From Nocardioides iriomotensis (GTDB lineage Bacteria > Actinomycetota > Actinomycetes > Propionibacteriales > Nocardioidaceae), in contig NZ_SDPU01000020.1 in the NCBI RefSeq assembly GCF_004168035.1, forward strand, positions 1 through 64,000: a DNA stretch of 64,000 nt. The letters are read 5' to 3'. The notes beneath the pieces are model-generated. The model saw only the letters and a list, made by a program, of their open reading frames with translations, did no database searches and had not been told where the DNA came from. A program made the translations under genes and the position numbers. Shown here in pieces: positions 1 through 64,000 of the stretch (position 1 is its first letter; each line of letters opens with the position of its first letter).

Positions 1-85
1 GGCGTTGTGGCAAGAGGGCCGAGCCGGTCGGCGGCCGGGTCGTTGACTGGCCTGCAGCCAGGTCATCCGGGCGCCCGCACAACAA

Positions 86-128
86 CGAGGCCCCGACCGG
101 GAGTCCCAGGACTCCGGGCGGGGCCTCG
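86..128. terminator. Hairpin terminator after the fasciclin gene
   Basis: Perfect 10-bp inverted repeat CGAGGCCCCG / CGGGGCCTCG (86-95 and 119-128) encloses a second 7-bp repeat GGAGTCC / GGACTCC (100-106 and 109-115). It lies about 40 bp past the stop codon of the minus-strand fasciclin gene. There is no T-run, as is common for terminators in high-GC actinobacteria. Bases 1-85 hold no convincing gene. Confidence 0.7.
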
Positions 129-165
129 CGCCACCGGTGCAGCGGTCAGAGGTGGTCGGTCGTGA

Positions 166-792
166 TCAGAGGTCCATCGGCCGCAGCACGCGGTCGATGC
201 CGTGCGCGATCTGCTTGTTGCCGAGGTTGATGTTCTTGGCGGCGGCGATGACGCGCGCGTTCCGGGCGTTGCGGTCGGCGTCCACGATGCGCACCTCGCC
301 CCCGGCGACGTTGATGCCGATGTGCTTGCCCAGGGCGGTCTCGAGGCGGGCGCCGTCGGACTTCTTCGCGGCGGCGTACTTGACCGTGGCGCCGGGGACG
401 ACGTGGTAGAGCAGCACGTCCTCGACCGTGTCCAGGCCGAGCGACGCGACGGCGGCGAACGTCGCCTTCTCGGTGGCCGGCCGCTCACCGGCGATGCTCG
501 TGACGAGCTTGCGGAACGCCCGGTCGGTCGGCACGAACGCGGTCAGCGCCGTGTCGCCGTCCGCCAGCACCGCGACGGGGCTGTTCGGGTCGGCCTTGAT
601 CACCGCACGGACGGCCTTCTCGGCGACGTCGAAGTCGTCCCAGCTCCGGTCGTACCTGTTCCCGTCCGCGGCCAGCACCTCGGTCAGCGGGGTCGTCCCG
701 GCCTTGGCCTGCGCGGGGGTGGTGGTCAGCACGGATCCGGCGACGAGCGTGGCGACCGCGGCGACGGCGGAGACGGTTCGGGTGGTTCGCAT
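166..792 (-). CDS. Secreted fasciclin-domain protein
   Basis: A 208-residue exported protein with one fasciclin (FAS1) domain, a fold used in cell-surface adhesion. Residues 1 to about 27 form a signal peptide (basic start, hydrophobic core, likely cleavage after AQA). The FAS1 hallmarks are present: FVPTDRAF (H1-like box), LLYHVVPG (the conserved YH pair), and a C-terminal block ending IDRVLRP (H2-like). ATG at 792 is chosen because GAGGAG sits 5 bases upstream; a longer reading to 942 would place the signal peptide internally. It stands alone next to a polysaccharide locus, so a role in surface attachment is plausible but inferred. Confidence 0.88.
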   Translation of the reverse strand: MRTTRTVSAVAAVATLVAGSVLTTTPAQAKAGTTPLTEVLAADGNRYDRSWDDFDVAEKAVRAVIKADPNSPVAVLADGDTALTAFVPTDRAFRKLVTSIAGERPATEKATFAAVASLGLDTVEDVLLYHVVPGATVKYAAAKKSDGARLETALGKHIGINVAGGEVRIVDADRNARNARVIAAAKNINLGNKQIAHGIDRVLRPMDL

Positions 793-922
793 GTCAGCTC
801 CTCGAAGCTCCCAACGCGCCGCCCTGCGCGGCGCGGACACGGGGGGTTCGGCCGGGCCCGGGGAGCGGTTTGGTTCGTACCGGCTCCCCTCCGCAACCGG
901 CCTGGACCGGTGCTCTGCGACG

Positions 923-1537
923 ATGGCGGGGATGTCCCCCACGCACGTCTGGTACGTCAGCTACGGCTCGAACATGTCCGCGGACCGGTTCGGCTACTAC
1001 CTGAGCGGCGGTCTGCCGCCGGGTGGGAGCCGGCACAACCCGGGTGCCCGCGACGCCACGCCGCCACTGCGCTCGATCCCGGTGGACCTCCCCGGCACCG
1101 TCTACTTCGCCGGCGAGTCGCCGCAGTGGGGCGGCGGCGTCGCGTTCTACGACCACGAGACGCCGGGCGACTCGGTGGGGCGCGGCTACCTCGTCACGCC
1201 CGCCCAGTTCGCCGACGTCGCGGCGCAGGAGATGTACCGGGTCCCGCAGCACGGCGACCCGCTCGAGCAGATCGTCACCGCTCCGCTGCCGGGTGGCCGG
1301 CACACCGCCGGGCCCGGCCGCTACGAGACGCTGGTCGAGGTCGGCCAGGTCGACGACCGGCCGCTGCTCACGTTCACCTCACCGCACGGCGCGGAGCACG
1401 TCCCGCACAACCCGCCCAGCCCGGCGTACGTCGAGCACCTCCGCGCCGGGCTCCGGGAGTCGCGCGGGTGGGACGACGCGGCCGTCGACGCGTACGTCGC
1501 GCGGTTGGCCGGTCAGGGCCTGCCGAGCGCGCGGTAG
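923..1537 (+). CDS. Gamma-glutamylcyclotransferase-like protein (often labelled histone deacetylase)
   Basis: About 204 residues. The N-terminus VWYVSYGSNM is the YGSN substrate loop typical of the gamma-glutamylcyclotransferase-like fold. It is followed by a region rich in short beta strands (VYFAGES, GGGVAFYD, GYLVTPAQF) as in that family. Actinobacterial relatives are often annotated histone deacetylase, a label the sequence does not support: no deacetylase metal-binding motifs are seen. The substrate is unknown. Two ATG codons (923 and 932) are possible, neither with a good ribosome site. Its 3' end overlaps the 3' end of the convergent UDP-glucose dehydrogenase gene by 25 bp. Confidence 0.75.
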   Translation: MAGMSPTHVWYVSYGSNMSADRFGYYLSGGLPPGGSRHNPGARDATPPLRSIPVDLPGTVYFAGESPQWGGGVAFYDHETPGDSVGRGYLVTPAQFADVAAQEMYRVPQHGDPLEQIVTAPLPGGRHTAGPGRYETLVEVGQVDDRPLLTFTSPHGAEHVPHNPPSPAYVEHLRAGLRESRGWDDAAVDAYVARLAGQGLPSAR

Positions 1538-2844
1538 GTCCAGCCGGCCGCGCGCCACGCCTCACGGTCGAGGCAGTTGCGGCCGTCCACGACCGCCCGG
1601 GTCGCGACCACCTCGGCCAGCACCACCGGGTCGATCTCCCGGAAGTGCGACCACTCGGTGAGCACGAGCACGACGTGGGCGCCACGGCAGGCGTCGATCA
1701 CCGAGTCCGCGTAGTGCAGCGTCGGCCAGAGCTTGCGGGCGTTCGAGATCGCCTGCGGGTCGTGCACCGTGACGTGCGCGCCGAAGAGCGAGATCCGGCC
1801 GGCCACGTTGAGCGCGGGCGAGTCGCGGATGTCGTCGGAGTCTGGCTTGAAGGCCGCGCCGAGCACGGCCACGTTGGCCACCGGCCAGGGCCGGTCGACG
1901 AGCTCGGCGGCCACGTCGACGACGCGGCTGCGCCGGCGCTGGTTGATCGCGTCGACCTCGCGCAGGAACGTCAGCGCGTCGCCCGCGCCGACCTCACCGG
2001 CGCGCGCCATGAAGCCGCGGATGTCCTTGGGCAGGCAGCCGCCGCCGAAGCCCAGCCCGGCGTTGAGGAACTGCCGGCCGATGCGCGGGTCGTGTCCGAT
2101 CGCGTCGGCGAGGACCGTGACGTCGCCACCGGTCGCCTCGCAGATCTCCGCCATCGCGTTGATGAAGGAGATCTTCGTTGCCAGGAAGGAGTTCGCGGCG
2201 GCCTTGGCCAGCTGCGCGGTCGCCAGGTCGGCGACGACGACGGGTGTGCCGGCGGCGATCGCCTCGGCGTACACGACCCGCATCGCCTGGTCGGCGGCGT
2301 CGCGGCCGTAGCCCTCGGGGAGCCCGAACACCAGGCGGCCGGGCCGCAGGGTGTCGTCGACCGCGAAGCCCTCGCGCAGGAACTCCGGGTTCCATGCGAG
2401 CACCGCGTCGCGCCCGACCGGCGCCATCCGGGCGAGGTCCTCGGTGAGCCGCTCGGCGGTGCCCACCGGGACGGTCGACTTGCCGAGCACGACACAGGGA
2501 CGCTGCAGCAGCGGGGCGAGTGACGCGATCGCACTGTCGACGAAGCGCAGGTCCGCGCCGAGCTCGCCGTCGCGCTGCGGCGTGGCCACGCACAGGAAGT
2601 GCACGTCGCCGAACTCCGCCACCTCGTCGTACGACGTGGTGAAGCGCAGCCGGCCCGACTCCACGTGCTTGCGCAGGATCGGCTCGAGCCCCGGCTCGTA
2701 GAACGGCGGCCGCGCCTCCTGCAGTGCCGCCACCTTGTCGTGGTCGACGTCCAGCCCGAGCACGTCGAAGCCGAGCTCCGCCATGCACGCGGCGTGCGTC
2801 GCCCCCAGGTAGCCGCAGCCGATGACGGTGATGCGTGGCCTCAT
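1513..2844 (-). CDS. ugd: UDP-glucose 6-dehydrogenase
   Basis: A 443-residue NAD-dependent enzyme that oxidises UDP-glucose (or a related UDP-hexose) to the uronic acid, giving acidic sugar precursor for exopolysaccharide. The N-terminus ITVIGCGYLG is the Rossmann GxGxxG loop. The catalytic cysteine lies in GFGGGCLPKD, the family's thiohemiacetal-forming motif, with the usual three-domain length. ATG at 2844 has AAGGA 7 bases upstream. It is divergent from the deacetylase/sugar-transferase pair and faces the same polysaccharide locus. UDP-ManNAc dehydrogenase is the main alternative; the loop pattern does not fully separate them. Confidence 0.93.
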   Translation of the reverse strand: MRPRITVIGCGYLGATHAACMAELGFDVLGLDVDHDKVAALQEARPPFYEPGLEPILRKHVESGRLRFTTSYDEVAEFGDVHFLCVATPQRDGELGADLRFVDSAIASLAPLLQRPCVVLGKSTVPVGTAERLTEDLARMAPVGRDAVLAWNPEFLREGFAVDDTLRPGRLVFGLPEGYGRDAADQAMRVVYAEAIAAGTPVVVADLATAQLAKAAANSFLATKISFINAMAEICEATGGDVTVLADAIGHDPRIGRQFLNAGLGFGGGCLPKDIRGFMARAGEVGAGDALTFLREVDAINQRRRSRVVDVAAELVDRPWPVANVAVLGAAFKPDSDDIRDSPALNVAGRISLFGAHVTVHDPQAISNARKLWPTLHYADSVIDACRGAHVVLVLTEWSHFREIDPVVLAEVVATRAVVDGRNCLDREAWRAAGWTYRALGRP

Positions 2845-3012
2845 CGTGGGTCCTTCCCCTCGCTTGCTTGCCCAGTCACCAGCCTCACAGCGCCGCGACC
2901 TGCGCAGACCCGTCATTCCCCGGACCTGCGCTACGCCGATTGACCGATGTAGGCGCTACGGCCCCCGCGGTGTGCTTTGCGCAGTTCCTGAGGTCGGGGG
3001 AGGAGATTGCGC

Positions 3013-3720
3013 ATGCGGCTACTCACGGTGGCGGCACATCCGGACGACGAGACGCTGGGGGCCGGCGGCACGATGGCGTGGCACGCGGCCCGCGGCGACA
3101 CCGTCTGGGCCTGCGTGCTGGCCGACGGCGCCAGCTCGCGGCACGGCCGCGTCGAGCAGCAGGCCGCCTGTGCCCGCAACGCCGCCCAGGTGCTCGGCCT
3201 GGACCGCCTCGTGATGGTCGGGCTTCCGGACCAGCGCCTCGACACGCTCAGCCTGCTCGACGTGATCACGCCGATCGAGCAGGTCATCGAGGAGCTGCAG
3301 CCCGACGTCGTGCTGACGCACTTCCCCGGCGACGTCAACGAGGACCACCGCCTGGTTGCGCGGGCCACGCTCGTGGCGACGCGCCCGGTGCCCGGCACCT
3401 CGGTGTCGCGGGTGTGTGCCTTCCAGATCCCGTCCTCGACGGACTGGGCGCCGCCGATCCCGGGCAGCGTCTTCGCGCCGAACCTGTACGTCGACATCAG
3501 CGAGACGCTCGACGTGAAGCTCACCGCCATGAAGGCGTACGCCGAGACCTTCGTCAGTGAGGTCAGGCCTTTCCCGCACCCACGTTCCATCGAGGCACTC
3601 ACCGCCTACGCCCAGGGGCACGGCGCCGCCTCGGGCCTGCTCGCGGCCGAGCCGTTCATGATCCTGCGCGAGTCGGCGACGGCCGGCATGCGCGGTCCGC
3701 GAGGTGGTGACGGGGGATGA
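3013..3720 (+). CDS. PIG-L family N-acetylglucosaminyl deacetylase-like hydrolase
   Basis: 235 residues, LmbE/PIG-L fold. The zinc-binding AHPDDE motif is at about residues 7-12 and the third ligand region (NEDHRLVARA) near residue 115. Family members remove the N-acetyl group from GlcNAc-type sugars on small thiols, lipids or polysaccharides; in this locus an acetylated sugar intermediate is the likely substrate (inference). AGGAG at 3001-3005 fixes ATG 3013, although TTG 3007 is in frame. The stop overlaps the start of the next gene (ATGA), so the two are translationally coupled. Confidence 0.9.
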   Translation: MRLLTVAAHPDDETLGAGGTMAWHAARGDTVWACVLADGASSRHGRVEQQAACARNAAQVLGLDRLVMVGLPDQRLDTLSLLDVITPIEQVIEELQPDVVLTHFPGDVNEDHRLVARATLVATRPVPGTSVSRVCAFQIPSSTDWAPPIPGSVFAPNLYVDISETLDVKLTAMKAYAETFVSEVRPFPHPRSIEALTAYAQGHGAASGLLAAEPFMILRESATAGMRGPRGGDGG

Positions 3721-4319
3721 ACGAGGCTCTCCGCAACGTCTTCGACCGCAGCGTGGCTGCGGTCGCGTTGGTCCTGCTCAGTCCCGTCCTGCTGGTGATC
3801 AGCATCCTGGTGAAGGCGACGTCGCCGGGACCGGTGCTGTTCCGCCAGGTTCGTGTCGGCAAGGACGGCCGGCCGTTCAGCATCTGCAAGTTCCGCACCA
3901 TGACCCACACCGGCGCGACGGGGTCGGCGGAGGTCTCGCCGCTCGGCGACCCCCGTGTGACGCGTGTGGGTCGCGTCCTCCGCGGTTGGTACCTCGACGA
4001 GCTGCCTCAGCTGCTGAACGTCGTGCGCGGGGACATGGGCCTGGTCGGACCGAGGCCCGAGACCCCGGAGTTCGTCGCGCTCTACAGCGAGGACGAGCGC
4101 CGGGTGCTGTCGGTCCGACCAGGGCTCGCGGGCCCGTCCACGTTGGGGTTCATGAACGAGGCCGAGCGCCTCGCCGGCCACGCGGACCCGAACGCCCACT
4201 ACCGGGACGTGCTGCTCCACGAGCGCGTCCGCCTCGACCTGTCGTACCTCGAGCAGCGCTCGTTCGGCTACGACCTGCGCCTTCTCTGCCGGCAGGTGAT
4301 CGCCATTGCGCGCCACTGA
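3717..4319 (+). CDS. PglC/WecP-like sugar-phosphate transferase (initiating glycosyltransferase)
   Basis: 200 residues, the minimal form of the bacterial sugar transferase family (monotopic phosphoglycosyl transferase). It moves a sugar-1-phosphate from a UDP-sugar to undecaprenyl phosphate, starting repeat-unit assembly on the inner membrane face. Visible signs are one hydrophobic N-terminal segment (residues 13-32), the KFRTM block, the DELPQL motif carrying the catalytic Asp-Glu pair, and GDMGLVGPRP. The long family (WbaP, WcaJ) has extra membrane segments that are absent here. The 4,6-dehydratase and aminotransferase elsewhere in the locus suggest a diamino- or amino-dideoxy sugar as the first sugar (inference). 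Confidence 0.92.
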   Translation: MNEALRNVFDRSVAAVALVLLSPVLLVISILVKATSPGPVLFRQVRVGKDGRPFSICKFRTMTHTGATGSAEVSPLGDPRVTRVGRVLRGWYLDELPQLLNVVRGDMGLVGPRPETPEFVALYSEDERRVLSVRPGLAGPSTLGFMNEAERLAGHADPNAHYRDVLLHERVRLDLSYLEQRSFGYDLRLLCRQVIAIARH

Positions 4320-4350
4320 CCGCCGGCGCGAGAAGCGCCAGCACGGGTTC

Positions 4351-4368
4351 GGCGCGGTCCTCCGCGCC
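4351..4368 (+). terminator. Terminator hairpin after the sugar-transferase gene
   Basis: GGCGCGG (4351-4357) and CCGCGCC (4362-4368) form a perfect 7-bp stem with a 4-base loop, followed by GGTTTGT. This is the best intrinsic-terminator candidate for the deacetylase/sugar-transferase pair. Confidence 0.6.
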
Positions 4369-4378
4369 GGTTTGTCAG

Positions 4379-4430
4379 GACGTCCGGCCAGCTCAGCCGG
4401 ACGTCGTAGGTCGGCACCCCTGCCGGTGCC
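4379..4430 (+). promoter_or_regulatory. Two hairpins in the leader of the first modular surface protein
   Basis: GACGTCCGGC (4379-4388) and GCCGGACGTC (4396-4405) form a perfect 10-bp stem with a 7-base loop. GGCACC / GGTGCC (4413-4418 and 4425-4430) form a second stem ending 19 bases before the GTG start at 4450. This could be a structured 5' leader that controls translation, or the first stem could be an operator. It does not match a riboswitch class I can recognise. Confidence 0.45.
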
Positions 4431-4449
4431 TCGACTTCGGGGGTTCCCC

Positions 4450-7161
4450 GTGAGAAATCACAAGAAAGTCAGCATCAGGAAGCGGGTCGCCCTCGTCACG
4501 GCGTCGGCGCTCGCGCTCTCGACCGGAGGCGCCGCCTGGGCGGCGAACGTCAACTCGACCACGGTCCGGTTCACGGACACGTCGGTGTGGACGCCGCCCA
4601 GCCCGGACCCCTCCGGCATCACCTACATCCCCTCCAAGGACCAGATCGTCGTCAGCGACGCCGAGGTGGACGAGATCGTCCTCGGTCCCACGGAGCCGGG
4701 TGGCTACCAGGGCAAGAACATCTGGTCGATGACGCGCACCGGCACGGTCGTGGAGTCGTCCACGACCAAGACGACCGCCACGGGCTGGTCGATCGAGCCC
4801 ACGGGCCTGGCGTTCAACCCGGCGACCGGGAGCATGTTCGTCACCGACGACGACAAGAAGTCCGTCTTCGAGATCACGAACGCTGCATCGACCGGACTGA
4901 GCGGGACGATCGCCACGACGAGGCTCCGGGCCGGGCTGACGAGCGGGTTCAAGACGTCGACCTTCGGCAACACCGACCCGGAGGGCGTCGCCTTCGACAC
5001 CAAGCGCAACGAGCTGCTGCTGATCAACGGCCAGACCGGTGCGCGCTTCTACCGGCTGAACCCGGGCGTCGACGGCATCTTCAACGGCGTCGCGCCGGGT
5101 GGCGACGACATCCCGACCGAGGTCGACCTGACCCGGTACGGCGTCATCGACCCCGAGGGCATCGCCTACGACTCCGTCCGCGACACCATCCTGGTGTCCA
5201 GCGACGGCAGCCAGGCGATCTTCGAGCTGGACCGCTACGGCGCACTCCTGAACACCATCTCCATCGCTCAGATGGGTGCGCAGAACGCCGCCGACGTGGT
5301 CATGGCTCCCTCGTCCGACGGCAACGGGCGCAGCTACTACCTCGTCGACCGCGGTCTCGACAACAACTCGCACCCCGGCGAGAACGACGGCAAGGTCTTC
5401 GAGGTGCGGGCCAGCCTGGCGCCCATCACCAACTTCCCGCCCGTCGCCTCCGCGGGTGTGGACCAGGTCGTCGACATCACCGAGACCCTGACCCTCACGG
5501 GTGGCGGCCTCGACAGCGACGCAGCCGACGTGCTGACCTACCAGTGGAGCAAGGTCTCCGGGCCGGGCACCGTCACGTTCAGCGCACCGACCGCGGCGAC
5601 GACCACCGCGACCGTCTCACAGACCGGCGACTACGTCTTCCGGCTCACCGTGCGGGACCCGAAGGGCGCGGTCGGCACCGACGACGCGACCGTCAAGGTG
5701 CTCACACCGGGTGCGGCCCGTGACGTCGCCCTGCCCGTCGTGAGCGGCCTCGACGACGCGCACGAGATCCTCGTGGGAAGCGCGACCGGCTTCACCGACG
5801 TGGCCAGCGCGGACATCGAGCTCGGCAACGACGGCCCGAGCACCCCCGAGGACGTCAAGACCGGCATCAGGTTCTCCGGCATCCCGGTGCCGAAGGGCTC
5901 GACGATCGAAAGCGCCTACATCCAGTTCAAGGTGGACGAGGGCAGCTCCGGCACAGCCAGCTTCACCATCGCCGGTGAAGCGGCGGACAACGCGGCGCAG
6001 TACGTGAACGGCAAGAACTTCAACATCACGACGCGTCCGGCGACGACGGCCAAGGTCGCCTGGAGTCCGCCCACCTGGACGGCGCCGGCCCAGCCCAACG
6101 GTGGCGAGGCCGGTCCCGGCCAGGCCACGCCGGACCTGAAGGCCATCATCCAGGAGATCGTCGACCGGCCGGGCTGGCAGAAGAACAACGCCCTGGCGTT
6201 CATGTTCGCCGGCACGGGCCGCCGTACGGCGGAGGCCAAGGACGGCCTCACCCCGCCGGTGCTGATGCTGAAGTTCAAGACGCCGGCCACGAACACGGCG
6301 CCGCTCGTCGACGCGGGGCCGACCCGCAACATCGACGTCGGCCAGTCGGCGTTGCTCGACGGCACGGTGTCCGACGACGGCAAGCCGGGTCCCGTCAGCG
6401 TCCAGTGGTCGAAGGTCAGCGGCCCCGGCGACGTCGTCTTCGCCAATGCGGCGGCGGTCGACACGACGGTGAGCCCGTCCGTGACCGGCGACTACGTCTT
6501 CCAGCTCACCGCGAACGACGGTCAGCTCAGCACGAGCGACACGACGCAGGTCAGGGTGAAGGCGGCCGGTGGCAAGAAGAAGACCACCCTGTCGGCCACC
6601 ACGTCCGCGACGGTCCTGCGGACCGGCACCACGGCGACCATCACCGGCACCGTCCAGCCGGCCGAGGACGGCCAGGTGATCAAGCTGCAGCAGCGGAAGG
6701 GTACCGGCTGGGTCGACAAGGCCACGGCCAAGGTGACGAGCGGGACGGTCTCCGCGGCCCGGTTCACGGTCAGCTCCAAGACGAGTCGCGCCGTGCAGTA
6801 CCGCCTGGTGTCGCCGGCCACGACGACGCTGGACGAGGCCGTGTCCAACACCCTCTCCGTCAGCTTCTACCTGACGGACCTGCTGCGGGTGAACTACGAG
6901 AGCGACGTTGTCAAGGTCAAGAACACCGGCGCCGTACCGGTGGACCTCGACGGCTGGGTGCTGAAGAACAAGAAGAACGGCAAGTCGGTCCGGCTGCCCG
7001 CCTTCACCCTGAAGCCGGGAGCGGTGATCCGACTCCACTCCGGCGTCGGGAAGTCCAGCGCACGGCACCTCTACCTCGCCACCAAGGACATGTGGGGCAA
7101 GCGAGGCAAGGCCGTCCTGAAGGACCGCATCGGCACCTCGGCGGACTCGCTCCGCTACTGA
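4450..7161 (+). CDS. Large secreted modular surface protein with C-terminal lamin-tail domain
   Basis: About 903 residues if GTG 4450 is used; the signal peptide (SIRKRVALVTASALALS, cleavage near AWA) starts just after it. Order of modules: beta-propeller/NHL-like region (about residues 40-325); PKD/REJ-like domain (330-420, with the SKVSGPGTVTF core); a carbohydrate-binding-like beta-sandwich module (425-615, ending AFMFAGTGRRTAE); a second PKD-like domain (617-710); an Ig-like domain (713-805); and a lamin-tail domain (810-903, with VDLDGWVL). Such parts occur in secreted or surface-attached proteins. It pairs with its longer neighbour and probably binds the polysaccharide (inference). No sortase motif or catalytic domain is seen. 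Confidence 0.82.
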   Translation: MRNHKKVSIRKRVALVTASALALSTGGAAWAANVNSTTVRFTDTSVWTPPSPDPSGITYIPSKDQIVVSDAEVDEIVLGPTEPGGYQGKNIWSMTRTGTVVESSTTKTTATGWSIEPTGLAFNPATGSMFVTDDDKKSVFEITNAASTGLSGTIATTRLRAGLTSGFKTSTFGNTDPEGVAFDTKRNELLLINGQTGARFYRLNPGVDGIFNGVAPGGDDIPTEVDLTRYGVIDPEGIAYDSVRDTILVSSDGSQAIFELDRYGALLNTISIAQMGAQNAADVVMAPSSDGNGRSYYLVDRGLDNNSHPGENDGKVFEVRASLAPITNFPPVASAGVDQVVDITETLTLTGGGLDSDAADVLTYQWSKVSGPGTVTFSAPTAATTTATVSQTGDYVFRLTVRDPKGAVGTDDATVKVLTPGAARDVALPVVSGLDDAHEILVGSATGFTDVASADIELGNDGPSTPEDVKTGIRFSGIPVPKGSTIESAYIQFKVDEGSSGTASFTIAGEAADNAAQYVNGKNFNITTRPATTAKVAWSPPTWTAPAQPNGGEAGPGQATPDLKAIIQEIVDRPGWQKNNALAFMFAGTGRRTAEAKDGLTPPVLMLKFKTPATNTAPLVDAGPTRNIDVGQSALLDGTVSDDGKPGPVSVQWSKVSGPGDVVFANAAAVDTTVSPSVTGDYVFQLTANDGQLSTSDTTQVRVKAAGGKKKTTLSATTSATVLRTGTTATITGTVQPAEDGQVIKLQQRKGTGWVDKATAKVTSGTVSAARFTVSSKTSRAVQYRLVSPATTTLDEAVSNTLSVSFYLTDLLRVNYESDVVKVKNTGAVPVDLDGWVLKNKKNGKSVRLPAFTLKPGAVIRLHSGVGKSSARHLYLATKDMWGKRGKAVLKDRIGTSADSLRY

Positions 7162-7176
7162 ACCATCCTCCACACA

Positions 7177-7209
7177 CCGGTGGCCCGGCCAGCCAGGCCG
7201 GGCCACCGG
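7177..7209 (+). terminator. Strong hairpin between the two modular protein genes
   Basis: Perfect 14-bp inverted repeat: left arm 7177-7190 (CCGGTGGCCCGGCC), 5-base loop, right arm 7196-7209. It starts 16 bases after the first gene's stop. It should end or reduce transcription into the second gene. No T-run follows. Confidence 0.75.
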
Positions 7210-7254
7210 ATCGCACCGACACACCCTCCCCGGCTCGGCAACCAGGAGACCCGC

Positions 7255-10200
7255 ATGAAGGCCCTCGCCCGCATCTCCACGACGCTCCTCGCACCAGCAC
7301 TGGTTGCCGCGGCGGCACTCAGCCCCGTCCTGCGCACGGCTCCGCCCGAGCCGGCGCCCCGTGCCGTCGAGCCCGTGCTCGACGGCGCGTTGCAGAAGAT
7401 CCACTCCTTCCCCACGCTCGAGGTCGGGCTCCCGCACCCGACGTCGCTCGCCTGGAGCCGGCGCCTCGGCGCCCTCGTCATCACCGGTGCCGCCCGTCCC
7501 CACGCGCCGAAGGCGGTCGGCACCGATGCCACCGACCTCGGCCGGTTCCGCGGTACGGCGCACGCGAAGGCCGCGCCGCGGGACGTGCTCGGCGCGCGCG
7601 GCCACGACCTGCGGGGACGCGCGACGCACCCCGAGACCGGCGAGGTGTTCACCTACGACGCGACGACCGACCAGCTCCTCGGGACGAGGAACGGTCTGGT
7701 CACGTCGCGGTACGACGCCAGCGACCTCGGCGTCGACGACGTGCGCGGCGTGGTGCTCGCGCCCTCCAACGACCCGACGGACGGTCTCTCCGAGCTCAGC
7801 ATCTACGTGCTCGACAACGGCGCCCCGGGCAACTTCGGCGAGGTCGTCGAGGCGATGTTCGCCACCGACCTCCAGCTCGTCGCCGCGATCACGCCGTCGA
7901 GCATCCGGACCGTCGCGACCTCGTCGTACAGCCCGCCTTCGCCGGACCCGTCGGGCGTCGCCTATCTCCCCGGGCGGGACCAGCTCTTCATCGCCGACGG
8001 CGAGGTCGACGAGATGTCGATCTTCCGCAACGTGAACCTCTACGCGACCACCCGGACCGGCACGCTGCAGAGCACGGGGGTGTCGCAGCCCTGGTCCGAC
8101 GAGCCGGTCGGCGTCGGCTACAACCCGTCCAACGACCACCTGTTCGTCACCGACGACGACGAGAAGATGCTGTTCGAGATCGTCGCCGGGGCGGACAACC
8201 GCTTCGGCACGCCCGACGACACCGTCAGCGGGTTCAACGTGCAGGCTCGCGGCGTCAACGACCCCGAGGGCGTCGACTACGACGTCGCCACCAACGCGCT
8301 GTGGTTCGCCGGCGGCGAGTCCTCCGACGTGCACCGCGTCCGGGCCGGGAGCGACGGCCGCTTCGGCACCTCGGACGACGTGTGGCAGCACTGGAACGCA
8401 TCGGTGTTCGGCGCGCAGGACCCCGAGGGCATGGGGTTCGACCAGGTGCGCGGCACGGCGCTGCTGCTCGACGACAGCTCCGAGACGATCTACGAGCTCG
8501 ACCGCAACACGGGTGCCCTGATCAACACGATCGACGTGAGCAGCGCCAACATGACCGCGGCCGCCGGCCTCGCGGTGGCGCCCGCGTCCAGCGGGTCCGG
8601 CCAGCGCACCTACTACGTCGTGGCCCGCGGTCAGGACAACGACAGCAACCCGAACGAGAACGACGGCCGGATGTACGAGATCACCGCGAGCCTGCCGCCC
8701 ATCGGCGGCGGCCCGTCGAACCTGCCGCCCAACGTCGACGCCGGCGCCGACAGCAGCGTCGTTCTGCCCGCCTCGGCGAACCTCGACGGCACCGTCTCCG
8801 ACGACGGCCTGCCCACCAACCCGGGCACCGTCACGACCACCTGGACCCAGGTGTCCGGCCCGGGCGACGTGACCTTCGGCAACCCCGGTGCCGTCGACAC
8901 CACGGCGAGCTTCTCGGTGGCGGGCAGCTACGTCCTGCGGCTCTCCGCGACCGACGGGGCGCTCACGACCGCCGACGAGGTCACGATCTTCGCCGCGCCC
9001 GTGGGCGGCGCGCTGGTCCGCGAGGTGCGTGCCGTGGCCGGCTCCGACGACGCCGAGCAGGGCGCGACCTCGGGCAACACCAACATCGGCAGCTCGGACC
9101 TCGAGCTCACCACCGACGGCAACACGCAGCAGGTCGTCGGCGTGCGGTTCCCCGGCCTGACCGTGCCGCGCGGCGCCTCCATCGTGCGGGCCTACCTGCA
9201 GTTCTGGACCGACGAGGTGTCGACCGGTGCGTCGGCCATGACGGTCCGCGCCGAGGCCTCCGACAACGCGGCGCCCTACACCGCCACGGCCAGCAACGTC
9301 AGCAGCCGGGCGACGACGGCCGGGGTGCCGTGGAACCCGCCGGACTGGCCGACCGTGGGCCAGGCCGGCGCACCGCAACGCACCAGCGACCTCTCCGCCC
9401 AGGTGCAGGCCGTGGTCAACCGCACGGGCTGGAGCTCGGGCAACGCCATGGCGTTCCAGTTCTCCGGCACCGGTCGTCGTACGGCGCGCGCCGTCGAGTC
9501 CGGCGCGGCCACGGCCCCGCTGCTGCACGTGGAGTACAGCACCGGCGGCCAGACCAACCAGGCGCCGACCGTGGATGCCGGGACCAACGCGACGATCACG
9601 TTGCCGGCGACGGCGACGCTGGACGGCACGGTGACCGACGACGGCCTGCCGAGCTCCCCGGGTGCGGTGACCACGACCTGGTCGCGGGACTCCGGTCCGG
9701 GCACGGTGACGTTCGGCAACGCGAACGCCGTCGACACGACCGCGACCTTCTCGACCGCCGGGATGCACGTCCTGCGGCTCACCGCGACCGACGGTGCACT
9801 GACCGCATCCGACACGGTCACCATCACGGTGCAGCCGGCTGCGTCGGGCAACACGGCACCCGTGGTCGAGGCGGGTGCGAACCAGACGATCACGCTGCCC
9901 TCGAACGCGACCCTGGACGCGACGGTGACCGACGACGGCCTGCCGAACCCGCCGGGTGCGGTGACCACCACCTGGACGCAGGACTCCGGTCCGGGCACGG
10001 TGTCGTTCGGCAACGCGAACGCTGTCGACACGTCCGCGTCGTTCTCCACGGGCGGGACGTACGTGCTGAGACTGACCGCTGACGACAGCGCGCTCACGGC
10101 CTCCGACACCGTCACGGTGCAGGTGCAGGACCAGGCGCCGGGCAACACACCTCCGGTGGTCGACGCAGGGACGAACCAGAGCGTCACGCTCCCCGCGAGC

Positions 10201-11829
10201 GCATCCCTGGACGGCACGGTGACCGACGACGGCCTGCCGAACCCGCCGGGCACGGTCACGACGACGTGGTCGACCTTCTCCGGTCCGGGCACGGTCACGT
10301 TCGGCAACGTCAACGCCGTGGACACGACGGCGTCGTTCTCGGCGGCGGGCACCTACGTGCTGCGGCTGACCGCCAACGACAGCGCCGCGTCGGTCTCCGA
10401 CGACGTCACCGTGACGGTCGCCGGAGGCACGGGTGGCGCGACGGTCTTCGAGAAGCGAGTGGCCGCCGGCTCCGACGACGCTGAGCAGCGCGTCACCGGC
10501 GCCAACGACCTCACCAGCAGCGACCTCGAGCTGACCACCGACGGATCCGCGCAGCAGGTGGTCGGAATGCGCTTCACCGGCGTCACCGTGCCGCGGGGTG
10601 CGACGGTGACCGACGCCTGGATCCAGTTCCGGGTCGACGAGGTCTCCACCGGCGCGTCGTCACTGACGGTGCGCGCCGAGAACGCGGACAACACGCCGAC
10701 GTACACCACGGCGACCAACAACGTGACCGGTCGTGCCACCACCGCGGCCAGCGTCGCCTGGTCGCCGCCGGACTGGCCGACCGTCGGGGCGGCGGCCGCC
10801 GCCCAGCGGACGCCGAACCTGGCCTCGCTCGTGCAGGCCGTCGTGAACCGTACGGGCTGGGCCGCCGGCAATGCCATGGCCTTCCAGGTCTCGGGCACGG
10901 GACGGCGTACGGCGGAGGCGTTCGAGGGCGGTGCGACGTTCGCCCCGCTGCTGCACGTCGAGTACAGCGGCGGCGCCTCGGGCCCGGTCAACCAGGCCCC
11001 GACGGTCGACGCCGGGCCCAACCGGGGCGTCACGCTGCCGGCGGCCGCGTCCCTGGACGGCACGGTCACCGACGACGGCCTGCCGACGACGCCCGGCGCG
11101 GTGACCACCACCTGGTCCCAGGTGTCCGGCCCGGGCACGGCGACGTTCCAGAACGCGAGCCTGGTCGACACGACGGCGACGTTCTCGGCCGCCGGCACGT
11201 ACGTGCTGCGGCTGACCGCGAACGACGGTGCGCTGTCGGCCTTCGACGAGATGACCGTGGTCGCCCAGGCAGCGGGCGGCGGAGGAACGGGCTCGGCCGA
11301 CCTCCGGGTCCTGGCGGGCAGCGACGACGTCGAGCAGTCGGTCAACTCCGGCAGCACCCAGACGTCGAGCTCCGACCTCGAGCTCACCACGGACGGCAAC
11401 ACCCAGCAGGTGGTGGGGATCCGGATCGCCAACGTGCCGGTGCCGGCCGGGGCGACGATCACCGCCGCCTACCTGCAGTTCACGACCGACGAGGTGTCGA
11501 CCGGCGCGTCCGCGCTGTCGATCAGGGCGGAGACGGCCGACAACGCCGCCACCTACACCGGGACGGTCAACGCCGTGACAGGTCGGGCGACCACCGCAGC
11601 GTCTGTGCCCTGGGCGCCTGCGGACTGGACGACGGTGGGGCAGGCCACCACCGCCCAGCGGACGCCCGACCTGTCGCCCCTCGTGAACGCCGTCGTGTCG
11701 CGGTCCGGCTGGGTGCCCGGCAACGCGATCGCGTTCCAGGTGTCCGGCACCGGCCGCCGGACGGCTCGCGCCTTCGAGTCGGGCGCGAGCGTCGCTCCAC
11801 TGCTGCACGTGGAGTGGTCGACAGGCTGA
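7255..11829 (+). CDS. Very large secreted protein with five PKD-like and three carbohydrate-binding-like modules
   Basis: 1524 residues; AGGAG at 7244-7248 supports ATG 7255. A signal peptide (residues 1 to about 30) is followed by a beta-propeller-like region to about residue 485. It is clearly related to the preceding protein (both share PPSPDPSG and a GEVDEM/AEVDEI block). Then come PKD/REJ-like repeats at about 489-581, 768-862, 866-963, 964-1059 and 1246-1344, and beta-sandwich modules at about 587-764, 1062-1245 and 1346-1524, each with SSDLELTTDG and SGTGRRTA signatures. The C-terminus ends in a module; there is no anchor. The likely role is an exported scaffold or adhesin in the polysaccharide layer (inference). 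Confidence 0.85.
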   Translation: MKALARISTTLLAPALVAAAALSPVLRTAPPEPAPRAVEPVLDGALQKIHSFPTLEVGLPHPTSLAWSRRLGALVITGAARPHAPKAVGTDATDLGRFRGTAHAKAAPRDVLGARGHDLRGRATHPETGEVFTYDATTDQLLGTRNGLVTSRYDASDLGVDDVRGVVLAPSNDPTDGLSELSIYVLDNGAPGNFGEVVEAMFATDLQLVAAITPSSIRTVATSSYSPPSPDPSGVAYLPGRDQLFIADGEVDEMSIFRNVNLYATTRTGTLQSTGVSQPWSDEPVGVGYNPSNDHLFVTDDDEKMLFEIVAGADNRFGTPDDTVSGFNVQARGVNDPEGVDYDVATNALWFAGGESSDVHRVRAGSDGRFGTSDDVWQHWNASVFGAQDPEGMGFDQVRGTALLLDDSSETIYELDRNTGALINTIDVSSANMTAAAGLAVAPASSGSGQRTYYVVARGQDNDSNPNENDGRMYEITASLPPIGGGPSNLPPNVDAGADSSVVLPASANLDGTVSDDGLPTNPGTVTTTWTQVSGPGDVTFGNPGAVDTTASFSVAGSYVLRLSATDGALTTADEVTIFAAPVGGALVREVRAVAGSDDAEQGATSGNTNIGSSDLELTTDGNTQQVVGVRFPGLTVPRGASIVRAYLQFWTDEVSTGASAMTVRAEASDNAAPYTATASNVSSRATTAGVPWNPPDWPTVGQAGAPQRTSDLSAQVQAVVNRTGWSSGNAMAFQFSGTGRRTARAVESGAATAPLLHVEYSTGGQTNQAPTVDAGTNATITLPATATLDGTVTDDGLPSSPGAVTTTWSRDSGPGTVTFGNANAVDTTATFSTAGMHVLRLTATDGALTASDTVTITVQPAASGNTAPVVEAGANQTITLPSNATLDATVTDDGLPNPPGAVTTTWTQDSGPGTVSFGNANAVDTSASFSTGGTYVLRLTADDSALTASDTVTVQVQDQAPGNTPPVVDAGTNQSVTLPASASLDGTVTDDGLPNPPGTVTTTWSTFSGPGTVTFGNVNAVDTTASFSAAGTYVLRLTANDSAASVSDDVTVTVAGGTGGATVFEKRVAAGSDDAEQRVTGANDLTSSDLELTTDGSAQQVVGMRFTGVTVPRGATVTDAWIQFRVDEVSTGASSLTVRAENADNTPTYTTATNNVTGRATTAASVAWSPPDWPTVGAAAAAQRTPNLASLVQAVVNRTGWAAGNAMAFQVSGTGRRTAEAFEGGATFAPLLHVEYSGGASGPVNQAPTVDAGPNRGVTLPAAASLDGTVTDDGLPTTPGAVTTTWSQVSGPGTATFQNASLVDTTATFSAAGTYVLRLTANDGALSAFDEMTVVAQAAGGGGTGSADLRVLAGSDDVEQSVNSGSTQTSSSDLELTTDGNTQQVVGIRIANVPVPAGATITAAYLQFTTDEVSTGASALSIRAETADNAATYTGTVNAVTGRATTAASVPWAPADWTTVGQATTAQRTPDLSPLVNAVVSRSGWVPGNAIAFQVSGTGRRTARAFESGASVAPLLHVEWSTG

Positions 11830-11841
11830 CCGAGGACCGTT

Positions 11842-11899
11842 CCGACCTGCGCTGGGGAGCCCCCCGCATTGCCCCCAACGAAGCCTCAGCGCAGGTCGG
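11842..11899. terminator. Bidirectional terminator between convergent genes
   Basis: CCGACCTGCGCTG (11842-11854) and CAGCGCAGGTCGG (11887-11899) form a perfect 13-bp stem. It lies between the stop of the modular protein (11829) and the stop of the last gene of the minus-strand polysaccharide operon (11913), so it can serve both. Confidence 0.8.
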
Positions 11900-11912
11900 G
11901 ACCTTCGGTCGG

Positions 11913-12617
11913 TCAGTCCGCGGACGGGCCGCCGACGAGCGCGTGTACGGCCTCAGCAGCCAGCGCCGCCAGCTCGTCGGCGGTCTCTCCGTACGACGGC
12001 AGGCGGTGCACCGGGACCGGACAGGCCTGGAGGACGTCGTCGAGGACCTGCTGACCGCGTCGCAGCGCCGCGGCCCGCTTGCGCGGGCCGAGCTGCTGCA
12101 CGCGGCTGTGCTGGGAGGCCCGAGCGGCGAGGCGGTGCGCCGCCAGGTCCGGGGGTACGTCGAGGAGCACCACGAGGTGGGGGCGCGAGGCGGCAGGGAC
12201 GCTCGGCCACAGGTCGGCGGCACCGAGCTCGTGGGCGCGCAGCAGCGCGGTCCACGTCGTCTGCACCAGGCCCTCCTCGAGGAGCCGGACGCCCGGGGCG
12301 CGGCGGCCGCGCGCGACGATCCGCTCGGTGGCCAGCCACTGGGCCAGCACCGCGGCGGTGTCGCGCCGGGAGGACTGCCCGCTGCGCACGACCACGCCGG
12401 CGGACCGCGCGGCGGAGACGGGGGAGTGGGCGGCCTGGGCGGCGGCGAGCCCGACCCGGCGCAGCACCCGCACCTCGCGCCGCACGCGCGCGGAGACACC
12501 GACGTCCCCGACCTCGCAGGGCAGTCCCTCGGACCGCAACCGGGCGACGAGCGCGTCGGCGAGCGTGCTCTTGCCCGATCCGGGCAGACCGGCGAGCTCG
12601 ACGACGAGTCCGGACAC
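11913..12617 (-). CDS. P-loop kinase-like protein, third of three in the polysaccharide operon
   Basis: 234 residues. A Walker A motif (LAGLPGSGKSTLADAL, residues about 8-23) opens the protein, as in small-molecule or nucleoside-type kinases. A later block HLVVLLDVPPDLAAHR resembles the substrate/phosphate-sensing strand of dTMP-kinase-like folds. The substrate is unknown. GTG 12617 begins 2 bases after the previous gene's stop; upstream in-frame sequence belongs to that gene. Being third in a row of P-loop proteins suggests a phosphorylation step on a sugar, lipid or polymer precursor, but this is inference. Confidence 0.75.
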   Translation of the reverse strand: MSGLVVELAGLPGSGKSTLADALVARLRSEGLPCEVGDVGVSARVRREVRVLRRVGLAAAQAAHSPVSAARSAGVVVRSGQSSRRDTAAVLAQWLATERIVARGRRAPGVRLLEEGLVQTTWTALLRAHELGAADLWPSVPAASRPHLVVLLDVPPDLAAHRLAARASQHSRVQQLGPRKRAAALRRGQQVLDDVLQACPVPVHRLPSYGETADELAALAAEAVHALVGGPSAD

Positions 12618-12619
12618 CG

Positions 12620-13285
12620 TCAGCCCGCCGCCTGGTGAGCGCGCTGGCGCAGGGCCTGCCGCACGAGACCGACCTGCTGCTCGACGGTGAGCTCGGTGGT
12701 GATCAGCCGCAGCACCTCGGCGCCCTCGCGGGCGAGCGCGTCGGCGACGCGGTGGACGTGCCGGCGCTCGCTGTCGAGGTAGGCACGCAGGCTCTCGTTG
12801 TCGAGCTCGTCGGTGACGTGCTGCTTGCGCCGGCCGCGCACGCGGTTCGCCAGGGTGGCGGTGTCGGCGTCGACGATCACCAGCAGGTCCAGCAGGCTCG
12901 CGGTCTCGACGCAGCGCTGGGTCCACCAGGCGCTGCCGTGCGGCCGGTCGCGCAGCTGCATCATGCGCACCAGTGTGTACGCGGCGCCCTGGTCGAAGAC
13001 CACCGTCCGGGCGCCCTGCGACATCCGGTTGCGCGCGACGTGCTGCGCGGCGGTCACCCGGGCCGCCCACGAGACCCAGCGGCGACGGTCGACGTCGGGC
13101 GGCGGCGCGACGGCGACCGGCCACGACCGGGCCATCGACCAGGCCAGCGCGGACAGGTCGCCGCGCGAGTGGTCCTTCACGACGGTCACGCCGTCCAGCG
13201 CGGCGAGCGCGTCGGCGAGTCCGGACTTCCCGGCGCCGGGAGCCCCGAGCAGCTCGACGACGGCGCCACCGCGCCGCGCGTTCAC
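12620..13285 (-). CDS. P-loop kinase-like protein, second of three
   Basis: 221 residues with Walker A LLGAPGAGKSGLADAL near residues 10-25 and a strand LLDLLVIVDADTATLANRV that resembles the acid-containing strand of thymidylate-kinase-like folds. It is distinct from the proteins on either side. The GTG start overlaps the preceding stop (GTGA at 13282-13285), so translation is coupled. Its substrate cannot be read from sequence. Short and charged C-terminus, no membrane segment, so cytoplasmic. Confidence 0.75.
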   Translation of the reverse strand: MNARRGGAVVELLGAPGAGKSGLADALAALDGVTVVKDHSRGDLSALAWSMARSWPVAVAPPPDVDRRRWVSWAARVTAAQHVARNRMSQGARTVVFDQGAAYTLVRMMQLRDRPHGSAWWTQRCVETASLLDLLVIVDADTATLANRVRGRRKQHVTDELDNESLRAYLDSERRHVHRVADALAREGAEVLRLITTELTVEQQVGLVRQALRQRAHQAAG

Positions 13286-14805
13286 AGCCGCTCCCACACC
13301 GCTCGTCGTACGGCGTCCAGCACCTCGTCCGGCGGCAGGGTGGCGTCCACGACGACCGCGCCGCTGCCGGACCAGTCCGCCTCGTAGACCTCGGTGTTGC
13401 GGGCCCGGACGTAGCGGCTCGGCTCGTCGAACCGGCGGGCGACCGCGACCTCGGGGTCGAGGCGCAGCACCACCAGGACGTCCGGCGGCTGGATCTGGTC
13501 GTAGATGCGCTGCTCGGCCCGGGCGATCCGCAGGGTCAGCCGCGAGAACCGCTCGGGGGTGCGCAGCGTCCACGTGGTCCGCGGGCCGTCCATCGTCGCG
13601 ATCTGCTTCACCGGCCAGCGGTCGGTGACCACCAGGCCGCCCGTGTCGGCCTCGCGACGCGCCTTGGTGTAGTCGCGCAGCCGGTCGCGGCCGGTGAACA
13701 GGTGCCACAGCGCCCACGCGTTGCCCGGGAAGTCCTCGGGCGTGGCACTGCGCGGGTCGACCGAGGCCCAGGCGGACTCGAGCAGCCCGGCGCTGCGGGC
13801 GACGTACATCGGGCCCTTGACGGCCAGGGTGAGCAGCGACGGGCGTGGCTTGCCCAGGTGCAGCTGCTTCACGCGCAGCGGCCCGGCGAGCCACTTCGTC
13901 GTGCCGGCGACCGCGGTCGACTTGCCCGCGCCGTCCCCGCCGACGATCGCGATCGTGGCGCCGACCGGCGTGATCCGCTTGCGGGCCGGGAGCTTGAGGA
14001 CGTAGGCCCGCGAGCCCCAGGTGAAGCGCCGCCACATCCGCAGCCACAGGTCGTGCGGCCACGAGCGGCGCGCGTGCGGGCGCAGCGCGCGGAGCGTCGC
14101 CCGGCCGGCGGCGAGCCGCTTCGGCAGCGACGCCGGCTGCACCAGCGTCGCCAGGCAGCGCTCCCACAGGTCCGTGCCGATGCCCCCGAGGTGCTCGCGG
14201 ACGACGGCCAGCGTGGCCTCGGGGTCGGAGCGCTCGATGAGCCAGCCGAGCTCGCGCTTCTCGTTGCCGCCGAGCCGGCCCTTGCCGACGGCGACGGCGT
14301 CCCAGGTCGCGTGCTTGACCATCATCCGGATCACGAAGACCGCCAGCTCGAACTCCGCCGACGGGATCGGGAACACCGTGTCGTGCCGGCACGAGGCGAG
14401 GTACGCGTCCTCGATCGGCAGCCGGAAGTTCTTCGTGGTGTCGTCACCGAGCACGAGGCTGTAGTGCGCGTGCACGTGCACGAAGCGTCCGGAGGGCGCG
14501 TCGAGCGCGTAGTGGTGACTGACCCCCGGGTGGTCGCGACCACCCGGGGCCTTGGCGTGACGGAAGCCCAGCCGGGCGAGCACCTCGGTGAAGCGCACCC
14601 CGTCGTGCCGGTGGACCAGCAGGTCGAGGTCGTTCTCGCCCGTCGCCGACTTGTGCAGCATGTCGTTGCTCTTCCAATGGCAGTACCGCACCTCGGCCAG
14701 GCGCAGCTCCTCGCGGAGGGCGAGGGCCAGCGACTGGGCGCCGAGCGGCATCCCGGGCAACGGGCTCGAGATCAGGGCCTGGAGGTCGGCCTCGTCGGTC
14801 GTCAT
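13282..14805 (-). CDS. Two-domain protein: nucleotidyltransferase-like N-terminus and thymidylate-kinase-like C-terminus
   Basis: 507 residues. The N-terminal part has HWKSND and GENDLDLLV, the pattern of a nucleotidyltransferase-like fold, and many charged helices. The C-terminal part (from about residue 275) has Walker A GGDGAGKSTAVAG, the DRWP motif (near residue 391) and a LVVLRLDPEVAVARR strand typical of dTMP kinases. True thymidylate kinase is only about 210 residues, so this is a divergent kinase with an extra domain, probably acting on a glycan-pathway substrate. Start ATG 14805 lies 7 bases after the upstream gene's stop; the downstream kinase gene overlaps its stop. Confidence 0.8.
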   Translation of the reverse strand: MTTDEADLQALISSPLPGMPLGAQSLALALREELRLAEVRYCHWKSNDMLHKSATGENDLDLLVHRHDGVRFTEVLARLGFRHAKAPGGRDHPGVSHHYALDAPSGRFVHVHAHYSLVLGDDTTKNFRLPIEDAYLASCRHDTVFPIPSAEFELAVFVIRMMVKHATWDAVAVGKGRLGGNEKRELGWLIERSDPEATLAVVREHLGGIGTDLWERCLATLVQPASLPKRLAAGRATLRALRPHARRSWPHDLWLRMWRRFTWGSRAYVLKLPARKRITPVGATIAIVGGDGAGKSTAVAGTTKWLAGPLRVKQLHLGKPRPSLLTLAVKGPMYVARSAGLLESAWASVDPRSATPEDFPGNAWALWHLFTGRDRLRDYTKARREADTGGLVVTDRWPVKQIATMDGPRTTWTLRTPERFSRLTLRIARAEQRIYDQIQPPDVLVVLRLDPEVAVARRFDEPSRYVRARNTEVYEADWSGSGAVVVDATLPPDEVLDAVRRAVWERL

Positions 14806-14812
14806 CGGTCAC

Positions 14813-16876
14813 TCACCTTCGTTCCAGGTCGTGATCGGGCCACGACGGGTCGTTGGCCGCCCACGCGGAGGGGCGGGCGCGGCCGTGCTGGCGGCGCTGC
14901 TGGTGCGTCTGCTCGGGGATGTCCGGTGCGGGCACCGGGGCCGTGTTCGGGGTCCGCGGTGGCCGCCGGTCGAACAGGTGGATCCAGCCGATGCCCAGGG
15001 TCAGGCCGATCGCTGCACCGGCCAGGGCCAGCACCACGGGCGTCGGACGCAGCGGGGAGCGGGTGGTCCAGGCCGCGTCGACGACGGCGAGCTCGCCGGC
15101 CTCGGAGGTGTCGAGCGTGTCGAGCTCGGCGTACGAGCTGCGCAGCTGGACCAGCGTCTCCTGCAGGTTCGTGATCCGGGCCGCGAGCGTCGGGCGGGTC
15201 GCCGCGTCGGCGACGACCAGCTCGTCCTCGAGGCGGAGCAGCTCGCGGTTGCCGCGGGCGATGTCGGTCTCGAGCGACGTCAGCTGCTCGCCGATGAACG
15301 CCCGGTCCGAGGAGGTGATCGCCTCGCGGGAGGCCCGCAGCAGCGACTGCGCCACGGCGTTGACCAGGTCGGCGGCCTTCTCCCGGCTGTCGCTGTAGAC
15401 GCTGATCTCGACGAGCTGCGGGTTCTTGTCGCCCACCCGGGCGAACACGTCGGGCTGCAGGTCGCGCCAGGACTCGGCCCACCCGTCCTCGGCGACGGGA
15501 GCGAGCACCGGCTCGCGCCGGGTCAGGTCGGCGTACCGGACCGCCAGGGCCGCGCTGGTGTTGAGGGTGTTCTCGTCCGCGGCGACCGCGAGGTCACGGC
15601 CGACCTGCAGGCTGGTCTCGCCCTTGAACACCGGCGCCTGGACGAACGCGATCCCGAAGCCGACGACGCCACCGAGGATGGTCAGGGCCAGCAGGAAGCC
15701 GATCCGGTGCCGCAGCCGCTCGCCGAGACCGGCCGTCTCGGGGTCGAGCCGTGACGCGGGGCGCAGGGTCCTGCCCACCTCGGCGCCACGGGGGACCTGC
15801 TGCCGGTACAGACGCCCGTAGGCGTCGTTCATGCTCGTGACGCTGAAGTGGGAGACCACGGTCTCGCGGAGCCGCTGGCCGATCGCCGCGCGCTCCTCGG
15901 GCCCGACGGCGCGGAGCCGCTCGAGCGCTCGGGCGTACCCCTCGGTGTCGCCGACGCGCACGAGCGGGAGCCCCTTGGCGGCGCGGGCGATCTCGCGGTG
16001 CGGCGGGATGTCGGACGCCACGACCGGACGGCCGCAGGCCATCGCCTCGAGCATGGCGACCGGCAACCCCTCGCCCCCCGAGGTGGTGATGAACGCGTCG
16101 GCGTCGGCGAGCTCGCGGTAGACGTCGTCGCGGGCGATGATCCCGCGCATGGACACCGTGTGCAGCAGCTTCTCGTGCTGGATCCGGTCGTTGAGCTGGA
16201 GCCTCAGCTGGCCGTCGCCGATGAAGGTCAGCGTGTCGTCGCGCTTGCGCATCGCGAGGAACGCCGCCAGCACGGTGTGCGGGTGCTTGATCGGGATCAG
16301 CCGGCTGACCGCTGCCACGTGGAAGCCGGCGCCGCGGTGCGGCCGGTAGCCGTCGAGTGCGCGGTCGACCCGGTCGACGTCGACGCCGTTCGGGACCACC
16401 TGCAGCTTGTCGTGGCGCAGCCGGCGCAGCCGCTTCGGCATCGACTCGTACGCCGCCTGGCCGCACAGCACCACGAGCGGGAAGAGCAGCATGATCAGCC
16501 GCAGGAACATCCGGTTGCGGCGGCGGAAGCTCTGCCAGCTGTTGTGGATGGTGAAGACCAGGTCGCGGCGGGGCCGGCGCAGCCGGGCGTAGGTCCACAG
16601 CGTGACGATGCCGCTGGCCGGCGCGTGCACGTGCACCACGTCGTACTCGTCGGCGGTCAGCGCCCGGCGCAGCGCCCGGAAGCACCCGGGCACCGAGCCG
16701 TCGCCCTCGAACAGCCGGAGCTGGTCGGGCGGCGTCACGTCGGCCGGGAACAGGGAGCACACCGTGACCGTCCGGGTGTCGAGGACGGGCAGGCAGTGCT
16801 CGTTGTACTGGCTGTTGGTCGGCCCGGCCCGCACGATCACGTGCAGGACGGACAGGCCGGCGGCGGCGTCGGTCAT
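14813..16876 (-). CDS. Fusion: GT-B glycosyltransferase and Wzz-type chain-length determinant
   Basis: 687 residues read through without a stop. Residues 1 to about 370 are a family-4-like glycosyltransferase (LHVIVRAGPT start; SRLIPIKHPHTVLAAF; the E-x7-E region GGEGLPVAMLEAMACG near 264-280). From about 390 there is a membrane helix, a periplasm/exterior-facing Wzz-like region (FKGETSLQVGRDLA, then a long coiled-coil-prone stretch at about 500-590) and a second helix near 610-632, followed by a Pro/His-rich cytoplasmic tail with no tyrosine-kinase domain. ATG 16876 has AGGAGG upstream and overlaps the polymerase stop (ATGA). It would tie sugar addition to chain-length control. Confidence 0.85.
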   Translation of the reverse strand: MTDAAAGLSVLHVIVRAGPTNSQYNEHCLPVLDTRTVTVCSLFPADVTPPDQLRLFEGDGSVPGCFRALRRALTADEYDVVHVHAPASGIVTLWTYARLRRPRRDLVFTIHNSWQSFRRRNRMFLRLIMLLFPLVVLCGQAAYESMPKRLRRLRHDKLQVVPNGVDVDRVDRALDGYRPHRGAGFHVAAVSRLIPIKHPHTVLAAFLAMRKRDDTLTFIGDGQLRLQLNDRIQHEKLLHTVSMRGIIARDDVYRELADADAFITTSGGEGLPVAMLEAMACGRPVVASDIPPHREIARAAKGLPLVRVGDTEGYARALERLRAVGPEERAAIGQRLRETVVSHFSVTSMNDAYGRLYRQQVPRGAEVGRTLRPASRLDPETAGLGERLRHRIGFLLALTILGGVVGFGIAFVQAPVFKGETSLQVGRDLAVAADENTLNTSAALAVRYADLTRREPVLAPVAEDGWAESWRDLQPDVFARVGDKNPQLVEISVYSDSREKAADLVNAVAQSLLRASREAITSSDRAFIGEQLTSLETDIARGNRELLRLEDELVVADAATRPTLAARITNLQETLVQLRSSYAELDTLDTSEAGELAVVDAAWTTRSPLRPTPVVLALAGAAIGLTLGIGWIHLFDRRPPRTPNTAPVPAPDIPEQTHQQRRQHGRARPSAWAANDPSWPDHDLERR

Positions 16877-18156
16877 CGGTGGTGGCCTCCTGGCGTGAAC
16901 GTCGTCCGGCATCCCCGGACGGCGGCGAGTCCCAGAGCTGCGATCAGCCAGTAGTGCCGGTCGAGCATCTCGGGCGCGAACATGAAGACGGTGAGGATCC
17001 CGGCCATGGCGGCGAAGATCCCCCACAGCAGGTGTGCGTCGGGCGGGTGGGCGCGTCTGACCGTGCCGAACACGTCGAAGGCCCACAGCAGCAGCCAGAC
17101 CGCGAACGCCGCGGCGCCGATGGCGCCGACCTGGACGCCGAGCTGGAGCCACAGGTTGTGCGGCAGCTGCGCGGTCACCTCGACGTCGTACTCCGGCGCG
17201 ACGTACCGGAAGTTGTCGAGACCCGTGCCCACGAGCGGGGCGTCGAGGAACGCGAGCATGCCGGCGTTGGCGAGGTGCTCGCGGTCGCCGACCAGGTGCG
17301 CCTGGGCGCTGGAGTCGGACTTGTCGAGGCTGCGGTTGATCCGCTCCTCGAGCGTGTTGGGCAGCTGGCCCGATGCCACCAGCGCGAAACCGAGGAGCCC
17401 GCACGCCGTGACCAGGACCAGCAGCCGGGCGACCGCGCGCCGGAACCCGAGGCCCGGGCGGGCCACGATGACCACGACCAGGGCGACGCCGGTGCCGAGC
17501 AGGCTGCTGCGCGACCCGGACGCGCTGATCGCCCAGACGCTCAGGTAGACCCCGACCAGCAGGGCGAGCGTGACCATGATCCGGACCGGTCGCTTCTGGT
17601 GCCGGCTGAGCAGCCACAGCACGATCAGCAGCGGGACCAGGTAGGCGGCCGGGTAGCCGAGCCGGTTGGGGTTCTCGCTGTAGAACACCACGACGCGGCC
17701 GGCGCCCTGCGTGGGCCGGTAGACGTAGGAGTGCAGGATCGCGGCGAGCGTGCCGAAGCACAGCAGCGCGACCGACGTCACGGCCCGCTTCCGCGTGGTG
17801 ACCACGCCGATCACCACCGGCACCTGGATGAAGAAGATGAAGGCGTACTGCAGCACCTGGGTGAGCGCCTCCGTCGCGTGCGTGGCGCGGAAGGCGCTGA
17901 CCAGGGCGGCCAGGATGAAGACGTACGACGCCGCGAGGTAGCCGGCCGGCGGCCACACGAAGCGGCGCTGGCGCAGCAGGTAGGGCAGCGCCAGCAGGAC
18001 GAGCAGGTCGTAGACGCTGAAGCTGCGGACGATCAGCAGGTTGAGCGGAGCGACGATCGCGCCGCCGATGACGAGGACGTCCGGCAGGCGCAGCGGGGCG
18101 GCCTCGACGGCCGGCCGCGGTGTCGCGTGGGTCGGGTGGGTCACGTACGTCGTCAT
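16873..18156 (-). CDS. Wzy / O-antigen-ligase family polymerase
   Basis: 427 residues with about ten to twelve hydrophobic segments. The large extracellular loop region contains GDREHLANAGMLAFLDAPLVGTGLDNF, followed by LPHNLWLQLGVQVG, which matches the Wzy_C pattern (H-x-x-x-L-x-x-x-x-E/G type block) of O-antigen ligases and polymerases. It probably links lipid-carried repeat units outside the membrane. It sits between flippase and chain-length genes, as expected for a Wzx/Wzy-dependent pathway. The stop overlaps the next start (ATGA). Confidence 0.87.
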   Translation of the reverse strand: MTTYVTHPTHATPRPAVEAAPLRLPDVLVIGGAIVAPLNLLIVRSFSVYDLLVLLALPYLLRQRRFVWPPAGYLAASYVFILAALVSAFRATHATEALTQVLQYAFIFFIQVPVVIGVVTTRKRAVTSVALLCFGTLAAILHSYVYRPTQGAGRVVVFYSENPNRLGYPAAYLVPLLIVLWLLSRHQKRPVRIMVTLALLVGVYLSVWAISASGSRSSLLGTGVALVVVIVARPGLGFRRAVARLLVLVTACGLLGFALVASGQLPNTLEERINRSLDKSDSSAQAHLVGDREHLANAGMLAFLDAPLVGTGLDNFRYVAPEYDVEVTAQLPHNLWLQLGVQVGAIGAAAFAVWLLLWAFDVFGTVRRAHPPDAHLLWGIFAAMAGILTVFMFAPEMLDRHYWLIAALGLAAVRGCRTTFTPGGHHR

Positions 18157-18175
18157 GCGCCGAACCCCCGGGTGC

Positions 18176-19744
18176 TCATCGGCTGACCCGCTTCCCGACC
18201 ACGGCGCGGACCCGGCCCACGAGGCGCCGCCGCTGGGGACCGTTGAGGCCGAGCAGCAGGGAGACGCCGGTGGCCGCGAGCGCGGTCGCGCCGACGACCG
18301 GCACGAGCGTGAGCCAGCCCAGCGACGGCACCTGCGGTGCCACCTCGCGGGCGGCCAGGAGCAGGAGGGCGGTGGCCAGTGCCGGACGTGCGAGCGACGC
18401 GACCTGCCGGCTCAGGGGGATGCCGAGGAAGCGGCCGACGGCCACCGGGGCCGTCACGCCCAGCACAGCCCGGCCGGCCACCAGCCCGAGGCAGAGGCCG
18501 ACGGCCCCGCCGCCGAGGGGACCGGCGGCGAGGGCGGCGAGCCCGATCGAGACGACCGCCGCCACCACGCCGGCGACGACCTTGATGCGTGGCTTGAGGG
18601 CGACGTCGATGACGAACGTGTCGGTGCGGATCAGGGCGAGCTGGAACGCCAGCACGACGAGGAGCAGCGTGACGGTGTCGCCGGCGTACAGGTGGTCGCC
18701 GACCCACAGCCGGACGAACGCGTGGTTCCAGAGCATGATCGTGACGCTCATGCCGGTGCCGAGCACCCAGACCAGGGCCATCACCTCGCCGCGCAGCACG
18801 GCCGCCTTGTCACGGGCACCGGACCCGAGATAGCCGCCGATGCCGGGGATGGTCGCCTGCACGACCATCGAGAGGACCTGGGCCATCGCGTCGCAGACCC
18901 ACTTGGTCAGCGCGAACGCGGCGACGGTGGCGAGCGGCACGAACAGGGCGAGCACGAGGACGTCGCTGGCGATCATCAGCTCGAGCACGAGCTTCCAGCC
19001 GAGGAACCAGGCGGACAGCCCGAGGAACCAGCGCGCGAGGGTGCGGCTCGGGCGGGCGAGGCCGAACCAGGCCAGCCGACGGCGGGTGATCGACCAGAAC
19101 ACCACGCCGGTGAGCAGCGTGTTCGCGAACGTCGCGAGGGCGAGGCCCGGCAGGCCGAGGCCGAGCCGGACGGAGCCGATCATGAGCAGGCCGCCGACCA
19201 CGACCAGGGCGGTGGAGATGCCCATCCGGGCGTACCCGAGGTTCTCGCCGACCAGCGCCGAGCGCGGCAGCGTCAGCAGCGTCATCGCGGCCGCGTCGAC
19301 GGTCAGGATCGCGGCCGCGACCCGCAGCGGGGTGACCTGGCTGTCGGGGACCTCCATCAGGTGCGGCACCAGCCAGACGCCGAGGACGCCGGCGACGAGC
19401 AGGAGCGGCAGGAAGAGCAGCCAGACGAGCGCCGCGGCGCCCACCAGCTGCCGCTTCTCCGCGTCGGTGGCCGTCCACTGGCGGTGGGCGATGGCGTACT
19501 GGAGGGCCTGGGCCGAGCGGCCGCTCGCACCCCACACGTAGCTCGACCACTGCCAGAGCACCCGCCAGGCGCCGTACGTCGCGGCGCCGAGCCCGGAGAC
19601 GACGAGGGGGCTCACGACCAGCTCGACGAGGGCGCGGGCACCGTAGTCCAGCCCGGAGGCGACTGCGTTGAGGGACGCGCGCCGGGTCAGGTTACGGGTC
19701 GGCGAGGGCGCCGCCGTGGTGGCAGCGCGGCCCCCTGTCTTCAT
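18176..19744 (-). CDS. Wzx-type polysaccharide flippase
   Basis: 522 residues of the polysaccharide-export (MATE/MVF-like) superfamily with about twelve to fourteen membrane segments. It should move undecaprenyl-linked repeat units across the membrane. ATG 19744 follows a GGGGG stretch by 5 bases; a TTG 15 bases further upstream is less likely. Its gap to the polymerase gene is 19 bp. An 81-bp gap separates it from the upstream glycosyltransferase gene, possibly with its own ribosome site only. Confidence 0.88.
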   Translation of the reverse strand: MKTGGRAATTAAPSPTRNLTRRASLNAVASGLDYGARALVELVVSPLVVSGLGAATYGAWRVLWQWSSYVWGASGRSAQALQYAIAHRQWTATDAEKRQLVGAAALVWLLFLPLLLVAGVLGVWLVPHLMEVPDSQVTPLRVAAAILTVDAAAMTLLTLPRSALVGENLGYARMGISTALVVVGGLLMIGSVRLGLGLPGLALATFANTLLTGVVFWSITRRRLAWFGLARPSRTLARWFLGLSAWFLGWKLVLELMIASDVLVLALFVPLATVAAFALTKWVCDAMAQVLSMVVQATIPGIGGYLGSGARDKAAVLRGEVMALVWVLGTGMSVTIMLWNHAFVRLWVGDHLYAGDTVTLLLVVLAFQLALIRTDTFVIDVALKPRIKVVAGVVAAVVSIGLAALAAGPLGGGAVGLCLGLVAGRAVLGVTAPVAVGRFLGIPLSRQVASLARPALATALLLLAAREVAPQVPSLGWLTLVPVVGATALAATGVSLLLGLNGPQRRRLVGRVRAVVGKRVSR

Positions 19745-19825
19745 CCATGCCCCCTGCAAGTCGAATCATCGGCAATCCTCGGTGCGAGCCCGCCCCCCGG
19801 GCACGCGTGCTGGTGCGTAAAAGGC

Positions 19826-21094
19826 CTACGCAGATCGGAGGACATCCGCCTTCCGGGCCTCGGCGGTCTCGGGAACCACCTGGCCCACCAGGTCGCTGTA
19901 GAGCTCGTCGAGAGCCCGGCACATGACGTCGGTGGAGAAGTGCCCGCGTACCCGCTCGCGGCCGGCCGCGCCCATCGCCGCGGCCTCCGTCGGGTGGTCG
20001 AGCAGCCACAGCACCGAGCGCGCCATCGACGACGGATCGCCGGGCGTGGCGAGCAGGCCGGTGCAGCCGGGCTCCACCAGGTCCGGGACGCCGTTGACGG
20101 CGGTCGCCACGACCGCGCGGCCGGACGCCATCGCCTCCGTGACGGCCCGGCCCAGCCCCTCGTACCGCGACGGCACGCAGTAGACGTCGAACGCCGCGGC
20201 CACGCGTGGTGCGTCGGACCGGAACCCGGTGAACAGGATCGGCACGCCGAGCCGCTCCGCCTCGGCGTGGGTCTGCGCCTCCAGCCCGGCCGACTCCAGC
20301 GTCGCGTCCCCGACCATCACGAAGTGCACGTCGGGTCGGGACCGGTGCACCTCGGCGCACATCCGGACGAAGTCCAGCGGCGCCTTCTGCGCCACGATCC
20401 GGCCGACGGTGCCGACGACCGGCGCGCCGTCGTCGAGCCCGAGCTCGGCGAGCACGGCCGGGTCCGTCGTCGTCGGGATGTCGTCCAGCGCGACCGCCGA
20501 CGGCACGACGACGATCTTGCCGGGCGGGGCGATCCGGTTGTGCACAGCCTCCTGGGCGACGCGCGGCGCCACCGCGACGTAGTGGTGGGCCATGCCCCGC
20601 ACCGCGCGGTCGAGGAAGAGGTACAGGCGCCTGCGGGAACGGCTCAGCCCGTCGTGCGCGGCGAAGATGTGGAACGTGTGCACGACGACCGGCACCCGGG
20701 CGATCCGGGCAGCGACGCGAGCGATCAGGCCGGCCTTGCTGCAGTGCGTGTGCACGACCGTGAACCGCTCGCGCCGCATCAGCCGGACCAGCTCGAGGCA
20801 GGCGAGCAGGTCGTGCTTGGGCGAGATCGTCTCCTTCATGTGGCGTACGTCGACGCAGCGGACGCCGGCCGCCTCGGCCTGCTCCCACAGCGGGCCGCCC
20901 GGCATCGCGGCCACCCAGACCTCGTACCGGTCGGGGTCCATCCCGGCCGCCGAGAGCAGCGTGTTGCCGCCCGAGCCCGCGATGAACCGCGTGATGACGT
21001 GCAGCACCTTGACCTTGGGCAGCTCCGGCTGACGGGGGAGCAGCGCCCTCGGCACGATGCGGCGCGGGACGGCGGGCCAGACCGAGCGGCTCAT
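19826..21094 (-). CDS. Family-4-like glycosyltransferase
   Basis: 422 residues, GT-B fold. N-terminal VKVLHVITRFIAGSGGN holds the glycine-rich acceptor-side loop. The C-terminal domain has VGTVGRIVAQKAPLDF and a PSRYEGLGRAVTEAMASG block carrying the conserved E-x7-E acids that bind the nucleotide-sugar. Two glycine residues at GSGG are typical of WbnK/KanE-like enzymes. It adds one sugar of the repeat unit on the cytoplasmic side; donor and acceptor are unknown. The start overlaps the stop of the epimerase gene (ATGA). Confidence 0.9.
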   Translation of the reverse strand: MSRSVWPAVPRRIVPRALLPRQPELPKVKVLHVITRFIAGSGGNTLLSAAGMDPDRYEVWVAAMPGGPLWEQAEAAGVRCVDVRHMKETISPKHDLLACLELVRLMRRERFTVVHTHCSKAGLIARVAARIARVPVVVHTFHIFAAHDGLSRSRRRLYLFLDRAVRGMAHHYVAVAPRVAQEAVHNRIAPPGKIVVVPSAVALDDIPTTTDPAVLAELGLDDGAPVVGTVGRIVAQKAPLDFVRMCAEVHRSRPDVHFVMVGDATLESAGLEAQTHAEAERLGVPILFTGFRSDAPRVAAAFDVYCVPSRYEGLGRAVTEAMASGRAVVATAVNGVPDLVEPGCTGLLATPGDPSSMARSVLWLLDHPTEAAAMGAAGRERVRGHFSTDVMCRALDELYSDLVGQVVPETAEARKADVLRSA

Positions 21095-22065
21095 GCGCCC
21101 GCCTCGGCCGCGGCCGTCGCCTCGTGGGCCTGCTCCCAGCCGAGCCGCGCGGCGTCGACCATGTTGGCCAGGCCGGCGTCCAGGGTCGTGCGGGGGTGGT
21201 AGCCGAAGCCCTTGCGGGCGGTCGTGGTGTCGGCCGCGGTGTGCCGGACGTCGCCGCGCTGGCTGGGCAGCCGGACCAGGTGGATCGGGCCGGCCAGCGC
21301 CTGCACCTTCTCGACCACCTCGTTCATCGTCGTGCGGGACCCGCCGCCGATGTTGGCGACGCCGACCCAGGGCGAGAGCGCCGCCTGCCGCATCGCGGTC
21401 ACGACGTCCCACACGTAGGTGAAGTCGCGGCTCTGCTGCCCGTCGCCGTACAGCAGGAACGGGTCGCCGGACAGCGCGGCCTCGACCAGCCGGGTGAACG
21501 CCATGTCGGGCCGCTGCCGCGGACCGTAGACGGTGAACAGCCGCAGCGAGACCGTCGGCACGCCCGACGTGGTGCGGTACAGCTCGCAGAGGTGCTCGGC
21601 CGCCAGCTTGGTCACGCCGTACGGCGACACCGGGCGCGGCGTCAGGTCCTCGGTGGTCGGGTAGGTCTCGGCGTCGCCGTACACGGACGACGACGAGGCG
21701 TAGACGACCTTGTAGACCTTGGTGTTCCTGGCCGCCTCGAGCACCCGCTGGGTGGCGAGGATGTTGCGGGACAGGTACGGCGCGAACTCCTCACCCCACG
21801 AGGCACGCACGCCCGGCTGCCCCGCGAGGTGGTAGACCACGTCCGCCTTCTCGAAGAGCATCTCGAGCGGGGCGGTGGCCAGGTCGAGCCGGCACTCGAC
21901 GAACCCCGGCCGGTTCCGCAGGTGCGCGATGTTGCGCTCCTTGCGGCGCGGGTCGTAGTAGTCGGTCAGGGAGTCGATGCCCAAGACCTCGTCGCCCTTG
22001 TCCAGCAGGTGCTGGCTCAGGTGCGACCCGATGAAACCGGCGGCGCCGGTGACGACTGCTCTCAT
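21091..22065 (-). CDS. NAD-dependent NDP-sugar epimerase/dehydratase
   Basis: 324 residues, extended SDR fold. GAAGFIG (residues 8-14) is the Rossmann loop, SSSSVYG holds the catalytic Ser, and SPYGVTK supplies the Tyr-x3-Lys pair. The length and the DSLTDYYDPRRKERN block resemble UDP-glucuronate 4-epimerases and related UDP-hexose epimerases; with a UDP-glucose dehydrogenase in the locus, a UDP-uronate substrate is attractive (inference). GGAGG lies 6 bases before ATG 22065. A 57-bp gap to the gene upstream contains no gene. Confidence 0.9.
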   Translation of the reverse strand: MRAVVTGAAGFIGSHLSQHLLDKGDEVLGIDSLTDYYDPRRKERNIAHLRNRPGFVECRLDLATAPLEMLFEKADVVYHLAGQPGVRASWGEEFAPYLSRNILATQRVLEAARNTKVYKVVYASSSSVYGDAETYPTTEDLTPRPVSPYGVTKLAAEHLCELYRTTSGVPTVSLRLFTVYGPRQRPDMAFTRLVEAALSGDPFLLYGDGQQSRDFTYVWDVVTAMRQAALSPWVGVANIGGGSRTTMNEVVEKVQALAGPIHLVRLPSQRGDVRHTAADTTTARKGFGYHPRTTLDAGLANMVDAARLGWEQAHEATAAAEAGA

Positions 22066-22122
22066 GACTACCCTCCAGGTCGTCGTGCTCGTGTGCTGGT
22101 GCTGTGTGCTCTCTGCGACGGG

Positions 22123-23097
22123 TCAGGTGCGGGCCGGCATCGCGTGGACGGCTTGCTGGAGGAGGGTGAGCCGGCCGGCGTCGCCGTGCCCGAGCTCGGT
22201 GAGCGCGACCTCGAACTGCGCCAGCAGCAGGACGTCCCGCCACAGGCGCCCCGGGACGGTCAGCGCCTCCAGCGCGCCGTGCATCCCGGCCTTGACCGAC
22301 GTCGCGAACTTCGTGCGTCCGGCGACGACCTCCGGCAGCCGCAGCCCGGTGGCCTCCACGGCGTACCGGCCGAGGTCGCCCAGCGGGTCGTGGTCCGCCC
22401 GCGCGAGGCTCCAGTCGTCGACCCCGATGTCGCCGTTCCGGACGAAGACGTGCCGGGCGCACAGGCACCCGTGCGTCATGGCCGTCGGCACCTCGACCTG
22501 CGCGAGCCGGCTGCGCGCGCGCAGCAGCGCGCCGATCGCCGGCCGGACGTGGGCCGCCCCGCGGTACCGGCTGAGCACCTGGTCGACCGCGCTGCGGCCG
22601 AGCTCCACGTGCCCGGGCGGACCGGACGTGGCTTCCCACAGGTCGGTGAGCCAGGCGACCACGGTGACGAACTGCTCCCGCGAGACGGTGGCCGGCGCGG
22701 GCGGGGCGCCGACGGACGCGAGCCCCGGGACCGCGGTGACGACCAGGCCGCGCTTCCCGCCCGGTCCGTCGACCCACTCCACGACGTGTGGAACGGTCGC
22801 GGCGAGCCGGCCGCGAAGCCTCTCGTCGAGGACCGCCAGGGCGCGGACCTCGTTGGTGACGGCCTCGTCGCCCCCCTGGCCGTGGGCCAGCCCGACGGCG
22901 AACCGCAGCTCGTCGGTGCCACGGTCGGCGAGGAACAGCCTGCGGGTGCCGGGCGCGGCGCCGGCGATGACGTCGGCGATGACAAGCCGCTGCTCGCGCA
23001 GCAGCTGGTCCAGGTCTCGGGGGCGCGGGTAGGGCCGCGCGGTGGGCCCACGGACCCGCGCGCTCGACTCGGTCGTGCCCCGCTCATCAGAAGTCAT
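22123..23097 (-). CDS. Degenerate aminoglycoside-phosphotransferase-type kinase homologue
   Basis: 324 residues. The C-terminal half follows the APH/choline-kinase layout: THGCLCARH, then GVDDWSLA, then DHDPLGDLGRYA. In active members the first motif reads HGDxxxxN; here the catalytic Asp is Cys and the metal-binding Asn is His, while the later metal-binding Asp and the GDLGRY helix are kept. It may be an inactive scaffold or use altered chemistry. Its ATG lies 11 bases inside the end of the dehydratase gene, so the two are translated together. The role in polysaccharide synthesis is unknown. Confidence 0.72.
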   Translation of the reverse strand: MTSDERGTTESSARVRGPTARPYPRPRDLDQLLREQRLVIADVIAGAAPGTRRLFLADRGTDELRFAVGLAHGQGGDEAVTNEVRALAVLDERLRGRLAATVPHVVEWVDGPGGKRGLVVTAVPGLASVGAPPAPATVSREQFVTVVAWLTDLWEATSGPPGHVELGRSAVDQVLSRYRGAAHVRPAIGALLRARSRLAQVEVPTAMTHGCLCARHVFVRNGDIGVDDWSLARADHDPLGDLGRYAVEATGLRLPEVVAGRTKFATSVKAGMHGALEALTVPGRLWRDVLLLAQFEVALTELGHGDAGRLTLLQQAVHAMPART

Positions 23098-24583
23098 CGG
23101 GGTACGGCGCGGCCTGCGCGGGAATCTTCGGCACCTGCGGGTGGTAGTCCGGCAGCAGTGCGGTCAGTCCCCGGCGGACGGCGTCGCGGTCGTTGGCGGA
23201 CGCGGCGTGGTACAGCGTGCGCAGCCTCTGCTGGAAGCCCCAGGCGGGCTCCGCGACGTCGGTGCGGTAGATGCGGGGGTGCTCGGTGAGCGTGGGCGTC
23301 TCGTGCTCGCTGAACAGCGTCTCGTTGAGCTTCTCGCCCGGACGCATCCCGGTGAAGACGATGTCGACGTCGCTGCGGTTCATCAGCTTCGCGAACGACT
23401 GGACGATGTCGACGATCCGCACGGGCTCGCCCATGTCGAGCACGAACACCTCGCCGCGGTCGGCGAGCCGGGCGGCCTCGACGACCAGGCCGGCGGCCTC
23501 CTCGATCGTCATGAAGAACCGGGTCATGTCCGGGTGCGTCACGGTCATCGGCAGGCCGGCGTTGAGCTGTTCGGCGAGCACGCTGAGCAGCGACCCCCGG
23601 CTGCCGAGGACGTTGCCGAAGCGGACGGACGCGACCTTCGTCGTGCCGCCGTGCTCCTGCTGGACGAGCAGCTCGGCGAGACGCTTGGTCGCGCCGAGGA
23701 TCGACGTCGGGTCGGCGGCCTTGTCGGTGGAGATCAGGATGAACCGCTCGGCCTCGTACTTCAGGGCCGCCCACAGGACGTTCTCGGTGCCCCGCACGTT
23801 GGACTTCACGGCCTCGCACGGATGGCGCTCGAGCAGCGGCAGGTGCTTGTGCGCGGCCGCGTGGAAGACCAGGTCCGGGCGCGCGTCGGCGAACACCTGG
23901 TCGATGCGCTCGCGGTCGCGGATGTCGGCGACGATGCAGTCGTCGCTGTCGAGCAGGCCCTGGCCGAACAGCTCGAGCTGGAGCCGGTGCAGGTTGGACT
24001 CGTCGTGGTCGAGGAGGATCAGGCGCCTGGGTGCGAAGCCGAAGACCTGGCGGCACAGCTCGGAGCCGATCGACCCGCCGGCACCGGTGACGAGCACGAC
24101 CCGGTCCTCGATCATCGCCGCGGCCTCGCGGCTGATCACGTGGACCTCCTCGCGGCCGATCAGCTGGCCGACGTCGAGCCAGCGCATGTCGCTGCCGACC
24201 ACCTTCCGCTCCAGGGCGGCGACGAAGGACGGGAGGTACCGCACGCTCGCGCCCGCGCTGGAGGCGGCGTGGCCGACCTGCCGGAACACGTTGGGGTCCA
24301 GGCCGGGGATCGCGATGACGACGACGTCGACCTTCTCCTCCTCGGCGATCCGTTGGACGTCGCCGAGCCTGCCGAGCACCGGGAAGGGTGCCGGCTGCTC
24401 GCGCTCGATGAGGTTGTCGTCCGCGAAGCCGATCGGTTCGAGTCCGAACGACGGTGTGGCGGCAAGGTCCCGAGCCAATGCACGACCAGCCTCGCCCGCC
24501 CCCACGACGAGCGTGCGCAGCAGCCGCGCGGGTGCGCGGTTGGCCAGCAGCAGCGGCTCGGTCCGTTCGTTGAGCATGGTCAC
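23087..24583 (-). CDS. Soluble CapD/PglF-like NDP-sugar 4,6-dehydratase
   Basis: 498 residues. The first half has a nucleotide-binding fold (VVGAGEAGRALARDLA); the second is the CapD-type SDR (VLVTGAGGSIGSEL, then STDKAADPTSILGATKR with the Lys of the active site). Typical PglF/CapD proteins carry four N-terminal membrane helices (about 600 residues); these are absent, so this one is probably cytoplasmic. The expected product is a UDP-4-keto-6-deoxy sugar for the aminotransferase encoded just upstream. GTG 24583 is chosen over ATG 24577 because AGGAGG sits 7 bases before it and it overlaps the aminotransferase stop. Confidence 0.88.
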   Translation of the reverse strand: MTMLNERTEPLLLANRAPARLLRTLVVGAGEAGRALARDLAATPSFGLEPIGFADDNLIEREQPAPFPVLGRLGDVQRIAEEEKVDVVVIAIPGLDPNVFRQVGHAASSAGASVRYLPSFVAALERKVVGSDMRWLDVGQLIGREEVHVISREAAAMIEDRVVLVTGAGGSIGSELCRQVFGFAPRRLILLDHDESNLHRLQLELFGQGLLDSDDCIVADIRDRERIDQVFADARPDLVFHAAAHKHLPLLERHPCEAVKSNVRGTENVLWAALKYEAERFILISTDKAADPTSILGATKRLAELLVQQEHGGTTKVASVRFGNVLGSRGSLLSVLAEQLNAGLPMTVTHPDMTRFFMTIEEAAGLVVEAARLADRGEVFVLDMGEPVRIVDIVQSFAKLMNRSDVDIVFTGMRPGEKLNETLFSEHETPTLTEHPRIYRTDVAEPAWGFQQRLRTLYHAASANDRDAVRRGLTALLPDYHPQVPKIPAQAAPYPDDF

Positions 24584-25791
24584 GGCAGTGCCTCCTGGTA
24601 GCGGTTCATCGTCGACGTGGTGCCGGGTGCGAGCTCGTGCAGGGCGTCGACCACGATGTCGACGTCCTCGTCGGCGAGCCCCTGGTGCAAGGGGAGCGAG
24701 AGCGTCTCGGCGAACACCGCGTCGGCGCCGGGCAGGCCGCCCGAAGGAACGACGCAGATGTCGCGGAAGTGCGGAAAGTGGTGGAGCGGGATGAAGTGCA
24801 CGCTGGTCCCGATGCCGCGCTCGGCGAGCAGCCGGGACAGGTCGTCGCGGGTCACGCCGCTCTCGGGCGTCACCCGGACGACGTACAGGTGCCAGGCGTG
24901 CTCGCCGGTCTCCGGGTCGGTCGGCAGGACGAGGCCGGGAACGTCGGCGAGTCCCGCGGCGTACCGGCCGGCGATCTGGTGCCGGCGGACCTGCCAGGCG
25001 TCGAGGTGGCGCAGCTGCGCGCGGCCGATGGCGGCATGCACGTCGGAGAGGTTGGCCTTCACGCCGGCCTCCTCGACGGAGTACTGCCAGCTGCCGCCGG
25101 GGAGGTACCGCCGCCAGGCGTCGCTGGTCATCCCGTGCAGCCGGGTCACGCGCGCCTGGGCGGCGACCTCCTCGTCGCGGGTGGTGAGCGCGCCGCCCTC
25201 GCCGATCGGGAGGTTCTTGGTGGCGTAGAAGCTGAAGCAGGTCGCCCGGGAGAGCCCGCCGACCAGCTCGGCGCCGACGCGCGTGCCCAGCGCGTGGGCG
25301 GCGTCCTCGACGACCTGGTCGAGGGTCAGTCCGGCCGCCTCGGCCAGGGCCGCCACGTCGGCGGGGTACCCGGCGAAGTGCAGGGCGAGCATCGCCTGCA
25401 CGCCACCGGCCTCCCGAGCGGCCGCGGCGCACGTGCGGGGTGACACCGTGCCGGTGTCCGGCTCGACGTCGGCGACCACCGGGACCAGGCCGGCGTGCCG
25501 GACGGCCTCGACGGCCCCGCAGAAGGTGACCGCCGGGACCAGGACCTTGGCGTCCCGTGGAAGGCGGAGGCCGCGGAAGGCGATCTCGATCGCCGCCGTG
25601 CACGACGCCACCGTTACGGCGTGCGGCACCTCGAGCCAGGCAGCGAGCTCTTCCTCGAACGCGGCGCACTCGGGACCGGTGGTGAGCCAGCCGGAGCGGA
25701 GCACACGCTCCACGGCCGGCCCGGTCTCGGGTGCCACGACAGGACGCGAGAAGGGGACGCTCTGTTGTGCCCTCGACGTCGCCGAAGTCAT
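24580..25791 (-). CDS. DegT/DnrJ/EryC1-type PLP-dependent sugar aminotransferase
   Basis: 403 residues. It aminates a keto-sugar nucleotide, probably the 4-keto product of the adjacent dehydratase, giving a 4-amino-4,6-dideoxy sugar as in the PglF/PglE pair. The PLP lysine is in SFYATKNLPIGEGG (near residue 192), with the upstream VVEDAAHALG acid that contacts the pyridine nitrogen. ATG 25791 starts the long minus-strand polysaccharide operon; a GTG 15 bases upstream is an alternative. No PglD-like acetyltransferase is seen nearby. Confidence 0.9.
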   Translation of the reverse strand: MTSATSRAQQSVPFSRPVVAPETGPAVERVLRSGWLTTGPECAAFEEELAAWLEVPHAVTVASCTAAIEIAFRGLRLPRDAKVLVPAVTFCGAVEAVRHAGLVPVVADVEPDTGTVSPRTCAAAAREAGGVQAMLALHFAGYPADVAALAEAAGLTLDQVVEDAAHALGTRVGAELVGGLSRATCFSFYATKNLPIGEGGALTTRDEEVAAQARVTRLHGMTSDAWRRYLPGGSWQYSVEEAGVKANLSDVHAAIGRAQLRHLDAWQVRRHQIAGRYAAGLADVPGLVLPTDPETGEHAWHLYVVRVTPESGVTRDDLSRLLAERGIGTSVHFIPLHHFPHFRDICVVPSGGLPGADAVFAETLSLPLHQGLADEDVDIVVDALHELAPGTTSTMNRYQEALP

Positions 25792-25953
25792 GGCCACCCC
25801 CACCAACCGTTCTCGAGTCCCCCCACGGGACTCCTAGAACGCTATGGACCCGAGACGCCGGCAGGATCGGGCAAGGTGACTAACCCACCTACGCCAGACG
25901 GACGGAAGATGAACGAGTGGAACTAGTCCCCGGATGAAGGCTCGGGAGAACGG
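25792..25953 (-). other. Gap containing the presumed start of the polysaccharide operon
   Basis: 162 bp between the lyase stop and the aminotransferase start. It holds a hairpin GAGTCC / GGACTC (from about 25818) and a candidate minus-strand -10 box TAGCGT (near 25840), without a matching -35. I cannot place a promoter firmly. Confidence 0.3.
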
Positions 25954-27342
25954 TCAACGCGCCAGGGCGTCGAGCCACTCCTCGACGTTGGTCCAGCCGT
26001 CGCCGTCGACGTCGCGGTTGGAGTCCTTCACGCCCGGATTCGTGCCGTGCTCGCTCTCCCAGGTGTCCGGCACGCCGTCGCGGTCGGAGTCGGGCGGCGG
26101 AGACGTCGCGGGCAGGCTCGGCCATCCGCCGACCTGCGACGGGTCGTCGATGATCCGCCCGCCGCGGGCCCTGACCTCGCGGACGATGCGCTGGTCGACG
26201 GCGTCGCGCACCGGCCGGGTGGCGCCGGCACCCTCGAGCACCTGGTCGTACGCCGTCGTGGCGGACGTGGTGAGGGTGGCCGGAGCCGGGAACGGTGCGG
26301 AGACCATCGAGCCGCGACCCTCTGGCGAGACCGTGCGGCTCTGCGGCAGGTCGTTGCTCTTGCGGTGCGGGCCGAGGTTGCCCTTGACGTAGAACGCCCA
26401 CCCGGCGCCCTTGGTGCCGTCGTAGACGTCGAGCTCCCACTCGGAGCGCTCGGTGTTCGGGCCCGGGATGTACCAGTTGCCGACGAAGTTGAAGTGTGGC
26501 TCGCCGTGGCTGTTGGACGTCAGCGCCGCGTTGTCGCCGTAGTTGTACACGATGTTGTTGCGGATGTCGGCGATGCCGGGGTTGGTCGGCTGCGGGTTGC
26601 GGTCCATGTTGTGCGCCAGCAGGTTGTGGTGGAACGAGATCCGGCCGCTCCTGTCACCGGACAGGTGCACGCCCTTGGAGTGCTCGCCCTCGGGGTGCGT
26701 CGCGCGGGACAGTCCCTCGGACACGATGTTCCAGGAGAAGGTGACGTTCTTCGCGTAGTCGTACGTCGACAGGTTCTCGTCGACCGCCCACGACACCGAC
26801 GAGTGGTCGACGACCACGTCGTGCGCGTTCTCCTTGTAGACCACGATGCCGTCGGCCGAGTCGCCCTCGCCCCTGCAGGTGTTGGCGCCCCGCCGTACCC
26901 GCAGGTGCCGGACCACCACGTCGTGGGTGTAGATGCCCAGGGCCGCGTCGTCGCTGCACGGGCCGACCCGCAGCGTGATCCCGCCGCCCGGTGCGCTCTG
27001 GCCGGCGAGGGTGACGTACGGCGAGGTCAGCTCGAGCCCGGACGTCAGCGTGATCGTGCCGGAGACGCGGAACACCACGATCCGCTTGCCGCGCGCGCTG
27101 AGCGCCGCGCGCAGGCTGCCCGGCCCGCGGTCGGCCAGCGTGGTCACCAGGATGACCCGGCCGCCGCGGCCGCCCGGGGTGGCCGTCCCGAAGCCCTGCG
27201 CGCCCGGGAACGCCTTGCGCTGCGTCGCGGCCCGTGGCGTCGGCTCGTCGCCCGGTGTGCCGGTCGCTGCGGGTGCGAAGGCGGCCGTGGTGGCCGCGAG
27301 TGCGAGGGCGAGCAGGGGGCCGGTGAGACGGGACAGCGGCAT
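25954..27342 (-). CDS. Secreted pectate-lyase-like beta-helix protein with calcium-binding tail
   Basis: 462 residues with a signal peptide (residues 1 to about 28). The parallel beta-helix region has repeated short strands and Asn/Asp-rich turns (GIYTHDVVVRHLRVRRG, DVVVDHSSVSWAVDE, ISFHHNLLAHN) characteristic of polysaccharide lyase family 1-like proteins. The last 45 residues carry two DxDxDG loops (DSDRDGVPDTW and DVDGDGWTNVEEW), as in thrombospondin-type-3 or dockerin-like calcium sites. Next to a uronic-acid-producing locus it may cut or remodel the exported polymer; the substrate is inferred. Confidence 0.87.
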   Translation of the reverse strand: MPLSRLTGPLLALALAATTAAFAPAATGTPGDEPTPRAATQRKAFPGAQGFGTATPGGRGGRVILVTTLADRGPGSLRAALSARGKRIVVFRVSGTITLTSGLELTSPYVTLAGQSAPGGGITLRVGPCSDDAALGIYTHDVVVRHLRVRRGANTCRGEGDSADGIVVYKENAHDVVVDHSSVSWAVDENLSTYDYAKNVTFSWNIVSEGLSRATHPEGEHSKGVHLSGDRSGRISFHHNLLAHNMDRNPQPTNPGIADIRNNIVYNYGDNAALTSNSHGEPHFNFVGNWYIPGPNTERSEWELDVYDGTKGAGWAFYVKGNLGPHRKSNDLPQSRTVSPEGRGSMVSAPFPAPATLTTSATTAYDQVLEGAGATRPVRDAVDQRIVREVRARGGRIIDDPSQVGGWPSLPATSPPPDSDRDGVPDTWESEHGTNPGVKDSNRDVDGDGWTNVEEWLDALAR

Positions 27343-27370
27343 GGAAGAGGTACCTCGCGGGTGCTAGGGC

Positions 27371-27414
27371 GTGTTGACCCATTCTGGCCACAGGCCATCT
27401 GAACGGGTCAACAC
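27371..27414. promoter_or_regulatory. Nested inverted repeat between the regulator and the lyase gene
   Basis: Outer arms GTGTTGACCC (27371-27380) and GGGTCAACAC (27405-27414) are perfect. Inner arms TGGCC (27385-27389) and GGCCA (27393-27397) form a second stem. It starts 29 bp before the lyase start codon and ends 4 bp from the stop of the LuxR-like gene. It may be a terminator for the regulatory genes, an operator for the lyase, or both. Confidence 0.6.
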
Positions 27415-27417
27415 CAC

Positions 27418-28116
27418 CTACGGCTTCTCTCGCTGCTCGGGGAGTCCCACCTGTCGCGCGATCGAGACGGCGGCCAGGGTGCTGTGCACGCCGAGCTTGC
27501 GGAGCAGGTTGTTGATGTGGGTCCGGACGGTGTGCGTGGACAGGACGTAGCGGTCGGCGATCTCCTGACGTGACATGCCCTGCACCAGGCAGGACAGGAT
27601 GTCGACCTCCCGGGCCGACAGCGCCTTGAGCGCCGAGCCCAGCTCCTCGCGTGCCTCCTGGGCGGTGAGCAGGGCGTCGAGCACCGGCGTGAGCAGGCGC
27701 GGCGGGATCCAGGTCTCGCCGCGGGCCACGCCGTGCAGCGTCGCCATCAGGTCGTCGAGGCCGACGGTCGGCTCGACCCAGCCCCGCACGCCCGCGCGCA
27801 CGGCGCCGACCACCAGGCGTGGGTCGTCGCTGTCGCCGAGGCCGACGACCTTGAGGTCGGGGTTGACGGCACGCAGGTCGGTGAGGGTGTCCGCGAGGGC
27901 GTTGTTCGCCTCGGACATGTACATCACCAGGATGTCGGCCCGGCCGGTCATGACGGCGTGCGTCACCCAGCTCGTGCTCGTGTGTGCGGCGACCAGGTCG
28001 ACGTCCCACCGGCTCTGGAGCAAGGACTCCATGCTGTCCACCCAGATCCGCATCGGGTGGTGCAGCGCGACCCTCAGGACGTCGACACCGGCCGGCGGGT
28101 CACCTGCCGTCACCAT
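27418..28116 (-). CDS. LuxR-type regulator with a receiver-like domain lacking phosphorylation residues
   Basis: About 232 residues from ATG 28116 (GTG 28149 would overlap the previous gene by 50 bp). The C-terminal helix-turn-helix (LSAREVDILSCLVQGMSRQE, then STHTVRTHINNLLRKLGVHS) is intact. The N-terminal domain has the length and layout of a receiver, but the acidic pair is HH (VALHHP), the phosphoacceptor Asp is Tyr or Met (DILVMYM) and the conserved Lys is missing (GWVEPTV). It therefore cannot be phosphorylated in the usual way and may dimerise with, or counter, the canonical response regulator encoded directly upstream. Confidence 0.85.
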   Translation of the reverse strand: MVTAGDPPAGVDVLRVALHHPMRIWVDSMESLLQSRWDVDLVAAHTSTSWVTHAVMTGRADILVMYMSEANNALADTLTDLRAVNPDLKVVGLGDSDDPRLVVGAVRAGVRGWVEPTVGLDDLMATLHGVARGETWIPPRLLTPVLDALLTAQEAREELGSALKALSAREVDILSCLVQGMSRQEIADRYVLSTHTVRTHINNLLRKLGVHSTLAAVSIARQVGLPEQREKP

Positions 28117-28756
28117 GGATGCCGCCCACTCGGTCGAGGAGACCCTCACGGCTGAGCATGGCGACCGCCTGCAGCCTCGAGTGAACCCCCATCTTCACGA
28201 AGATGCTCTGCACGTGCGTGCGCACGGTGCTCGGCGTGACGTTCATGTGCGCGACGATCTCGTTGGTGCTGCACCCGTCCACGAGCAGCTGGAGCACGTG
28301 CTGCTCGCGCGGCGTCAGCTCGTCGATCGGTGTGCGCTGCCTCGGCACGGCCGGCATGGTGCGCGAGCCGTGCAGCAGCTGCTGGTCGACGACCATCTGG
28401 CCGGACGCGACCTTGTCGAGCGCCGCGGCGATCTCCTCGATGCGCTGCGCCTTGCGGATGTAGCCGTGCACGCCGAGGTCGAGCGCGGACCGCAGCGTCT
28501 CCGGGGAGTCGCCGCCGGTGAGCATCACGACCTTGGTGTGCGGGTGGTTGGTCAGCACGGCGCGTGCCGCGTCGAGACCGGAACCCGTCGGGAACGTGAC
28601 GTCCACGAGCAGGACGTCCGGGTCGTGGAGCGCCACGGCCCGGATGCCGTCCTCGGGTGTCGACACGGCGGCCTCGACGGTGTAGCCGAGGCCGCCGAGC
28701 GCAGTGGCCATCGCCTGGACGAGCAGGTGGTGGTCGTCGCAGATCACGATTCGCAT
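28100..28756 (-). CDS. Canonical NarL/LuxR-family response regulator
   Basis: 218 residues. The receiver is complete: acidic pair D7-D8, phosphoacceptor D52 (LLVDVTF), T80 and K102 (GYIRKAQ). The C-terminal helix-turn-helix (LTPREQHVLQLLVDGCSTNE, then TPSTVRTHVQSIFVKMGVHS) binds DNA. It probably receives phosphate from the kinase encoded 11 bp upstream and controls surface-polymer genes (inference). It overlaps the start of the receiver-degenerate partner by 17 bp, so the two are co-translated. Confidence 0.92.
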   Translation of the reverse strand: MRIVICDDHHLLVQAMATALGGLGYTVEAAVSTPEDGIRAVALHDPDVLLVDVTFPTGSGLDAARAVLTNHPHTKVVMLTGGDSPETLRSALDLGVHGYIRKAQRIEEIAAALDKVASGQMVVDQQLLHGSRTMPAVPRQRTPIDELTPREQHVLQLLVDGCSTNEIVAHMNVTPSTVRTHVQSIFVKMGVHSRLQAVAMLSREGLLDRVGGIHGDGR

Positions 28757-28767
28757 GCCGCCCGCCC

Positions 28768-29523
28768 TCAGGCCGTCGTCCGCTCGGGCACCAGCTCGCG
28801 CGGTACCTCCGTGACGGGTGACAGCTGCGGCAGCTCGAGGCGCACCAGCGCGCCGCCGAGCGGCGACGAGTCGATGTGGAACCGGCCGTCGTACGCCGCG
28901 GCGAAGCGACGGACGGTGATCAGGCCGAGCTGCTCCTGTGGCCGGATCAGCCCGAAGCCCGGACCGCTGTCGTGCACCTCGATCGAGACCCAGCCGTTGC
29001 GGGCGCAGACCCGCACCTCGACGACGCCGTCGCCGGCGGCGCGGATGGCGTTCTCGATCAGGTTGCGGACCGCGCGGCCGAGGGCCACCGGGTCCGTGAA
29101 GGTCCAGACGTCGGCCTGGCGCAGCAGGCGCATCTCGGTGTCGCGGCCCGTCGCCACGCCACGCCACATCTGGTCGACCGCCTCACCGACGTCGACGAAG
29201 GCCTCGGTCGACCCTGCGGCCGGTGCGAGCACGCGGGTCATCCAGTCGACCTCATGCCGCATCTGCTCCAGCGTCTCGTGGACCACCGGACCCGCCAGCG
29301 GCTGGCGGTCGACGATCGCCGCCAGCAGCATCACGGCGCTCAGCGACTGCCGAACGTCGTGCCGGAGTCGCTGCTCCGTGAGCTCCCCCGTGGGCCCCCC
29401 TGCGCTTTCCCCCGTACTGCCCCCCGCTGTTCCCCGAGAACCTGTCCCAGAGGTTGTTGCCCCCCTGCTCTGCCGGCCGTGCCCCTCCCGATCGGTGCTC
29501 GACCCCATCCGAGCTTCCGTCAT
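28768..29523 (-). CDS. Cytoplasmic histidine kinase without a sensor domain
   Basis: 251 residues from ATG 29523. Residues 1-48 are a Gly/Ser/Thr-rich linker; no membrane segment is present. RHDVRQSLSAVML (His55) is the phosphorylated helix, NLIENAIRAA (near 154) the N-box and DSGPGFGL the G1 box of the ATPase. With no input domain it likely depends on another protein for signal. An in-frame ATG at 29685 would add 54 residues of low-complexity sequence; I judge that region to be leader. Forms one unit with the two LuxR-type genes. Confidence 0.87.
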   Translation of the reverse strand: MTEARMGSSTDREGHGRQSRGATTSGTGSRGTAGGSTGESAGGPTGELTEQRLRHDVRQSLSAVMLLAAIVDRQPLAGPVVHETLEQMRHEVDWMTRVLAPAAGSTEAFVDVGEAVDQMWRGVATGRDTEMRLLRQADVWTFTDPVALGRAVRNLIENAIRAAGDGVVEVRVCARNGWVSIEVHDSGPGFGLIRPQEQLGLITVRRFAAAYDGRFHIDSSPLGGALVRLELPQLSPVTEVPRELVPERTTA

Positions 29524-29999
29524 GCTGTTCACCCCACCCAAAGTTTTCCCAGGCGGCGTGGGGGTTGCTTCCGAGCCTTTGCTCGACTCGGCCGTACAGT
29601 CGCCCCCGCGACGCCCTCCCCGTTTTGTCCCCCGGTGCCTAGCCCCGAGCACCTGCGCGTCACCGTATGTCGGTTTGGCGTTCATGTCAGGACCTGAATC
29701 CCAGAACGACACGAACGGGCCAAACGCGGGCCCCAAGGGGTCGATGAACGTAGCCCGTCCACGCCGATCGGGCTACGCATATTTGCTGAGCGCGCGGTGG
29801 AATGTCCGTTCCGCCGGACCCGCGCGGTCCGAGGTGGGGGAGGGCGGGCGCGTAGTCCTGACTACGTCGACCGGTGGACCGGAACACTAGCCCTGCACGT
29901 CGCGACATCCCTGCACCTCCCTCGCGTGTCGTGGGAAGAGCGTGCGACGTCCGACTTCGATACGTCGAAGTGAGGAGCGGTCCAGGCCGGTGACCCCGG
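29524..29999. other. 476-bp gene-free region upstream of the regulatory operon
   Basis: No convincing gene. It contains an 8-bp inverted repeat GTAGCCCG / CGGGCTAC (29750-29757 and 29769-29776) next to an AT-rich patch (GCATATTTGCTG), and a near-perfect 18-bp palindrome ACTTCGATACGTCGAAGT at 29954-29971, about 30 bp beyond the stop of the DHFR-like gene. The first probably lies in the control region of the kinase operon; the second may be a terminator or operator. Confidence 0.5.
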
Positions 30000-30557
30000 T
30001 CAGGTGCGCGGGACGACCACGTCGTACCGCGCGCAGACGAAGTCCCCGTTGCGCAGGGTCTCCACCAGGGCGAGGTCGAAGCGGCGTGGGAGGAGCGGGC
30101 GCCCGGAGCCCAGGGTCACCGGCGCGATCGAGACGATGACGTCGTCGAGCAGGCCGGCCTCCGCGAACTGGGCGGCCAGGTCGCCGCCGCCGACGACCCA
30201 GAGGTCCCTCCCTCCGGCGGCCGCGACCATCTCCGCGTGCACCGGCCGGACGTCGCCGGTGACGAAGCGGACGTCGGCGCCCTCGACCTTGTCGTGCGGG
30301 TGGTGCGAGAACACGAAAGCGGGCACGTCGTAGCCCCACTTCTCGTCCGTGGTCGCCATGTGGTGGCGGATCCACTCGTACGTCGTCGCGCCCATGCACA
30401 GCGCGCCGATGCCGGTGATGAACTCGGCGTAGCTGAGCGGCCCCTCGTCGCGGTGGTCCTGGACGAACAGCCAGTCGAGCGAGTCGTGCTCGTCGGCGAT
30501 GTAGCCGTCCAGCGTGGTGGCGGTGTAGTAGGTCGTGCGGGTCGTGGGAGTGCTCAT
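30000..30557 (-). CDS. RibD/DHFR-like reductase family protein
   Basis: 185 residues, dihydrofolate-reductase-like fold (RibD_C family). N-terminal YYTATTLDGYIAD and the central LWVVGGGDLAAQFAEAGLLD are the cofactor-binding motifs of this group; IAPVTLGSGRPLLPRR closes the fold. These proteins are NADPH-dependent reductases of often unknown substrate. Its ATG overlaps the AraC-type regulator's stop (ATGA), which suggests direct co-regulation. Confidence 0.88.
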   Translation of the reverse strand: MSTPTTRTTYYTATTLDGYIADEHDSLDWLFVQDHRDEGPLSYAEFITGIGALCMGATTYEWIRHHMATTDEKWGYDVPAFVFSHHPHDKVEGADVRFVTGDVRPVHAEMVAAAGGRDLWVVGGGDLAAQFAEAGLLDDVIVSIAPVTLGSGRPLLPRRFDLALVETLRNGDFVCARYDVVVPRT

Positions 30558-31489
30558 GCCGGGCCGGGCTCCTGTCTGTGCTGCGCGCGCAGCCAGTTGA
30601 TCGGGTCGGGGTCGGGCGCGGCGGCGCCCGCCTGGCGCAGCATGTGCCGGGCGAGCTGGCGCCGGTGCGCCGAGAAGGTCAGCACGTGTGCGAGCACGCT
30701 GCCGAGCACGAAGCTCTCCGGCGGCTCGCAGAGCGCGTCGACCAGACGGTCGCCCCAGGCGCCCCGGCGGTCGATGTCGCGCACCATCGCGAGCCAGCGC
30801 GGCGCGAGCTCGCGGTGCAGGGCCGTGAGCGTCGCGACGTCGTCGGTCGCGACGTCGAACACCGGAAATGTCCGGCCCTCGACCGACGCGAGCCAGATCT
30901 CCTTGGTCCGCACCAGGTGGCTGAACACCTGGGCGAGGCACTCGTCCGGGCCGTCCCACGCGAGCGCGCTGCTGCCCTCGACCCGGACCGCGCGCCAGGC
31001 CTCGTCGTCGAGACCCTTGGCGGCCTCGAGCAGGTCGCGCACGTCGTCGAGGTCGTGCTGCACCATCAGCGCGGTCACCTCCGCGCCGGTCCCGCCGCGG
31101 CTCTCCTGGCTGTCCACCCACAACGACATCGGCGGGTGGAAGTGGATACCGTTGGGCGCCGGCAGCCAGTGCGAGACGCCCGACGCCGGGGACTCGCTGG
31201 GCGCGTGGCCGAAGGCGCGGGTGAAGGCGCGGCCGAAGCCCTCGACGCTGTCGTACCCGGCCGCGAACGCCGCGTCCGTCACCGACGAGCCCTCGCGCAG
31301 CTGCCACGCCGCTCGCTCGAGCATCACCCGGCGGCGCATCGCGACCGGTGGCTCGCCGGCACGACGGGAGAGCAGCCGTGAGAAGTGGAACGGCGACGAG
31401 TACGCGTCACCGGCCATGTCCGTGAGCGTGCGGTTGTCCTCGTCGAGCACCGCGTCGAGCAGCTCGCGCAGCCGGTCGTGGTCCGTCAT
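30554..31489 (-). CDS. AraC-type DNA-binding domain fused to a DinB-like domain
   Basis: 311 residues. Residues 1-100 form two helix-turn-helix motifs (LTDMAGDAYSSPFHFSRLL and VTDAAFAAGYDSVEGFGRAF). Residues about 135-300 resemble a DinB/YfiT four-helix fold with His residues at HDLDDVRDLLEA, FSHLVRTKEIW and HVLTFSAHRRQL in the expected metal positions. Such fusions sense small molecules through the C-terminal domain. It probably regulates its partner reductase and possibly the divergent acyl-CoA synthetase (86-bp shared gap). Confidence 0.87.
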   Translation of the reverse strand: MTDHDRLRELLDAVLDEDNRTLTDMAGDAYSSPFHFSRLLSRRAGEPPVAMRRRVMLERAAWQLREGSSVTDAAFAAGYDSVEGFGRAFTRAFGHAPSESPASGVSHWLPAPNGIHFHPPMSLWVDSQESRGGTGAEVTALMVQHDLDDVRDLLEAAKGLDDEAWRAVRVEGSSALAWDGPDECLAQVFSHLVRTKEIWLASVEGRTFPVFDVATDDVATLTALHRELAPRWLAMVRDIDRRGAWGDRLVDALCEPPESFVLGSVLAHVLTFSAHRRQLARHMLRQAGAAAPDPDPINWLRAQHRQEPGPA

Positions 31490-31563
31490 GCCACCCAGTC
31501 TCGCCCGCCGCGACCGCCGTACGCCCGACCGATCTTGCGGTTCCGTGGACGCGCTTTGCTGAC

Positions 31564-31575
31564 TAGGTTCGGAGC
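31564..31575 (+). promoter_or_regulatory. Leaderless -10 box of the acyl-CoA synthetase gene
   Basis: TAGGTT (31564-31569) ends 7 bp before the ATG at 31576, the spacing expected when transcription begins at the start codon. GGAG lies too close to the ATG to act as a normal ribosome site. Confidence 0.55.
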
Positions 31576-33225
31576 ATGACGACCTCGGAGTCCTCCGTTT
31601 TGTCCGAAGCGCGCGGAGAGACCACGCCGCCGCTGATCGAGGAGACGATCGGAGCGAACCTCACGCGCATCGCGCGCGAGCACGCCGACCGCGAGGCGCT
31701 GGTCGAGGTCGCGAGCGGGCGGCGGTGGACCTACGCCGAGCTCGACGCCGACGTCGACCGGGTCGCGCGCGGACTGCTCGCCGGCGGCATCGCCAAGGGC
31801 GACCGGGTGGGGATCTGGTCGCCCAACTGCGCGGAGTGGACGCTGGTGCAGTACGCCACCGCGAAGATCGGCGCGATCCTGGTCAACGTCAACCCGGCGT
31901 ACCGGACCCACGAGCTGGCCTACGTCCTCAACCAGTCCGGTTTGCGGCTTCTGGTGTCGGCGACGGACTTCAAGACCAGTGACTACCGCGCGATGGTCGG
32001 CGAGGTCCGTGAGCAGGCGGACGCGCTGGACCGCGTCGTCTTCCTCGGTACGCCCGACTGGGACGAGCTGCTCGCGGCGGGGGAGGACCTCCCGGCCGAC
32101 GCTGTGGGCGAGCGGATGGCCACGCTGGAGAACACCGACCCGATCAACATCCAGTACACCTCCGGCACGACCGGCTTCCCCAAGGGCGCGACGCTGTCGC
32201 ACCGGAACATCCTGAACAACGGGTTCTTCACGACCGAGCTGATCAACTTCACGCACGAGGACCGGCTCGCGATCCCGGTGCCCTTCTACCACTGCTTCGG
32301 CATGGTGATGGGCAACCTCGGCTGCACCACGCACGGCGCGGCCATGGTCATCCCGGCGCCCGGCTTCGACCCCGGCATCACGCTGCAGGCCGTGCAGGAC
32401 GAGCGCTGCACCGGCGTGTACGGCGTGCCGACGATGTTCATCGCGATGCTGAGCCACGCCGACTTCGACTCGTTCGACCTGTCCTCGCTGCGCACCGGCG
32501 TCATGGCCGGCTCGATCTGCCCGGTCGAGGTGATGAAGCGCTGCGTGAACGACATGCACATGGCCGAGGTGTCCATCGCCTACGGCATGACCGAGACGTC
32601 GCCGGTCTCGTGCCAGACCCGCAGCGACGACGACCTCGACCGCCGTACCGCCACCATCGGCCGGGTCCACCCGCACGTCGAGATCAAGATCGTCGACCCG
32701 GTGAGCGGGGAGACCGTGCCGCGCGGGGAGCCGGGCGAGCTGTGCACGCGCGGCTACTCGGTGATGATCGGCTACTGGGACGACCCGGAGAAGACCGCCG
32801 AGGCCGTCGACGCCGACGGCTGGATGCACACCGGCGACCTCGCGGAGATGCGCGAGGACGGCTACTGCAACATCGTCGGCCGGATCAAGGACATGGTCAT
32901 CCGCGGTGGCGAGAACATCTACCCGCGCGAGATCGAGGAGTTCCTCTACACCCACCCCGACATCGAGGACGTGCAGGTGATCGGCGTCCCCGACGAGAAG
33001 TACGGCGAGGAGCTCTGCGCCTGGATCAAGATGAAGGACGCCGGCACTGGTCCCCGTCGCCCCCTCGATGCCGATGCCGTGCGGGAGTTCGCGACCGGCA
33101 AGCTCGCGCACTACAAGATCCCGCGCTACGTGATGGTCGTCGAGGAGTTCCCGATGACCGTGACCGGCAAGATCCGCAAGGTGCAGATGCGTGAGGAGAC
33201 CGCCGACAAGCTCGGCCTCGCCTGA
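31576..33225 (+). CDS. Fatty-acyl-CoA synthetase (AMP-binding family)
   Basis: 549 residues. It forms an acyl-adenylate and transfers the acyl group to CoA. The ATP-binding loop [11 protein letters not shown] is at about residues 193-203; YGMTETSP, the hinge [19 protein letters not shown] and the C-terminal catalytic Lys in TVTGKIRK are all present. The [12 protein letters not shown] sequence is characteristic of medium- to long-chain ligases (FadD type). Substrate length cannot be set from sequence. Confidence 0.93.
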
Positions 33226-33292
33226 CTCACGGTTCGGTCCTGCGCAGGGCGTCGCGACGTGCCGGTCGTGCGTCGGGCGAGGGGCCGGGGAA

Positions 33293-33329
33293 GATCGGCA
33301 CCCGGTCAGGCACCTGTGCGGTGCCGATC
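33293..33329. terminator. Bidirectional terminator between convergent genes
   Basis: GATCGGCACC (33293-33302) and GGTGCCGATC (33320-33329) form a perfect 10-bp stem in the 109-bp gap between the acyl-CoA synthetase and the subtilase. Confidence 0.75.
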
Positions 33330-33334
33330 GTGCG

Positions 33335-36214
33335 TCAGCCGATGCGCAGGTAGGTGCGGCGGTCGCTGCCGGCGTACTGCACGACCGCGAGCCACTGCTG
33401 CGTGGTGTCGAGGCCGTCCCAGCCGAGGGTGTAGCCGAACTCGTCCCCGGGGCGCGACGGCGCGGTCCCGGGCGTGACGGTCAGCGGGCTGCCGCCGGTC
33501 GCGCCGACGACCCAGCTCGTCAGGGAGGCGGTGGCGGTGGACCCGTTGCCGGCGCGGGCGGCGTTGACGAGCACGCGGTAGGTGCCGGGCTCGGGGTCGT
33601 CGACGGTGGCCACCGCGTCGGCGGCCCCGCTGGTCGTCGCCGTGACGAGGGCGCCGTCGCGGTAGACGTACAGGTCGAAGTCGTCGCCGGCGCTACGCGC
33701 GGTCACCTCGAACCGTGCGGCGACCACGCCGTCCGGGACGCTGACGTCGGTGGCGAAGGTGTCGGCGTCCGGATCGGGCGTCGCGGCGTCGAAGGAGCCC
33801 GGCCGCAGGCTGAGGCCGACCGGGTTGGCGCCGACGAGACCGCTGGCGGTCACGTCGACCGGGGTGCCGCGTCCGCTGCGGCCGGTGACCGGCAGCGAGC
33901 CGCTCGGGGCGTCGGAGCCGACCTCGCCGGGCGCGGAGACGACGGCGGTGCGCACCACGACGGGCATCCGGGCCTGGTGGCTGAGGCCGGTCCAGGTGAT
34001 CGCGCCGCGGCTGAAGTCGGTTGTCGGCGCGTCGGGGGAGGCGACCAGCCGGATCCGCACCCGACGCGAGTCGCCGGGCCCCAGCGTCACGACCGACGGC
34101 CGGACCCGGGCGCTCACGCCGGGGAGGCCGGAGATCGAGGCGGTGTAGGTCTCGGTGGTCTCCGCGACGTTGGTGAGCCGTCGCACGACGCTGGTTCGGC
34201 CGAGCAGCGAGCCGACGGCGACGGACGGGACGTTGAGGTCCTGCGGACGGACGTCGCCGCGCAGGAACGCGCGCCACGCGGCCGGGCCGGCGTCGACGAC
34301 GAGCCCGGGGTCGAGGAAGCGCGACGGGTCGACGTGGCCGGCGCCCTGGGCGAACGTGTCCGCGCCGCCCTGGACGTCGTACGCCGTCATCGTCATCGCC
34401 GAGCGGATCCGGGCCGGCGACCAGGACGGGTGCTGCGCCCGCACCAGCGCGGCGAGGCCCGCGACGTGCGCCGTGCTGACCGACGTGCCGGACATCAGGT
34501 CCCACAGCCGGCCGGACGCGCCGGGCGGGGCGGTCGCGCCGACGACGGCGACGCCGGGCGCGGTCAGGTCGGGCTTGAGCACGTCGCCGCCGGCGACCGG
34601 GCCGCGCGCGGAGAACCCGGCGACGGTCGGCACCGGCACGTCCTCGCTCGCCGACGCGTCCAGCGCCACCCGGGCGTCGTCGCCGGCGTCGCGCACGTAG
34701 GCCTCGACCGACGCGGCGTCGGCGGCGTCGAGGTGGACGGTGGGGACGGCGTGCACGTCGGCGTCGACGCTGTCGGGATGCGTGTTGGCGAGCACCATGC
34801 CGACGCCGCCGGCCTGGGCGACGGCCGTGGACTTGTCGACGCGGGCGATCACGCCGCGCTCGCAGACCACGACGGCACCCTGCACCGTGGCGGCGTCGAG
34901 CCGGCCCTCCTCGCAGCGGGCGGCGGCGTCGGGCGGCGCACCGGCGGCGGCCGCGTCCCGGGCGAGCACCACGCGGGTCTCGGGCAGCGAGCGGCGCGCC
35001 GTCATGGCGCCGACGTAGGACGTGCCGTCGGGCAGGCGTACGGCGCCCTGGTGGAGGCGCGACGTGCTCGCCGCCACGGTGGTCACCCACGGCGCCGTGT
35101 TGCCGACCGTGCCGGGGTCGGGGCCGTTGTTGCCGGCCGCCGCGGCGACGAAGACGCCGGCGGCGGTGGCACCCAGGAATGCCCGCGAGACCGAGTCGCC
35201 CGGGTCGTCCGCGCCGGAGACCGAGTAGTTGAGGACGTCCACGCCGTCGGCGACCGCGCGGTCGATGGCCGCGACGGTGTCGGCGGTGGCGCAACCGTCG
35301 TCGCCGGGGTCGGGCGCGGTCCAGCACGCCTTGTAGACCGCGATCCGCGCGGCAGGCGCGACCCCGGTGTCGCGACCGAACCGCTGGCCGTCGACGGTCA
35401 CCTCCACGTCGCGCGCACCGGCGACGACCGAGGCGGCGTGCGAGCCGTGCCCGGTCGTGTCGCGTGGCGAGAGCACCTCGGTGCTGGCCAGCCGGTCGAC
35501 GCCGAAGCCGCGCACGAACCAGCGAGCCGACACCACCCGTCCGTTGCAGTCGGAGGCGCTCCAGCGCTCGGCCGACGCGCACGCGCCGTGGAAGCCGGGC
35601 ACGCCCTTGGCCTGGCCGGGCCGGGCCTGCGCGAGGCCTTCGAAGCTCGGGTTGTCCGGCCAGAGGCCGGTGTCGACGACGCCGACGACGACACCGCGTC
35701 CGGCGTCGTGCACGCCGCCGACCTGCCGCCAGGCCCCGCCGGCATCGTCGAGGTCGAGGAAGCGCGAGTCGTCGGAGGCGGTGCGCCGGGTGGTGCTGCG
35801 CTCCACGAGCAGCACGTCGTCGCGGGCGCGGAGCGCCTTGACCTGGCCGCCGTCGAGCACGGCGGCGAAGCCGTTGAGCGCGGTCGTGTAGCGGTACAGG
35901 ACCTCGGGCGAGCCGATCGCCTCGATCACCCGGTCCTGCCGCTCCCGCAGCCGGGCCCGGTAGGCCGTCACGCCGGGCTCGGTGCGGTCGAACCGCTCGC
36001 CCGCCGCGGGCCGGGTCGTGCGGTGGGCCGCCGCCGGCTGCCCGGCGAGCGTGACGACGTACAGCCCCGGCCGGGTGGCGTGGACCGGACCGGCAGCGGG
36101 CGCGGCGGCCTGGACACTGGCCGTCGTCGGGACCGCGAGAGCCCCGGCCGCGAGCAGCACGCCGATGACCGCGCCGAGGGCGCGGTTGGTACGGGTGCGA
36201 CGACGGGGGTCCAC
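33335..36214 (-). CDS. Secreted subtilisin-like serine protease (S8 family)
   Basis: 959 residues with a signal peptide (to about residue 36) and an inhibitor-I9-like propeptide. Catalytic triad: Asp in VVDTGLWPDNP (near 179), His in TTGHGSHAA (near 254), Ser in MSGTSVSTAH (near 577), with the oxyanion Asn in AAAGNNGPD. A protease-associated-type insertion separates the His and Ser regions (about 360-480). After residue 640 come Fn3-like and a PPC-like beta domain (DDFDLYVYRDG). GTG 36214 has GAAGG upstream. Likely extracellular nutrient acquisition or surface processing. Confidence 0.92.
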   Translation of the reverse strand: MDPRRRTRTNRALGAVIGVLLAAGALAVPTTASVQAAAPAAGPVHATRPGLYVVTLAGQPAAAHRTTRPAAGERFDRTEPGVTAYRARLRERQDRVIEAIGSPEVLYRYTTALNGFAAVLDGGQVKALRARDDVLLVERSTTRRTASDDSRFLDLDDAGGAWRQVGGVHDAGRGVVVGVVDTGLWPDNPSFEGLAQARPGQAKGVPGFHGACASAERWSASDCNGRVVSARWFVRGFGVDRLASTEVLSPRDTTGHGSHAASVVAGARDVEVTVDGQRFGRDTGVAPAARIAVYKACWTAPDPGDDGCATADTVAAIDRAVADGVDVLNYSVSGADDPGDSVSRAFLGATAAGVFVAAAAGNNGPDPGTVGNTAPWVTTVAASTSRLHQGAVRLPDGTSYVGAMTARRSLPETRVVLARDAAAAGAPPDAAARCEEGRLDAATVQGAVVVCERGVIARVDKSTAVAQAGGVGMVLANTHPDSVDADVHAVPTVHLDAADAASVEAYVRDAGDDARVALDASASEDVPVPTVAGFSARGPVAGGDVLKPDLTAPGVAVVGATAPPGASGRLWDLMSGTSVSTAHVAGLAALVRAQHPSWSPARIRSAMTMTAYDVQGGADTFAQGAGHVDPSRFLDPGLVVDAGPAAWRAFLRGDVRPQDLNVPSVAVGSLLGRTSVVRRLTNVAETTETYTASISGLPGVSARVRPSVVTLGPGDSRRVRIRLVASPDAPTTDFSRGAITWTGLSHQARMPVVVRTAVVSAPGEVGSDAPSGSLPVTGRSGRGTPVDVTASGLVGANPVGLSLRPGSFDAATPDPDADTFATDVSVPDGVVAARFEVTARSAGDDFDLYVYRDGALVTATTSGAADAVATVDDPEPGTYRVLVNAARAGNGSTATASLTSWVVGATGGSPLTVTPGTAPSRPGDEFGYTLGWDGLDTTQQWLAVVQYAGSDRRTYLRIG

Positions 36215-36312
36215 GGGCGTGCCTTCGTTCGAGAGGCACCTATGGTCCCAGGGGCCTCACTGGTAAGCAACGGGTGGCCCGCCCGCACCTCCGGGGGCGC
36301 CTGGCGGCCACC

Positions 36313-36324
36313 TACAGTTGCTGC
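36313..36324 (+). promoter_or_regulatory. Leaderless -10 box of the HAD-LarE gene
   Basis: TACAGT (36313-36318) ends 7 bp before GTG 36325, and no ribosome site is present. The protease promoter must lie in the same 110-bp divergent gap. Confidence 0.6.
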
Positions 36325-37767
36325 GTGACCGCCGCGCCCCTCGTCGTCGGGTTCGACCTCGACATGACGCTCATCGACACCCGTCCCGGGTTCGCGGCGA
36401 CCCTCCAGGCGCTCAGCGACGAGACCGGTGTCGTGATGGACGTGGCCGGCATGTGCGAGAACCTCGGCCCGCCCCTCGACCACCTGCTCTCGCCGTACTT
36501 CCCGGTCGAGCAGGTGCAGCCGCTCATCGACCGGTTCCGGGAGATCTACCCCGACATCGCGGTCCCGCCGACCCTCGCGCTCGCCGGCGCGCACGACGCG
36601 CTCGCGGCCGTCCGTCGGCACGGCGGTACGTCGGTGCTGGTCACCGGCAAGTTCACCCGCAACGCCGTGCTCCACGTCGAGGCGCTCGCGTTCGACGTCG
36701 ACCACGTCGTCGGCGAGGTGTGGGGCGTCGGCAAGGCGGGGGTGCTCACCGAGCACGGTGCCCGCGTGTACGTCGGCGACCACGTCCACGACGTCGAGGG
36801 AGCCCGGGCCGCCGGCGCGTTGAGCGTCTCGGTGCTCAGCGGGGGCTGCACCGCCGAGGAGCTGCGCGCAGCGGGCACGGACGTGCTGCTGGAGAGCCTC
36901 GACGAGTTCCCGGCCTGGCTGGAGGCGCACGTGCTCGAGACGCGTCTCGCCGCGCTCGAGGAGGACCTGCGGCGGCGCGGGTCCGTGCTCGTCGCCTTCT
37001 CCGGCGGCGCCGACAGCGCGTTCCTGCTGGCCGCGGCCGTGCGCGCGCTCGGGCCCGGCCACGTCGCCGCCGCGACGGCGTACTCCGACTCGCTCCCCGT
37101 GGCCGAGCGCGACCCCGCCCGGGCGTTCGCGGAGTCGCTCGGCGTCCGGGTGCTGACCCCACGCACGCACGAGATGGAGCGCGAGGGCTACCGGGCCAAC
37201 GCGGCGGACCGCTGCTACTTCTGCAAGGCCGAGCTGCTCGACGTGCTCACGCCGCTCGCCGCCGAGCACAGCCTCGCGCACGTCGCGACGGGCACCAACG
37301 CCGACGACGTGGTCGCCGGCTTCCGGCCGGGCATCCGCGCCGCCGACGAGCGCGGCGCCGTCACCCCGCTCGCCGACGCCGGGCTCACCAAGGCGCAGGT
37401 GCGGGCCGCGTCGCGCGCCTGGGACCTGCCGACCTGGGACAAGCCGGCCGCGGCCTGCCTGTCCTCGCGGGTGGCGTACGGCGTGGAGGTGACCCCGCAC
37501 CGGCTCGCCCGCGTCGAGCGGGCCGAGGTCGCGGCCCGTGCCGCCCTCGCCGACGTCGGCATCGAGGTGCGCGACCTCCGGGTGCGCGACCTGGGCGACG
37601 CGGCCCGGCTCGAGGTCGACGCCGCCGCGGTGCCCGCCGTCGAGGCCGCTCCCGACGTGCTCGCCGCGGTCCGTGCCGCCGGGTTCGACGCGGTCGAGCT
37701 CGACCCCCGTGGCTTCCGCTCGGGCGCGATGAACGAGCGTCTCGCGGATCCCGACCGCTACCGCTAG
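36325..37767 (+). CDS. larE: Fusion of a HAD phosphatase and a LarE-type sulfur transferase
   Basis: 480 residues. Residues 1 to about 195 are a haloacid-dehalogenase-like hydrolase: DLDMTLIDT (nucleophile Asp), VTGKF (motif II/III), [11 protein letters not shown] (motif IV). Residues about 200-480 match LarE, the ATP-dependent sulfur donor for the nickel-pincer cofactor of lactate racemase: PP-loop [12 protein letters not shown] (near 222), [17 protein letters not shown], and [11 protein letters not shown], where the sacrificial Cys is expected. LarB and LarC partners are not in the window. The start is GTG with a leaderless -10 box. Confidence 0.87.
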
Positions 37768-37879
37768 CTCACCCGAATCCCAGGTGAACGGCGGCCACCG
37801 GTCGCCGTACGCTAGGCATTTCCACCCCCGCACGACTCCGCGGCACCCCCGCGGACCGAGAACAGATGAGGTCATCGCC

Positions 37880-38263
37880 GTGCCGACTGGCAAGGTCAAG
37901 TGGTACGACGCCGAGAAGGGATTCGGCTTCCTCTCGCAGGACGAGGGCGGCGACGTCTACGTCCGCAACGACGCGCTGCCCGCCGGCGTGACGACGCTGA
38001 AGGCGGGCACCCGGGTGGAGTTCGGCATCGCCCAGGGCCGGCGCGGCGACCAGGCCCTCCAGGTGCGGCTGCTCGAGCCGGCCCAGTCGGTGTCGAAGGG
38101 GATGCGCCGCAAGCCGGCCGACATGGTCACGATCGTCGAAGACCTCTACCGCCTGCTGGAGAACATCGAGAAGGGCTACCGCAACGGGCGGCACCCCGAC
38201 CCGAAGACCGCCAAGCCGACGGCCAAGCTGCTGCGCGCGCTCGCCGACGAGCTGGAGCTCTAA
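37880..38263 (+). CDS. Cold-shock-domain protein with a C-terminal extension
   Basis: 127 residues. The first 67 are a cold-shock domain ([14 protein letters not shown], then VYVRND) with both RNA-binding motifs. The extra C-terminal 55 residues (basic then helical) are typical of the longer actinobacterial Csp form. GTG 37880 follows a GAGG with 9-base spacing. It acts as an RNA chaperone; its stop overlaps the convergent MFS gene's stop by 4 bp. Confidence 0.9.
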
Positions 38264-39711
38264 CCCCCGCGGGTCGACGCCACCGGTTCCTCGCGCTCCG
38301 GCGCGGGGTCGCGGTGGCGCAGCGTGCTGAGCACGAACGCCGACCAGAGCACGAGCACGGCGGCGGTCACGCCCAGGCCGATCTCGGGCACCAGCGGCAG
38401 CCCGATGCCGAGGAAGCCACCCACCACCCAGGACAGCTGGAGCAGCGTCTCGGACCGGGCGAACGCGCTCGCGCGGGTGCGCTCGGGCACCTCGCGCTGG
38501 ATCAGCGCGTCGAGGGAGAGCTTGCCGAACGACTGGGCCAGGCCGGCGGTCAGGCCGAGGAGCACGGCGGTCGGCAGCCCGTAGAACACCGCGACGACCA
38601 CGGTGACCACGGCGTCGGCGAGCAGCGCCACGACGACGGTGATCTCCGGGCGCACGTTGCGCAGGATCGAGCCGAGCGTGATGCCGATCGTGCTGCCGAG
38701 GCCGGCCGCGCCGATCACGAGGCCGAGCAGCAGCTCGGGACGCGCCTCCCAGCCCGGGAACGGCTCGTCGCGCAGCAGGAACGCCATGAACATCGTCAGG
38801 AAGCCCGACAGCAGCCGCAGCCCGGCGTTGCTGCGCAGCCCCAGGACGACCGCCCGCGGCACGGCCGGGCGCTTCCGGCGCCGCCACATCGGCTCCCGGT
38901 CACCGGCGGCGTGGTCGACCTGGGCGGGCAGCAGGATCGCCAGGATCGTGCCGCCGACGAACACCAGGAACGCGTAGCGCAGCGACCACTCCGCCCCCAG
39001 CGTCGACGCCCCGATCGCGATGGGGGCGGAGACGGCCGCGCCCGCGACGCCGGCCAGCGAGATCCGGGAGTTGGCCTTGACCAGGTTGAGCCGGTCCGGC
39101 AGCAGCCGAGGTACGGCGGCGGCCCGGGTGACGCCGTACGCCTTCGAGGCGACGAGGCAGCCCAGCGCCGCCGGGAAGAGCGCGGCCGACTCCGACACGA
39201 CCGCGTCGGCCAGCACCCAGCACAGGAAGCCACGCAGCGCCATCGTGGCGCCGATCGCCCAGCGACGGCCCTGGCCGTAGCGGTCGAGGAACGGCCCGAT
39301 CAGCGGCGCGACGATCGCGAACGGGAGCATGGTCAGGCCGAGGAACATCGCCACCTGACCGCGCGCCTGCTCGGTCGGCACCTGGAAGAACAGCGTGCCG
39401 GCCAGCGAGATCGCCACCGCCGCGTCGCCGGCGGCGTTGAACGCGTGCAGCTCGATCAGCCGGTACAGCCCGCTCTGGCCGGCCCCCTCCGCGCTGCTGG
39501 CCCGGCGGGCCTGGCGGAGCGTGAAGCCGGCCGCCGTACCCGTGGCCTGGCCGGCGCGCCGAGCACCCTCCGCCGACCACGACCCCACCCGACGCACGCC
39601 GCGGCCGGTCGCGGCCGCGGCCCGGGAGGCGCCGCGCCCGGCGGCGCGGGCCCGGTCGCCGGCCGACGACCGGGTCGGGCCCGGGGTGTCGTCGGCGTGC
39701 TCGTCGGCCAT
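38260..39711 (-). CDS. MFS transporter with an Ala/Arg-rich cytoplasmic N-terminus
   Basis: 483 residues with about twelve membrane segments from residue 85 on. The first 75 residues are charged and low-complexity, so presumably cytoplasmic. MFS signatures such as [16 protein letters not shown] between helices are visible. Substrate is unknown. The start (ATG 39711) lies beside a perfect 14-bp tandem repeat that reaches to within 7 bp of the start. Confidence 0.85.
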
Positions 39712-39717
39712 GACCCC

Positions 39718-39745
39718 ATCTTGCCCAACGGATCTTGCCCAACGG
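39718..39745. repeat. Perfect 2 x 14-bp tandem repeat in a divergent promoter region
   Basis: ATCTTGCCCAACGG occurs twice in a row (39718-39731 and 39732-39745), between the MFS gene (minus) and the DUF3027 gene (plus). On the minus strand each copy reads TTGGGCAAGAT, so a duplicated -10 or operator half is possible. Confidence 0.8.
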
Positions 39746-39798
39746 ATCCGACGGCCCGGCGCGACAACCGGCCACCTGGTGAGGAACAATCGATCCTC

Positions 39799-40590
39799 GT
39801 GACTGTCGAGGCGCCCACCAAGCCCAAGGCCGCGAAGGTCGGCAAGGCCGACTCCGTCGGCATGAAGGCCGTCGACGCCGCCCGCGAGGCGCTGCTCCAG
39901 GCCGTCGACGTGGTCGACGTGGGGGAGCACCTCGGTCACGTCGCCGAGGACGACCGGGTCGTCACGCACTTCTTCGCCTGCGTCCGGCCGGGCTACAGCG
40001 GCTGGCGCTGGTCGGTGACCGTCGCCCGCGCGCCGCGGCAGAAGACCGTCACCATCGACGAGGTCGTGCTGCTGCCCGGCGACGAGGCCATCGTCGCCCC
40101 GGCCTGGGTGCCCTACCGCGACCGGATCAAGCCCGGCGACCTCAGCCCCGGCGACCTGCTGCCCACCGACGAGGACGACCCGCGGCTGGTCCCCGGCTAC
40201 ACCGCCGGCGACGACGTGGTCGACCAGGACAGCGTCCGCGAGCTCGCCCACGAGGTCGGGCTCGGCCGTCCCCGCGTGCTGTCGCTCGAGGGCCGCGACC
40301 TGGCCGCGCAGCGCTGGTACGACGGCTCCCACGGCCCCGAGGCGGCCATCGCGCAGTCGGCGCCCGGCGCCTGCGGGTCGTGCGGCTTCCTGGTCCGGCT
40401 CGCCGGCCCGATGTCGACGCTGTTCGGTGTCTGCGCCAACGCCTACGCCAACGACGACGGCCGCGTGGTCTCCTTCGACCACGGCTGCGGCGCGCACTCC
40501 GAGGCGCGGCTCTCGCGCAAGAACCTCCCGCAGCCCCTTCCCGAGCCGGTCCTCGACACCCTCACCTGGGACGACCTCGACCAGTTCTGA
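39799..40590 (+). CDS. DUF3027 family protein
   Basis: 263 residues, start GTG 39799. It matches the actinobacterial DUF3027 family: HFFACVRPGYSGWRWSVTV, VLLPGDEAIVAPAWVPYRDR and a C-terminal Cys-containing block (GACGSCGFLVRL, then FGVCANAYANDDGR, then HGCGAHSE). The four Cys and one His could form a metal site. Function is not established in the family. Its position beside DUF2530 and an AzgA permease is common in actinobacteria (established knowledge, not tested here). Confidence 0.88.
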   Translation: MTVEAPTKPKAAKVGKADSVGMKAVDAAREALLQAVDVVDVGEHLGHVAEDDRVVTHFFACVRPGYSGWRWSVTVARAPRQKTVTIDEVVLLPGDEAIVAPAWVPYRDRIKPGDLSPGDLLPTDEDDPRLVPGYTAGDDVVDQDSVRELAHEVGLGRPRVLSLEGRDLAAQRWYDGSHGPEAAIAQSAPGACGSCGFLVRLAGPMSTLFGVCANAYANDDGRVVSFDHGCGAHSEARLSRKNLPQPLPEPVLDTLTWDDLDQF

Positions 40591-40600
40591 GTGTGGTCAC

Positions 40601-40690
40601 AGACCGGCCCACGATCCCGCACCTGGACACAGACCGGCCCACGGCCCGGCACCTGAATACAGACCCGCCCACGATCCCGCAAGGTGAGGG
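40601..40690. repeat. Three 30-bp tandem repeats after the DUF3027 gene
   Basis: Units start at 40601, 40631 and 40661, each opening AGACC(C/G)GCCCACG. Copies 1 and 2 are nearly identical; copy 3 differs at a few bases near its end. They begin 10 bp after the DUF3027 stop codon and end in a hairpin. Confidence 0.8.
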
Positions 40691-40744
40691 GGCCATTGCC
40701 TGGAGCGAGCCGCTAGGCGAGGGACGGGCAATTGACCCCTCACC
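40683..40744. terminator. Large hairpin between convergent DUF3027 and DUF2530 genes
   Basis: GGTGAGGGG (40683-40691) pairs with CCCCTCACC (40736-40744), and ATTGCC (40695-40700) with GGCAAT (40727-40732), split by a 3x3 internal loop. This 62-nt structure may be a bidirectional terminator or a small RNA. The right arm on the complement reads GAGGGGTCAATTG, a core also found in the hairpin at 45946-46008. Confidence 0.7.
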
Positions 40745-40832
40745 GCCCGGCAGGAAGATCACGCACGCAGGGACCGCGGAAGCCTGTCTGAAAGCCAGCC
40801 ACAGCTGCTCGAAGAGCCAGCCAGAGGCCGGA

Positions 40833-41183
40833 TCAGTTGGTGGGGTCCAGCGAGACCTTGCCGGGCTCCCGGTTCGCCCGCCGGTTGCGGCGACGGCGGC
40901 AGTAGTCCCAGCCGATGACGCCCAGCCCGAACCCGGCCAGGCAGGTCCACAGCCACCACAGCCGGTCGGCCTCGGCCAGCCGCCCGGCGAACGGCAGCAG
41001 CATCACGAACCCGAGCAGCCACAGGCCGGAGCCGACCGCCACGGTGCGCACGCCGTCGACGTCGAGCGGGTCGACGTCGGCCACGATGTAGGTGCGCTTG
41101 CCGATCTCGTGCGTCTTCAGCTCGGCCGACTCGTCCGCGGGCACGCCGGAGGCGTCGTGCGGGTGCTCGGCGGGCTGGTCCAC
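40833..41183 (-). CDS. DUF2530 family membrane protein
   Basis: 116 residues with two membrane helices (GSGLWLLGFVMLLPF and WWLWTCLAGFGLGVIGW) separated by a short loop, and an Arg-rich C-terminus. The N-terminal 30 residues are acidic and polar. It belongs to the DUF2530 family of small actinobacterial membrane proteins. GTG 41183 lies 7 bases after a good -10 box TAGATT (minus strand 41195-41190), so the transcript is likely leaderless. Role unknown. Confidence 0.85.
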   Translation of the reverse strand: MDQPAEHPHDASGVPADESAELKTHEIGKRTYIVADVDPLDVDGVRTVAVGSGLWLLGFVMLLPFAGRLAEADRLWWLWTCLAGFGLGVIGWDYCRRRRNRRANREPGKVSLDPTN

Positions 41184-41189
41184 GCGACG

Positions 41190-41195
41190 AATCTA
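41190..41195 (-). promoter_or_regulatory. Leaderless -10 box of the DUF2530 gene
   Basis: TAGATT on the minus strand ends 7 bp before the GTG start at 41183. No -35 match at 17 bp. Confidence 0.55.
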
Positions 41196-41378
41196 TCCCG
41201 CCGGTCGTGCGCCGGGTGAGACCGCCCTCCTGGCAGCACGCCCGAAACGTCGGATCTGGCAACATACGTGTCGCTGACGCCGGTTTCGCCCCGGCGTGAG
41301 CGTCTTCCCCGGCTTCCCCACGGCTCTGCGTTCGTCCCTGCTTCCATCACCCCTCCCTGCCCGAGGAGAGTCCCGAGA

Positions 41379-42797
41379 GTGGACACGTTCTTCAAGATCA
41401 CCGAGCGCGGCTCGACCGTCGGCCGCGAGATCCGCGGCGGCGTCGTCACGTTCTTCACGATGGCCTACATCATCGTGCTCAACCCGATCATCCTGCTGAC
41501 CGCGCCCGACGCCGACGGCAACTTCCTCGCCGGGGGCGACTTCCCCGGCATCGCCGCCACCACCGCGCTGGTCGCCGGCGTCCTGACGATCCTGATGGGT
41601 GTCGTCGCCAACTACCCCCTCGCGCTCGCCGCCGGCCTCGGCCTCAACGCGTTCGTCGCGTTCTCGATCGCCTCCCAGATGACCTGGGCCGACGCGATGG
41701 GCCTCGTGGTGCTCGAGGGCCTGATCATCCTGATCCTGGTGCTGACCGGCTTCCGCGAGGCGGTGTTCCACGCGGTGCCCGGCCAGCTGAAGATCGCCAT
41801 CAGCGTCGGCATCGGCCTGTTCATCGCGCTGATCGGCCTGGTGGACGCGGGATTCGTGCGCCGTACCGGCGCGGGCCCGGTGCCCGTCGAGCTCGGTTCC
41901 GGCGGCGCCCTGGTGGGCTGGCCGGTGCTGGTGTTCGTGATCGGCCTCGGGCTGATGATCACGCTGTACGTCAAGAAGGTGAAGGGCGCGATCCTCATCT
42001 CGATCGCCATCACCACGGTCATCGCGATCATCGTCGAGGCGATCGCGAACGTCGGTCCGATGGTCGACGGCGACAACTACAACCCCAAGGGCTGGAACCT
42101 CAACGTGCCGGCCTTCCCGGACTCGATCGCGGCGGTGCCGTCCTTCCCGGCGCTCGGGGAGTTCTCCCTGCTCGGGTCGTTCGAGCGGGTCGGGATCGTG
42201 ACCACGGTGCTGTTCATCTTCACCCTGATGCTCGCCGACTTCTTCGACACGATGGGCACGATGACCGCGATCGGCGCCGAGGCCGGCCTGCTCGACGAGG
42301 AGGGCGCGCCGCCGAACACCCGCCGGATCCTCGTGGTCGACTCGGTCGCCGCGGCGGCCGGTGGTGCCGCGTCGGTGTCGAGCAACACGTCGTACATCGA
42401 GTCGGCGACCGGCGTCGCCGAGGGCGCACGCACCGGCCTCTCCAGCATCGTCACCGGCGTGCTGTTCCTGCTCGCCACGATCTTCGCGCCGCTCGTCGAG
42501 ATCATCCCCAACGAGGCCGCCGTCCCGGCGCTGGTGCTCGTCGGCTTCCTGATGATGCAGCAGGTCAAGAACATCGACTGGGACGACGTCGAGATCGCGA
42601 TCCCGGCGTTCCTGACCATTGCGCTGATGCCGTTCACCTACTCGATCTCGGTCGGCATCGGCGCCGGCTTCTGCGCCTACGTCCTGGTCAAGGTCGTGCG
42701 CGGCAAGGCCAACCAGATCCACGCGCTGATGTGGGTCGTCGCGGCGCTGTTCGTCGTGTACTTCGCGATCGACCCGATCAAGCAGCTCTTCGCCTGA
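41379..42797 (+). CDS. AzgA-like purine permease (NCS2 family)
   Basis: 472 residues from GTG 41379, which has GAGGAG upstream. It shows the AzgA pattern: REIRGGVVTFFTMAYIIVLN at the start, LADFFDTMGTMTA, and SNTSYIESATGVAEGARTG, with about fourteen membrane segments. These proteins import hypoxanthine, adenine or guanine with protons. The 195-bp leader holds no purine riboswitch that I can recognise. Confidence 0.9.
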   Translation: MDTFFKITERGSTVGREIRGGVVTFFTMAYIIVLNPIILLTAPDADGNFLAGGDFPGIAATTALVAGVLTILMGVVANYPLALAAGLGLNAFVAFSIASQMTWADAMGLVVLEGLIILILVLTGFREAVFHAVPGQLKIAISVGIGLFIALIGLVDAGFVRRTGAGPVPVELGSGGALVGWPVLVFVIGLGLMITLYVKKVKGAILISIAITTVIAIIVEAIANVGPMVDGDNYNPKGWNLNVPAFPDSIAAVPSFPALGEFSLLGSFERVGIVTTVLFIFTLMLADFFDTMGTMTAIGAEAGLLDEEGAPPNTRRILVVDSVAAAAGGAASVSSNTSYIESATGVAEGARTGLSSIVTGVLFLLATIFAPLVEIIPNEAAVPALVLVGFLMMQQVKNIDWDDVEIAIPAFLTIALMPFTYSISVGIGAGFCAYVLVKVVRGKANQIHALMWVVAALFVVYFAIDPIKQLFA

Positions 42798-42803
42798 CCG
42801 ACC

Positions 42804-43301
42804 TCAGGCGCCGTCGGTACGGCGGCGTTGCTCCTGCCAGCGCTGGAGCGTCGCCGCCGTCTCGGCGTGCATGAAGCCGAAGAAGTCCTCGGACTCCAGC
42901 AGGCGACGGCCGCCGCGGCTGTCGACGCCGACCATCCCGGCCGCGTCGCGCATCGCCTCCTGCCACTGTCGCAGCACCGGCAGCCGCGCCGCCATGATCG
43001 TCGACCAGACGTCGTCGTCGTACACGCGGTAGACCTCGGCGCGCTGCCCCGGAACCCGCTCGCGGAAGAGCAGCCGGGCGGCGGTCAGGAAGCGCACGGC
43101 ACCCGACACCGCGGCCGGGCTGATCTGCAGGGCGTCGGCGAAGTCGGCCGCCGTGTAGCGGTCGGAGTCCTCCGCGAGCACGTAGGCGAACACCCGGGCG
43201 GCCATCCGTGGGATGCCGCTCTCGGTGAGCAGTGCTGCCACGCGCTCGACGGCGGCCATGAGCTGGTCGGGGTCCTGTGGGCGCAGTGGCGCGGCGGTCA
43301 T
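42804..43301 (-). CDS. GbsR/MarR-type repressor of the adjacent ABC exporter
   Basis: 165 residues. A winged helix-turn-helix (YTAADFADALQISPAAVSGAVRFLTAARLLFRE region) is followed by a helical dimer domain. It is divergent from an ABC exporter and shares a 60-bp control region with a palindromic operator. ATG 43301 follows TATGAT by 7 bp, so it is leaderless and the operator covers the -35 area. Probably a repressor released by a toxic compound. Confidence 0.87.
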   Translation of the reverse strand: MTAAPLRPQDPDQLMAAVERVAALLTESGIPRMAARVFAYVLAEDSDRYTAADFADALQISPAAVSGAVRFLTAARLLFRERVPGQRAEVYRVYDDDVWSTIMAARLPVLRQWQEAMRDAAGMVGVDSRGGRRLLESEDFFGFMHAETAATLQRWQEQRRRTDGA

Positions 43302-43307
43302 GTCAGC

Positions 43308-43361
43308 ATCATAGACTTCAAAACATTCACAAATCTGTGAATCCGGTGCCAGACTGTCGGC
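43308..43361. promoter_or_regulatory. Divergent leaderless promoters around one palindromic operator
   Basis: Palindrome ATTCACAAATCTGTGAAT (43325-43342) sits between the minus-strand -10 TATGAT (43313-43308, 7 bp before ATG 43301) and the plus-strand -10 CAGACT (43350-43355, 7 bp before ATG 43362). A plus-strand -35 TTCACA lies inside the operator with an 18-bp spacer. Binding would block both promoters. Confidence 0.75.
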
Positions 43362-44291
43362 ATGACAACGGCCATCTCCGCCCACGACGTCGTGAAGACC
43401 TTCGGCACCACCCGGGCCCTCGACGGGCTCGACCTGGAGGTGGCCACCGGAGAGGTGCACGGTTTCCTCGGCCCCAACGGCTCCGGCAAGTCGACGACCA
43501 TCCGGATCCTGCTGGGGCTGGTGCGCGCCGACTCCGGCGAGACCACGCTGCTCGGCGGGGACCCGTGGCGCGACGCCGCGACGCTGCACCGCCGCGTCGC
43601 CTACGTGCCCGGCGACGTCAGCCTATGGCCGAACCTCACGGGCGGCGAGGCCATCGACCTGCTGTCGCGGCTGCGCGGCGGCCTCGACGAGCGGCGCCGG
43701 GCCGAGCTGCTCGAGCGCTTCGACCTCGACCCCACCAAGAAGGCGCGGTCGTACTCCAAGGGCAACCGGCAGAAGGTCGCCCTCGTCGCGGCGCTGGCCT
43801 CCGACGCCGAGCTGCTGCTCCTCGACGAGCCGACCTCGGGCCTCGACCCGCTGATGGAGGCGACGTTCCAGGACTGCGTGCACGAGCTGCGCGCCGAGGG
43901 CCGCACCGTCCTGCTCTCCAGCCACATCCTCGCCGAGGCCGAGGCGCTCTGCGACCGGGTCAGCATCATCCGGTCCGGCCGCATCGTGCAGACCGGCACG
44001 CTCGCCGCGCTCCGCCAGCTCACCCGCACGACCGTGATCGTCTCGACCCAGCAGCCCGCCGACGGGCTGGCCGGCGTACCGGGCGTCCTCCGCGTCGAGC
44101 ACGTCGACGGCAAGGTGCACTTCGACGTCGACACCGACCACCTCGACGAGGCGATGGACTACCTCGCGCCGCTGCGGGTCACCTCCCTGGTCAGCCACCC
44201 GCCGACGCTGGAGGAGCTGTTCCTCCGCCAGTTCGGCGAGAGCGTCGAGCCGGTGGAGCCCACGGACACCGAGAGTGCGGGCGCCCGATGA
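43362..44291 (+). CDS. ABC transporter ATP-binding subunit (ABC-2 exporter type)
   Basis: 309 residues. Walker [10 protein letters not shown] (about 37-45), a signature loop [15 protein letters not shown] in place of LSGGQ, as seen in many ABC-2 exporters, and Walker [14 protein letters not shown]. It powers the permease encoded next. Stop and next start overlap (ATGA). Confidence 0.93.
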
Positions 44292-45868
44292 ACGGTCTCC
44301 TCGGCACCGCGTCGCTGCTGCGGCTCGTGCTGCGGCGCGACCGGATCCGCCTGACGGTGTGGGTGCTCGCCCTGGTGGGGATCACCGCCGCCTCGGCCGC
44401 CGGCGTCGCCTCGACCTACGACACCGCGGTGAAGATCGCGTCGTACCAGCGCAACATCGGCTCCAGCCCGGCCAGCGTCGCCATGGCCGGACCGCCCGTC
44501 GCGCTGGACACGATCCAGGGGATCATCGTCTACGAGACCAGCCTGACCGTCCTCATCGGCGTCGCGATCATGGCCGCGATGACCGCCGTACGGCACACGC
44601 GCGCCGAGGAGGAGGTGGGCCGCACCGAGCTGCTCGCCTCCGGCGTCGTCGGCCGGCACGCTGGCACCGCGGCTGCCGTCATCGTCGCCTGCGCCACGTC
44701 CGTGGTCATCGGGTTGGGTGTGACCGCGTCGGTCGCCGCCCAGGACTTCGGGACCGGCGCCTCCCTCCTGTACGGCGCCTCGGTGGCCGCGCTCGGCATC
44801 GTGTTCGCCGCGATCGCCACCGTCGCGGCCCAGCTGATGTCGCACGCCCGCACCGCGACCGGCGCGACGCTCGCCGTGCTCGGTGCGGCCTTCGCGCTGC
44901 GCGCCATCGGCGACGTGCAGGGCAGCGGGCTCGTGTGGCTCTCGCCGATCGGCTGGTCGCAGCAGGTCCTGCTGTTCGACGGTGACCGCTGGTGGCCCCT
45001 GGCCGTCTCGCTCCTCGTCGCCGCGCTCCTGCTCGTCGGCGCCGGCTGGCTCACCACCAGGCGGGACGTCGGCTCCGGCGTGTTCCCCGACCGCCGCGGC
45101 GCCGCGCGCGCCGGCCGGTCCCTCTCCTCGCCGCTCGGCCTGGCCTGGCGGCTGCAGCGCGGCACCGTCATCGCCTGGGCCGTCGCGCTGGTGCTGCTCG
45201 GGCTGGTGTTCGGCTCCTTCAGCGAGCAGCTCGAGAACATGGTCGAGGACAACCCGACGCTGCAGCAGTACTTCGAGCAGACCGGCGGCTCCGTCACCGA
45301 CGCGTTCTTCGGCACGGCGCTGCTGTTCATGGGTCTGGGCGCGGCCGGCTTCGCCGTCGCGTCCGCGCTGCGGCTGCACGGTGAGGAGGGTGCGGGGCGC
45401 GTCGAGCCGATGCTCGCCGGGCAGGTCTCGCGCTGGCGGATGCTGCTCAGCCCGCTCGTGGTCACCCTCGGCGGCGCGGCCCTGCTGGTCAGCCTCGGTG
45501 GCCTCGGCGTCGGGATCGCCGACGCGCTCGTGCGGGGGAGTGCCGACCAGGTGCTGCGCCTCGTCGCGCTCTCGTGGGTGCAGCTGCCGGCGGTCCTCGT
45601 GCTCGTCGGCCTCGCCGTGCTGCTCCTCGGCTGGGCCCAGCGCGCCACCGCCCTCGCATGGGCCGCACTCGGCTTCGCCGTCGTGATCGGCTGGCTCGGC
45701 GGCCTGCTCCGCCTCCCGGACTGGGTCGACGGCCTCTCGCCGTTCCAGCACCTGCCCCAGGTCCCCGTCGAGCCCGTCGCCCTCGCCCCCCTCCTCGCGC
45801 TGACCCTCCTCGGCGTCGGCCTCATCGCGCTCGGTGCCGTGGGCTACCGGAGGCGCGACATCGGCTAG
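44288..45868 (+). CDS. ABC-2-type exporter permease
   Basis: 526 residues with about twelve membrane segments, two related halves of about 260 residues (both with [11 protein letters not shown] / [10 protein letters not shown] starts), fitting the multidrug/antibiotic exporter permeases of actinobacteria. It pairs with the ATPase upstream. Substrate unknown; the linked repressor suggests a toxic compound. Confidence 0.87.
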
Positions 45869-45945
45869 CCGTGGCCGGCTCTCCACCGTGGCCGGCTCCC
45901 TGCCCGGGTGCGCATCCATGTACTGCGCTCCTCACCACAAACGCG

Positions 45946-46008
45946 GACCGAGGGGTCAGTTGGGCAGGTCGACGCTGCGCGTGTCGGTGCCCAACGGACC
46001 CCTCGGTC
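45946..46008. terminator. Long hairpin with 19-bp arms
   Basis: Arms 45946-45964 (GACCGAGGGGTCAGTTGGG) and 45990-46008 pair at 18 of 19 positions. It lies about 78 bp past the exporter permease stop. The core GAGGGGTCAGTTG resembles the arm of the hairpin at 40683-40744. A short direct repeat CCGTGGCCGGCTC also lies at 45869 and 45886. Confidence 0.75.
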
Positions 46009-46118
46009 GACATTCCACCCGGACCCCGGCCGCGGCGTTCTGGGGCGGGGGCTCTCTGCCGGGCCGGGTCGGTGACCGCGTGCATTCCTGTGGCTGAGTT
46101 CGGCACATATTGGGAATA

Positions 46119-46149
46119 GTTAGCAAGACTAATGAGTTACGCTAACGAT
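46119..46149 (+). promoter_or_regulatory. Leaderless promoter and palindrome of the MarR gene
   Basis: GTTAGC (46119-46124) and GCTAAC (46141-46146) are inverted halves with a 16-bp gap. A -10 TACGCT (46138-46143) ends 7 bp before ATG 46150. The palindrome covers the promoter, so it is probably the autoregulatory operator of the MarR-type protein. Confidence 0.6.
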
Positions 46150-46602
46150 ATGACACCCACGGTCGAGCAGGTTGCGCGCACGGACACCGGTCTGGCGTCG
46201 CTGTTGCGTGTCTCGGTGGCGCGGCTGAGCCGGCGACTCCGGTCGGAGCGCGACCCGCTCAACGAGCTGCTCCCGGTCGGACAGCTGTCCGTGCTGGGCT
46301 CGCTGTTCCGCAACGGCCAACTGACCGTCGGTCAGCTGGCCGGGATCGAGCGGGTCCAGCCGCCGTCGATGACGCGCACGGTCAACTGCCTGGTCGACGG
46401 CGGCTACGTCGAGAGACGGCCGCACGAGACCGACCGCCGCCAGGTGGTCGTCTCCCTGTCCGCCAAGGGCGAGGAGACCCTCGCCGCGGACCGCAAGCGC
46501 CGCGACGCCTGGCTCGCCCAGCGGCTCCGCGAGCTCACCCCCGAAGAACGCCGGCTGCTCCGTGCAGCTGCCCCCATCATCGAAAGGCTGGCGCATAGTT
46601 GA
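46150..46602 (+). CDS. MarR-family regulator
   Basis: 150 residues from ATG 46150, chosen over ATG 46132 because a leaderless -10 box precedes it and a palindrome spans the other. Winged helix: QLTVGQLAGIERVQPPSMTRTVNCLVDGGYVERR and the wing DRRQVVVSLSAKGEE. It is translationally coupled to the MFS gene (TTGA overlap) and probably controls it. Confidence 0.92.
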   Translation: MTPTVEQVARTDTGLASLLRVSVARLSRRLRSERDPLNELLPVGQLSVLGSLFRNGQLTVGQLAGIERVQPPSMTRTVNCLVDGGYVERRPHETDRRQVVVSLSAKGEETLAADRKRRDAWLAQRLRELTPEERRLLRAAAPIIERLAHS

Positions 46603-47882
46603 GCCCCACGTTCCAGGCCCTGTCGAACCGCAACTACCGGCTGTACGCAGCCGGTGGCATCGTGTCGAACACCGGCACCTGGATGCAGCGGGTCGCCCAG
46701 GACTGGCTGGTGCTGCAGCTGACGCACAACAACGGCACGGCGCTCGGCATCACGACCGGCCTCCAGTTCCTGCCGATGCTCCTGCTCTCGCCGTACGCCG
46801 GCCTCGTCGCCGACCGGTTCCCCAAGCGCCGCCTGCTCCAGGTGACCCAGCTGATGATGGCGGGGCCGGCGCTGCTGCTCGGCCTGCTCGCCGTGACCGG
46901 GGTCGCCGAGCCGTGGCACGTCTACGTGCTGGCGTTCGTGTTCGGCATCGGCACGGCGTTCGACGCGCCGGCGCGGCAGTCGTTCGTGTCGGAGATGGTC
47001 GAGCCCGACCTGCTCACCAACGCGGTGGGCCTCAACAGCGCGTCGTTCAACCTCGCGCGCATCGTGGGCCCGGCGCTCGCCGGCCTGCTGATCGCCGCGC
47101 TCGGCTCGGGTGCGGAGGCGACCGGCTGGGTGATCATGGCCAACGGCCTGAGCTACGGATCGGTGATCTTCGTGCTGCAGAAGATGCGCGCCGAGGACCT
47201 CGATCCCGCCGAGCTCGCCGCGCGCGGCAAGGGGATGATCCGCGAGGGCATGCGCTACGTCCGCAGCCGCCCCGACCTGATGCTGGTGCTCGCGATCGTG
47301 TTCTTCGCCGGCACGTTCGGCCTCAACTTCCAGATGACGTCCGCGCTGATGACGACCGATGTGTTCGGCAAGGGTGCCTCCGCCTACGGCATCCTCGGTA
47401 CGACGATGGCCTTCGGCTCGCTCACCGGCGCGCTGCTCGCCGCCCGGCGCGGTCGCCCGCGCTACCGGCTGGTGGTGCTCGCGGCGCTGGCGTTCGGGGT
47501 GGTCGAGGTGCTCGCCGGCCTGTCGCCGTCGTACCTCGTCTACGCGCTCTGGACGCCCGTGCTCGGCCTGACCGCGCTGACCATGATCACCGCGGCCAAC
47601 GCCACCGTGCAGCTCGGCACGACCGCCATGATGCGCGGGCGCGTGATGGCGCTCTACATGATGATCTTCATGGGCGGCACGCCCGTGGGGGCGCCGATCG
47701 TCGGCTGGATCGGTGAGACGTTCGGCGCCCGCTGGACCCTCATCGGCGGTGGTCTGGGCACGATCGTCGGCGTCGTGGTCGCGGCGGCGCTGTTCGCCCG
47801 CACGCAGGGCATGCTCGACCCCGAGGTCAACGAGCGGCCGCGGCTGCGCAAGCGCGGTCGGCAGCCCGAGCTGGTGCGCTGA
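46599..47882 (+). CDS. MFS efflux transporter
   Basis: 427 residues, about twelve membrane segments, EntS/macrolide-efflux-like layout: N-terminal NRNYRLYAAGGIVSNTGTWMQRVAQDWL and GLVADRFPKRRLL between helices 2 and 3. Start codon TTG overlapping the MarR stop. It likely exports a compound sensed by the MarR protein. Confidence 0.92.
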   Translation: MSPTFQALSNRNYRLYAAGGIVSNTGTWMQRVAQDWLVLQLTHNNGTALGITTGLQFLPMLLLSPYAGLVADRFPKRRLLQVTQLMMAGPALLLGLLAVTGVAEPWHVYVLAFVFGIGTAFDAPARQSFVSEMVEPDLLTNAVGLNSASFNLARIVGPALAGLLIAALGSGAEATGWVIMANGLSYGSVIFVLQKMRAEDLDPAELAARGKGMIREGMRYVRSRPDLMLVLAIVFFAGTFGLNFQMTSALMTTDVFGKGASAYGILGTTMAFGSLTGALLAARRGRPRYRLVVLAALAFGVVEVLAGLSPSYLVYALWTPVLGLTALTMITAANATVQLGTTAMMRGRVMALYMMIFMGGTPVGAPIVGWIGETFGARWTLIGGGLGTIVGVVVAAALFARTQGMLDPEVNERPRLRKRGRQPELVR

Positions 47883-47921
47883 CCCCGGGGCGGCTGCCAG
47901 GGGCAGTCCGGGGCCGACGCG

Positions 47922-48533
47922 CTAGGCCTTCGTGGCGAACCAGGGCGCGCGCAGGTCGCGGAACTCCAGGTCGTGGATCGACTCCCAGAACTGCTTCATC
48001 ATGTCGTGCTCCGGGCCCTCGGTCGGCATCGCCTTGGCCTCGCCCTCGCGGGCCGCGGCCTCGTCGGTGAACGCCACCGTCTCGGTGAAGGTGCCGTCCG
48101 GCTCGATCGCGAACGTCGCGCCGATGATCTCCGGGCGGGCGTCGTGGAGCATCGTCTCCATCTGGGTCATGCCGGCCTCGAGCGCGTCGGGGTCGTCCAT
48201 CTTGCCGCGGATCACCTGCACGAAGCCGGCGCTGTCGGAGCCGCCGTCCATCATCATCACGACGCGGTCGCAGTCGTGGAACTCGACGGGACCGTCGAAC
48301 ATCCGCTCCATCTGCGCCCACCACTCACCCTGCTCGGGCCGGGCCGAGTTGGCCATCGCCGCCTCGCGCGACTCGAACCGGATCACCGCGACCATCTCGT
48401 TCTGGTCGGTGAAGCCGTACGTGCCCCCGAGGTAGCCGGTCGCGCCCGGTGCCAGCTCGGTCTGCCAGCGGTCCGCGAGCGCCCGCAGCTCGTCCGGCTT
48501 GGTGCACTTCCCCTGGATGATCTGGATGAACAC
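47922..48533 (-). CDS. Protein of two ABM-like domains
   Basis: 203 residues. Two repeats open VFIQIIQGK and GFVQVIRGK, each about 95 residues with the length and strand/helix pattern of the antibiotic-biosynthesis-monooxygenase (dimeric alpha-beta barrel) fold. No catalytic residues can be identified. GTG 48533 has GGAGGGAGAG upstream. A small hairpin AGGGGGCA / TGCCCCCT (48575-48582 and 48587-48594) lies in its leader. Confidence 0.72.
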   Translation of the reverse strand: MFIQIIQGKCTKPDELRALADRWQTELAPGATGYLGGTYGFTDQNEMVAVIRFESREAAMANSARPEQGEWWAQMERMFDGPVEFHDCDRVVMMMDGGSDSAGFVQVIRGKMDDPDALEAGMTQMETMLHDARPEIIGATFAIEPDGTFTETVAFTDEAAAREGEAKAMPTEGPEHDMMKQFWESIHDLEFRDLRAPWFATKA

Positions 48534-48660
48534 TGCTCTCTCCCTCCGGCGGATCGGCGCGCGCACACGTCGACAGGGGGCACCGTTGCCCCCTCTCGGG
48601 ACGCTAGGACCGGGACCGGGAGGGGTCCATAGCGCGATCGGGCCGTCCGGTCCGCCCCGA

Positions 48661-48673
48661 TAAACTGGCCGGT
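48661..48673 (+). promoter_or_regulatory. Leaderless -10 box of a small membrane-protein gene
   Basis: TAAACT (48661-48666) ends 8 bp before GTG 48674. Confidence 0.5.
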
Positions 48674-48763
48674 GTGAACCCCCGCTACCGCCGCATGGTG
48701 ATCCCCGGTGCACTCGTCGGGCTGATCCTGATCGTCGCCGTCGCGGCGCTCGTGCGCGGCTAG
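48674..48763 (+). CDS. 29-residue single-helix membrane peptide
   Basis: GTG 48674 to TAG 48763. The product starts with basic residues (NPRYRRMV) and then has one hydrophobic segment (IPGALVGLILIVAVAALV) ending RG. It is preceded by a leaderless -10 box and lies 7 bp upstream of the methyltransferase gene. Similar short peptides occur in actinobacteria, but I cannot name a family. Reality rests on the promoter and the amphipathic layout. Confidence 0.55.
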   Translation: MNPRYRRMVIPGALVGLILIVAVAALVRG

Positions 48764-48770
48764 GGCGACG

Positions 48771-50018
48771 ATGGCTGCTGAGCCCCTCCTGCGGGCCCTC
48801 GCGCGCACGCGCGGCCTGCTGCTCGACGACACCGCCCTGGTCCGCGCCGTCGCCTCGGGACGGCAGAAGGGCCGGCAGCCGCGCTGGCGCCGCGTGGAGC
48901 TCCGGTACGTCGACCTCAAGGCCGGGCGACGGCTCCAGGTGACCGCGTACGACGACACGCAGGCGCACACCAGCAACCACGAGCCCGGCGGCGACGCCCG
49001 TGACGCCGTCGACGCGCTGCTCGACGAGCCCTTCGGCAACTGGCACGTCGAGACCGCCACCGAGACGCACCAGGTCCGGGTCACCAAGAAGCTCGAGGCG
49101 ATGGTCCACACCTCCGCCCGCGCGGCCGACGCCGGGCCCGACGGTGCCCCGCCGGACACGGCGGACGCCAAGGCGCACGACCGGAAGAAGCCGCGGCTGC
49201 TGCCCGAGGACCACCCCGTCCTCCGGGCGATCGGCATCGCCGACGAGCAGGGCCGGGTCAAGCCCAGCCGGCAGGCCAAGTACCGCCAGGTCGAGGAGTT
49301 CCTCCGCAGCCTGGGCCCGGCCGTCGACGACGCGCTCGCCTCGGGCCGGCTGCGCACGCCCACCGCCGACGACCCGCTGCGCGTGGTCGACCTCGGCTGC
49401 GGCAACGCCTACCTGACCTTCGCCGCGCACGCCTACCTGCGCGACGTCCGCGGGCTGCCCGTCCACGTCGTCGGCGTCGACGTCAAGCAGCAGTCGGCCG
49501 ACCACAACACCGCCGTCGCCGAGCAGCTCGGCATCGGGGACACCGCGACCTTCGTCGTCGGCGACATCGCCGGCGCCACGCTGCCCCAGCCGCCCGACGT
49601 CGTGCTCGCCCTGCACGCCTGCGACACCGCGACCGACGACGCGCTGGCCCGGGCCGTGACCTGGGAGGCGCCGCTGGTGCTCGCCGCGCCGTGCTGCCAC
49701 CACGACGTCGCCGCCCAGCTGCGCCGCGCGCCCACTCCCGCGCCGTACTCCCTCCTGACGCGGCACGGCATCCTCCGCGAGCGCTTCGCGGACACCCTCA
49801 CCGACGCCGTCCGCGCCGGCGTGCTGCGGCTGGTCGGCTACCGCGTCGACGTGATCGAGTTCGTCGAGTCCAAGCACACCCCCCGCAACACCCTGCTCCG
49901 CGCCGTCCGCACCGGGGCCGACGCCTCGCCGGAGGCGCGCGCGGAGTACGACGACCTGGTCCGCACCTGGGGCGTCCACCCGGCGCTCGCCGAGCGGCTG
50001 CATGACCGGCTTCTCTAG
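48771..50018 (+). CDS. SAM-dependent methyltransferase (Methyltransf_32-like)
   Basis: 415 residues. An N-terminal RNA/protein-recognition-type region (about 1-195) precedes a class-I methyltransferase domain: VVDLGCGNAYLTFAA (motif I, near 205), VVGVDVKQQ (motif II) and LALHACDTATD. APCCHHD is the conserved motif IV of this family. The substrate is not known. The next gene overlaps its end by 17 bp. Confidence 0.82.
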   Translation: MAAEPLLRALARTRGLLLDDTALVRAVASGRQKGRQPRWRRVELRYVDLKAGRRLQVTAYDDTQAHTSNHEPGGDARDAVDALLDEPFGNWHVETATETHQVRVTKKLEAMVHTSARAADAGPDGAPPDTADAKAHDRKKPRLLPEDHPVLRAIGIADEQGRVKPSRQAKYRQVEEFLRSLGPAVDDALASGRLRTPTADDPLRVVDLGCGNAYLTFAAHAYLRDVRGLPVHVVGVDVKQQSADHNTAVAEQLGIGDTATFVVGDIAGATLPQPPDVVLALHACDTATDDALARAVTWEAPLVLAAPCCHHDVAAQLRRAPTPAPYSLLTRHGILRERFADTLTDAVRAGVLRLVGYRVDVIEFVESKHTPRNTLLRAVRTGADASPEARAEYDDLVRTWGVHPALAERLHDRLL

Positions 50019-50982
50019 CGCCGCCGCCGCGGCGGCCGGGCTGGTCGTCGCCGCCGTCCCGTCGAGCGTGCTGTTCACATTCGACGACCCCGAGATCGCC
50101 GAGTCCAGCGGCCTCGTCGACGCGGGGTCGGTCGTCTACACGGTCAACGACTCCGGCTCCGGCCCGGTGCTGTACGGCGTCGACCCGGCGAGCGGCCGCA
50201 CGACCACCCGGACGACGTACACCACCGACGAGGTGGTCGACGTCGAGGCCCTCGCGCCCGGGCGCGGCGGCACGGTCTGGGTCGGCGACGTCGGCGACAA
50301 CGGAGCGGACCGGGACACCGTCGCGCTCTACCGGGTGCGGCCCGGGAGCGGCGGCGCGCAGCGGCTCGACCTGCGCTACCCCGACGGCCCGCGCGACGCC
50401 GAGGCGGTGCTCGCGCACCCGCGCACCGGGCAGCTGTTCGTGGTCTCCAAGAACGTGTTCGGCGGGACCGTCTACGCCGTCCCGGCCGGCGCGCGGCCCG
50501 GCACGGTCACGACGATGCGACGGTTCGCGCAGGTGCCTGGCCTGGTCACCGACGGCGCGTTCCTGCCCGACGGGGAGCACGTCGTGCTGCGCGGCTACGG
50601 CAGCGCCACCGTCCTGACGTTCCCGGCGTTCGAGGTCAGCGGCACCGTGAACCTCCCCGAGCAGCGGCAGGGCGAGGCGGTCGCCGTCGGTCGCGACGGG
50701 CGGGTGCTGCTGTCGAGCGAGGGCGTCGGCACCGACGTGCTCCAGGTGCGGCTACCCGCGCGGCTCACCGCCGACCCGGCGACCTCGCCGCGCCCGTCTC
50801 CGAGTGCCTCCGGCTCCGCATCCCCGTCCGCGGACGTCCCCGACGCACCCGCGGCCCAGGAGCCCCGCGACGGACGCCGGGGCATCTGGTCGCACCCGCT
50901 CGCCGCCGCGGCACGGGTCCTGATGGGCGTGGTGCTGCTCGGAGCCCTCGGCCTGACCTGGTGGCGGCTGCGCCGCCGCTGA
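50002..50982 (+). CDS. Membrane-anchored extracytoplasmic beta-propeller-like protein
   Basis: 326 residues with an N-terminal hydrophobic export segment (residues 7-24), a beta-rich region (about 28-255, repeated GxVWVGDVGDNG-type turns), a Pro/Ser/Ala linker, and a C-terminal helix with Arg tail (MGVVLLGALGLTWWRLRRR). It is probably a type-I membrane protein with an outside-facing propeller. Function unknown. Confidence 0.75.
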   Translation: MTGFSSAAAAAAGLVVAAVPSSVLFTFDDPEIAESSGLVDAGSVVYTVNDSGSGPVLYGVDPASGRTTTRTTYTTDEVVDVEALAPGRGGTVWVGDVGDNGADRDTVALYRVRPGSGGAQRLDLRYPDGPRDAEAVLAHPRTGQLFVVSKNVFGGTVYAVPAGARPGTVTTMRRFAQVPGLVTDGAFLPDGEHVVLRGYGSATVLTFPAFEVSGTVNLPEQRQGEAVAVGRDGRVLLSSEGVGTDVLQVRLPARLTADPATSPRPSPSASGSASPSADVPDAPAAQEPRDGRRGIWSHPLAAAARVLMGVVLLGALGLTWWRLRRR

Positions 50983-50984
50983 CT

Positions 50985-51057
50985 ACCGATATCGGTCGTC
51001 CGGGAGTGACCCAGGGGTCACGCTTCGACTACCGATATCGGTATCGGGGTAACCCCG
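50985..51057 (+). promoter_or_regulatory. Array of four palindromes upstream of topoisomerase IB
   Basis: Palindrome ACCGATATCGGT occurs at 50985-50996 and 51031-51042 (direct repeat GACTACCGATATCGGT at 50981 and 51027, 46 bp apart). Between them, GTGACCCAGGGGTCAC at 51006-51021 has 7-bp arms. CGGGGTAACCCCG at 51045-51057 follows. The array lies 5 bp to 77 bp before the GTG at 51062, so it likely controls this gene. Confidence 0.8.
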
Positions 51058-51061
51058 TCGC

Positions 51062-52063
51062 GTGCCACGACTCCGCACCGTCTCGCCCACCAGCCGCGGC
51101 TGGAGCCGCCGCCGCGCGGGCAAGGGCTTCGTCTACCTCGACGACGAGGGCGTGCGGCTGACGGCAGAGCACGTCGCCCGGATCAAGGACCTGGTCATCC
51201 CGCCCGCGTGGGAGGACGTGTGGATCTGCCCGCTCCCCAACGGGCACATCCAGGCCGTGGGGGTCGACGAGGCCGGGCGGAGGCAGTACCTCTACCACCC
51301 CGACTGGCGGACCAAGCGCGACAAGCTGAAGTTCGACCGGGTCCTCGAGGTCGCCGCCAGGCTGCCGCGCGCCCGGGCCGCGATCCTGGAGCACCTCGCC
51401 CTCGACGGCATGCCGGTCGAGCGCGCCGTGGCGACCGCCGTACGCCTGCTGGACCTCGGCTACTTCCGGATCGGCTCCGACGCGTACGCCGACAGCAACG
51501 GCAGCTTCGGCCTGACCACCCTGGAGAAGCGGCACGTCCGGGCCCGCGACGGTGCGCTGGTGTTCCGGTTCGAGGGCAAGTCCGGCATCGAGCACGAGAT
51601 CCGGATCGAGGACGCGCTGGCCGTGGCCGCAGTGGACACGATGCGCCGGCGTCGTGGCGGGGGAGACCGGCTGCTCGCCTACAAGAAGGTCCGGTCCTGG
51701 ACCCCGATGGACGCCGCGCTGGTCAACGACTACCTCCGCGACGCGACCGGCGCCGAGATCACCGCCAAGGACTTCCGCACCTGGCACGCCACCGTCCTCG
51801 CCGCGGCCGCGCTGGCCGGCAGCGACGAGCCCGGCGACACGAAGACCTCGCGCAAGCGGGCCGTCGTCGCCGCGATCAAGGAGGTCGCCGAGTACCTCGG
51901 CAACACCCCGGCGATCGCCCGGAGCTCGTACGTCGACCCGCGCGTGCTCGACCTCTACGAGGACGGCGTGACGATCGAGTCCGCGGTGCGCCGCAGCTAC
52001 CCGACGCCGGAGGAGCGGCAGACTGCCTACGAGCGCGCCGTGCGTCGGATGCTCACGACCTGA
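51062..52063 (+). CDS. Type IB DNA topoisomerase
   Basis: 333 residues, poxvirus-like topoisomerase IB. It relaxes supercoils through a 3'-phosphotyrosine intermediate. KGFVYLDDEGVRL and IPPAWEDVWICP begin the N-terminal lobe; RIGSDAYADSNGSFGLTTLEKRH, RFEGKSG and TAKDFRTWHAT carry the active-site Arg/Lys/His set; the catalytic Tyr is in SSYVDPRV. The start codon is GTG. Confidence 0.92.
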   Translation: MPRLRTVSPTSRGWSRRRAGKGFVYLDDEGVRLTAEHVARIKDLVIPPAWEDVWICPLPNGHIQAVGVDEAGRRQYLYHPDWRTKRDKLKFDRVLEVAARLPRARAAILEHLALDGMPVERAVATAVRLLDLGYFRIGSDAYADSNGSFGLTTLEKRHVRARDGALVFRFEGKSGIEHEIRIEDALAVAAVDTMRRRRGGGDRLLAYKKVRSWTPMDAALVNDYLRDATGAEITAKDFRTWHATVLAAAALAGSDEPGDTKTSRKRAVVAAIKEVAEYLGNTPAIARSSYVDPRVLDLYEDGVTIESAVRRSYPTPEERQTAYERAVRRMLTT

Positions 52064-52097
52064 AGCGGCGGCCGGAGCACCCGTCGCAGCGCGTCGG

Positions 52098-53715
<1,618 letters not shown>

Positions 53716-53716
53716 C

Positions 53717-54190
53717 GTGCTGCGCATCGAGCACGTCGCGATCACGGACTCGGCCGCGCAGGCGCTGATCGCGGAGGTCCAGGCGGAGTACGTCGAGCGC
53801 TACGGCGGCCCGGACGCGACCCCGCTGCACCCGGAGATGTTCGTCGCGCCGGCCGGGGCCTTCTTCGTCGGCTACCTCGGCGACGTCCCGGTCGCGATGG
53901 GCGGCTGGCGGTCCCGCCCGGACGTGCCCCGGCTCGGGGGCAGCAGCTCGGCCGAGATCAAGCGGATGTACGTCGCCCGCGCCGGCCGGAGGATGGGCCT
54001 CGCCCGCGCCCTGCTCGCGCACCTCGAGCGCACCGCGGCGGAGTCCGGCGCCGACACGATGGTGCTGGAGACCGGTGTCGCCCAGCCCGAGGCCATCGCG
54101 CTCTACGAGTCGGCCGGCTACGAGCCGGTCGAGAAGTTCGGCCACTACGCCCGATCGCCTCTCTCGCGCTGCTTCGGCAAGCGGCTCTGA
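53717..54190 (+). CDS. GNAT-family N-acetyltransferase
   Basis: 157 residues. GNAT fold with the acetyl-CoA loop RGRRMGLARALL-like stretch (VARAGRRMGLARALLAHLE) and the C-terminal ETGVAQPEAIALYESAGYEPVEKFGHY. GTG 53717 lies 1 bp after the zinc-ribbon gene's stop, so they share an operon. Substrate unknown. Confidence 0.87.
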   Translation: MLRIEHVAITDSAAQALIAEVQAEYVERYGGPDATPLHPEMFVAPAGAFFVGYLGDVPVAMGGWRSRPDVPRLGGSSSAEIKRMYVARAGRRMGLARALLAHLERTAAESGADTMVLETGVAQPEAIALYESAGYEPVEKFGHYARSPLSRCFGKRL

Positions 54191-54323
54191 CCGGCCCGTA
54201 AGGGTCCCCCGGCGGGGGCCGTTCGGCCCTGTCGCCTCCCCGCCTGCGGGCGGACGGTGAGGGAGACCCCTGGCCGTGCGGCCGCCGGGTCCGTGGTGCG
54301 AACGACCCGCCCGGGAGGCGACC
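54191..54323 (+). other. GC-rich leader of the amino-acid ABC transporter operon
   Basis: 133 bp with several small hairpins (CCCCC/GGGGG, GGCC/GGCC, CCGCC/GGGCGG). No known riboswitch class is recognised. Confidence 0.3.
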
Positions 54324-55250
54324 ATGAGGCACTCGACGAGCTCTTCCCCGCTCACCCTTCTCGCCGGAGCCGTGGCGCTCCTGACGCTGGCCGCGTGCGG
54401 AGGTGGTGGCACCGAGACCGCACAGCCTGCCGGCTCGGCCTCGTCGAAGGCCGAGAGGTCGGTGGTGGTCGACCAGAAGCTGGCCAAGCAGGTGCCCTCG
54501 GCGATCTCCTCCGACGGCAAGATCACCGTGGGGACCGACGCGACGTACGCGCCGAACGAGTTCCTCGCGCCCGACGGCCAGACCGTGGTCGGGTTCGACG
54601 TCGACCTGTTCCGGGCGGTCGCCGCGAAGCTCGGGCTCCGCACGACGTTCGTCCCGGCGCCGTTCTCGGCCATCATCCCGGGCGTCTCCTCGGGCAAGTA
54701 CGAGATCGGGGTCTCGTCGTTCTCCATCAACGCCGACCGCGAGAAGCAGACCGACATGATCAGCTACTTCAACGCCGGTACGCAGTGGGCTGCCCCGACG
54801 GGAAACCCCGACGGGATCGATCCCGACAACGCCTGCGGCAAGAAGATCGCCGTCCAGCGCGGGACCGTGCAGGCCGACGACGTCACCAGCCGGTCCAAGG
54901 ACTGCACCGACAACGGCGACCCGGCGATCCAGGTCGACCAGTACCAGGGCCAGGACCAGGCCACGTCAGCCGTCGTGTCGGGCAAGGACCAGGCGATGCT
55001 CGCGGACTCACCCGTCATCGCCTACGCCATCAGCCAGACCGGCGGGCGCCTGGAGAAGGTGGGGGAGCTGTACGACGCGGCGCTGTACGGCTACGTCGTG
55101 AAGAAGGGCGACACCGCGTTCTCCGACGCCCTGGCCGGGGCGGTGAACGCCCTGATCGCCGACGGCACCTACCAGAGGATCCTCGGCCGCTGGAAGGTCG
55201 ACGACGGCGCCGTGGCCAAGGCGCAGGTCGACCCGCCGGCCGCAGAGTAG
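54324..55250 (+). CDS. Amino-acid ABC transporter substrate-binding lipoprotein
   Basis: 308 residues, family-3 solute-binding protein. Signal peptide with lipobox LTLAAC (Cys near residue 29). ITVGTDATYAPNEFL begins the binding domain, with GFDVDLFRAVA and the second lobe further on. GGGAGG precedes ATG 54324. Serves the permease and ATPase that follow; a glutamate/glutamine-type substrate is likely but not proven. Confidence 0.92.
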   Translation: MRHSTSSSPLTLLAGAVALLTLAACGGGGTETAQPAGSASSKAERSVVVDQKLAKQVPSAISSDGKITVGTDATYAPNEFLAPDGQTVVGFDVDLFRAVAAKLGLRTTFVPAPFSAIIPGVSSGKYEIGVSSFSINADREKQTDMISYFNAGTQWAAPTGNPDGIDPDNACGKKIAVQRGTVQADDVTSRSKDCTDNGDPAIQVDQYQGQDQATSAVVSGKDQAMLADSPVIAYAISQTGGRLEKVGELYDAALYGYVVKKGDTAFSDALAGAVNALIADGTYQRILGRWKVDDGAVAKAQVDPPAAE

Positions 55251-55263
55251 GCGCGGGCTCGCG

Positions 55264-56232
55264 ATGTCGGCGACGAGCACGGACGACGAGGCCGCGGCGG
55301 AGATCAGGGCGGTCCCCGTCCGACACCCCGGCCGCTGGGTGGCCAGCGCCCTGGTCGTGCTGCTGTCCGCGATGTTCGTGCACATGCTGGTCACCAACGA
55401 GGCGTTCCAGTGGGGCTTCATCCGGGACAACGCGTTCTCCGCGCCCGTGCTGAGCGGGGCGAAGAACACGCTGATCCTCACCGTGCTCGCGATGGTGATC
55501 GGTGTCGCCCTGGGGATCGTCCTCGCGGTGATGCGGCTCTCGCCCAACCCGGTGCTGTCGGGCGGCGCGTGGATCTACGTCTGGTTCTTCCGCGCCGTGC
55601 CGCGCGTCGTCCTGCTGATCCTGTTCGGCAACCTGGGCGTGCTGTACGCGCAGTACGACCTGGGCGTGCCGTTCGACCGGCAGATCGCCGACCTGTTCGG
55701 CCTCAGCCTCGACGGCCGGTTCCTCAGCGTCGACGCCAACACCATCCTGACCGCCTTCGTCGCCGCCCTCCTGGGACTGGCGCTGTCCGAGGCGGCCTAC
55801 ATGGCCGAGATCGTGCGCGCCGGCATCTCCTCGATCGACGAGGGCCAGACGGAGGCGGCGCAGGCCCTGGGCATGTCGCGCGGTCGGCTGATGCGGCGGA
55901 TCGTGCTGCCGCAGGCGATGCGCGTGATCGTCCCGCCGACCGGCAACGAGACGATCGCGATGGTCAAGGACACCGCGCTGGTGGCGTTCGTGCCCTACTA
56001 CGAGCTGTTCTTCCAGCTGCAGGCCATCGGCTCGCGCACGTTCCAGCTGTTCCCGATGCTGGTGGCGGCGTGCCTGTGGTACCTGGCGATCACGAGCGTG
56101 CTCATGGTCGGCCAGCACTTCCTCGAGCGTCGGTTCAGCCGCGGCACGCGCCGCAGCACCGACCGCGGGAACCGCCGGGCGCTGCTGGCGAACCGGACCA
56201 AGGCCCCCGAGAACGGGAGTGAGGATGCCTGA
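55264..56232 (+). CDS. Amino-acid ABC transporter permease
   Basis: 322 residues with the His/Glu-type permease layout: five or six membrane segments and [22 protein letters not shown], the cytoplasmic coupling loop. A charged 20-residue N-terminus precedes helix 1. Only one permease gene is present, so it should form a homodimer. Confidence 0.93.
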
Positions 56233-57007
56233 GGCGACGGAGACCCCGACCCCGATGGTGAAGGCCGAGCGGGTGCGCAAGCACTTCGGCCGCGTCGAGG
56301 TGCTCAAGGGCGTCGACCTGGAGGTGATGCCGAGGACGGTGATGTGCGTCGTCGGGCCGTCCGGGTCGGGGAAGTCGACGTTCCTGCGCTGCATCAACCA
56401 CCTGGAGCAGATCAGCGGCGGGCGGCTGTGGGTGGACGGCGAGCTCGTGGGCTACCGGCAGCGCGGCGGGAAGCTCTACGAGCTGAAGGAGAAGGAGGTC
56501 GCCCAGCACCGCCGCGACATCGGCATGGTGTTCCAGCGCTTCAACCTCTTCCCCCACATGACCGCCCTGGGCAACGTGGTGGAGGCGCCGGTGCAGGTGC
56601 GCGGCGCGAACCGCGCCGACGCCCGCCGGCGCGGGCTCGAGCTGCTCGAACGGGTCGGCCTGGGGGAGCGCTGCGACATGTACCCGTCACAGCTCTCCGG
56701 CGGCCAGCAGCAGCGGGTGGCGATCGCGCGGGCCCTGGCGATGGACCCCAAGCTCATGCTCTTCGACGAGCCCACCAGTGCCCTCGACCCGGAGCTGGTC
56801 GGCGAGGTGCTCGACGTCATGCGCGGCCTCGCCGAGGCCGGAATGACGATGATCGTGGTGACCCACGAGATGGGGTTCGCCCGCGAGGTCGGCGACCAGC
56901 TCGTCTTCATGGACGACGGCGTCGTCGTGGAGGCGGGCAACCCGCGCGACGTCATCAACAGCCCGCAGCACGAGCGCACGCAGGCGTTCCTGTCGAAGGT
57001 GCTCTGA
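56225..57007 (+). CDS. Amino-acid ABC transporter ATP-binding protein
   Basis: 260 residues. Walker [11 protein letters not shown]-loop [16 protein letters not shown], signature [15 protein letters not shown], Walker [14 protein letters not shown] and the H-switch THEMGFA are all present. ATG 56225 overlaps the permease end by 8 bp and follows GGGAG by 5 bases. Confidence 0.94.
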
Positions 57008-57010
57008 CCG

Positions 57011-57027
57011 CGACCCGTCCCGGGTCG
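57011..57027 (+). terminator. Terminator of the amino-acid transporter operon
   Basis: CGACCCG (57011-57017) and CGGGTCG (57021-57027) form a 7-bp stem with a 3-base loop 3 bp after the ATPase stop. Confidence 0.65.
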
Positions 57028-57076
57028 TCGGTTCCGGGTGGTTCCCGACGTGCGGTCGCTGGGCCATCATGGGCGC

Positions 57077-57499
57077 ATGGATCCGCACCGGCACGTGGTG
57101 GCCCTCGACGTCGACGCCGCGACCGCCTTCGAGGTGTTCACCGAGCGGATCTCCGAGTGGTGGCCCGAGGCCTACTCGCCCGACCCGGACGCCTTCGACG
57201 GGGTGCGGATCGAGCCGCGCGTCGGCGGCCTGGTCGTCATGACCGACATCCACGGTGACGAGCTCGTCCTCGGCGAGGTCACGGCCTGGGACCCCGGTAC
57301 GACGTACGCCCAGACCTGGACGCTCACCCAGGACCCGGACTCGCCGAGTTCGCTGACGGTCCGGTTCGCCGACACCGACACGGGCTCCGAGGTGGTCGTC
57401 GAGCACGGCGGCTGGCACGAGGGGAACGTCGCCCACCGCGACAAGTTCGGTGACTGGCCGTTGATCCTCGAGCGGTTCGCCTTCGTGAGCGGGACCTGA
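57077..57499 (+). CDS. SRPBCC (START/AHSA1-like) protein
   Basis: 140 residues with AHSA1-type features: TAFEVFTERISEWWPEAYS near the start, GEVTAWDPGTTYAQTWT and VEHGGW. These hydrophobic-cavity proteins bind ligands. ATG 57077 follows CATCAT by 7 bp, so it may be leaderless. The next gene starts within its stop (TGATG). Confidence 0.85.
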   Translation: MDPHRHVVALDVDAATAFEVFTERISEWWPEAYSPDPDAFDGVRIEPRVGGLVVMTDIHGDELVLGEVTAWDPGTTYAQTWTLTQDPDSPSSLTVRFADTDTGSEVVVEHGGWHEGNVAHRDKFGDWPLILERFAFVSGT

Positions 57500-58080
57500 T
57501 GCGCCTGCCCGGCCGCCGCCGTCGAAGGGAGCGCGAGGCCGAGGAGGACCTCGCCGCCGTGCGCGTCCTCGCCGACGAGGACGTCACGCAGCTCGGCGAG
57601 GAGCTGACCCGGCTCGACGGCGAGGTGGCGCGGCTCGACCGGGACGGCCGGGTCGACTACCAGAATGCGCTCGACGCCTACGAGGCCGCGCAGCGCTCGG
57701 TGCCGCGGATGCGCCGGGCCGACGACATCGCCGCCGTCGTCGACACGCTGTCCACCGCGCGCTACGCGATGGCCTGCGTGCGCTCCCGGCTCGACCGGCA
57801 GCCGCTCCCGGAGCTGAAGCCGCCCTGCTACTTCAACCCGCAGCACGGCCCGTCCACGCGTGACGTGCGCTGGACGGCGCCCGGCCGCGGCACCCGGATG
57901 GTGCCGGCGTGCGCGCAGGACGCCGCCCGGGTGGCCGACGGCGAGCGGCCCGACGTCCGCACCGTGCGGGTCGGCGGCCGCCGCATCGCCTACTGGGAGG
58001 CGGGCACGGCGACGGACCCCTACGGCCACGGCTACCACGTCTCCGGCCACGTCGGCCGGGCCGCGCGCCTCGCGCGATGA
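57499..58080 (+). CDS. Hypothetical protein with a coiled-coil-like start
   Basis: 193 residues. The first 60 are helical and charged, followed by a region with two Cys residues (CYFNPQHGPSTRDVRW and MVPACAQDAARV) and a C-terminal His-rich tail (GHGYHVSGHVGR). Start ATG overlaps the SRPBCC stop, so the two are coupled. I do not recognise the family. Confidence 0.65.
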   Translation: MRLPGRRRRREREAEEDLAAVRVLADEDVTQLGEELTRLDGEVARLDRDGRVDYQNALDAYEAAQRSVPRMRRADDIAAVVDTLSTARYAMACVRSRLDRQPLPELKPPCYFNPQHGPSTRDVRWTAPGRGTRMVPACAQDAARVADGERPDVRTVRVGGRRIAYWEAGTATDPYGHGYHVSGHVGRAARLAR

Positions 58081-58138
58081 CTCTTGCGTCCGGTCCCGGT
58101 CACTAAAGAGACGGACCACCGCACCCGAGGAGTGCCCC

Positions 58139-58720
58139 ATGACCGCGACCTACACCTTCGACGTCTTCGCCAGCCTCGACGGCTACGGCTCCTACGGCCC
58201 GCCCGGTGACTGGGGTGGCTACTGGGGCAAGCAGGGTCCCGAGCTGATCGCGCACCGCGAGGGGGTGTACGGCGACGAGCACCGGATGGTCTTCGGCGCC
58301 ACGACGTTCCGGCAGTTCGTGACGATGCTGGCGGAGAGCGACGAGGACTCCGAGGTGCGCGACTCCTGGGTCACCCGGATGAGGAACCTGCCGACCACCG
58401 TCGTGTCCTCGACGCTGGAGGGGCCGCTCGACTGGCCGGACGCGACCGTCGCGCGCGGTGACGCCGTCGAGGTCGTGACCCGGCTCAAGGAGGAGTCCGA
58501 CGTGCCGCTGCGCTCCCACGGCAGCCTGTCCCTGAACTGGGCGCTGATGGCCGCCGGTCTCGTCGACCGGGTGCAGGTGACGATCTTCCCCGTCATCACC
58601 GGGCGCAGCGGCGTGAACCCGGTCTTCGGCGGGGCCGCCGACTTCGACCTCGAGCTGCTCGAGAGCCGGACCCTCGACCGGCGCACGCAGGAGCTCGTCT
58701 ACCGGCCGACGGTGCACTGA
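58139..58720 (+). CDS. RibD/DHFR-like reductase family protein
   Basis: 193 residues. DVFASLDGYGSYG, MVFGATTFRQFV and LRSHGSLSLNWALMAAGLVD match the RibD_C/DHFR-like pattern; the second such protein in the window besides 30000-30557, but not a close copy. ATG follows GAGGAG by 6 bases. Substrate unknown. Confidence 0.85.
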   Translation: MTATYTFDVFASLDGYGSYGPPGDWGGYWGKQGPELIAHREGVYGDEHRMVFGATTFRQFVTMLAESDEDSEVRDSWVTRMRNLPTTVVSSTLEGPLDWPDATVARGDAVEVVTRLKEESDVPLRSHGSLSLNWALMAAGLVDRVQVTIFPVITGRSGVNPVFGGAADFDLELLESRTLDRRTQELVYRPTVH

Positions 58721-58727
58721 CGCCGTC

Positions 58728-58749
58728 GACCGGCCCGGGCGGGCCGGTC
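58728..58749. terminator. Terminator shared by convergent genes
   Basis: GACCGGCCCG (58728-58737) and CGGGCCGGTC (58740-58749) form a near-perfect inverted repeat that spans the stop codon of the following minus-strand gene. Confidence 0.7.
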
Positions 58750-59344
58750 AGCGCACGCTCACCGCGAGGTAGCGCTCGTCGGAGATCTCCTTGCCCCAGT
58801 AGACCGGGTCGGGCAGGTGGCGGACCGCCACGCTGCGGCCGGTGCCGTGCACCAGCTCCTCGGTCTGGGCCGACGTCAGCCCGCCGCCGGTGAACCAGCG
58901 GCCCTCGACCAGCACCAGCCGGCCGCCGGGCGCGAGCAGGGTGACCCAGCGTGCCAGGCCGGCGGCCGGGTCGGGCAGGGCCCAGAGCACGTGCCGGGAC
59001 AGCACCACGTCGAACGACCCGGCCGGGAGCTGCGGGTCGCTCGCGTCGCCGACGGCGAACGTCGCCGCGACCCCGGCCGCCTCGGCCTTGGCCTCCGCCC
59101 GCGCGACCATCTCCGGCGACAGGTCGATCCCGCGCACGTCGTACCCCTCGGCGGCGAGGAGCACCGACAGCGTGCCGGTGCCGCAGCCGAGGTCGGCGAC
59201 GCGGGCCGGAGCGGGCGGCAGGTGCTCGAGCAGCAGCTCGCGCCAGGCCGCGCGGGTGGCCGGGTCAGCGAGGCCGTGGTCGGGCTCGTCGTCGAACGTC
59301 GCGGCCTCCGCGTCCCACAGGGCGCGGGTCTCGTCGGTGCTCAC
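58748..59344 (-). CDS. Class I SAM-dependent methyltransferase
   Basis: 198 residues. VADLGCGTGTLSVLLAAEG (motif I), GIDLSPEMVARAEA (motif II), DVVLSRHVLWALP (motif IV) define a small UbiE/Methyltransf_11-like enzyme. GTG start. Substrate unknown. Confidence 0.88.
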   Translation of the reverse strand: MSTDETRALWDAEAATFDDEPDHGLADPATRAAWRELLLEHLPPAPARVADLGCGTGTLSVLLAAEGYDVRGIDLSPEMVARAEAKAEAAGVAATFAVGDASDPQLPAGSFDVVLSRHVLWALPDPAAGLARWVTLLAPGGRLVLVEGRWFTGGGLTSAQTEELVHGTGRSVAVRHLPDPVYWGKEISDERYLAVSVR

Positions 59345-59370
59345 GGGCGGACCCTACGCGACCAGGCCGG

Positions 59371-60474
59371 CTAGGCCGACCACTCCTTCTTCCAGCCCTC
59401 GACCTCGTCGGCTTTGCGGGCGGACGGTCCGGTGTAGACGGCGGACGGCCGGATCAGCCGGCCCGTGCGCTTCTGCTCGAGGATGTGCGCCGACCAGCCG
59501 CCGGTGCGCGCGCACGTGAACATCGAGGTGAACATGTGCGCCGGGACCTCGGCGAAGTCGAGCACGATCGCCGCCCAGAACTCCACGTTGGTCTCCAGCA
59601 CCCGGTCGGGCCGGCGCTCGCGCAGCTCCTTGAGGGCGGCCTGCTCCAGGGACTCGGCCACCTCGTAGCGCGGGGCGTCCAGCTCGCGCGCGGTGCGGCG
59701 CAGCACGCGGGCACGGGGGTCCTCGGCCCGGTAGACCCGGTGGCCGAACCCCATCAGCCGCTCGCCGCTGTCGAGCAGGCCCTTGACGTAGCCGGCCGCG
59801 TCGCCGGACCGCTCGACCTCCTCGATCATGCCGAGCACCCGCGACGGCGCGCCGCCGTGCAGCGGCCCGCTCATCGCGCCGATGGCGCCCGAGAACGCCG
59901 CCGCGACGTCGGCGCCGGTCGAGGTGATGACCCGCGCGGTGAAGGTGGAGGCGTTCATGCCGTGCTCGGCGGCGCTGCTCCAGTAGGCGTCGATCGCCTT
60001 GACGTGCTTGGGGTCCGCGGCGCCCTTCCAGCGGATCAGGAACTTCTCCGCGAGCGTGCGGCCCTGGTCGACCTCGCTCTGCGGCACGACCGGCTTGTGC
60101 AGGCCGCGGGCGGACTGGGCGGCGTACGACAGCACCATGACCGCGACCCGGCTGAGGTCCGCGCGGGCCTGCTCGACCGTGATGTCGTAGGTCTGCCGGA
60201 ACCCGAAGGCCGGCGCCAGCATCGCGATCGCCGCCTGCACGTCGACGCGGACGTCGCCGGTGTGCACCGGGATGTTGTAGGCCTCGGCGGGCGGCAGGCC
60301 GGGGGTGTAGGCGCCGTCGATCAGCAGGCCCCAGACGTTCTCGAACGGCACCCGGCCGACGATCTCCTCGATGTCGACGCCGCGGTAGCGCAGCGCCGAC
60401 CCCTCCTTGTCGGGCTCGGCGATCTCGGTCTCGAAGGCGACGACGCCCTCCAGGCCGTGGTGGACCTCGGTCAT
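59371..60474 (-). CDS. Citrate synthase (CitA-like)
   Basis: 367 residues. Condenses acetyl-CoA (or propionyl-CoA) with oxaloacetate. Catalytic residues: His in AEHGMNAS, His in MGFGHRVY and Asp in VLDFAEVPAH. GGAPSRV and SGPLHGG fit. The short bacterial type; methylcitrate synthase cannot be excluded. Divergent from pdxH across 110 bp. Confidence 0.92.
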   Translation of the reverse strand: MTEVHHGLEGVVAFETEIAEPDKEGSALRYRGVDIEEIVGRVPFENVWGLLIDGAYTPGLPPAEAYNIPVHTGDVRVDVQAAIAMLAPAFGFRQTYDITVEQARADLSRVAVMVLSYAAQSARGLHKPVVPQSEVDQGRTLAEKFLIRWKGAADPKHVKAIDAYWSSAAEHGMNASTFTARVITSTGADVAAAFSGAIGAMSGPLHGGAPSRVLGMIEEVERSGDAAGYVKGLLDSGERLMGFGHRVYRAEDPRARVLRRTARELDAPRYEVAESLEQAALKELRERRPDRVLETNVEFWAAIVLDFAEVPAHMFTSMFTCARTGGWSAHILEQKRTGRLIRPSAVYTGPSARKADEVEGWKKEWSA

Positions 60475-60572
60475 GCAGCGACCTTCCTCTGCGGGGGCAC
60501 CGGGACGCCGGCGTCCCGGCTCGATGCGAACCGGCCCTCATCATGCCCCGCGAGGTGAAGGTCGTCACGGAC

Positions 60573-60584
60573 TAGTTTGGTGCC
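60573..60584 (+). promoter_or_regulatory. Leaderless -10 box of pdxH
   Basis: TAGTTT (60573-60578) ends 7 bp before ATG 60585. No ribosome site. Confidence 0.6.
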
Positions 60585-61253
60585 ATGGCCGACGAACGCG
60601 ACCTGGCCGCGCTCCGGCGCGAGTACGCCCTCGGCGGGCTGACCGAGGAGGAGCTGGCCCCCGACCCGATCGCGATGTTCCGGCGCTGGCTGCACGACGT
60701 CACCGTGGCCGGCCTGCACGAGCCCAACGCGATGGTGGTCGCGTCCTCGACCCTCGACGGCGTGCCGTCGAGCCGGCTGGTGCTGCTCAAGCACCTCGAC
60801 GAGCGCGGATTCGTCTTCTTCACCAGCTACGGCTCGCGCAAGGCCGCGGAGCTCGACGCCAACCCCGCTGTCGCGCTGCTGTTCCCCTGGCACGACCTGG
60901 AGCGGCAGGTCCGGGTCGAGGGACCGGCGTCCCGGCTCGGGGAGGCGGAGAACGCGGCGTACTTCGCCACCCGCCCGCGCGCCTCGCAGCTCGGCGCGTG
61001 GGCCTCGCCGCAGTCGGAGGTGGTCGCCTCGCGCCAGGAGCTCGACCGGATGTACGCCGACGCGACCGCCCGGTTCGGCGGCGCGAACGGCGGCCAGGAG
61101 GTCGGGCTGCCGCCGGGCTGGGGCGGCTACCTCGTCGAGCCCCGCGTGGTGGAGTTCTGGCAGGGCCGGCGCGGCCGGATGCACGACCGGCTGCGCTACC
61201 GCCGCGTCGAGGGGACGGAAAACGGCTGGCTCACCGAGCGGCTCGCGCCGTAG
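60585..61253 (+). CDS. pdxH: Pyridoxamine 5'-phosphate oxidase
   Basis: 222 residues. FMN enzyme that makes pyridoxal 5'-phosphate. Motifs: DPIAMFRRWL at the start, PSSRLVLLKHLDERGFVFFT (FMN site), WASPQSEVV, and C-terminal RLRYRR, which fits the PdxH phosphate site. It links to the PLP-using serC and aminotransferase. Confidence 0.95.
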   Translation: MADERDLAALRREYALGGLTEEELAPDPIAMFRRWLHDVTVAGLHEPNAMVVASSTLDGVPSSRLVLLKHLDERGFVFFTSYGSRKAAELDANPAVALLFPWHDLERQVRVEGPASRLGEAENAAYFATRPRASQLGAWASPQSEVVASRQELDRMYADATARFGGANGGQEVGLPPGWGGYLVEPRVVEFWQGRRGRMHDRLRYRRVEGTENGWLTERLAP

Positions 61254-61285
61254 CCTCGCCGGCGATGCTTTCATCGTCAAACCAC

Positions 61286-61321
61286 TTGTGAGTGAGTGCT
61301 CACTCACTTAGGATTCCGGGC
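61286..61321 (+). promoter_or_regulatory. Leaderless promoter with a TetR-type palindromic operator
   Basis: -35 TTGTGA (61286-61291), 17-bp spacer, -10 TAGGAT (61309-61314), then GTG 61322 8 bp after the -10 box. The palindrome GTGAGTGAGTGCTCACTCAC (61288-61307; arms of 9 bp) fills the spacer, so a bound repressor would block RNA polymerase. Confidence 0.85.
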
Positions 61322-61987
61322 GTGCCACCCCGTGCTGCCCCGATGAGCCCCGACGACCGCCGCCGGGCGATCATCGACGCCGTCCGCCCGCTGCTCATCG
61401 AGCACGGCGACCGGCTCACGACCCGGCTGATCGCCGAGGCGGCCGGCGTCGCCGAGGGGACGATCTTCCGGGTCTTCCCCGACAAGGACGCCCTGCTGAA
61501 CGCCGTCGCCGCCGACACGCTCAACCCGAGCGACGCCCGCGAGCACCTGCAGGCGGCGCTCGCCGACGCCTTCGACCTGCCGACCAAGGTCCGGATCACC
61601 GCCGACCTGATGCTCAACCGCTCCGACCAGGTCGTCGCGGTGATGATGGCGATGCGCAAGCACTGGATGTCCTCGCTCGCCCAGCGCCACCAGGACGCCG
61701 AGCAGGCAGGGGACGACGGACCGGCGCACGAGCAGCACGGCCCGCCGGAGTTCGTGGTGGTCGCGCACCAGGCGCTGCTCGAGCGGCTCACCGAGGTCTT
61801 CGCCGCCCACGCCGACGAGCTCACCGTCACCCCCGAGCGCGCCGCGCTGCTGCTGCGCACCCTCGTGCTGGGCTCCCGCAACCCGGGGGTCCGCCCCGAC
61901 GACCGCCTCACCGCCGACGAGATCACCGACGTGCTCCTCGGCGGCATCCAACGGCCCGGCAAGGCCGACGACAACAGAGGGGAGTGA
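61322..61987 (+). CDS. TetR-family repressor
   Basis: 221 residues. The N-terminal helix-turn-helix RLTTRLIAEAAGVAEGTIFRVFPDKDALLNAV is typical. The palindrome over its own promoter implies autoregulation and control of the ABC exporter genes that follow. The ligand-binding region is helical and shows no clear ligand. Ends with GTGA next to the exporter start. Confidence 0.93.
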   Translation: MPPRAAPMSPDDRRRAIIDAVRPLLIEHGDRLTTRLIAEAAGVAEGTIFRVFPDKDALLNAVAADTLNPSDAREHLQAALADAFDLPTKVRITADLMLNRSDQVVAVMMAMRKHWMSSLAQRHQDAEQAGDDGPAHEQHGPPEFVVVAHQALLERLTEVFAAHADELTVTPERAALLLRTLVLGSRNPGVRPDDRLTADEITDVLLGGIQRPGKADDNRGE

Positions 61988-61989
61988 GC

Positions 61990-63720
61990 ATGCTGCTCCG
62001 GCTGCTCCGTCAGTACCTCACGCCGTACCGGCGCGAGATCGCCGTCATCGTCGCGCTCCAGTTCGTCGCGACGATGGCCGCGCTCTACCTGCCCAGCCTC
62101 AACGCCGACATCATCGACGACGGCGTGGCCCAGGGTGACACGGGCTTCATCGTGCGCACCGGCGCACTGATGCTCGGCGTCTCGCTCGTGCAGATCCTCT
62201 GCAGCGTCGCCGCCGTGTACGTCGGGGCGCGGACCGCGAGCCTGCTCGGCCGCGACCTGCGCGCCTCGCTCTTCCGCCACGTCGGCTCGTTCTCCGGACG
62301 CGAGCTGGCCGGCTTCGGCGCCCCGTCGCTGATCACCCGCACGACCAACGACGTGCAACAGGTGCAGATGCTCGTGCTGATGACCTTCACGATGATGGTC
62401 ACCGCGCCGATCATGATGGTCGGCGGCGTGCTGATGGCCGTCCGGGAGGACCTCGGCCTGTCGTGGCTGGTCGCCGTCTCGGTGCCGCTGCTGTTCGCCT
62501 CGGTCGGCCTGATCGCCTCGCGGATGGTGCCCGGGTTCCGCATCATGCAGACCCGGATCGACGGGGTCAACCGGGTGATGCGCGAGCAGATCACCGGCAT
62601 CCGGGTGGTGCGCGCGTTCGTGCGCGAGCCCGTCGAGACCGAGCGGTTCGGCGAGGCCAACGCCGACCTGAGCCGCGTCGCGGTCAACGTCGGCCGCTGG
62701 ATGGCCACGATGTTCCCGACCGTGATGCTCATCCTCAACGTGTCGAGCGTCGCCGTGCTGTGGTTCGGCGGGCACCGCGTCGACGACGGCGCGATGCAGG
62801 TGGGTGCGTTGACCGCCTTCCTCGCCTACCTCGTGCAGATCCTGATGGCCGTGATGATGGCCAGCTTCATGCTGATGATGGTGCCGCGCGCGGCGGTCTG
62901 TGCCGACCGCATCACCGAGGTGCTCGACACCGAGTCGTCCGTCGTACCGCCGGCCGACCCGGTCACCGAGCCCACCGGCTCCGGGCTGCGGATGCGTGGC
63001 GTCTCCTTCACCTACCCGGGCGCGGAGGCTCCGGTGCTCCGCGACGTCGACCTCGACGCGCGGCCCGGCCGGACGCTGGCCGTGATCGGCTCGACGGGTG
63101 CCGGCAAGACCACGCTGGTCAACCTGGTGCCGCGGCTGTTCGACGTGACCGGCGGCGTCGTCGAGGTGGCCGGCGTCGACGTGCGCCGGCTCGACCCCGA
63201 CGTGCTGTGGAGCCGGATCGGTCTCGTGCCGCAGAAGGCGTTCCTGTTCTCCGGCACGGTCGCCAGCAACCTCCGGCACGGCAAGCCCGATGCCACCGAG
63301 GAGGAGATGTGGCAGGCGCTCGAGGTCGCGCAGGCCCGTGACTTCGTGGAGGCGATGCCCGGCGGGCTCGAGGCGCCGATCGCGCAGGGCGGCACCAACG
63401 TCTCCGGCGGGCAGCGGCAGCGCCTCGCGATCGCCCGCGCGGTGATCCGGCGGCCCGAGGTCTACCTGTTCGACGACGCGTTCTCCGCGCTCGACCTGGC
63501 CACCGACCGGCGGCTGCGCGCCGCGCTGGCCCCGATCACCACCGACGCCACCGTCGTGGTCGTCGCCCAGCGTGTCTCCACGATCCTCGACGCCGACGAG
63601 ATCGTCGTGCTCGAGGACGGCGAGGTCGTCGGCCGCGGCACCCACGACGAGCTCGTCGCGACCAACGAGACCTACCAGGAGATCGTCGCGTCCCAGCTCA
63701 CCCCGGAGGAGGCGGCATGA
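61990..63720 (+). CDS. ABC exporter half-transporter (membrane plus ATPase)
   Basis: 576 residues: six membrane segments (to about residue 310) followed by an ATPase domain with GSTGAGKTTLVNLV (Walker A), NVSGGQRQRLAIARAV (signature) and VYLFDDAFSALDLAT (Walker B with an Asp where the catalytic Glu is expected). That changed residue is typical of the non-catalytic half in heterodimeric exporters. GAGGGGAG precedes ATG 61990. Confidence 0.92.
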   Translation: MLLRLLRQYLTPYRREIAVIVALQFVATMAALYLPSLNADIIDDGVAQGDTGFIVRTGALMLGVSLVQILCSVAAVYVGARTASLLGRDLRASLFRHVGSFSGRELAGFGAPSLITRTTNDVQQVQMLVLMTFTMMVTAPIMMVGGVLMAVREDLGLSWLVAVSVPLLFASVGLIASRMVPGFRIMQTRIDGVNRVMREQITGIRVVRAFVREPVETERFGEANADLSRVAVNVGRWMATMFPTVMLILNVSSVAVLWFGGHRVDDGAMQVGALTAFLAYLVQILMAVMMASFMLMMVPRAAVCADRITEVLDTESSVVPPADPVTEPTGSGLRMRGVSFTYPGAEAPVLRDVDLDARPGRTLAVIGSTGAGKTTLVNLVPRLFDVTGGVVEVAGVDVRRLDPDVLWSRIGLVPQKAFLFSGTVASNLRHGKPDATEEEMWQALEVAQARDFVEAMPGGLEAPIAQGGTNVSGGQRQRLAIARAVIRRPEVYLFDDAFSALDLATDRRLRAALAPITTDATVVVVAQRVSTILDADEIVVLEDGEVVGRGTHDELVATNETYQEIVASQLTPEEAA

Positions 63721-64000
63721 GCGACCGCAAGACCCTCAAGGTCACCGAGCGCGTCCAGATGGGCGGCGGCCCCGGCCGCGGCGGCCCGTTCGGCGGCGGC
63801 ATGGTGGGCCAGAAGTCGATGGACTTCGGCCCGTCCGCCAAGCGCCTCGTGGGCCGGCTGGCGCCCGAGCGCGGCAAGGTCGTCCTGGTGCTGCTGCTCG
63901 CGATCGCCTCGGTCACGCTCAGCGTCATCGGCCCGCGCGTCCTCGGCTTCGCGACGGACCTCATCTTCGAGGGCCTGTTCGGCCGCAACCTGCCCCCCGG
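63717..64000 (+). CDS. Partner ABC exporter subunit, truncated by the window end
   Basis: The first 94 residues. It opens with a Gly-rich cytoplasmic segment (MGGGPGRGGPFGGGM), then the first membrane helix (VVLVLLLAIASVTLSVIG). Start overlaps the stop of the partner gene (ATGA). It should supply the catalytic half of the heterodimer. Confidence 0.85.
   Translation, partial: MSDRKTLKVTERVQMGGGPGRGGPFGGGMVGQKSMDFGPSAKRLVGRLAPERGKVVLVLLLAIASVTLSVIGPRVLGFATDLIFEGLFGRNLPP

Follow-up and report, generated by a model that had tools for sequence, protein, structure and literature searches.

The stretch of DNA analysed here (the window, 64,000 nucleotides) carries a Wzx/Wzy-type locus in which eleven genes follow one another on the minus strand, from 25704 down to 11913. 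In the order of transcription they encode a PseC-like aminotransferase, a PseB-like dehydratase, a 324-residue protein, an epimerase, a second GT4 glycosyltransferase (GT), a Wzx-like and a Wzy-like protein and then, as the eighth product, the subject of this report, a GT4 glycosyltransferase joined to a Wzz-type co-polymerase (PCP) in one open frame, followed by an NTP_transf_5/P-loop protein and two further P-loop proteins (Table 1). The fusion gene overlaps the Wzy-like gene by 4 bases (ATGA) and is separated from the next gene by 7 bases, and its Wzz module is encoded together with the Wzy-like and the Wzx-like (weak match) genes. Genes for a dehydrogenase, a deacetylase and a priming phosphoglycosyltransferase sit beyond two large PKD-domain genes. 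A Pfam scan of 21 other proteins encoded between 1513 and 36160, a subset of the open reading frames there, found no Wzz or BY-kinase, and the two P-loop kinase-like proteins (11913..13285) are not BY-kinase-like in Pfam. In whole-genome searches, the fusion is the sole PF02706 match on its contig (C13), on which TIGR01007 has no match; elsewhere in the genome there are two more Wzz matches (on C6, above the cut-off, and on C1, below it), each in a frame with a kinase-type TIGR01007 match as well, and one TIGR01007 match exceeds the cut-off (159 bits).

The surroundings of the gene hold several further features, described here with the help of L117 and L118, the regions around the two other fused copies (L006 and L007, respectively). 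The 324-residue protein (22123-23097, minus strand) has no Pfam match at E 0.01, and proteins 41-45% identical to it occupy the same place in L117 and L118. A pair of LuxR-type regulators, of which one has a receiver domain, is encoded next to the cluster at 27418-29331 (minus strand), along with a small ATPase that resembles histidine kinases; L117 has 40-55% identical proteins in the same place, and these proteins may be dedicated to control of the cluster. On the plus strand, at 4450-11829, two genes that diverge from the EPS run encode very large proteins in which several PKD domains occur, in the first together with a lamin-tail domain, and both proteins match a single large protein next to the cluster in L118 (4654-7968). 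Near a QYNEHC glycosyltransferase, NTP_transf_5-like proteins with a CH[WF]KSN motif occur in the window (13282-14805) and in six of ten stretches scanned (L009, L111, L112, L114, L117 and L118), with at most two per stretch, and perhaps form one repeat-unit modification module.

Table 1. Features of the locus, with positions in the window.
Feature	Position	Strand	Basis	Remarks
GT4-Wzz fusion gene	14813..16876	-	Single open frame; coding periodicity; fused homologues L006 and L007	687 aa
GT-B (GT4) glycosyltransferase domain	15797..16876	-	Pfam; alignment; Foldseek	Residues 1-360
Linker	15719..15796	-	pLDDT < 50 at 361-386; alignment	Residues 361-386 (about 26), predicted disordered
Wzz/PCP module	14966..15718	-	Hydropathy; models; Foldseek	Residues 387-637: TM1 (about 394-412), alpha/beta base, helical hairpin (498-586), TM2 (about 614-632)
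Short C-terminal tail	14816..14965	-		Residues 638-687; without Walker A pattern or kinase
Wzy/O-antigen ligase-like polymerase	16873..18156	-	Pfam Wzy_C 3.1e-16	Proteins next to the fusion in L117/L118 are 56-57% identical
Wzx-like flippase	18176..19744	-	No Pfam match; weak NCBIfam WZX_like	62-65% identical proteins in L117/L118
Second, separate GT4 glycosyltransferase	19826..21094	-	Pfam	Counterparts in L117/L118
NTP_transf_5-like / P-loop protein	13282..14805	-	Weak Pfam, below cut-off	CHWKSN motif; 65-66% identical in L117/L118
Two P-loop kinase-like proteins	12620-13285, 11913-12617	-	AAA_33 / thymidylate kinase	Counterparts in L117/L118
Epimerase, 324-aa gene, PseB-like dehydratase, PseC-like aminotransferase	21091..25704	-	NCBIfam matches below cut-off
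UDP-sugar dehydrogenase (-), PIG-L deacetylase (+), Bac_transf priming phosphoglycosyltransferase (+; 3717-4319)	1513..4319		Pfam

Coding evidence for a single frame

The fusion gene starts with the ATG at 16876 and ends with the stop at 14813-14815, its only stop in translation; the span 14813-16876 given for its 687 residues by the first-pass annotation, a model's reading of the sequence alone, is thus correct, the strand being minus. Because the sequence has a GC content of 72.5% and the same frame also stays open for about 360 codons upstream of the start, openness is in itself weak evidence, and the case for one gene therefore rests on coding periodicity and on homology on both sides of the junction. 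The GC content at the third codon position is 0.971 for the gene as a whole and 0.94-1.00 in each of twelve 100-codon blocks (residues 1-650, including the junction), while by codon position it is 0.88/0.61/0.91 in the linker region (residues 358-390).

The glycosyltransferase half and the linker

The N-terminal half matches the Pfam families Glyco_trans_1_4 (6e-22), Glycos_transf_1 (1.8e-21) and Glyco_transf_4 (1.1e-15), with bit scores above the cut-offs (58.6 against 28.5 for PF13439, 76.9 against 26.4 for PF00534, and 78.9 against 27 for PF13692). Four residues, E269 and E277 (EX7E), R192 and K197, are invariant in all five aligned homologues, and we take them to be the EX7E motif and the donor-phosphate R/K residues of GT4 enzymes. 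H111, also invariant in the five, is Q in the stand-alone members L023-L028 and is therefore not diagnostic. The hydropathy profile has a hydrophobic stretch at residues 123-141, inside the GT domain. By sequence, the closest solved relative is PimA (E 1.3e-10), and a Foldseek search with the model of the whole fusion returned the GT4 enzymes BshA (rank 1, E 8.3e-16), PimA (2gej, E 3.3e-14) and HepE, the AlphaFold2 model having a GT-B fold up to residue 358. The linker that follows is poorly conserved in the alignment, varying among the fused copies, and thus gives no support for a specific allostery.

The Wzz half and the missing kinase

Both Pfam matches of the C-terminal half of the window copy lie below cut-off, GNVR (PF13807; 3.3e-06) with 27.4 bits against 27.7 and Wzz (PF02706; E 0.01) with 16.6 bits against 25.5; for PF02706 the L007 copy exceeds the cut-off (30.9 bits) and the L006 copy falls short of it (21.8 bits). 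TM1 and TM2 are both detected in L007; in L006, TM1 does not reach the hydropathy cut of 1.6. The structural models, built on shallow alignments of five sequences for the whole fusion (AlphaFold2; mean pLDDT 73.9, pTM 0.52) and of three for the Wzz half alone (mean pLDDT 71.0), give the Wzz half a predicted architecture of two TM helices flanking a PCP-type alpha/beta domain with long helices. In the former, a low-confidence segment (361-386) is followed by a helix at 382-412, two hairpin helices (498-555 and 561-586), a TM helix (613-636) and an unstructured tail. The Wzz-half model matched Wzc (9r62, E 1.9e-10), WzzE (8p3p, E 2.3e-07) and the KpsE complex 8tsh (E 1.2e-06) in Foldseek, and the matches listed, among them Wzc, WzzE, KpsMT-KpsE and the full-length PCP 6rbg, had moderate query TM-scores of 0.33-0.53; by sequence, the closest solved relative is Wzc (E 1.6e-4).

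A C-terminal BY-kinase is absent from the fusion, in which 43-49 residues without a Walker A pattern follow the Wzz match. At the other Wzz loci of the family, at least 256 residues follow it in 22 of 24 cases, a count which, for the several matches that end near position 160 of the 288-position profile, includes the rest of Wzz, and a Walker A pattern is found in six of 24; these 24 are the loci above threshold among the 27 examined (L037-L063), with L041, L055 and L061, which gave no match, left out of the counts. L053 and L054 likewise leave no room for a kinase, so that a Wzz without one also occurs outside the fusion. At E 0.1, PF02706 matches the L006 genome (G340, 96% complete) at the fusion alone, and the highest TIGR01007 score there is 47 bits, short of the BY-kinase cut-off of 108. 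The L007 genome (G339) has a 479-residue frame in which Wzz matches weakly (18.9 bits) and TIGR01007 scores 99.5 bits, just below cut-off.

Fused relatives, rarity and origin

The fused homologues L006 (693 aa) and L007 (695 aa) are joined at the same point as the window copy, the C-terminal helix of the GT, and resemble it more in the GT (57-60% identity) than in the Wzz part (39-42%), the pairwise ranges among all fused copies being 57-68% and 39-53%, respectively. The three cases, two of which (L006 and L007) are metagenome-assembled, belong to one family and each to a different genus, the L006 and L007 records being named Propionibacteriales. Genomes G340 and G339 were rejected as extra fused cases, having every 40-mer in common with L006 and L007, so that there are three cases and not five. 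Of 18 window proteins compared, 14 have matches in L117 and 12 in L118, stretches that both end at contig or fetch limits; both keep the gene order between the P-loop genes and the dehydratase, and in L117 it extends further, across aminotransferase and regulators. The arrangement described in the first-pass annotation, in which a single frame of a Wzx/Wzy cluster encodes a GT-B glycosyltransferase and a two-helix Wzz, is conserved in three genomes, and its caveat that relatives might always be split at the junction does not hold, L006 and L007 being fused and the more distant GT relatives standing alone. The GT4-Wzz fusion is real, conserved and rare.

How rare can be read from genome samples of the family, order, class and phylum, which overlap and of which the last three were drawn from larger groups. 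The fusion is present in three of 341 family genomes (protein query, E <= 1e-30); one of 391 order genomes matches at E <= 1e-30 and one of 226 class genomes with an alignment query at E <= 1e-40, in both cases the window's own; and eight of 396 phylum genomes match the alignment query (E <= 1e-40), with the window's own alone fused, so that the fusion is rejected as a common state. In the genus, five of seven genomes match at E <= 1e-10, at full length only the window's own, and among 302 matching plasmid records none has one place that covers 80% of the query. The other seven phylum matches are six stand-alone GTs, of which that in G803 seems to be split over two frames, and G830 (L029), whose match (82-640, with one stop) was rejected as a split fusion, for a TGA and an RBS-like stretch lie there between a different GT4 gene and a wzz-kinase gene. 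A contig scan with six short peptide patterns, which can miss distant fused relatives, returned four loci, the fused L006 and L007 and the stand-alone GTs L008 and L009.

A survey made from the Wzz side, with PF02706 present in 187 of 296 phylum genomes, took in 17 loci with open frames of at least 617 aa, among the matches listed, besides 30 given loci. It relied on a GT4-type profile, with which fusions to other GT families would be missed, and covered part of the phylum, with about 1.5 kb on either side of most loci. Of 89 loci scanned (L022-L110), 82 have a Wzz open reading frame, and the five that have a GT4 in the same frame are the three known cases (the window three times, L006 and L007), the 77 others having no GT4 in the Wzz frame at E <= 1e-5. 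Among the matches listed, literature titles and the openings of abstracts report no GT-Wzz fusion; this search covered the literature, and a case annotated elsewhere may exist.

The GT belongs to a subfamily marked by the motif N[SG]QYNEHCLP, whose other members (L008, L009 and L111-L115) share this motif, are 40-45% identical to the window GT and mostly have P-loop genes nearby, but are stand-alone proteins of 352-387 aa as called (L009 has 368 aa by a longer start). L111 and L112 have wzz as a gene of its own (638 and 636 aa, respectively) in the cluster of the GT, about 3.8 kb from it, and no wzz was found in the 5.1-19.9 kb examined of L113-L116. The view, taken at the outset, that GT and Wzz are normally separate is borne out by these two clusters and by the 77 Wzz loci without a GT4 in the same frame. 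L111 also has a single 883-residue frame (5301-7952, minus strand) that combines a GT4 glycosyltransferase with a Wzx-type flippase, and its halves match neighbouring L112 genes at 7659-8846 (65%) and 6067-7638 (77%); this single case, for which an assembly error is possible, would be a second fusion of a GT to a membrane component in such a cluster.

In a tree of 14 sequences, the GT domains of the fused copies group as one clade (FastTree support 0.958), which is sister to the stand-alone members when the tree is rooted, distantly, on four other GT4 enzymes. Since the stand-alone members and the outgroups are unfused, a single fusion event in the ancestor of this cluster would be the simplest history, and the patchy presence of the fusion in the family would fit an EPS locus that moves horizontally.

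Proposed function and alternative explanations

PCPs have their termini in the cytoplasm, the compartment in which repeat units are made, and the GT should therefore lie on the cytoplasmic side, a placement on the inner side of the chain-length complex that was also anticipated in the first-pass annotation and is consistent with the model. We consider it probable that the gene gives one polypeptide in which a flexible linker connects an active cytoplasmic GT4 enzyme with the N-terminus of a PCP that lacks a kinase, and which tethers a repeat-unit GT at the polymerisation complex. The fused GT would add one sugar to the undecaprenyl-linked repeat unit; the Wzz part would oligomerise with or beside Wzy, and several GT active sites would for that reason be placed under the polymerase; and finished lipid-linked units would be channelled to Wzx and Wzy locally, in fixed stoichiometry. 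In this way, the fusion would take over from the non-covalent association of GT and PCP known between separate proteins, and sugar addition may be coupled to chain-length control. A natural covalent GT-PCP fusion allows such coupling to be tested directly, one gene being cut and swapped, and gives purification of the assembly complex a fixed handle.

The join itself is hardly in doubt. We give almost no credence to an artefact in which a missed stop or frame error connects two neighbouring genes, even though L029, where a GT4 gene directly precedes the wzz-kinase gene in the same frame with one TGA and the RBS-like stretch between them, illustrates how such a join could come about; the same join recurs in three genomes at the identities given above, the window copy has no SD-like sequence and start for wzz, and the sequencing error at the junction against which the first-pass annotation had cautioned is rejected, as L006 and L007 carry the same fusion and no stop interrupts the frame in any of the three separate genome records. 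That one gene might yield two products, with an internal start or proteolysis freeing Wzz and the full-length fusion a minor or dual form, seems quite unlikely. The L006 and L007 genes do have an SD-like (GGAG-type) sequence before an ATG at residue 360 or 359, just after the end of the GT, and 4 of their 27 internal ATGs have such a sequence, so that free Wzz might also be made from an internal start in these two. The window copy has no equivalent ATG, none of its eight internal in-frame ATGs has an SD-like sequence, nor do its in-frame starts at 340, 349, 367 and 416, and of its 35 internal ATG, GTG and TTG codons two do, at residues 62 and 306.

Given a single product, the Wzz half could be a mere membrane anchor that sets stoichiometry for the GT, the two activities being independent, which we regard as a genuine though minor possibility: the disordered, poorly conserved linker agrees with it and retention is explained without any coupling, but the stand-alone members of the same GT subfamily manage without such an anchor, for which a co-polymerase would moreover be an unusual choice. 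Bolder, and in our judgement unlikely, is a new class of co-polymerase in which the GT replaces the tyrosine kinase as cytoplasmic control domain, with donor or acceptor occupancy of the GT active sites that the PCP gathers directly changing the state of the PCP and the supply of repeat units setting chain length without phosphorylation; the L006 genome, with the fusion as its only PF02706 match and no BY-kinase match above cut-off, is a natural test case. Highly improbable is a GT domain that has become a non-catalytic regulatory module sensing a sugar nucleotide for the PCP. Its position would be analogous to that of the regulatory cytoplasmic domains of PCPs such as Wzc, but the EX7E and R/K residues are kept as in the stand-alone relatives.

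Comparison with known systems

The GT4-Wzz fusion combines known parts in a domain arrangement that is new, and it is conserved although rare. With Wzc and the PCP-2a proteins it shares the PCP periplasmic domain, two TM helices and an extra cytoplasmic enzyme domain, and the best fold matches of its Wzz half are Wzc chains, but Wzc has a C-terminal BY-kinase whereas the fusion has an N-terminal glycosyltransferase. Like WzzB and WzzE (PCP-1), the fusion has no kinase, the same predicted fold and Wzy in the same operon, and unlike them it has a 390-residue cytoplasmic part ahead of TM1, the TM helices of WzzB/WzzE monomers being placed at the protein termini in a passage of a published account (PMC12004945).

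The closest functional parallel concerns separate proteins. In excerpts of two reports on Rhizobium leguminosarum, the PCP PssP2 interacts with the repeat-unit GT PssC, and PssP, unlike PssP2, shows no interaction with GTs (PMC4182512), while the GT PssI interacts with both PssP2 and the polymerase PssT (PMC9961541). The text available from a third source has the PCP CpsC heading a cascade that brings in polymerase, GTs and flippase (PMC10233549), and a section of a 2017 review treats GT-GT interactions in the Wzx/Wzy pathway as a postulate (PMC5748678). As far as these texts describe them, the contacts between GTs and PCPs rest on two-hybrid or localisation data (PMC4182512; PMC9961541; PMC10233549). 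By analogy, the channelling proposed for the fusion would agree with the published association of separate GT and PCP proteins, for some PCPs though not all; PssP2 and its partners PssC and PssI differ in being separate proteins whose association is, in the parts of the reports at hand, known by two-hybrid evidence, whereas in the fusion the link between GT and PCP is covalent.
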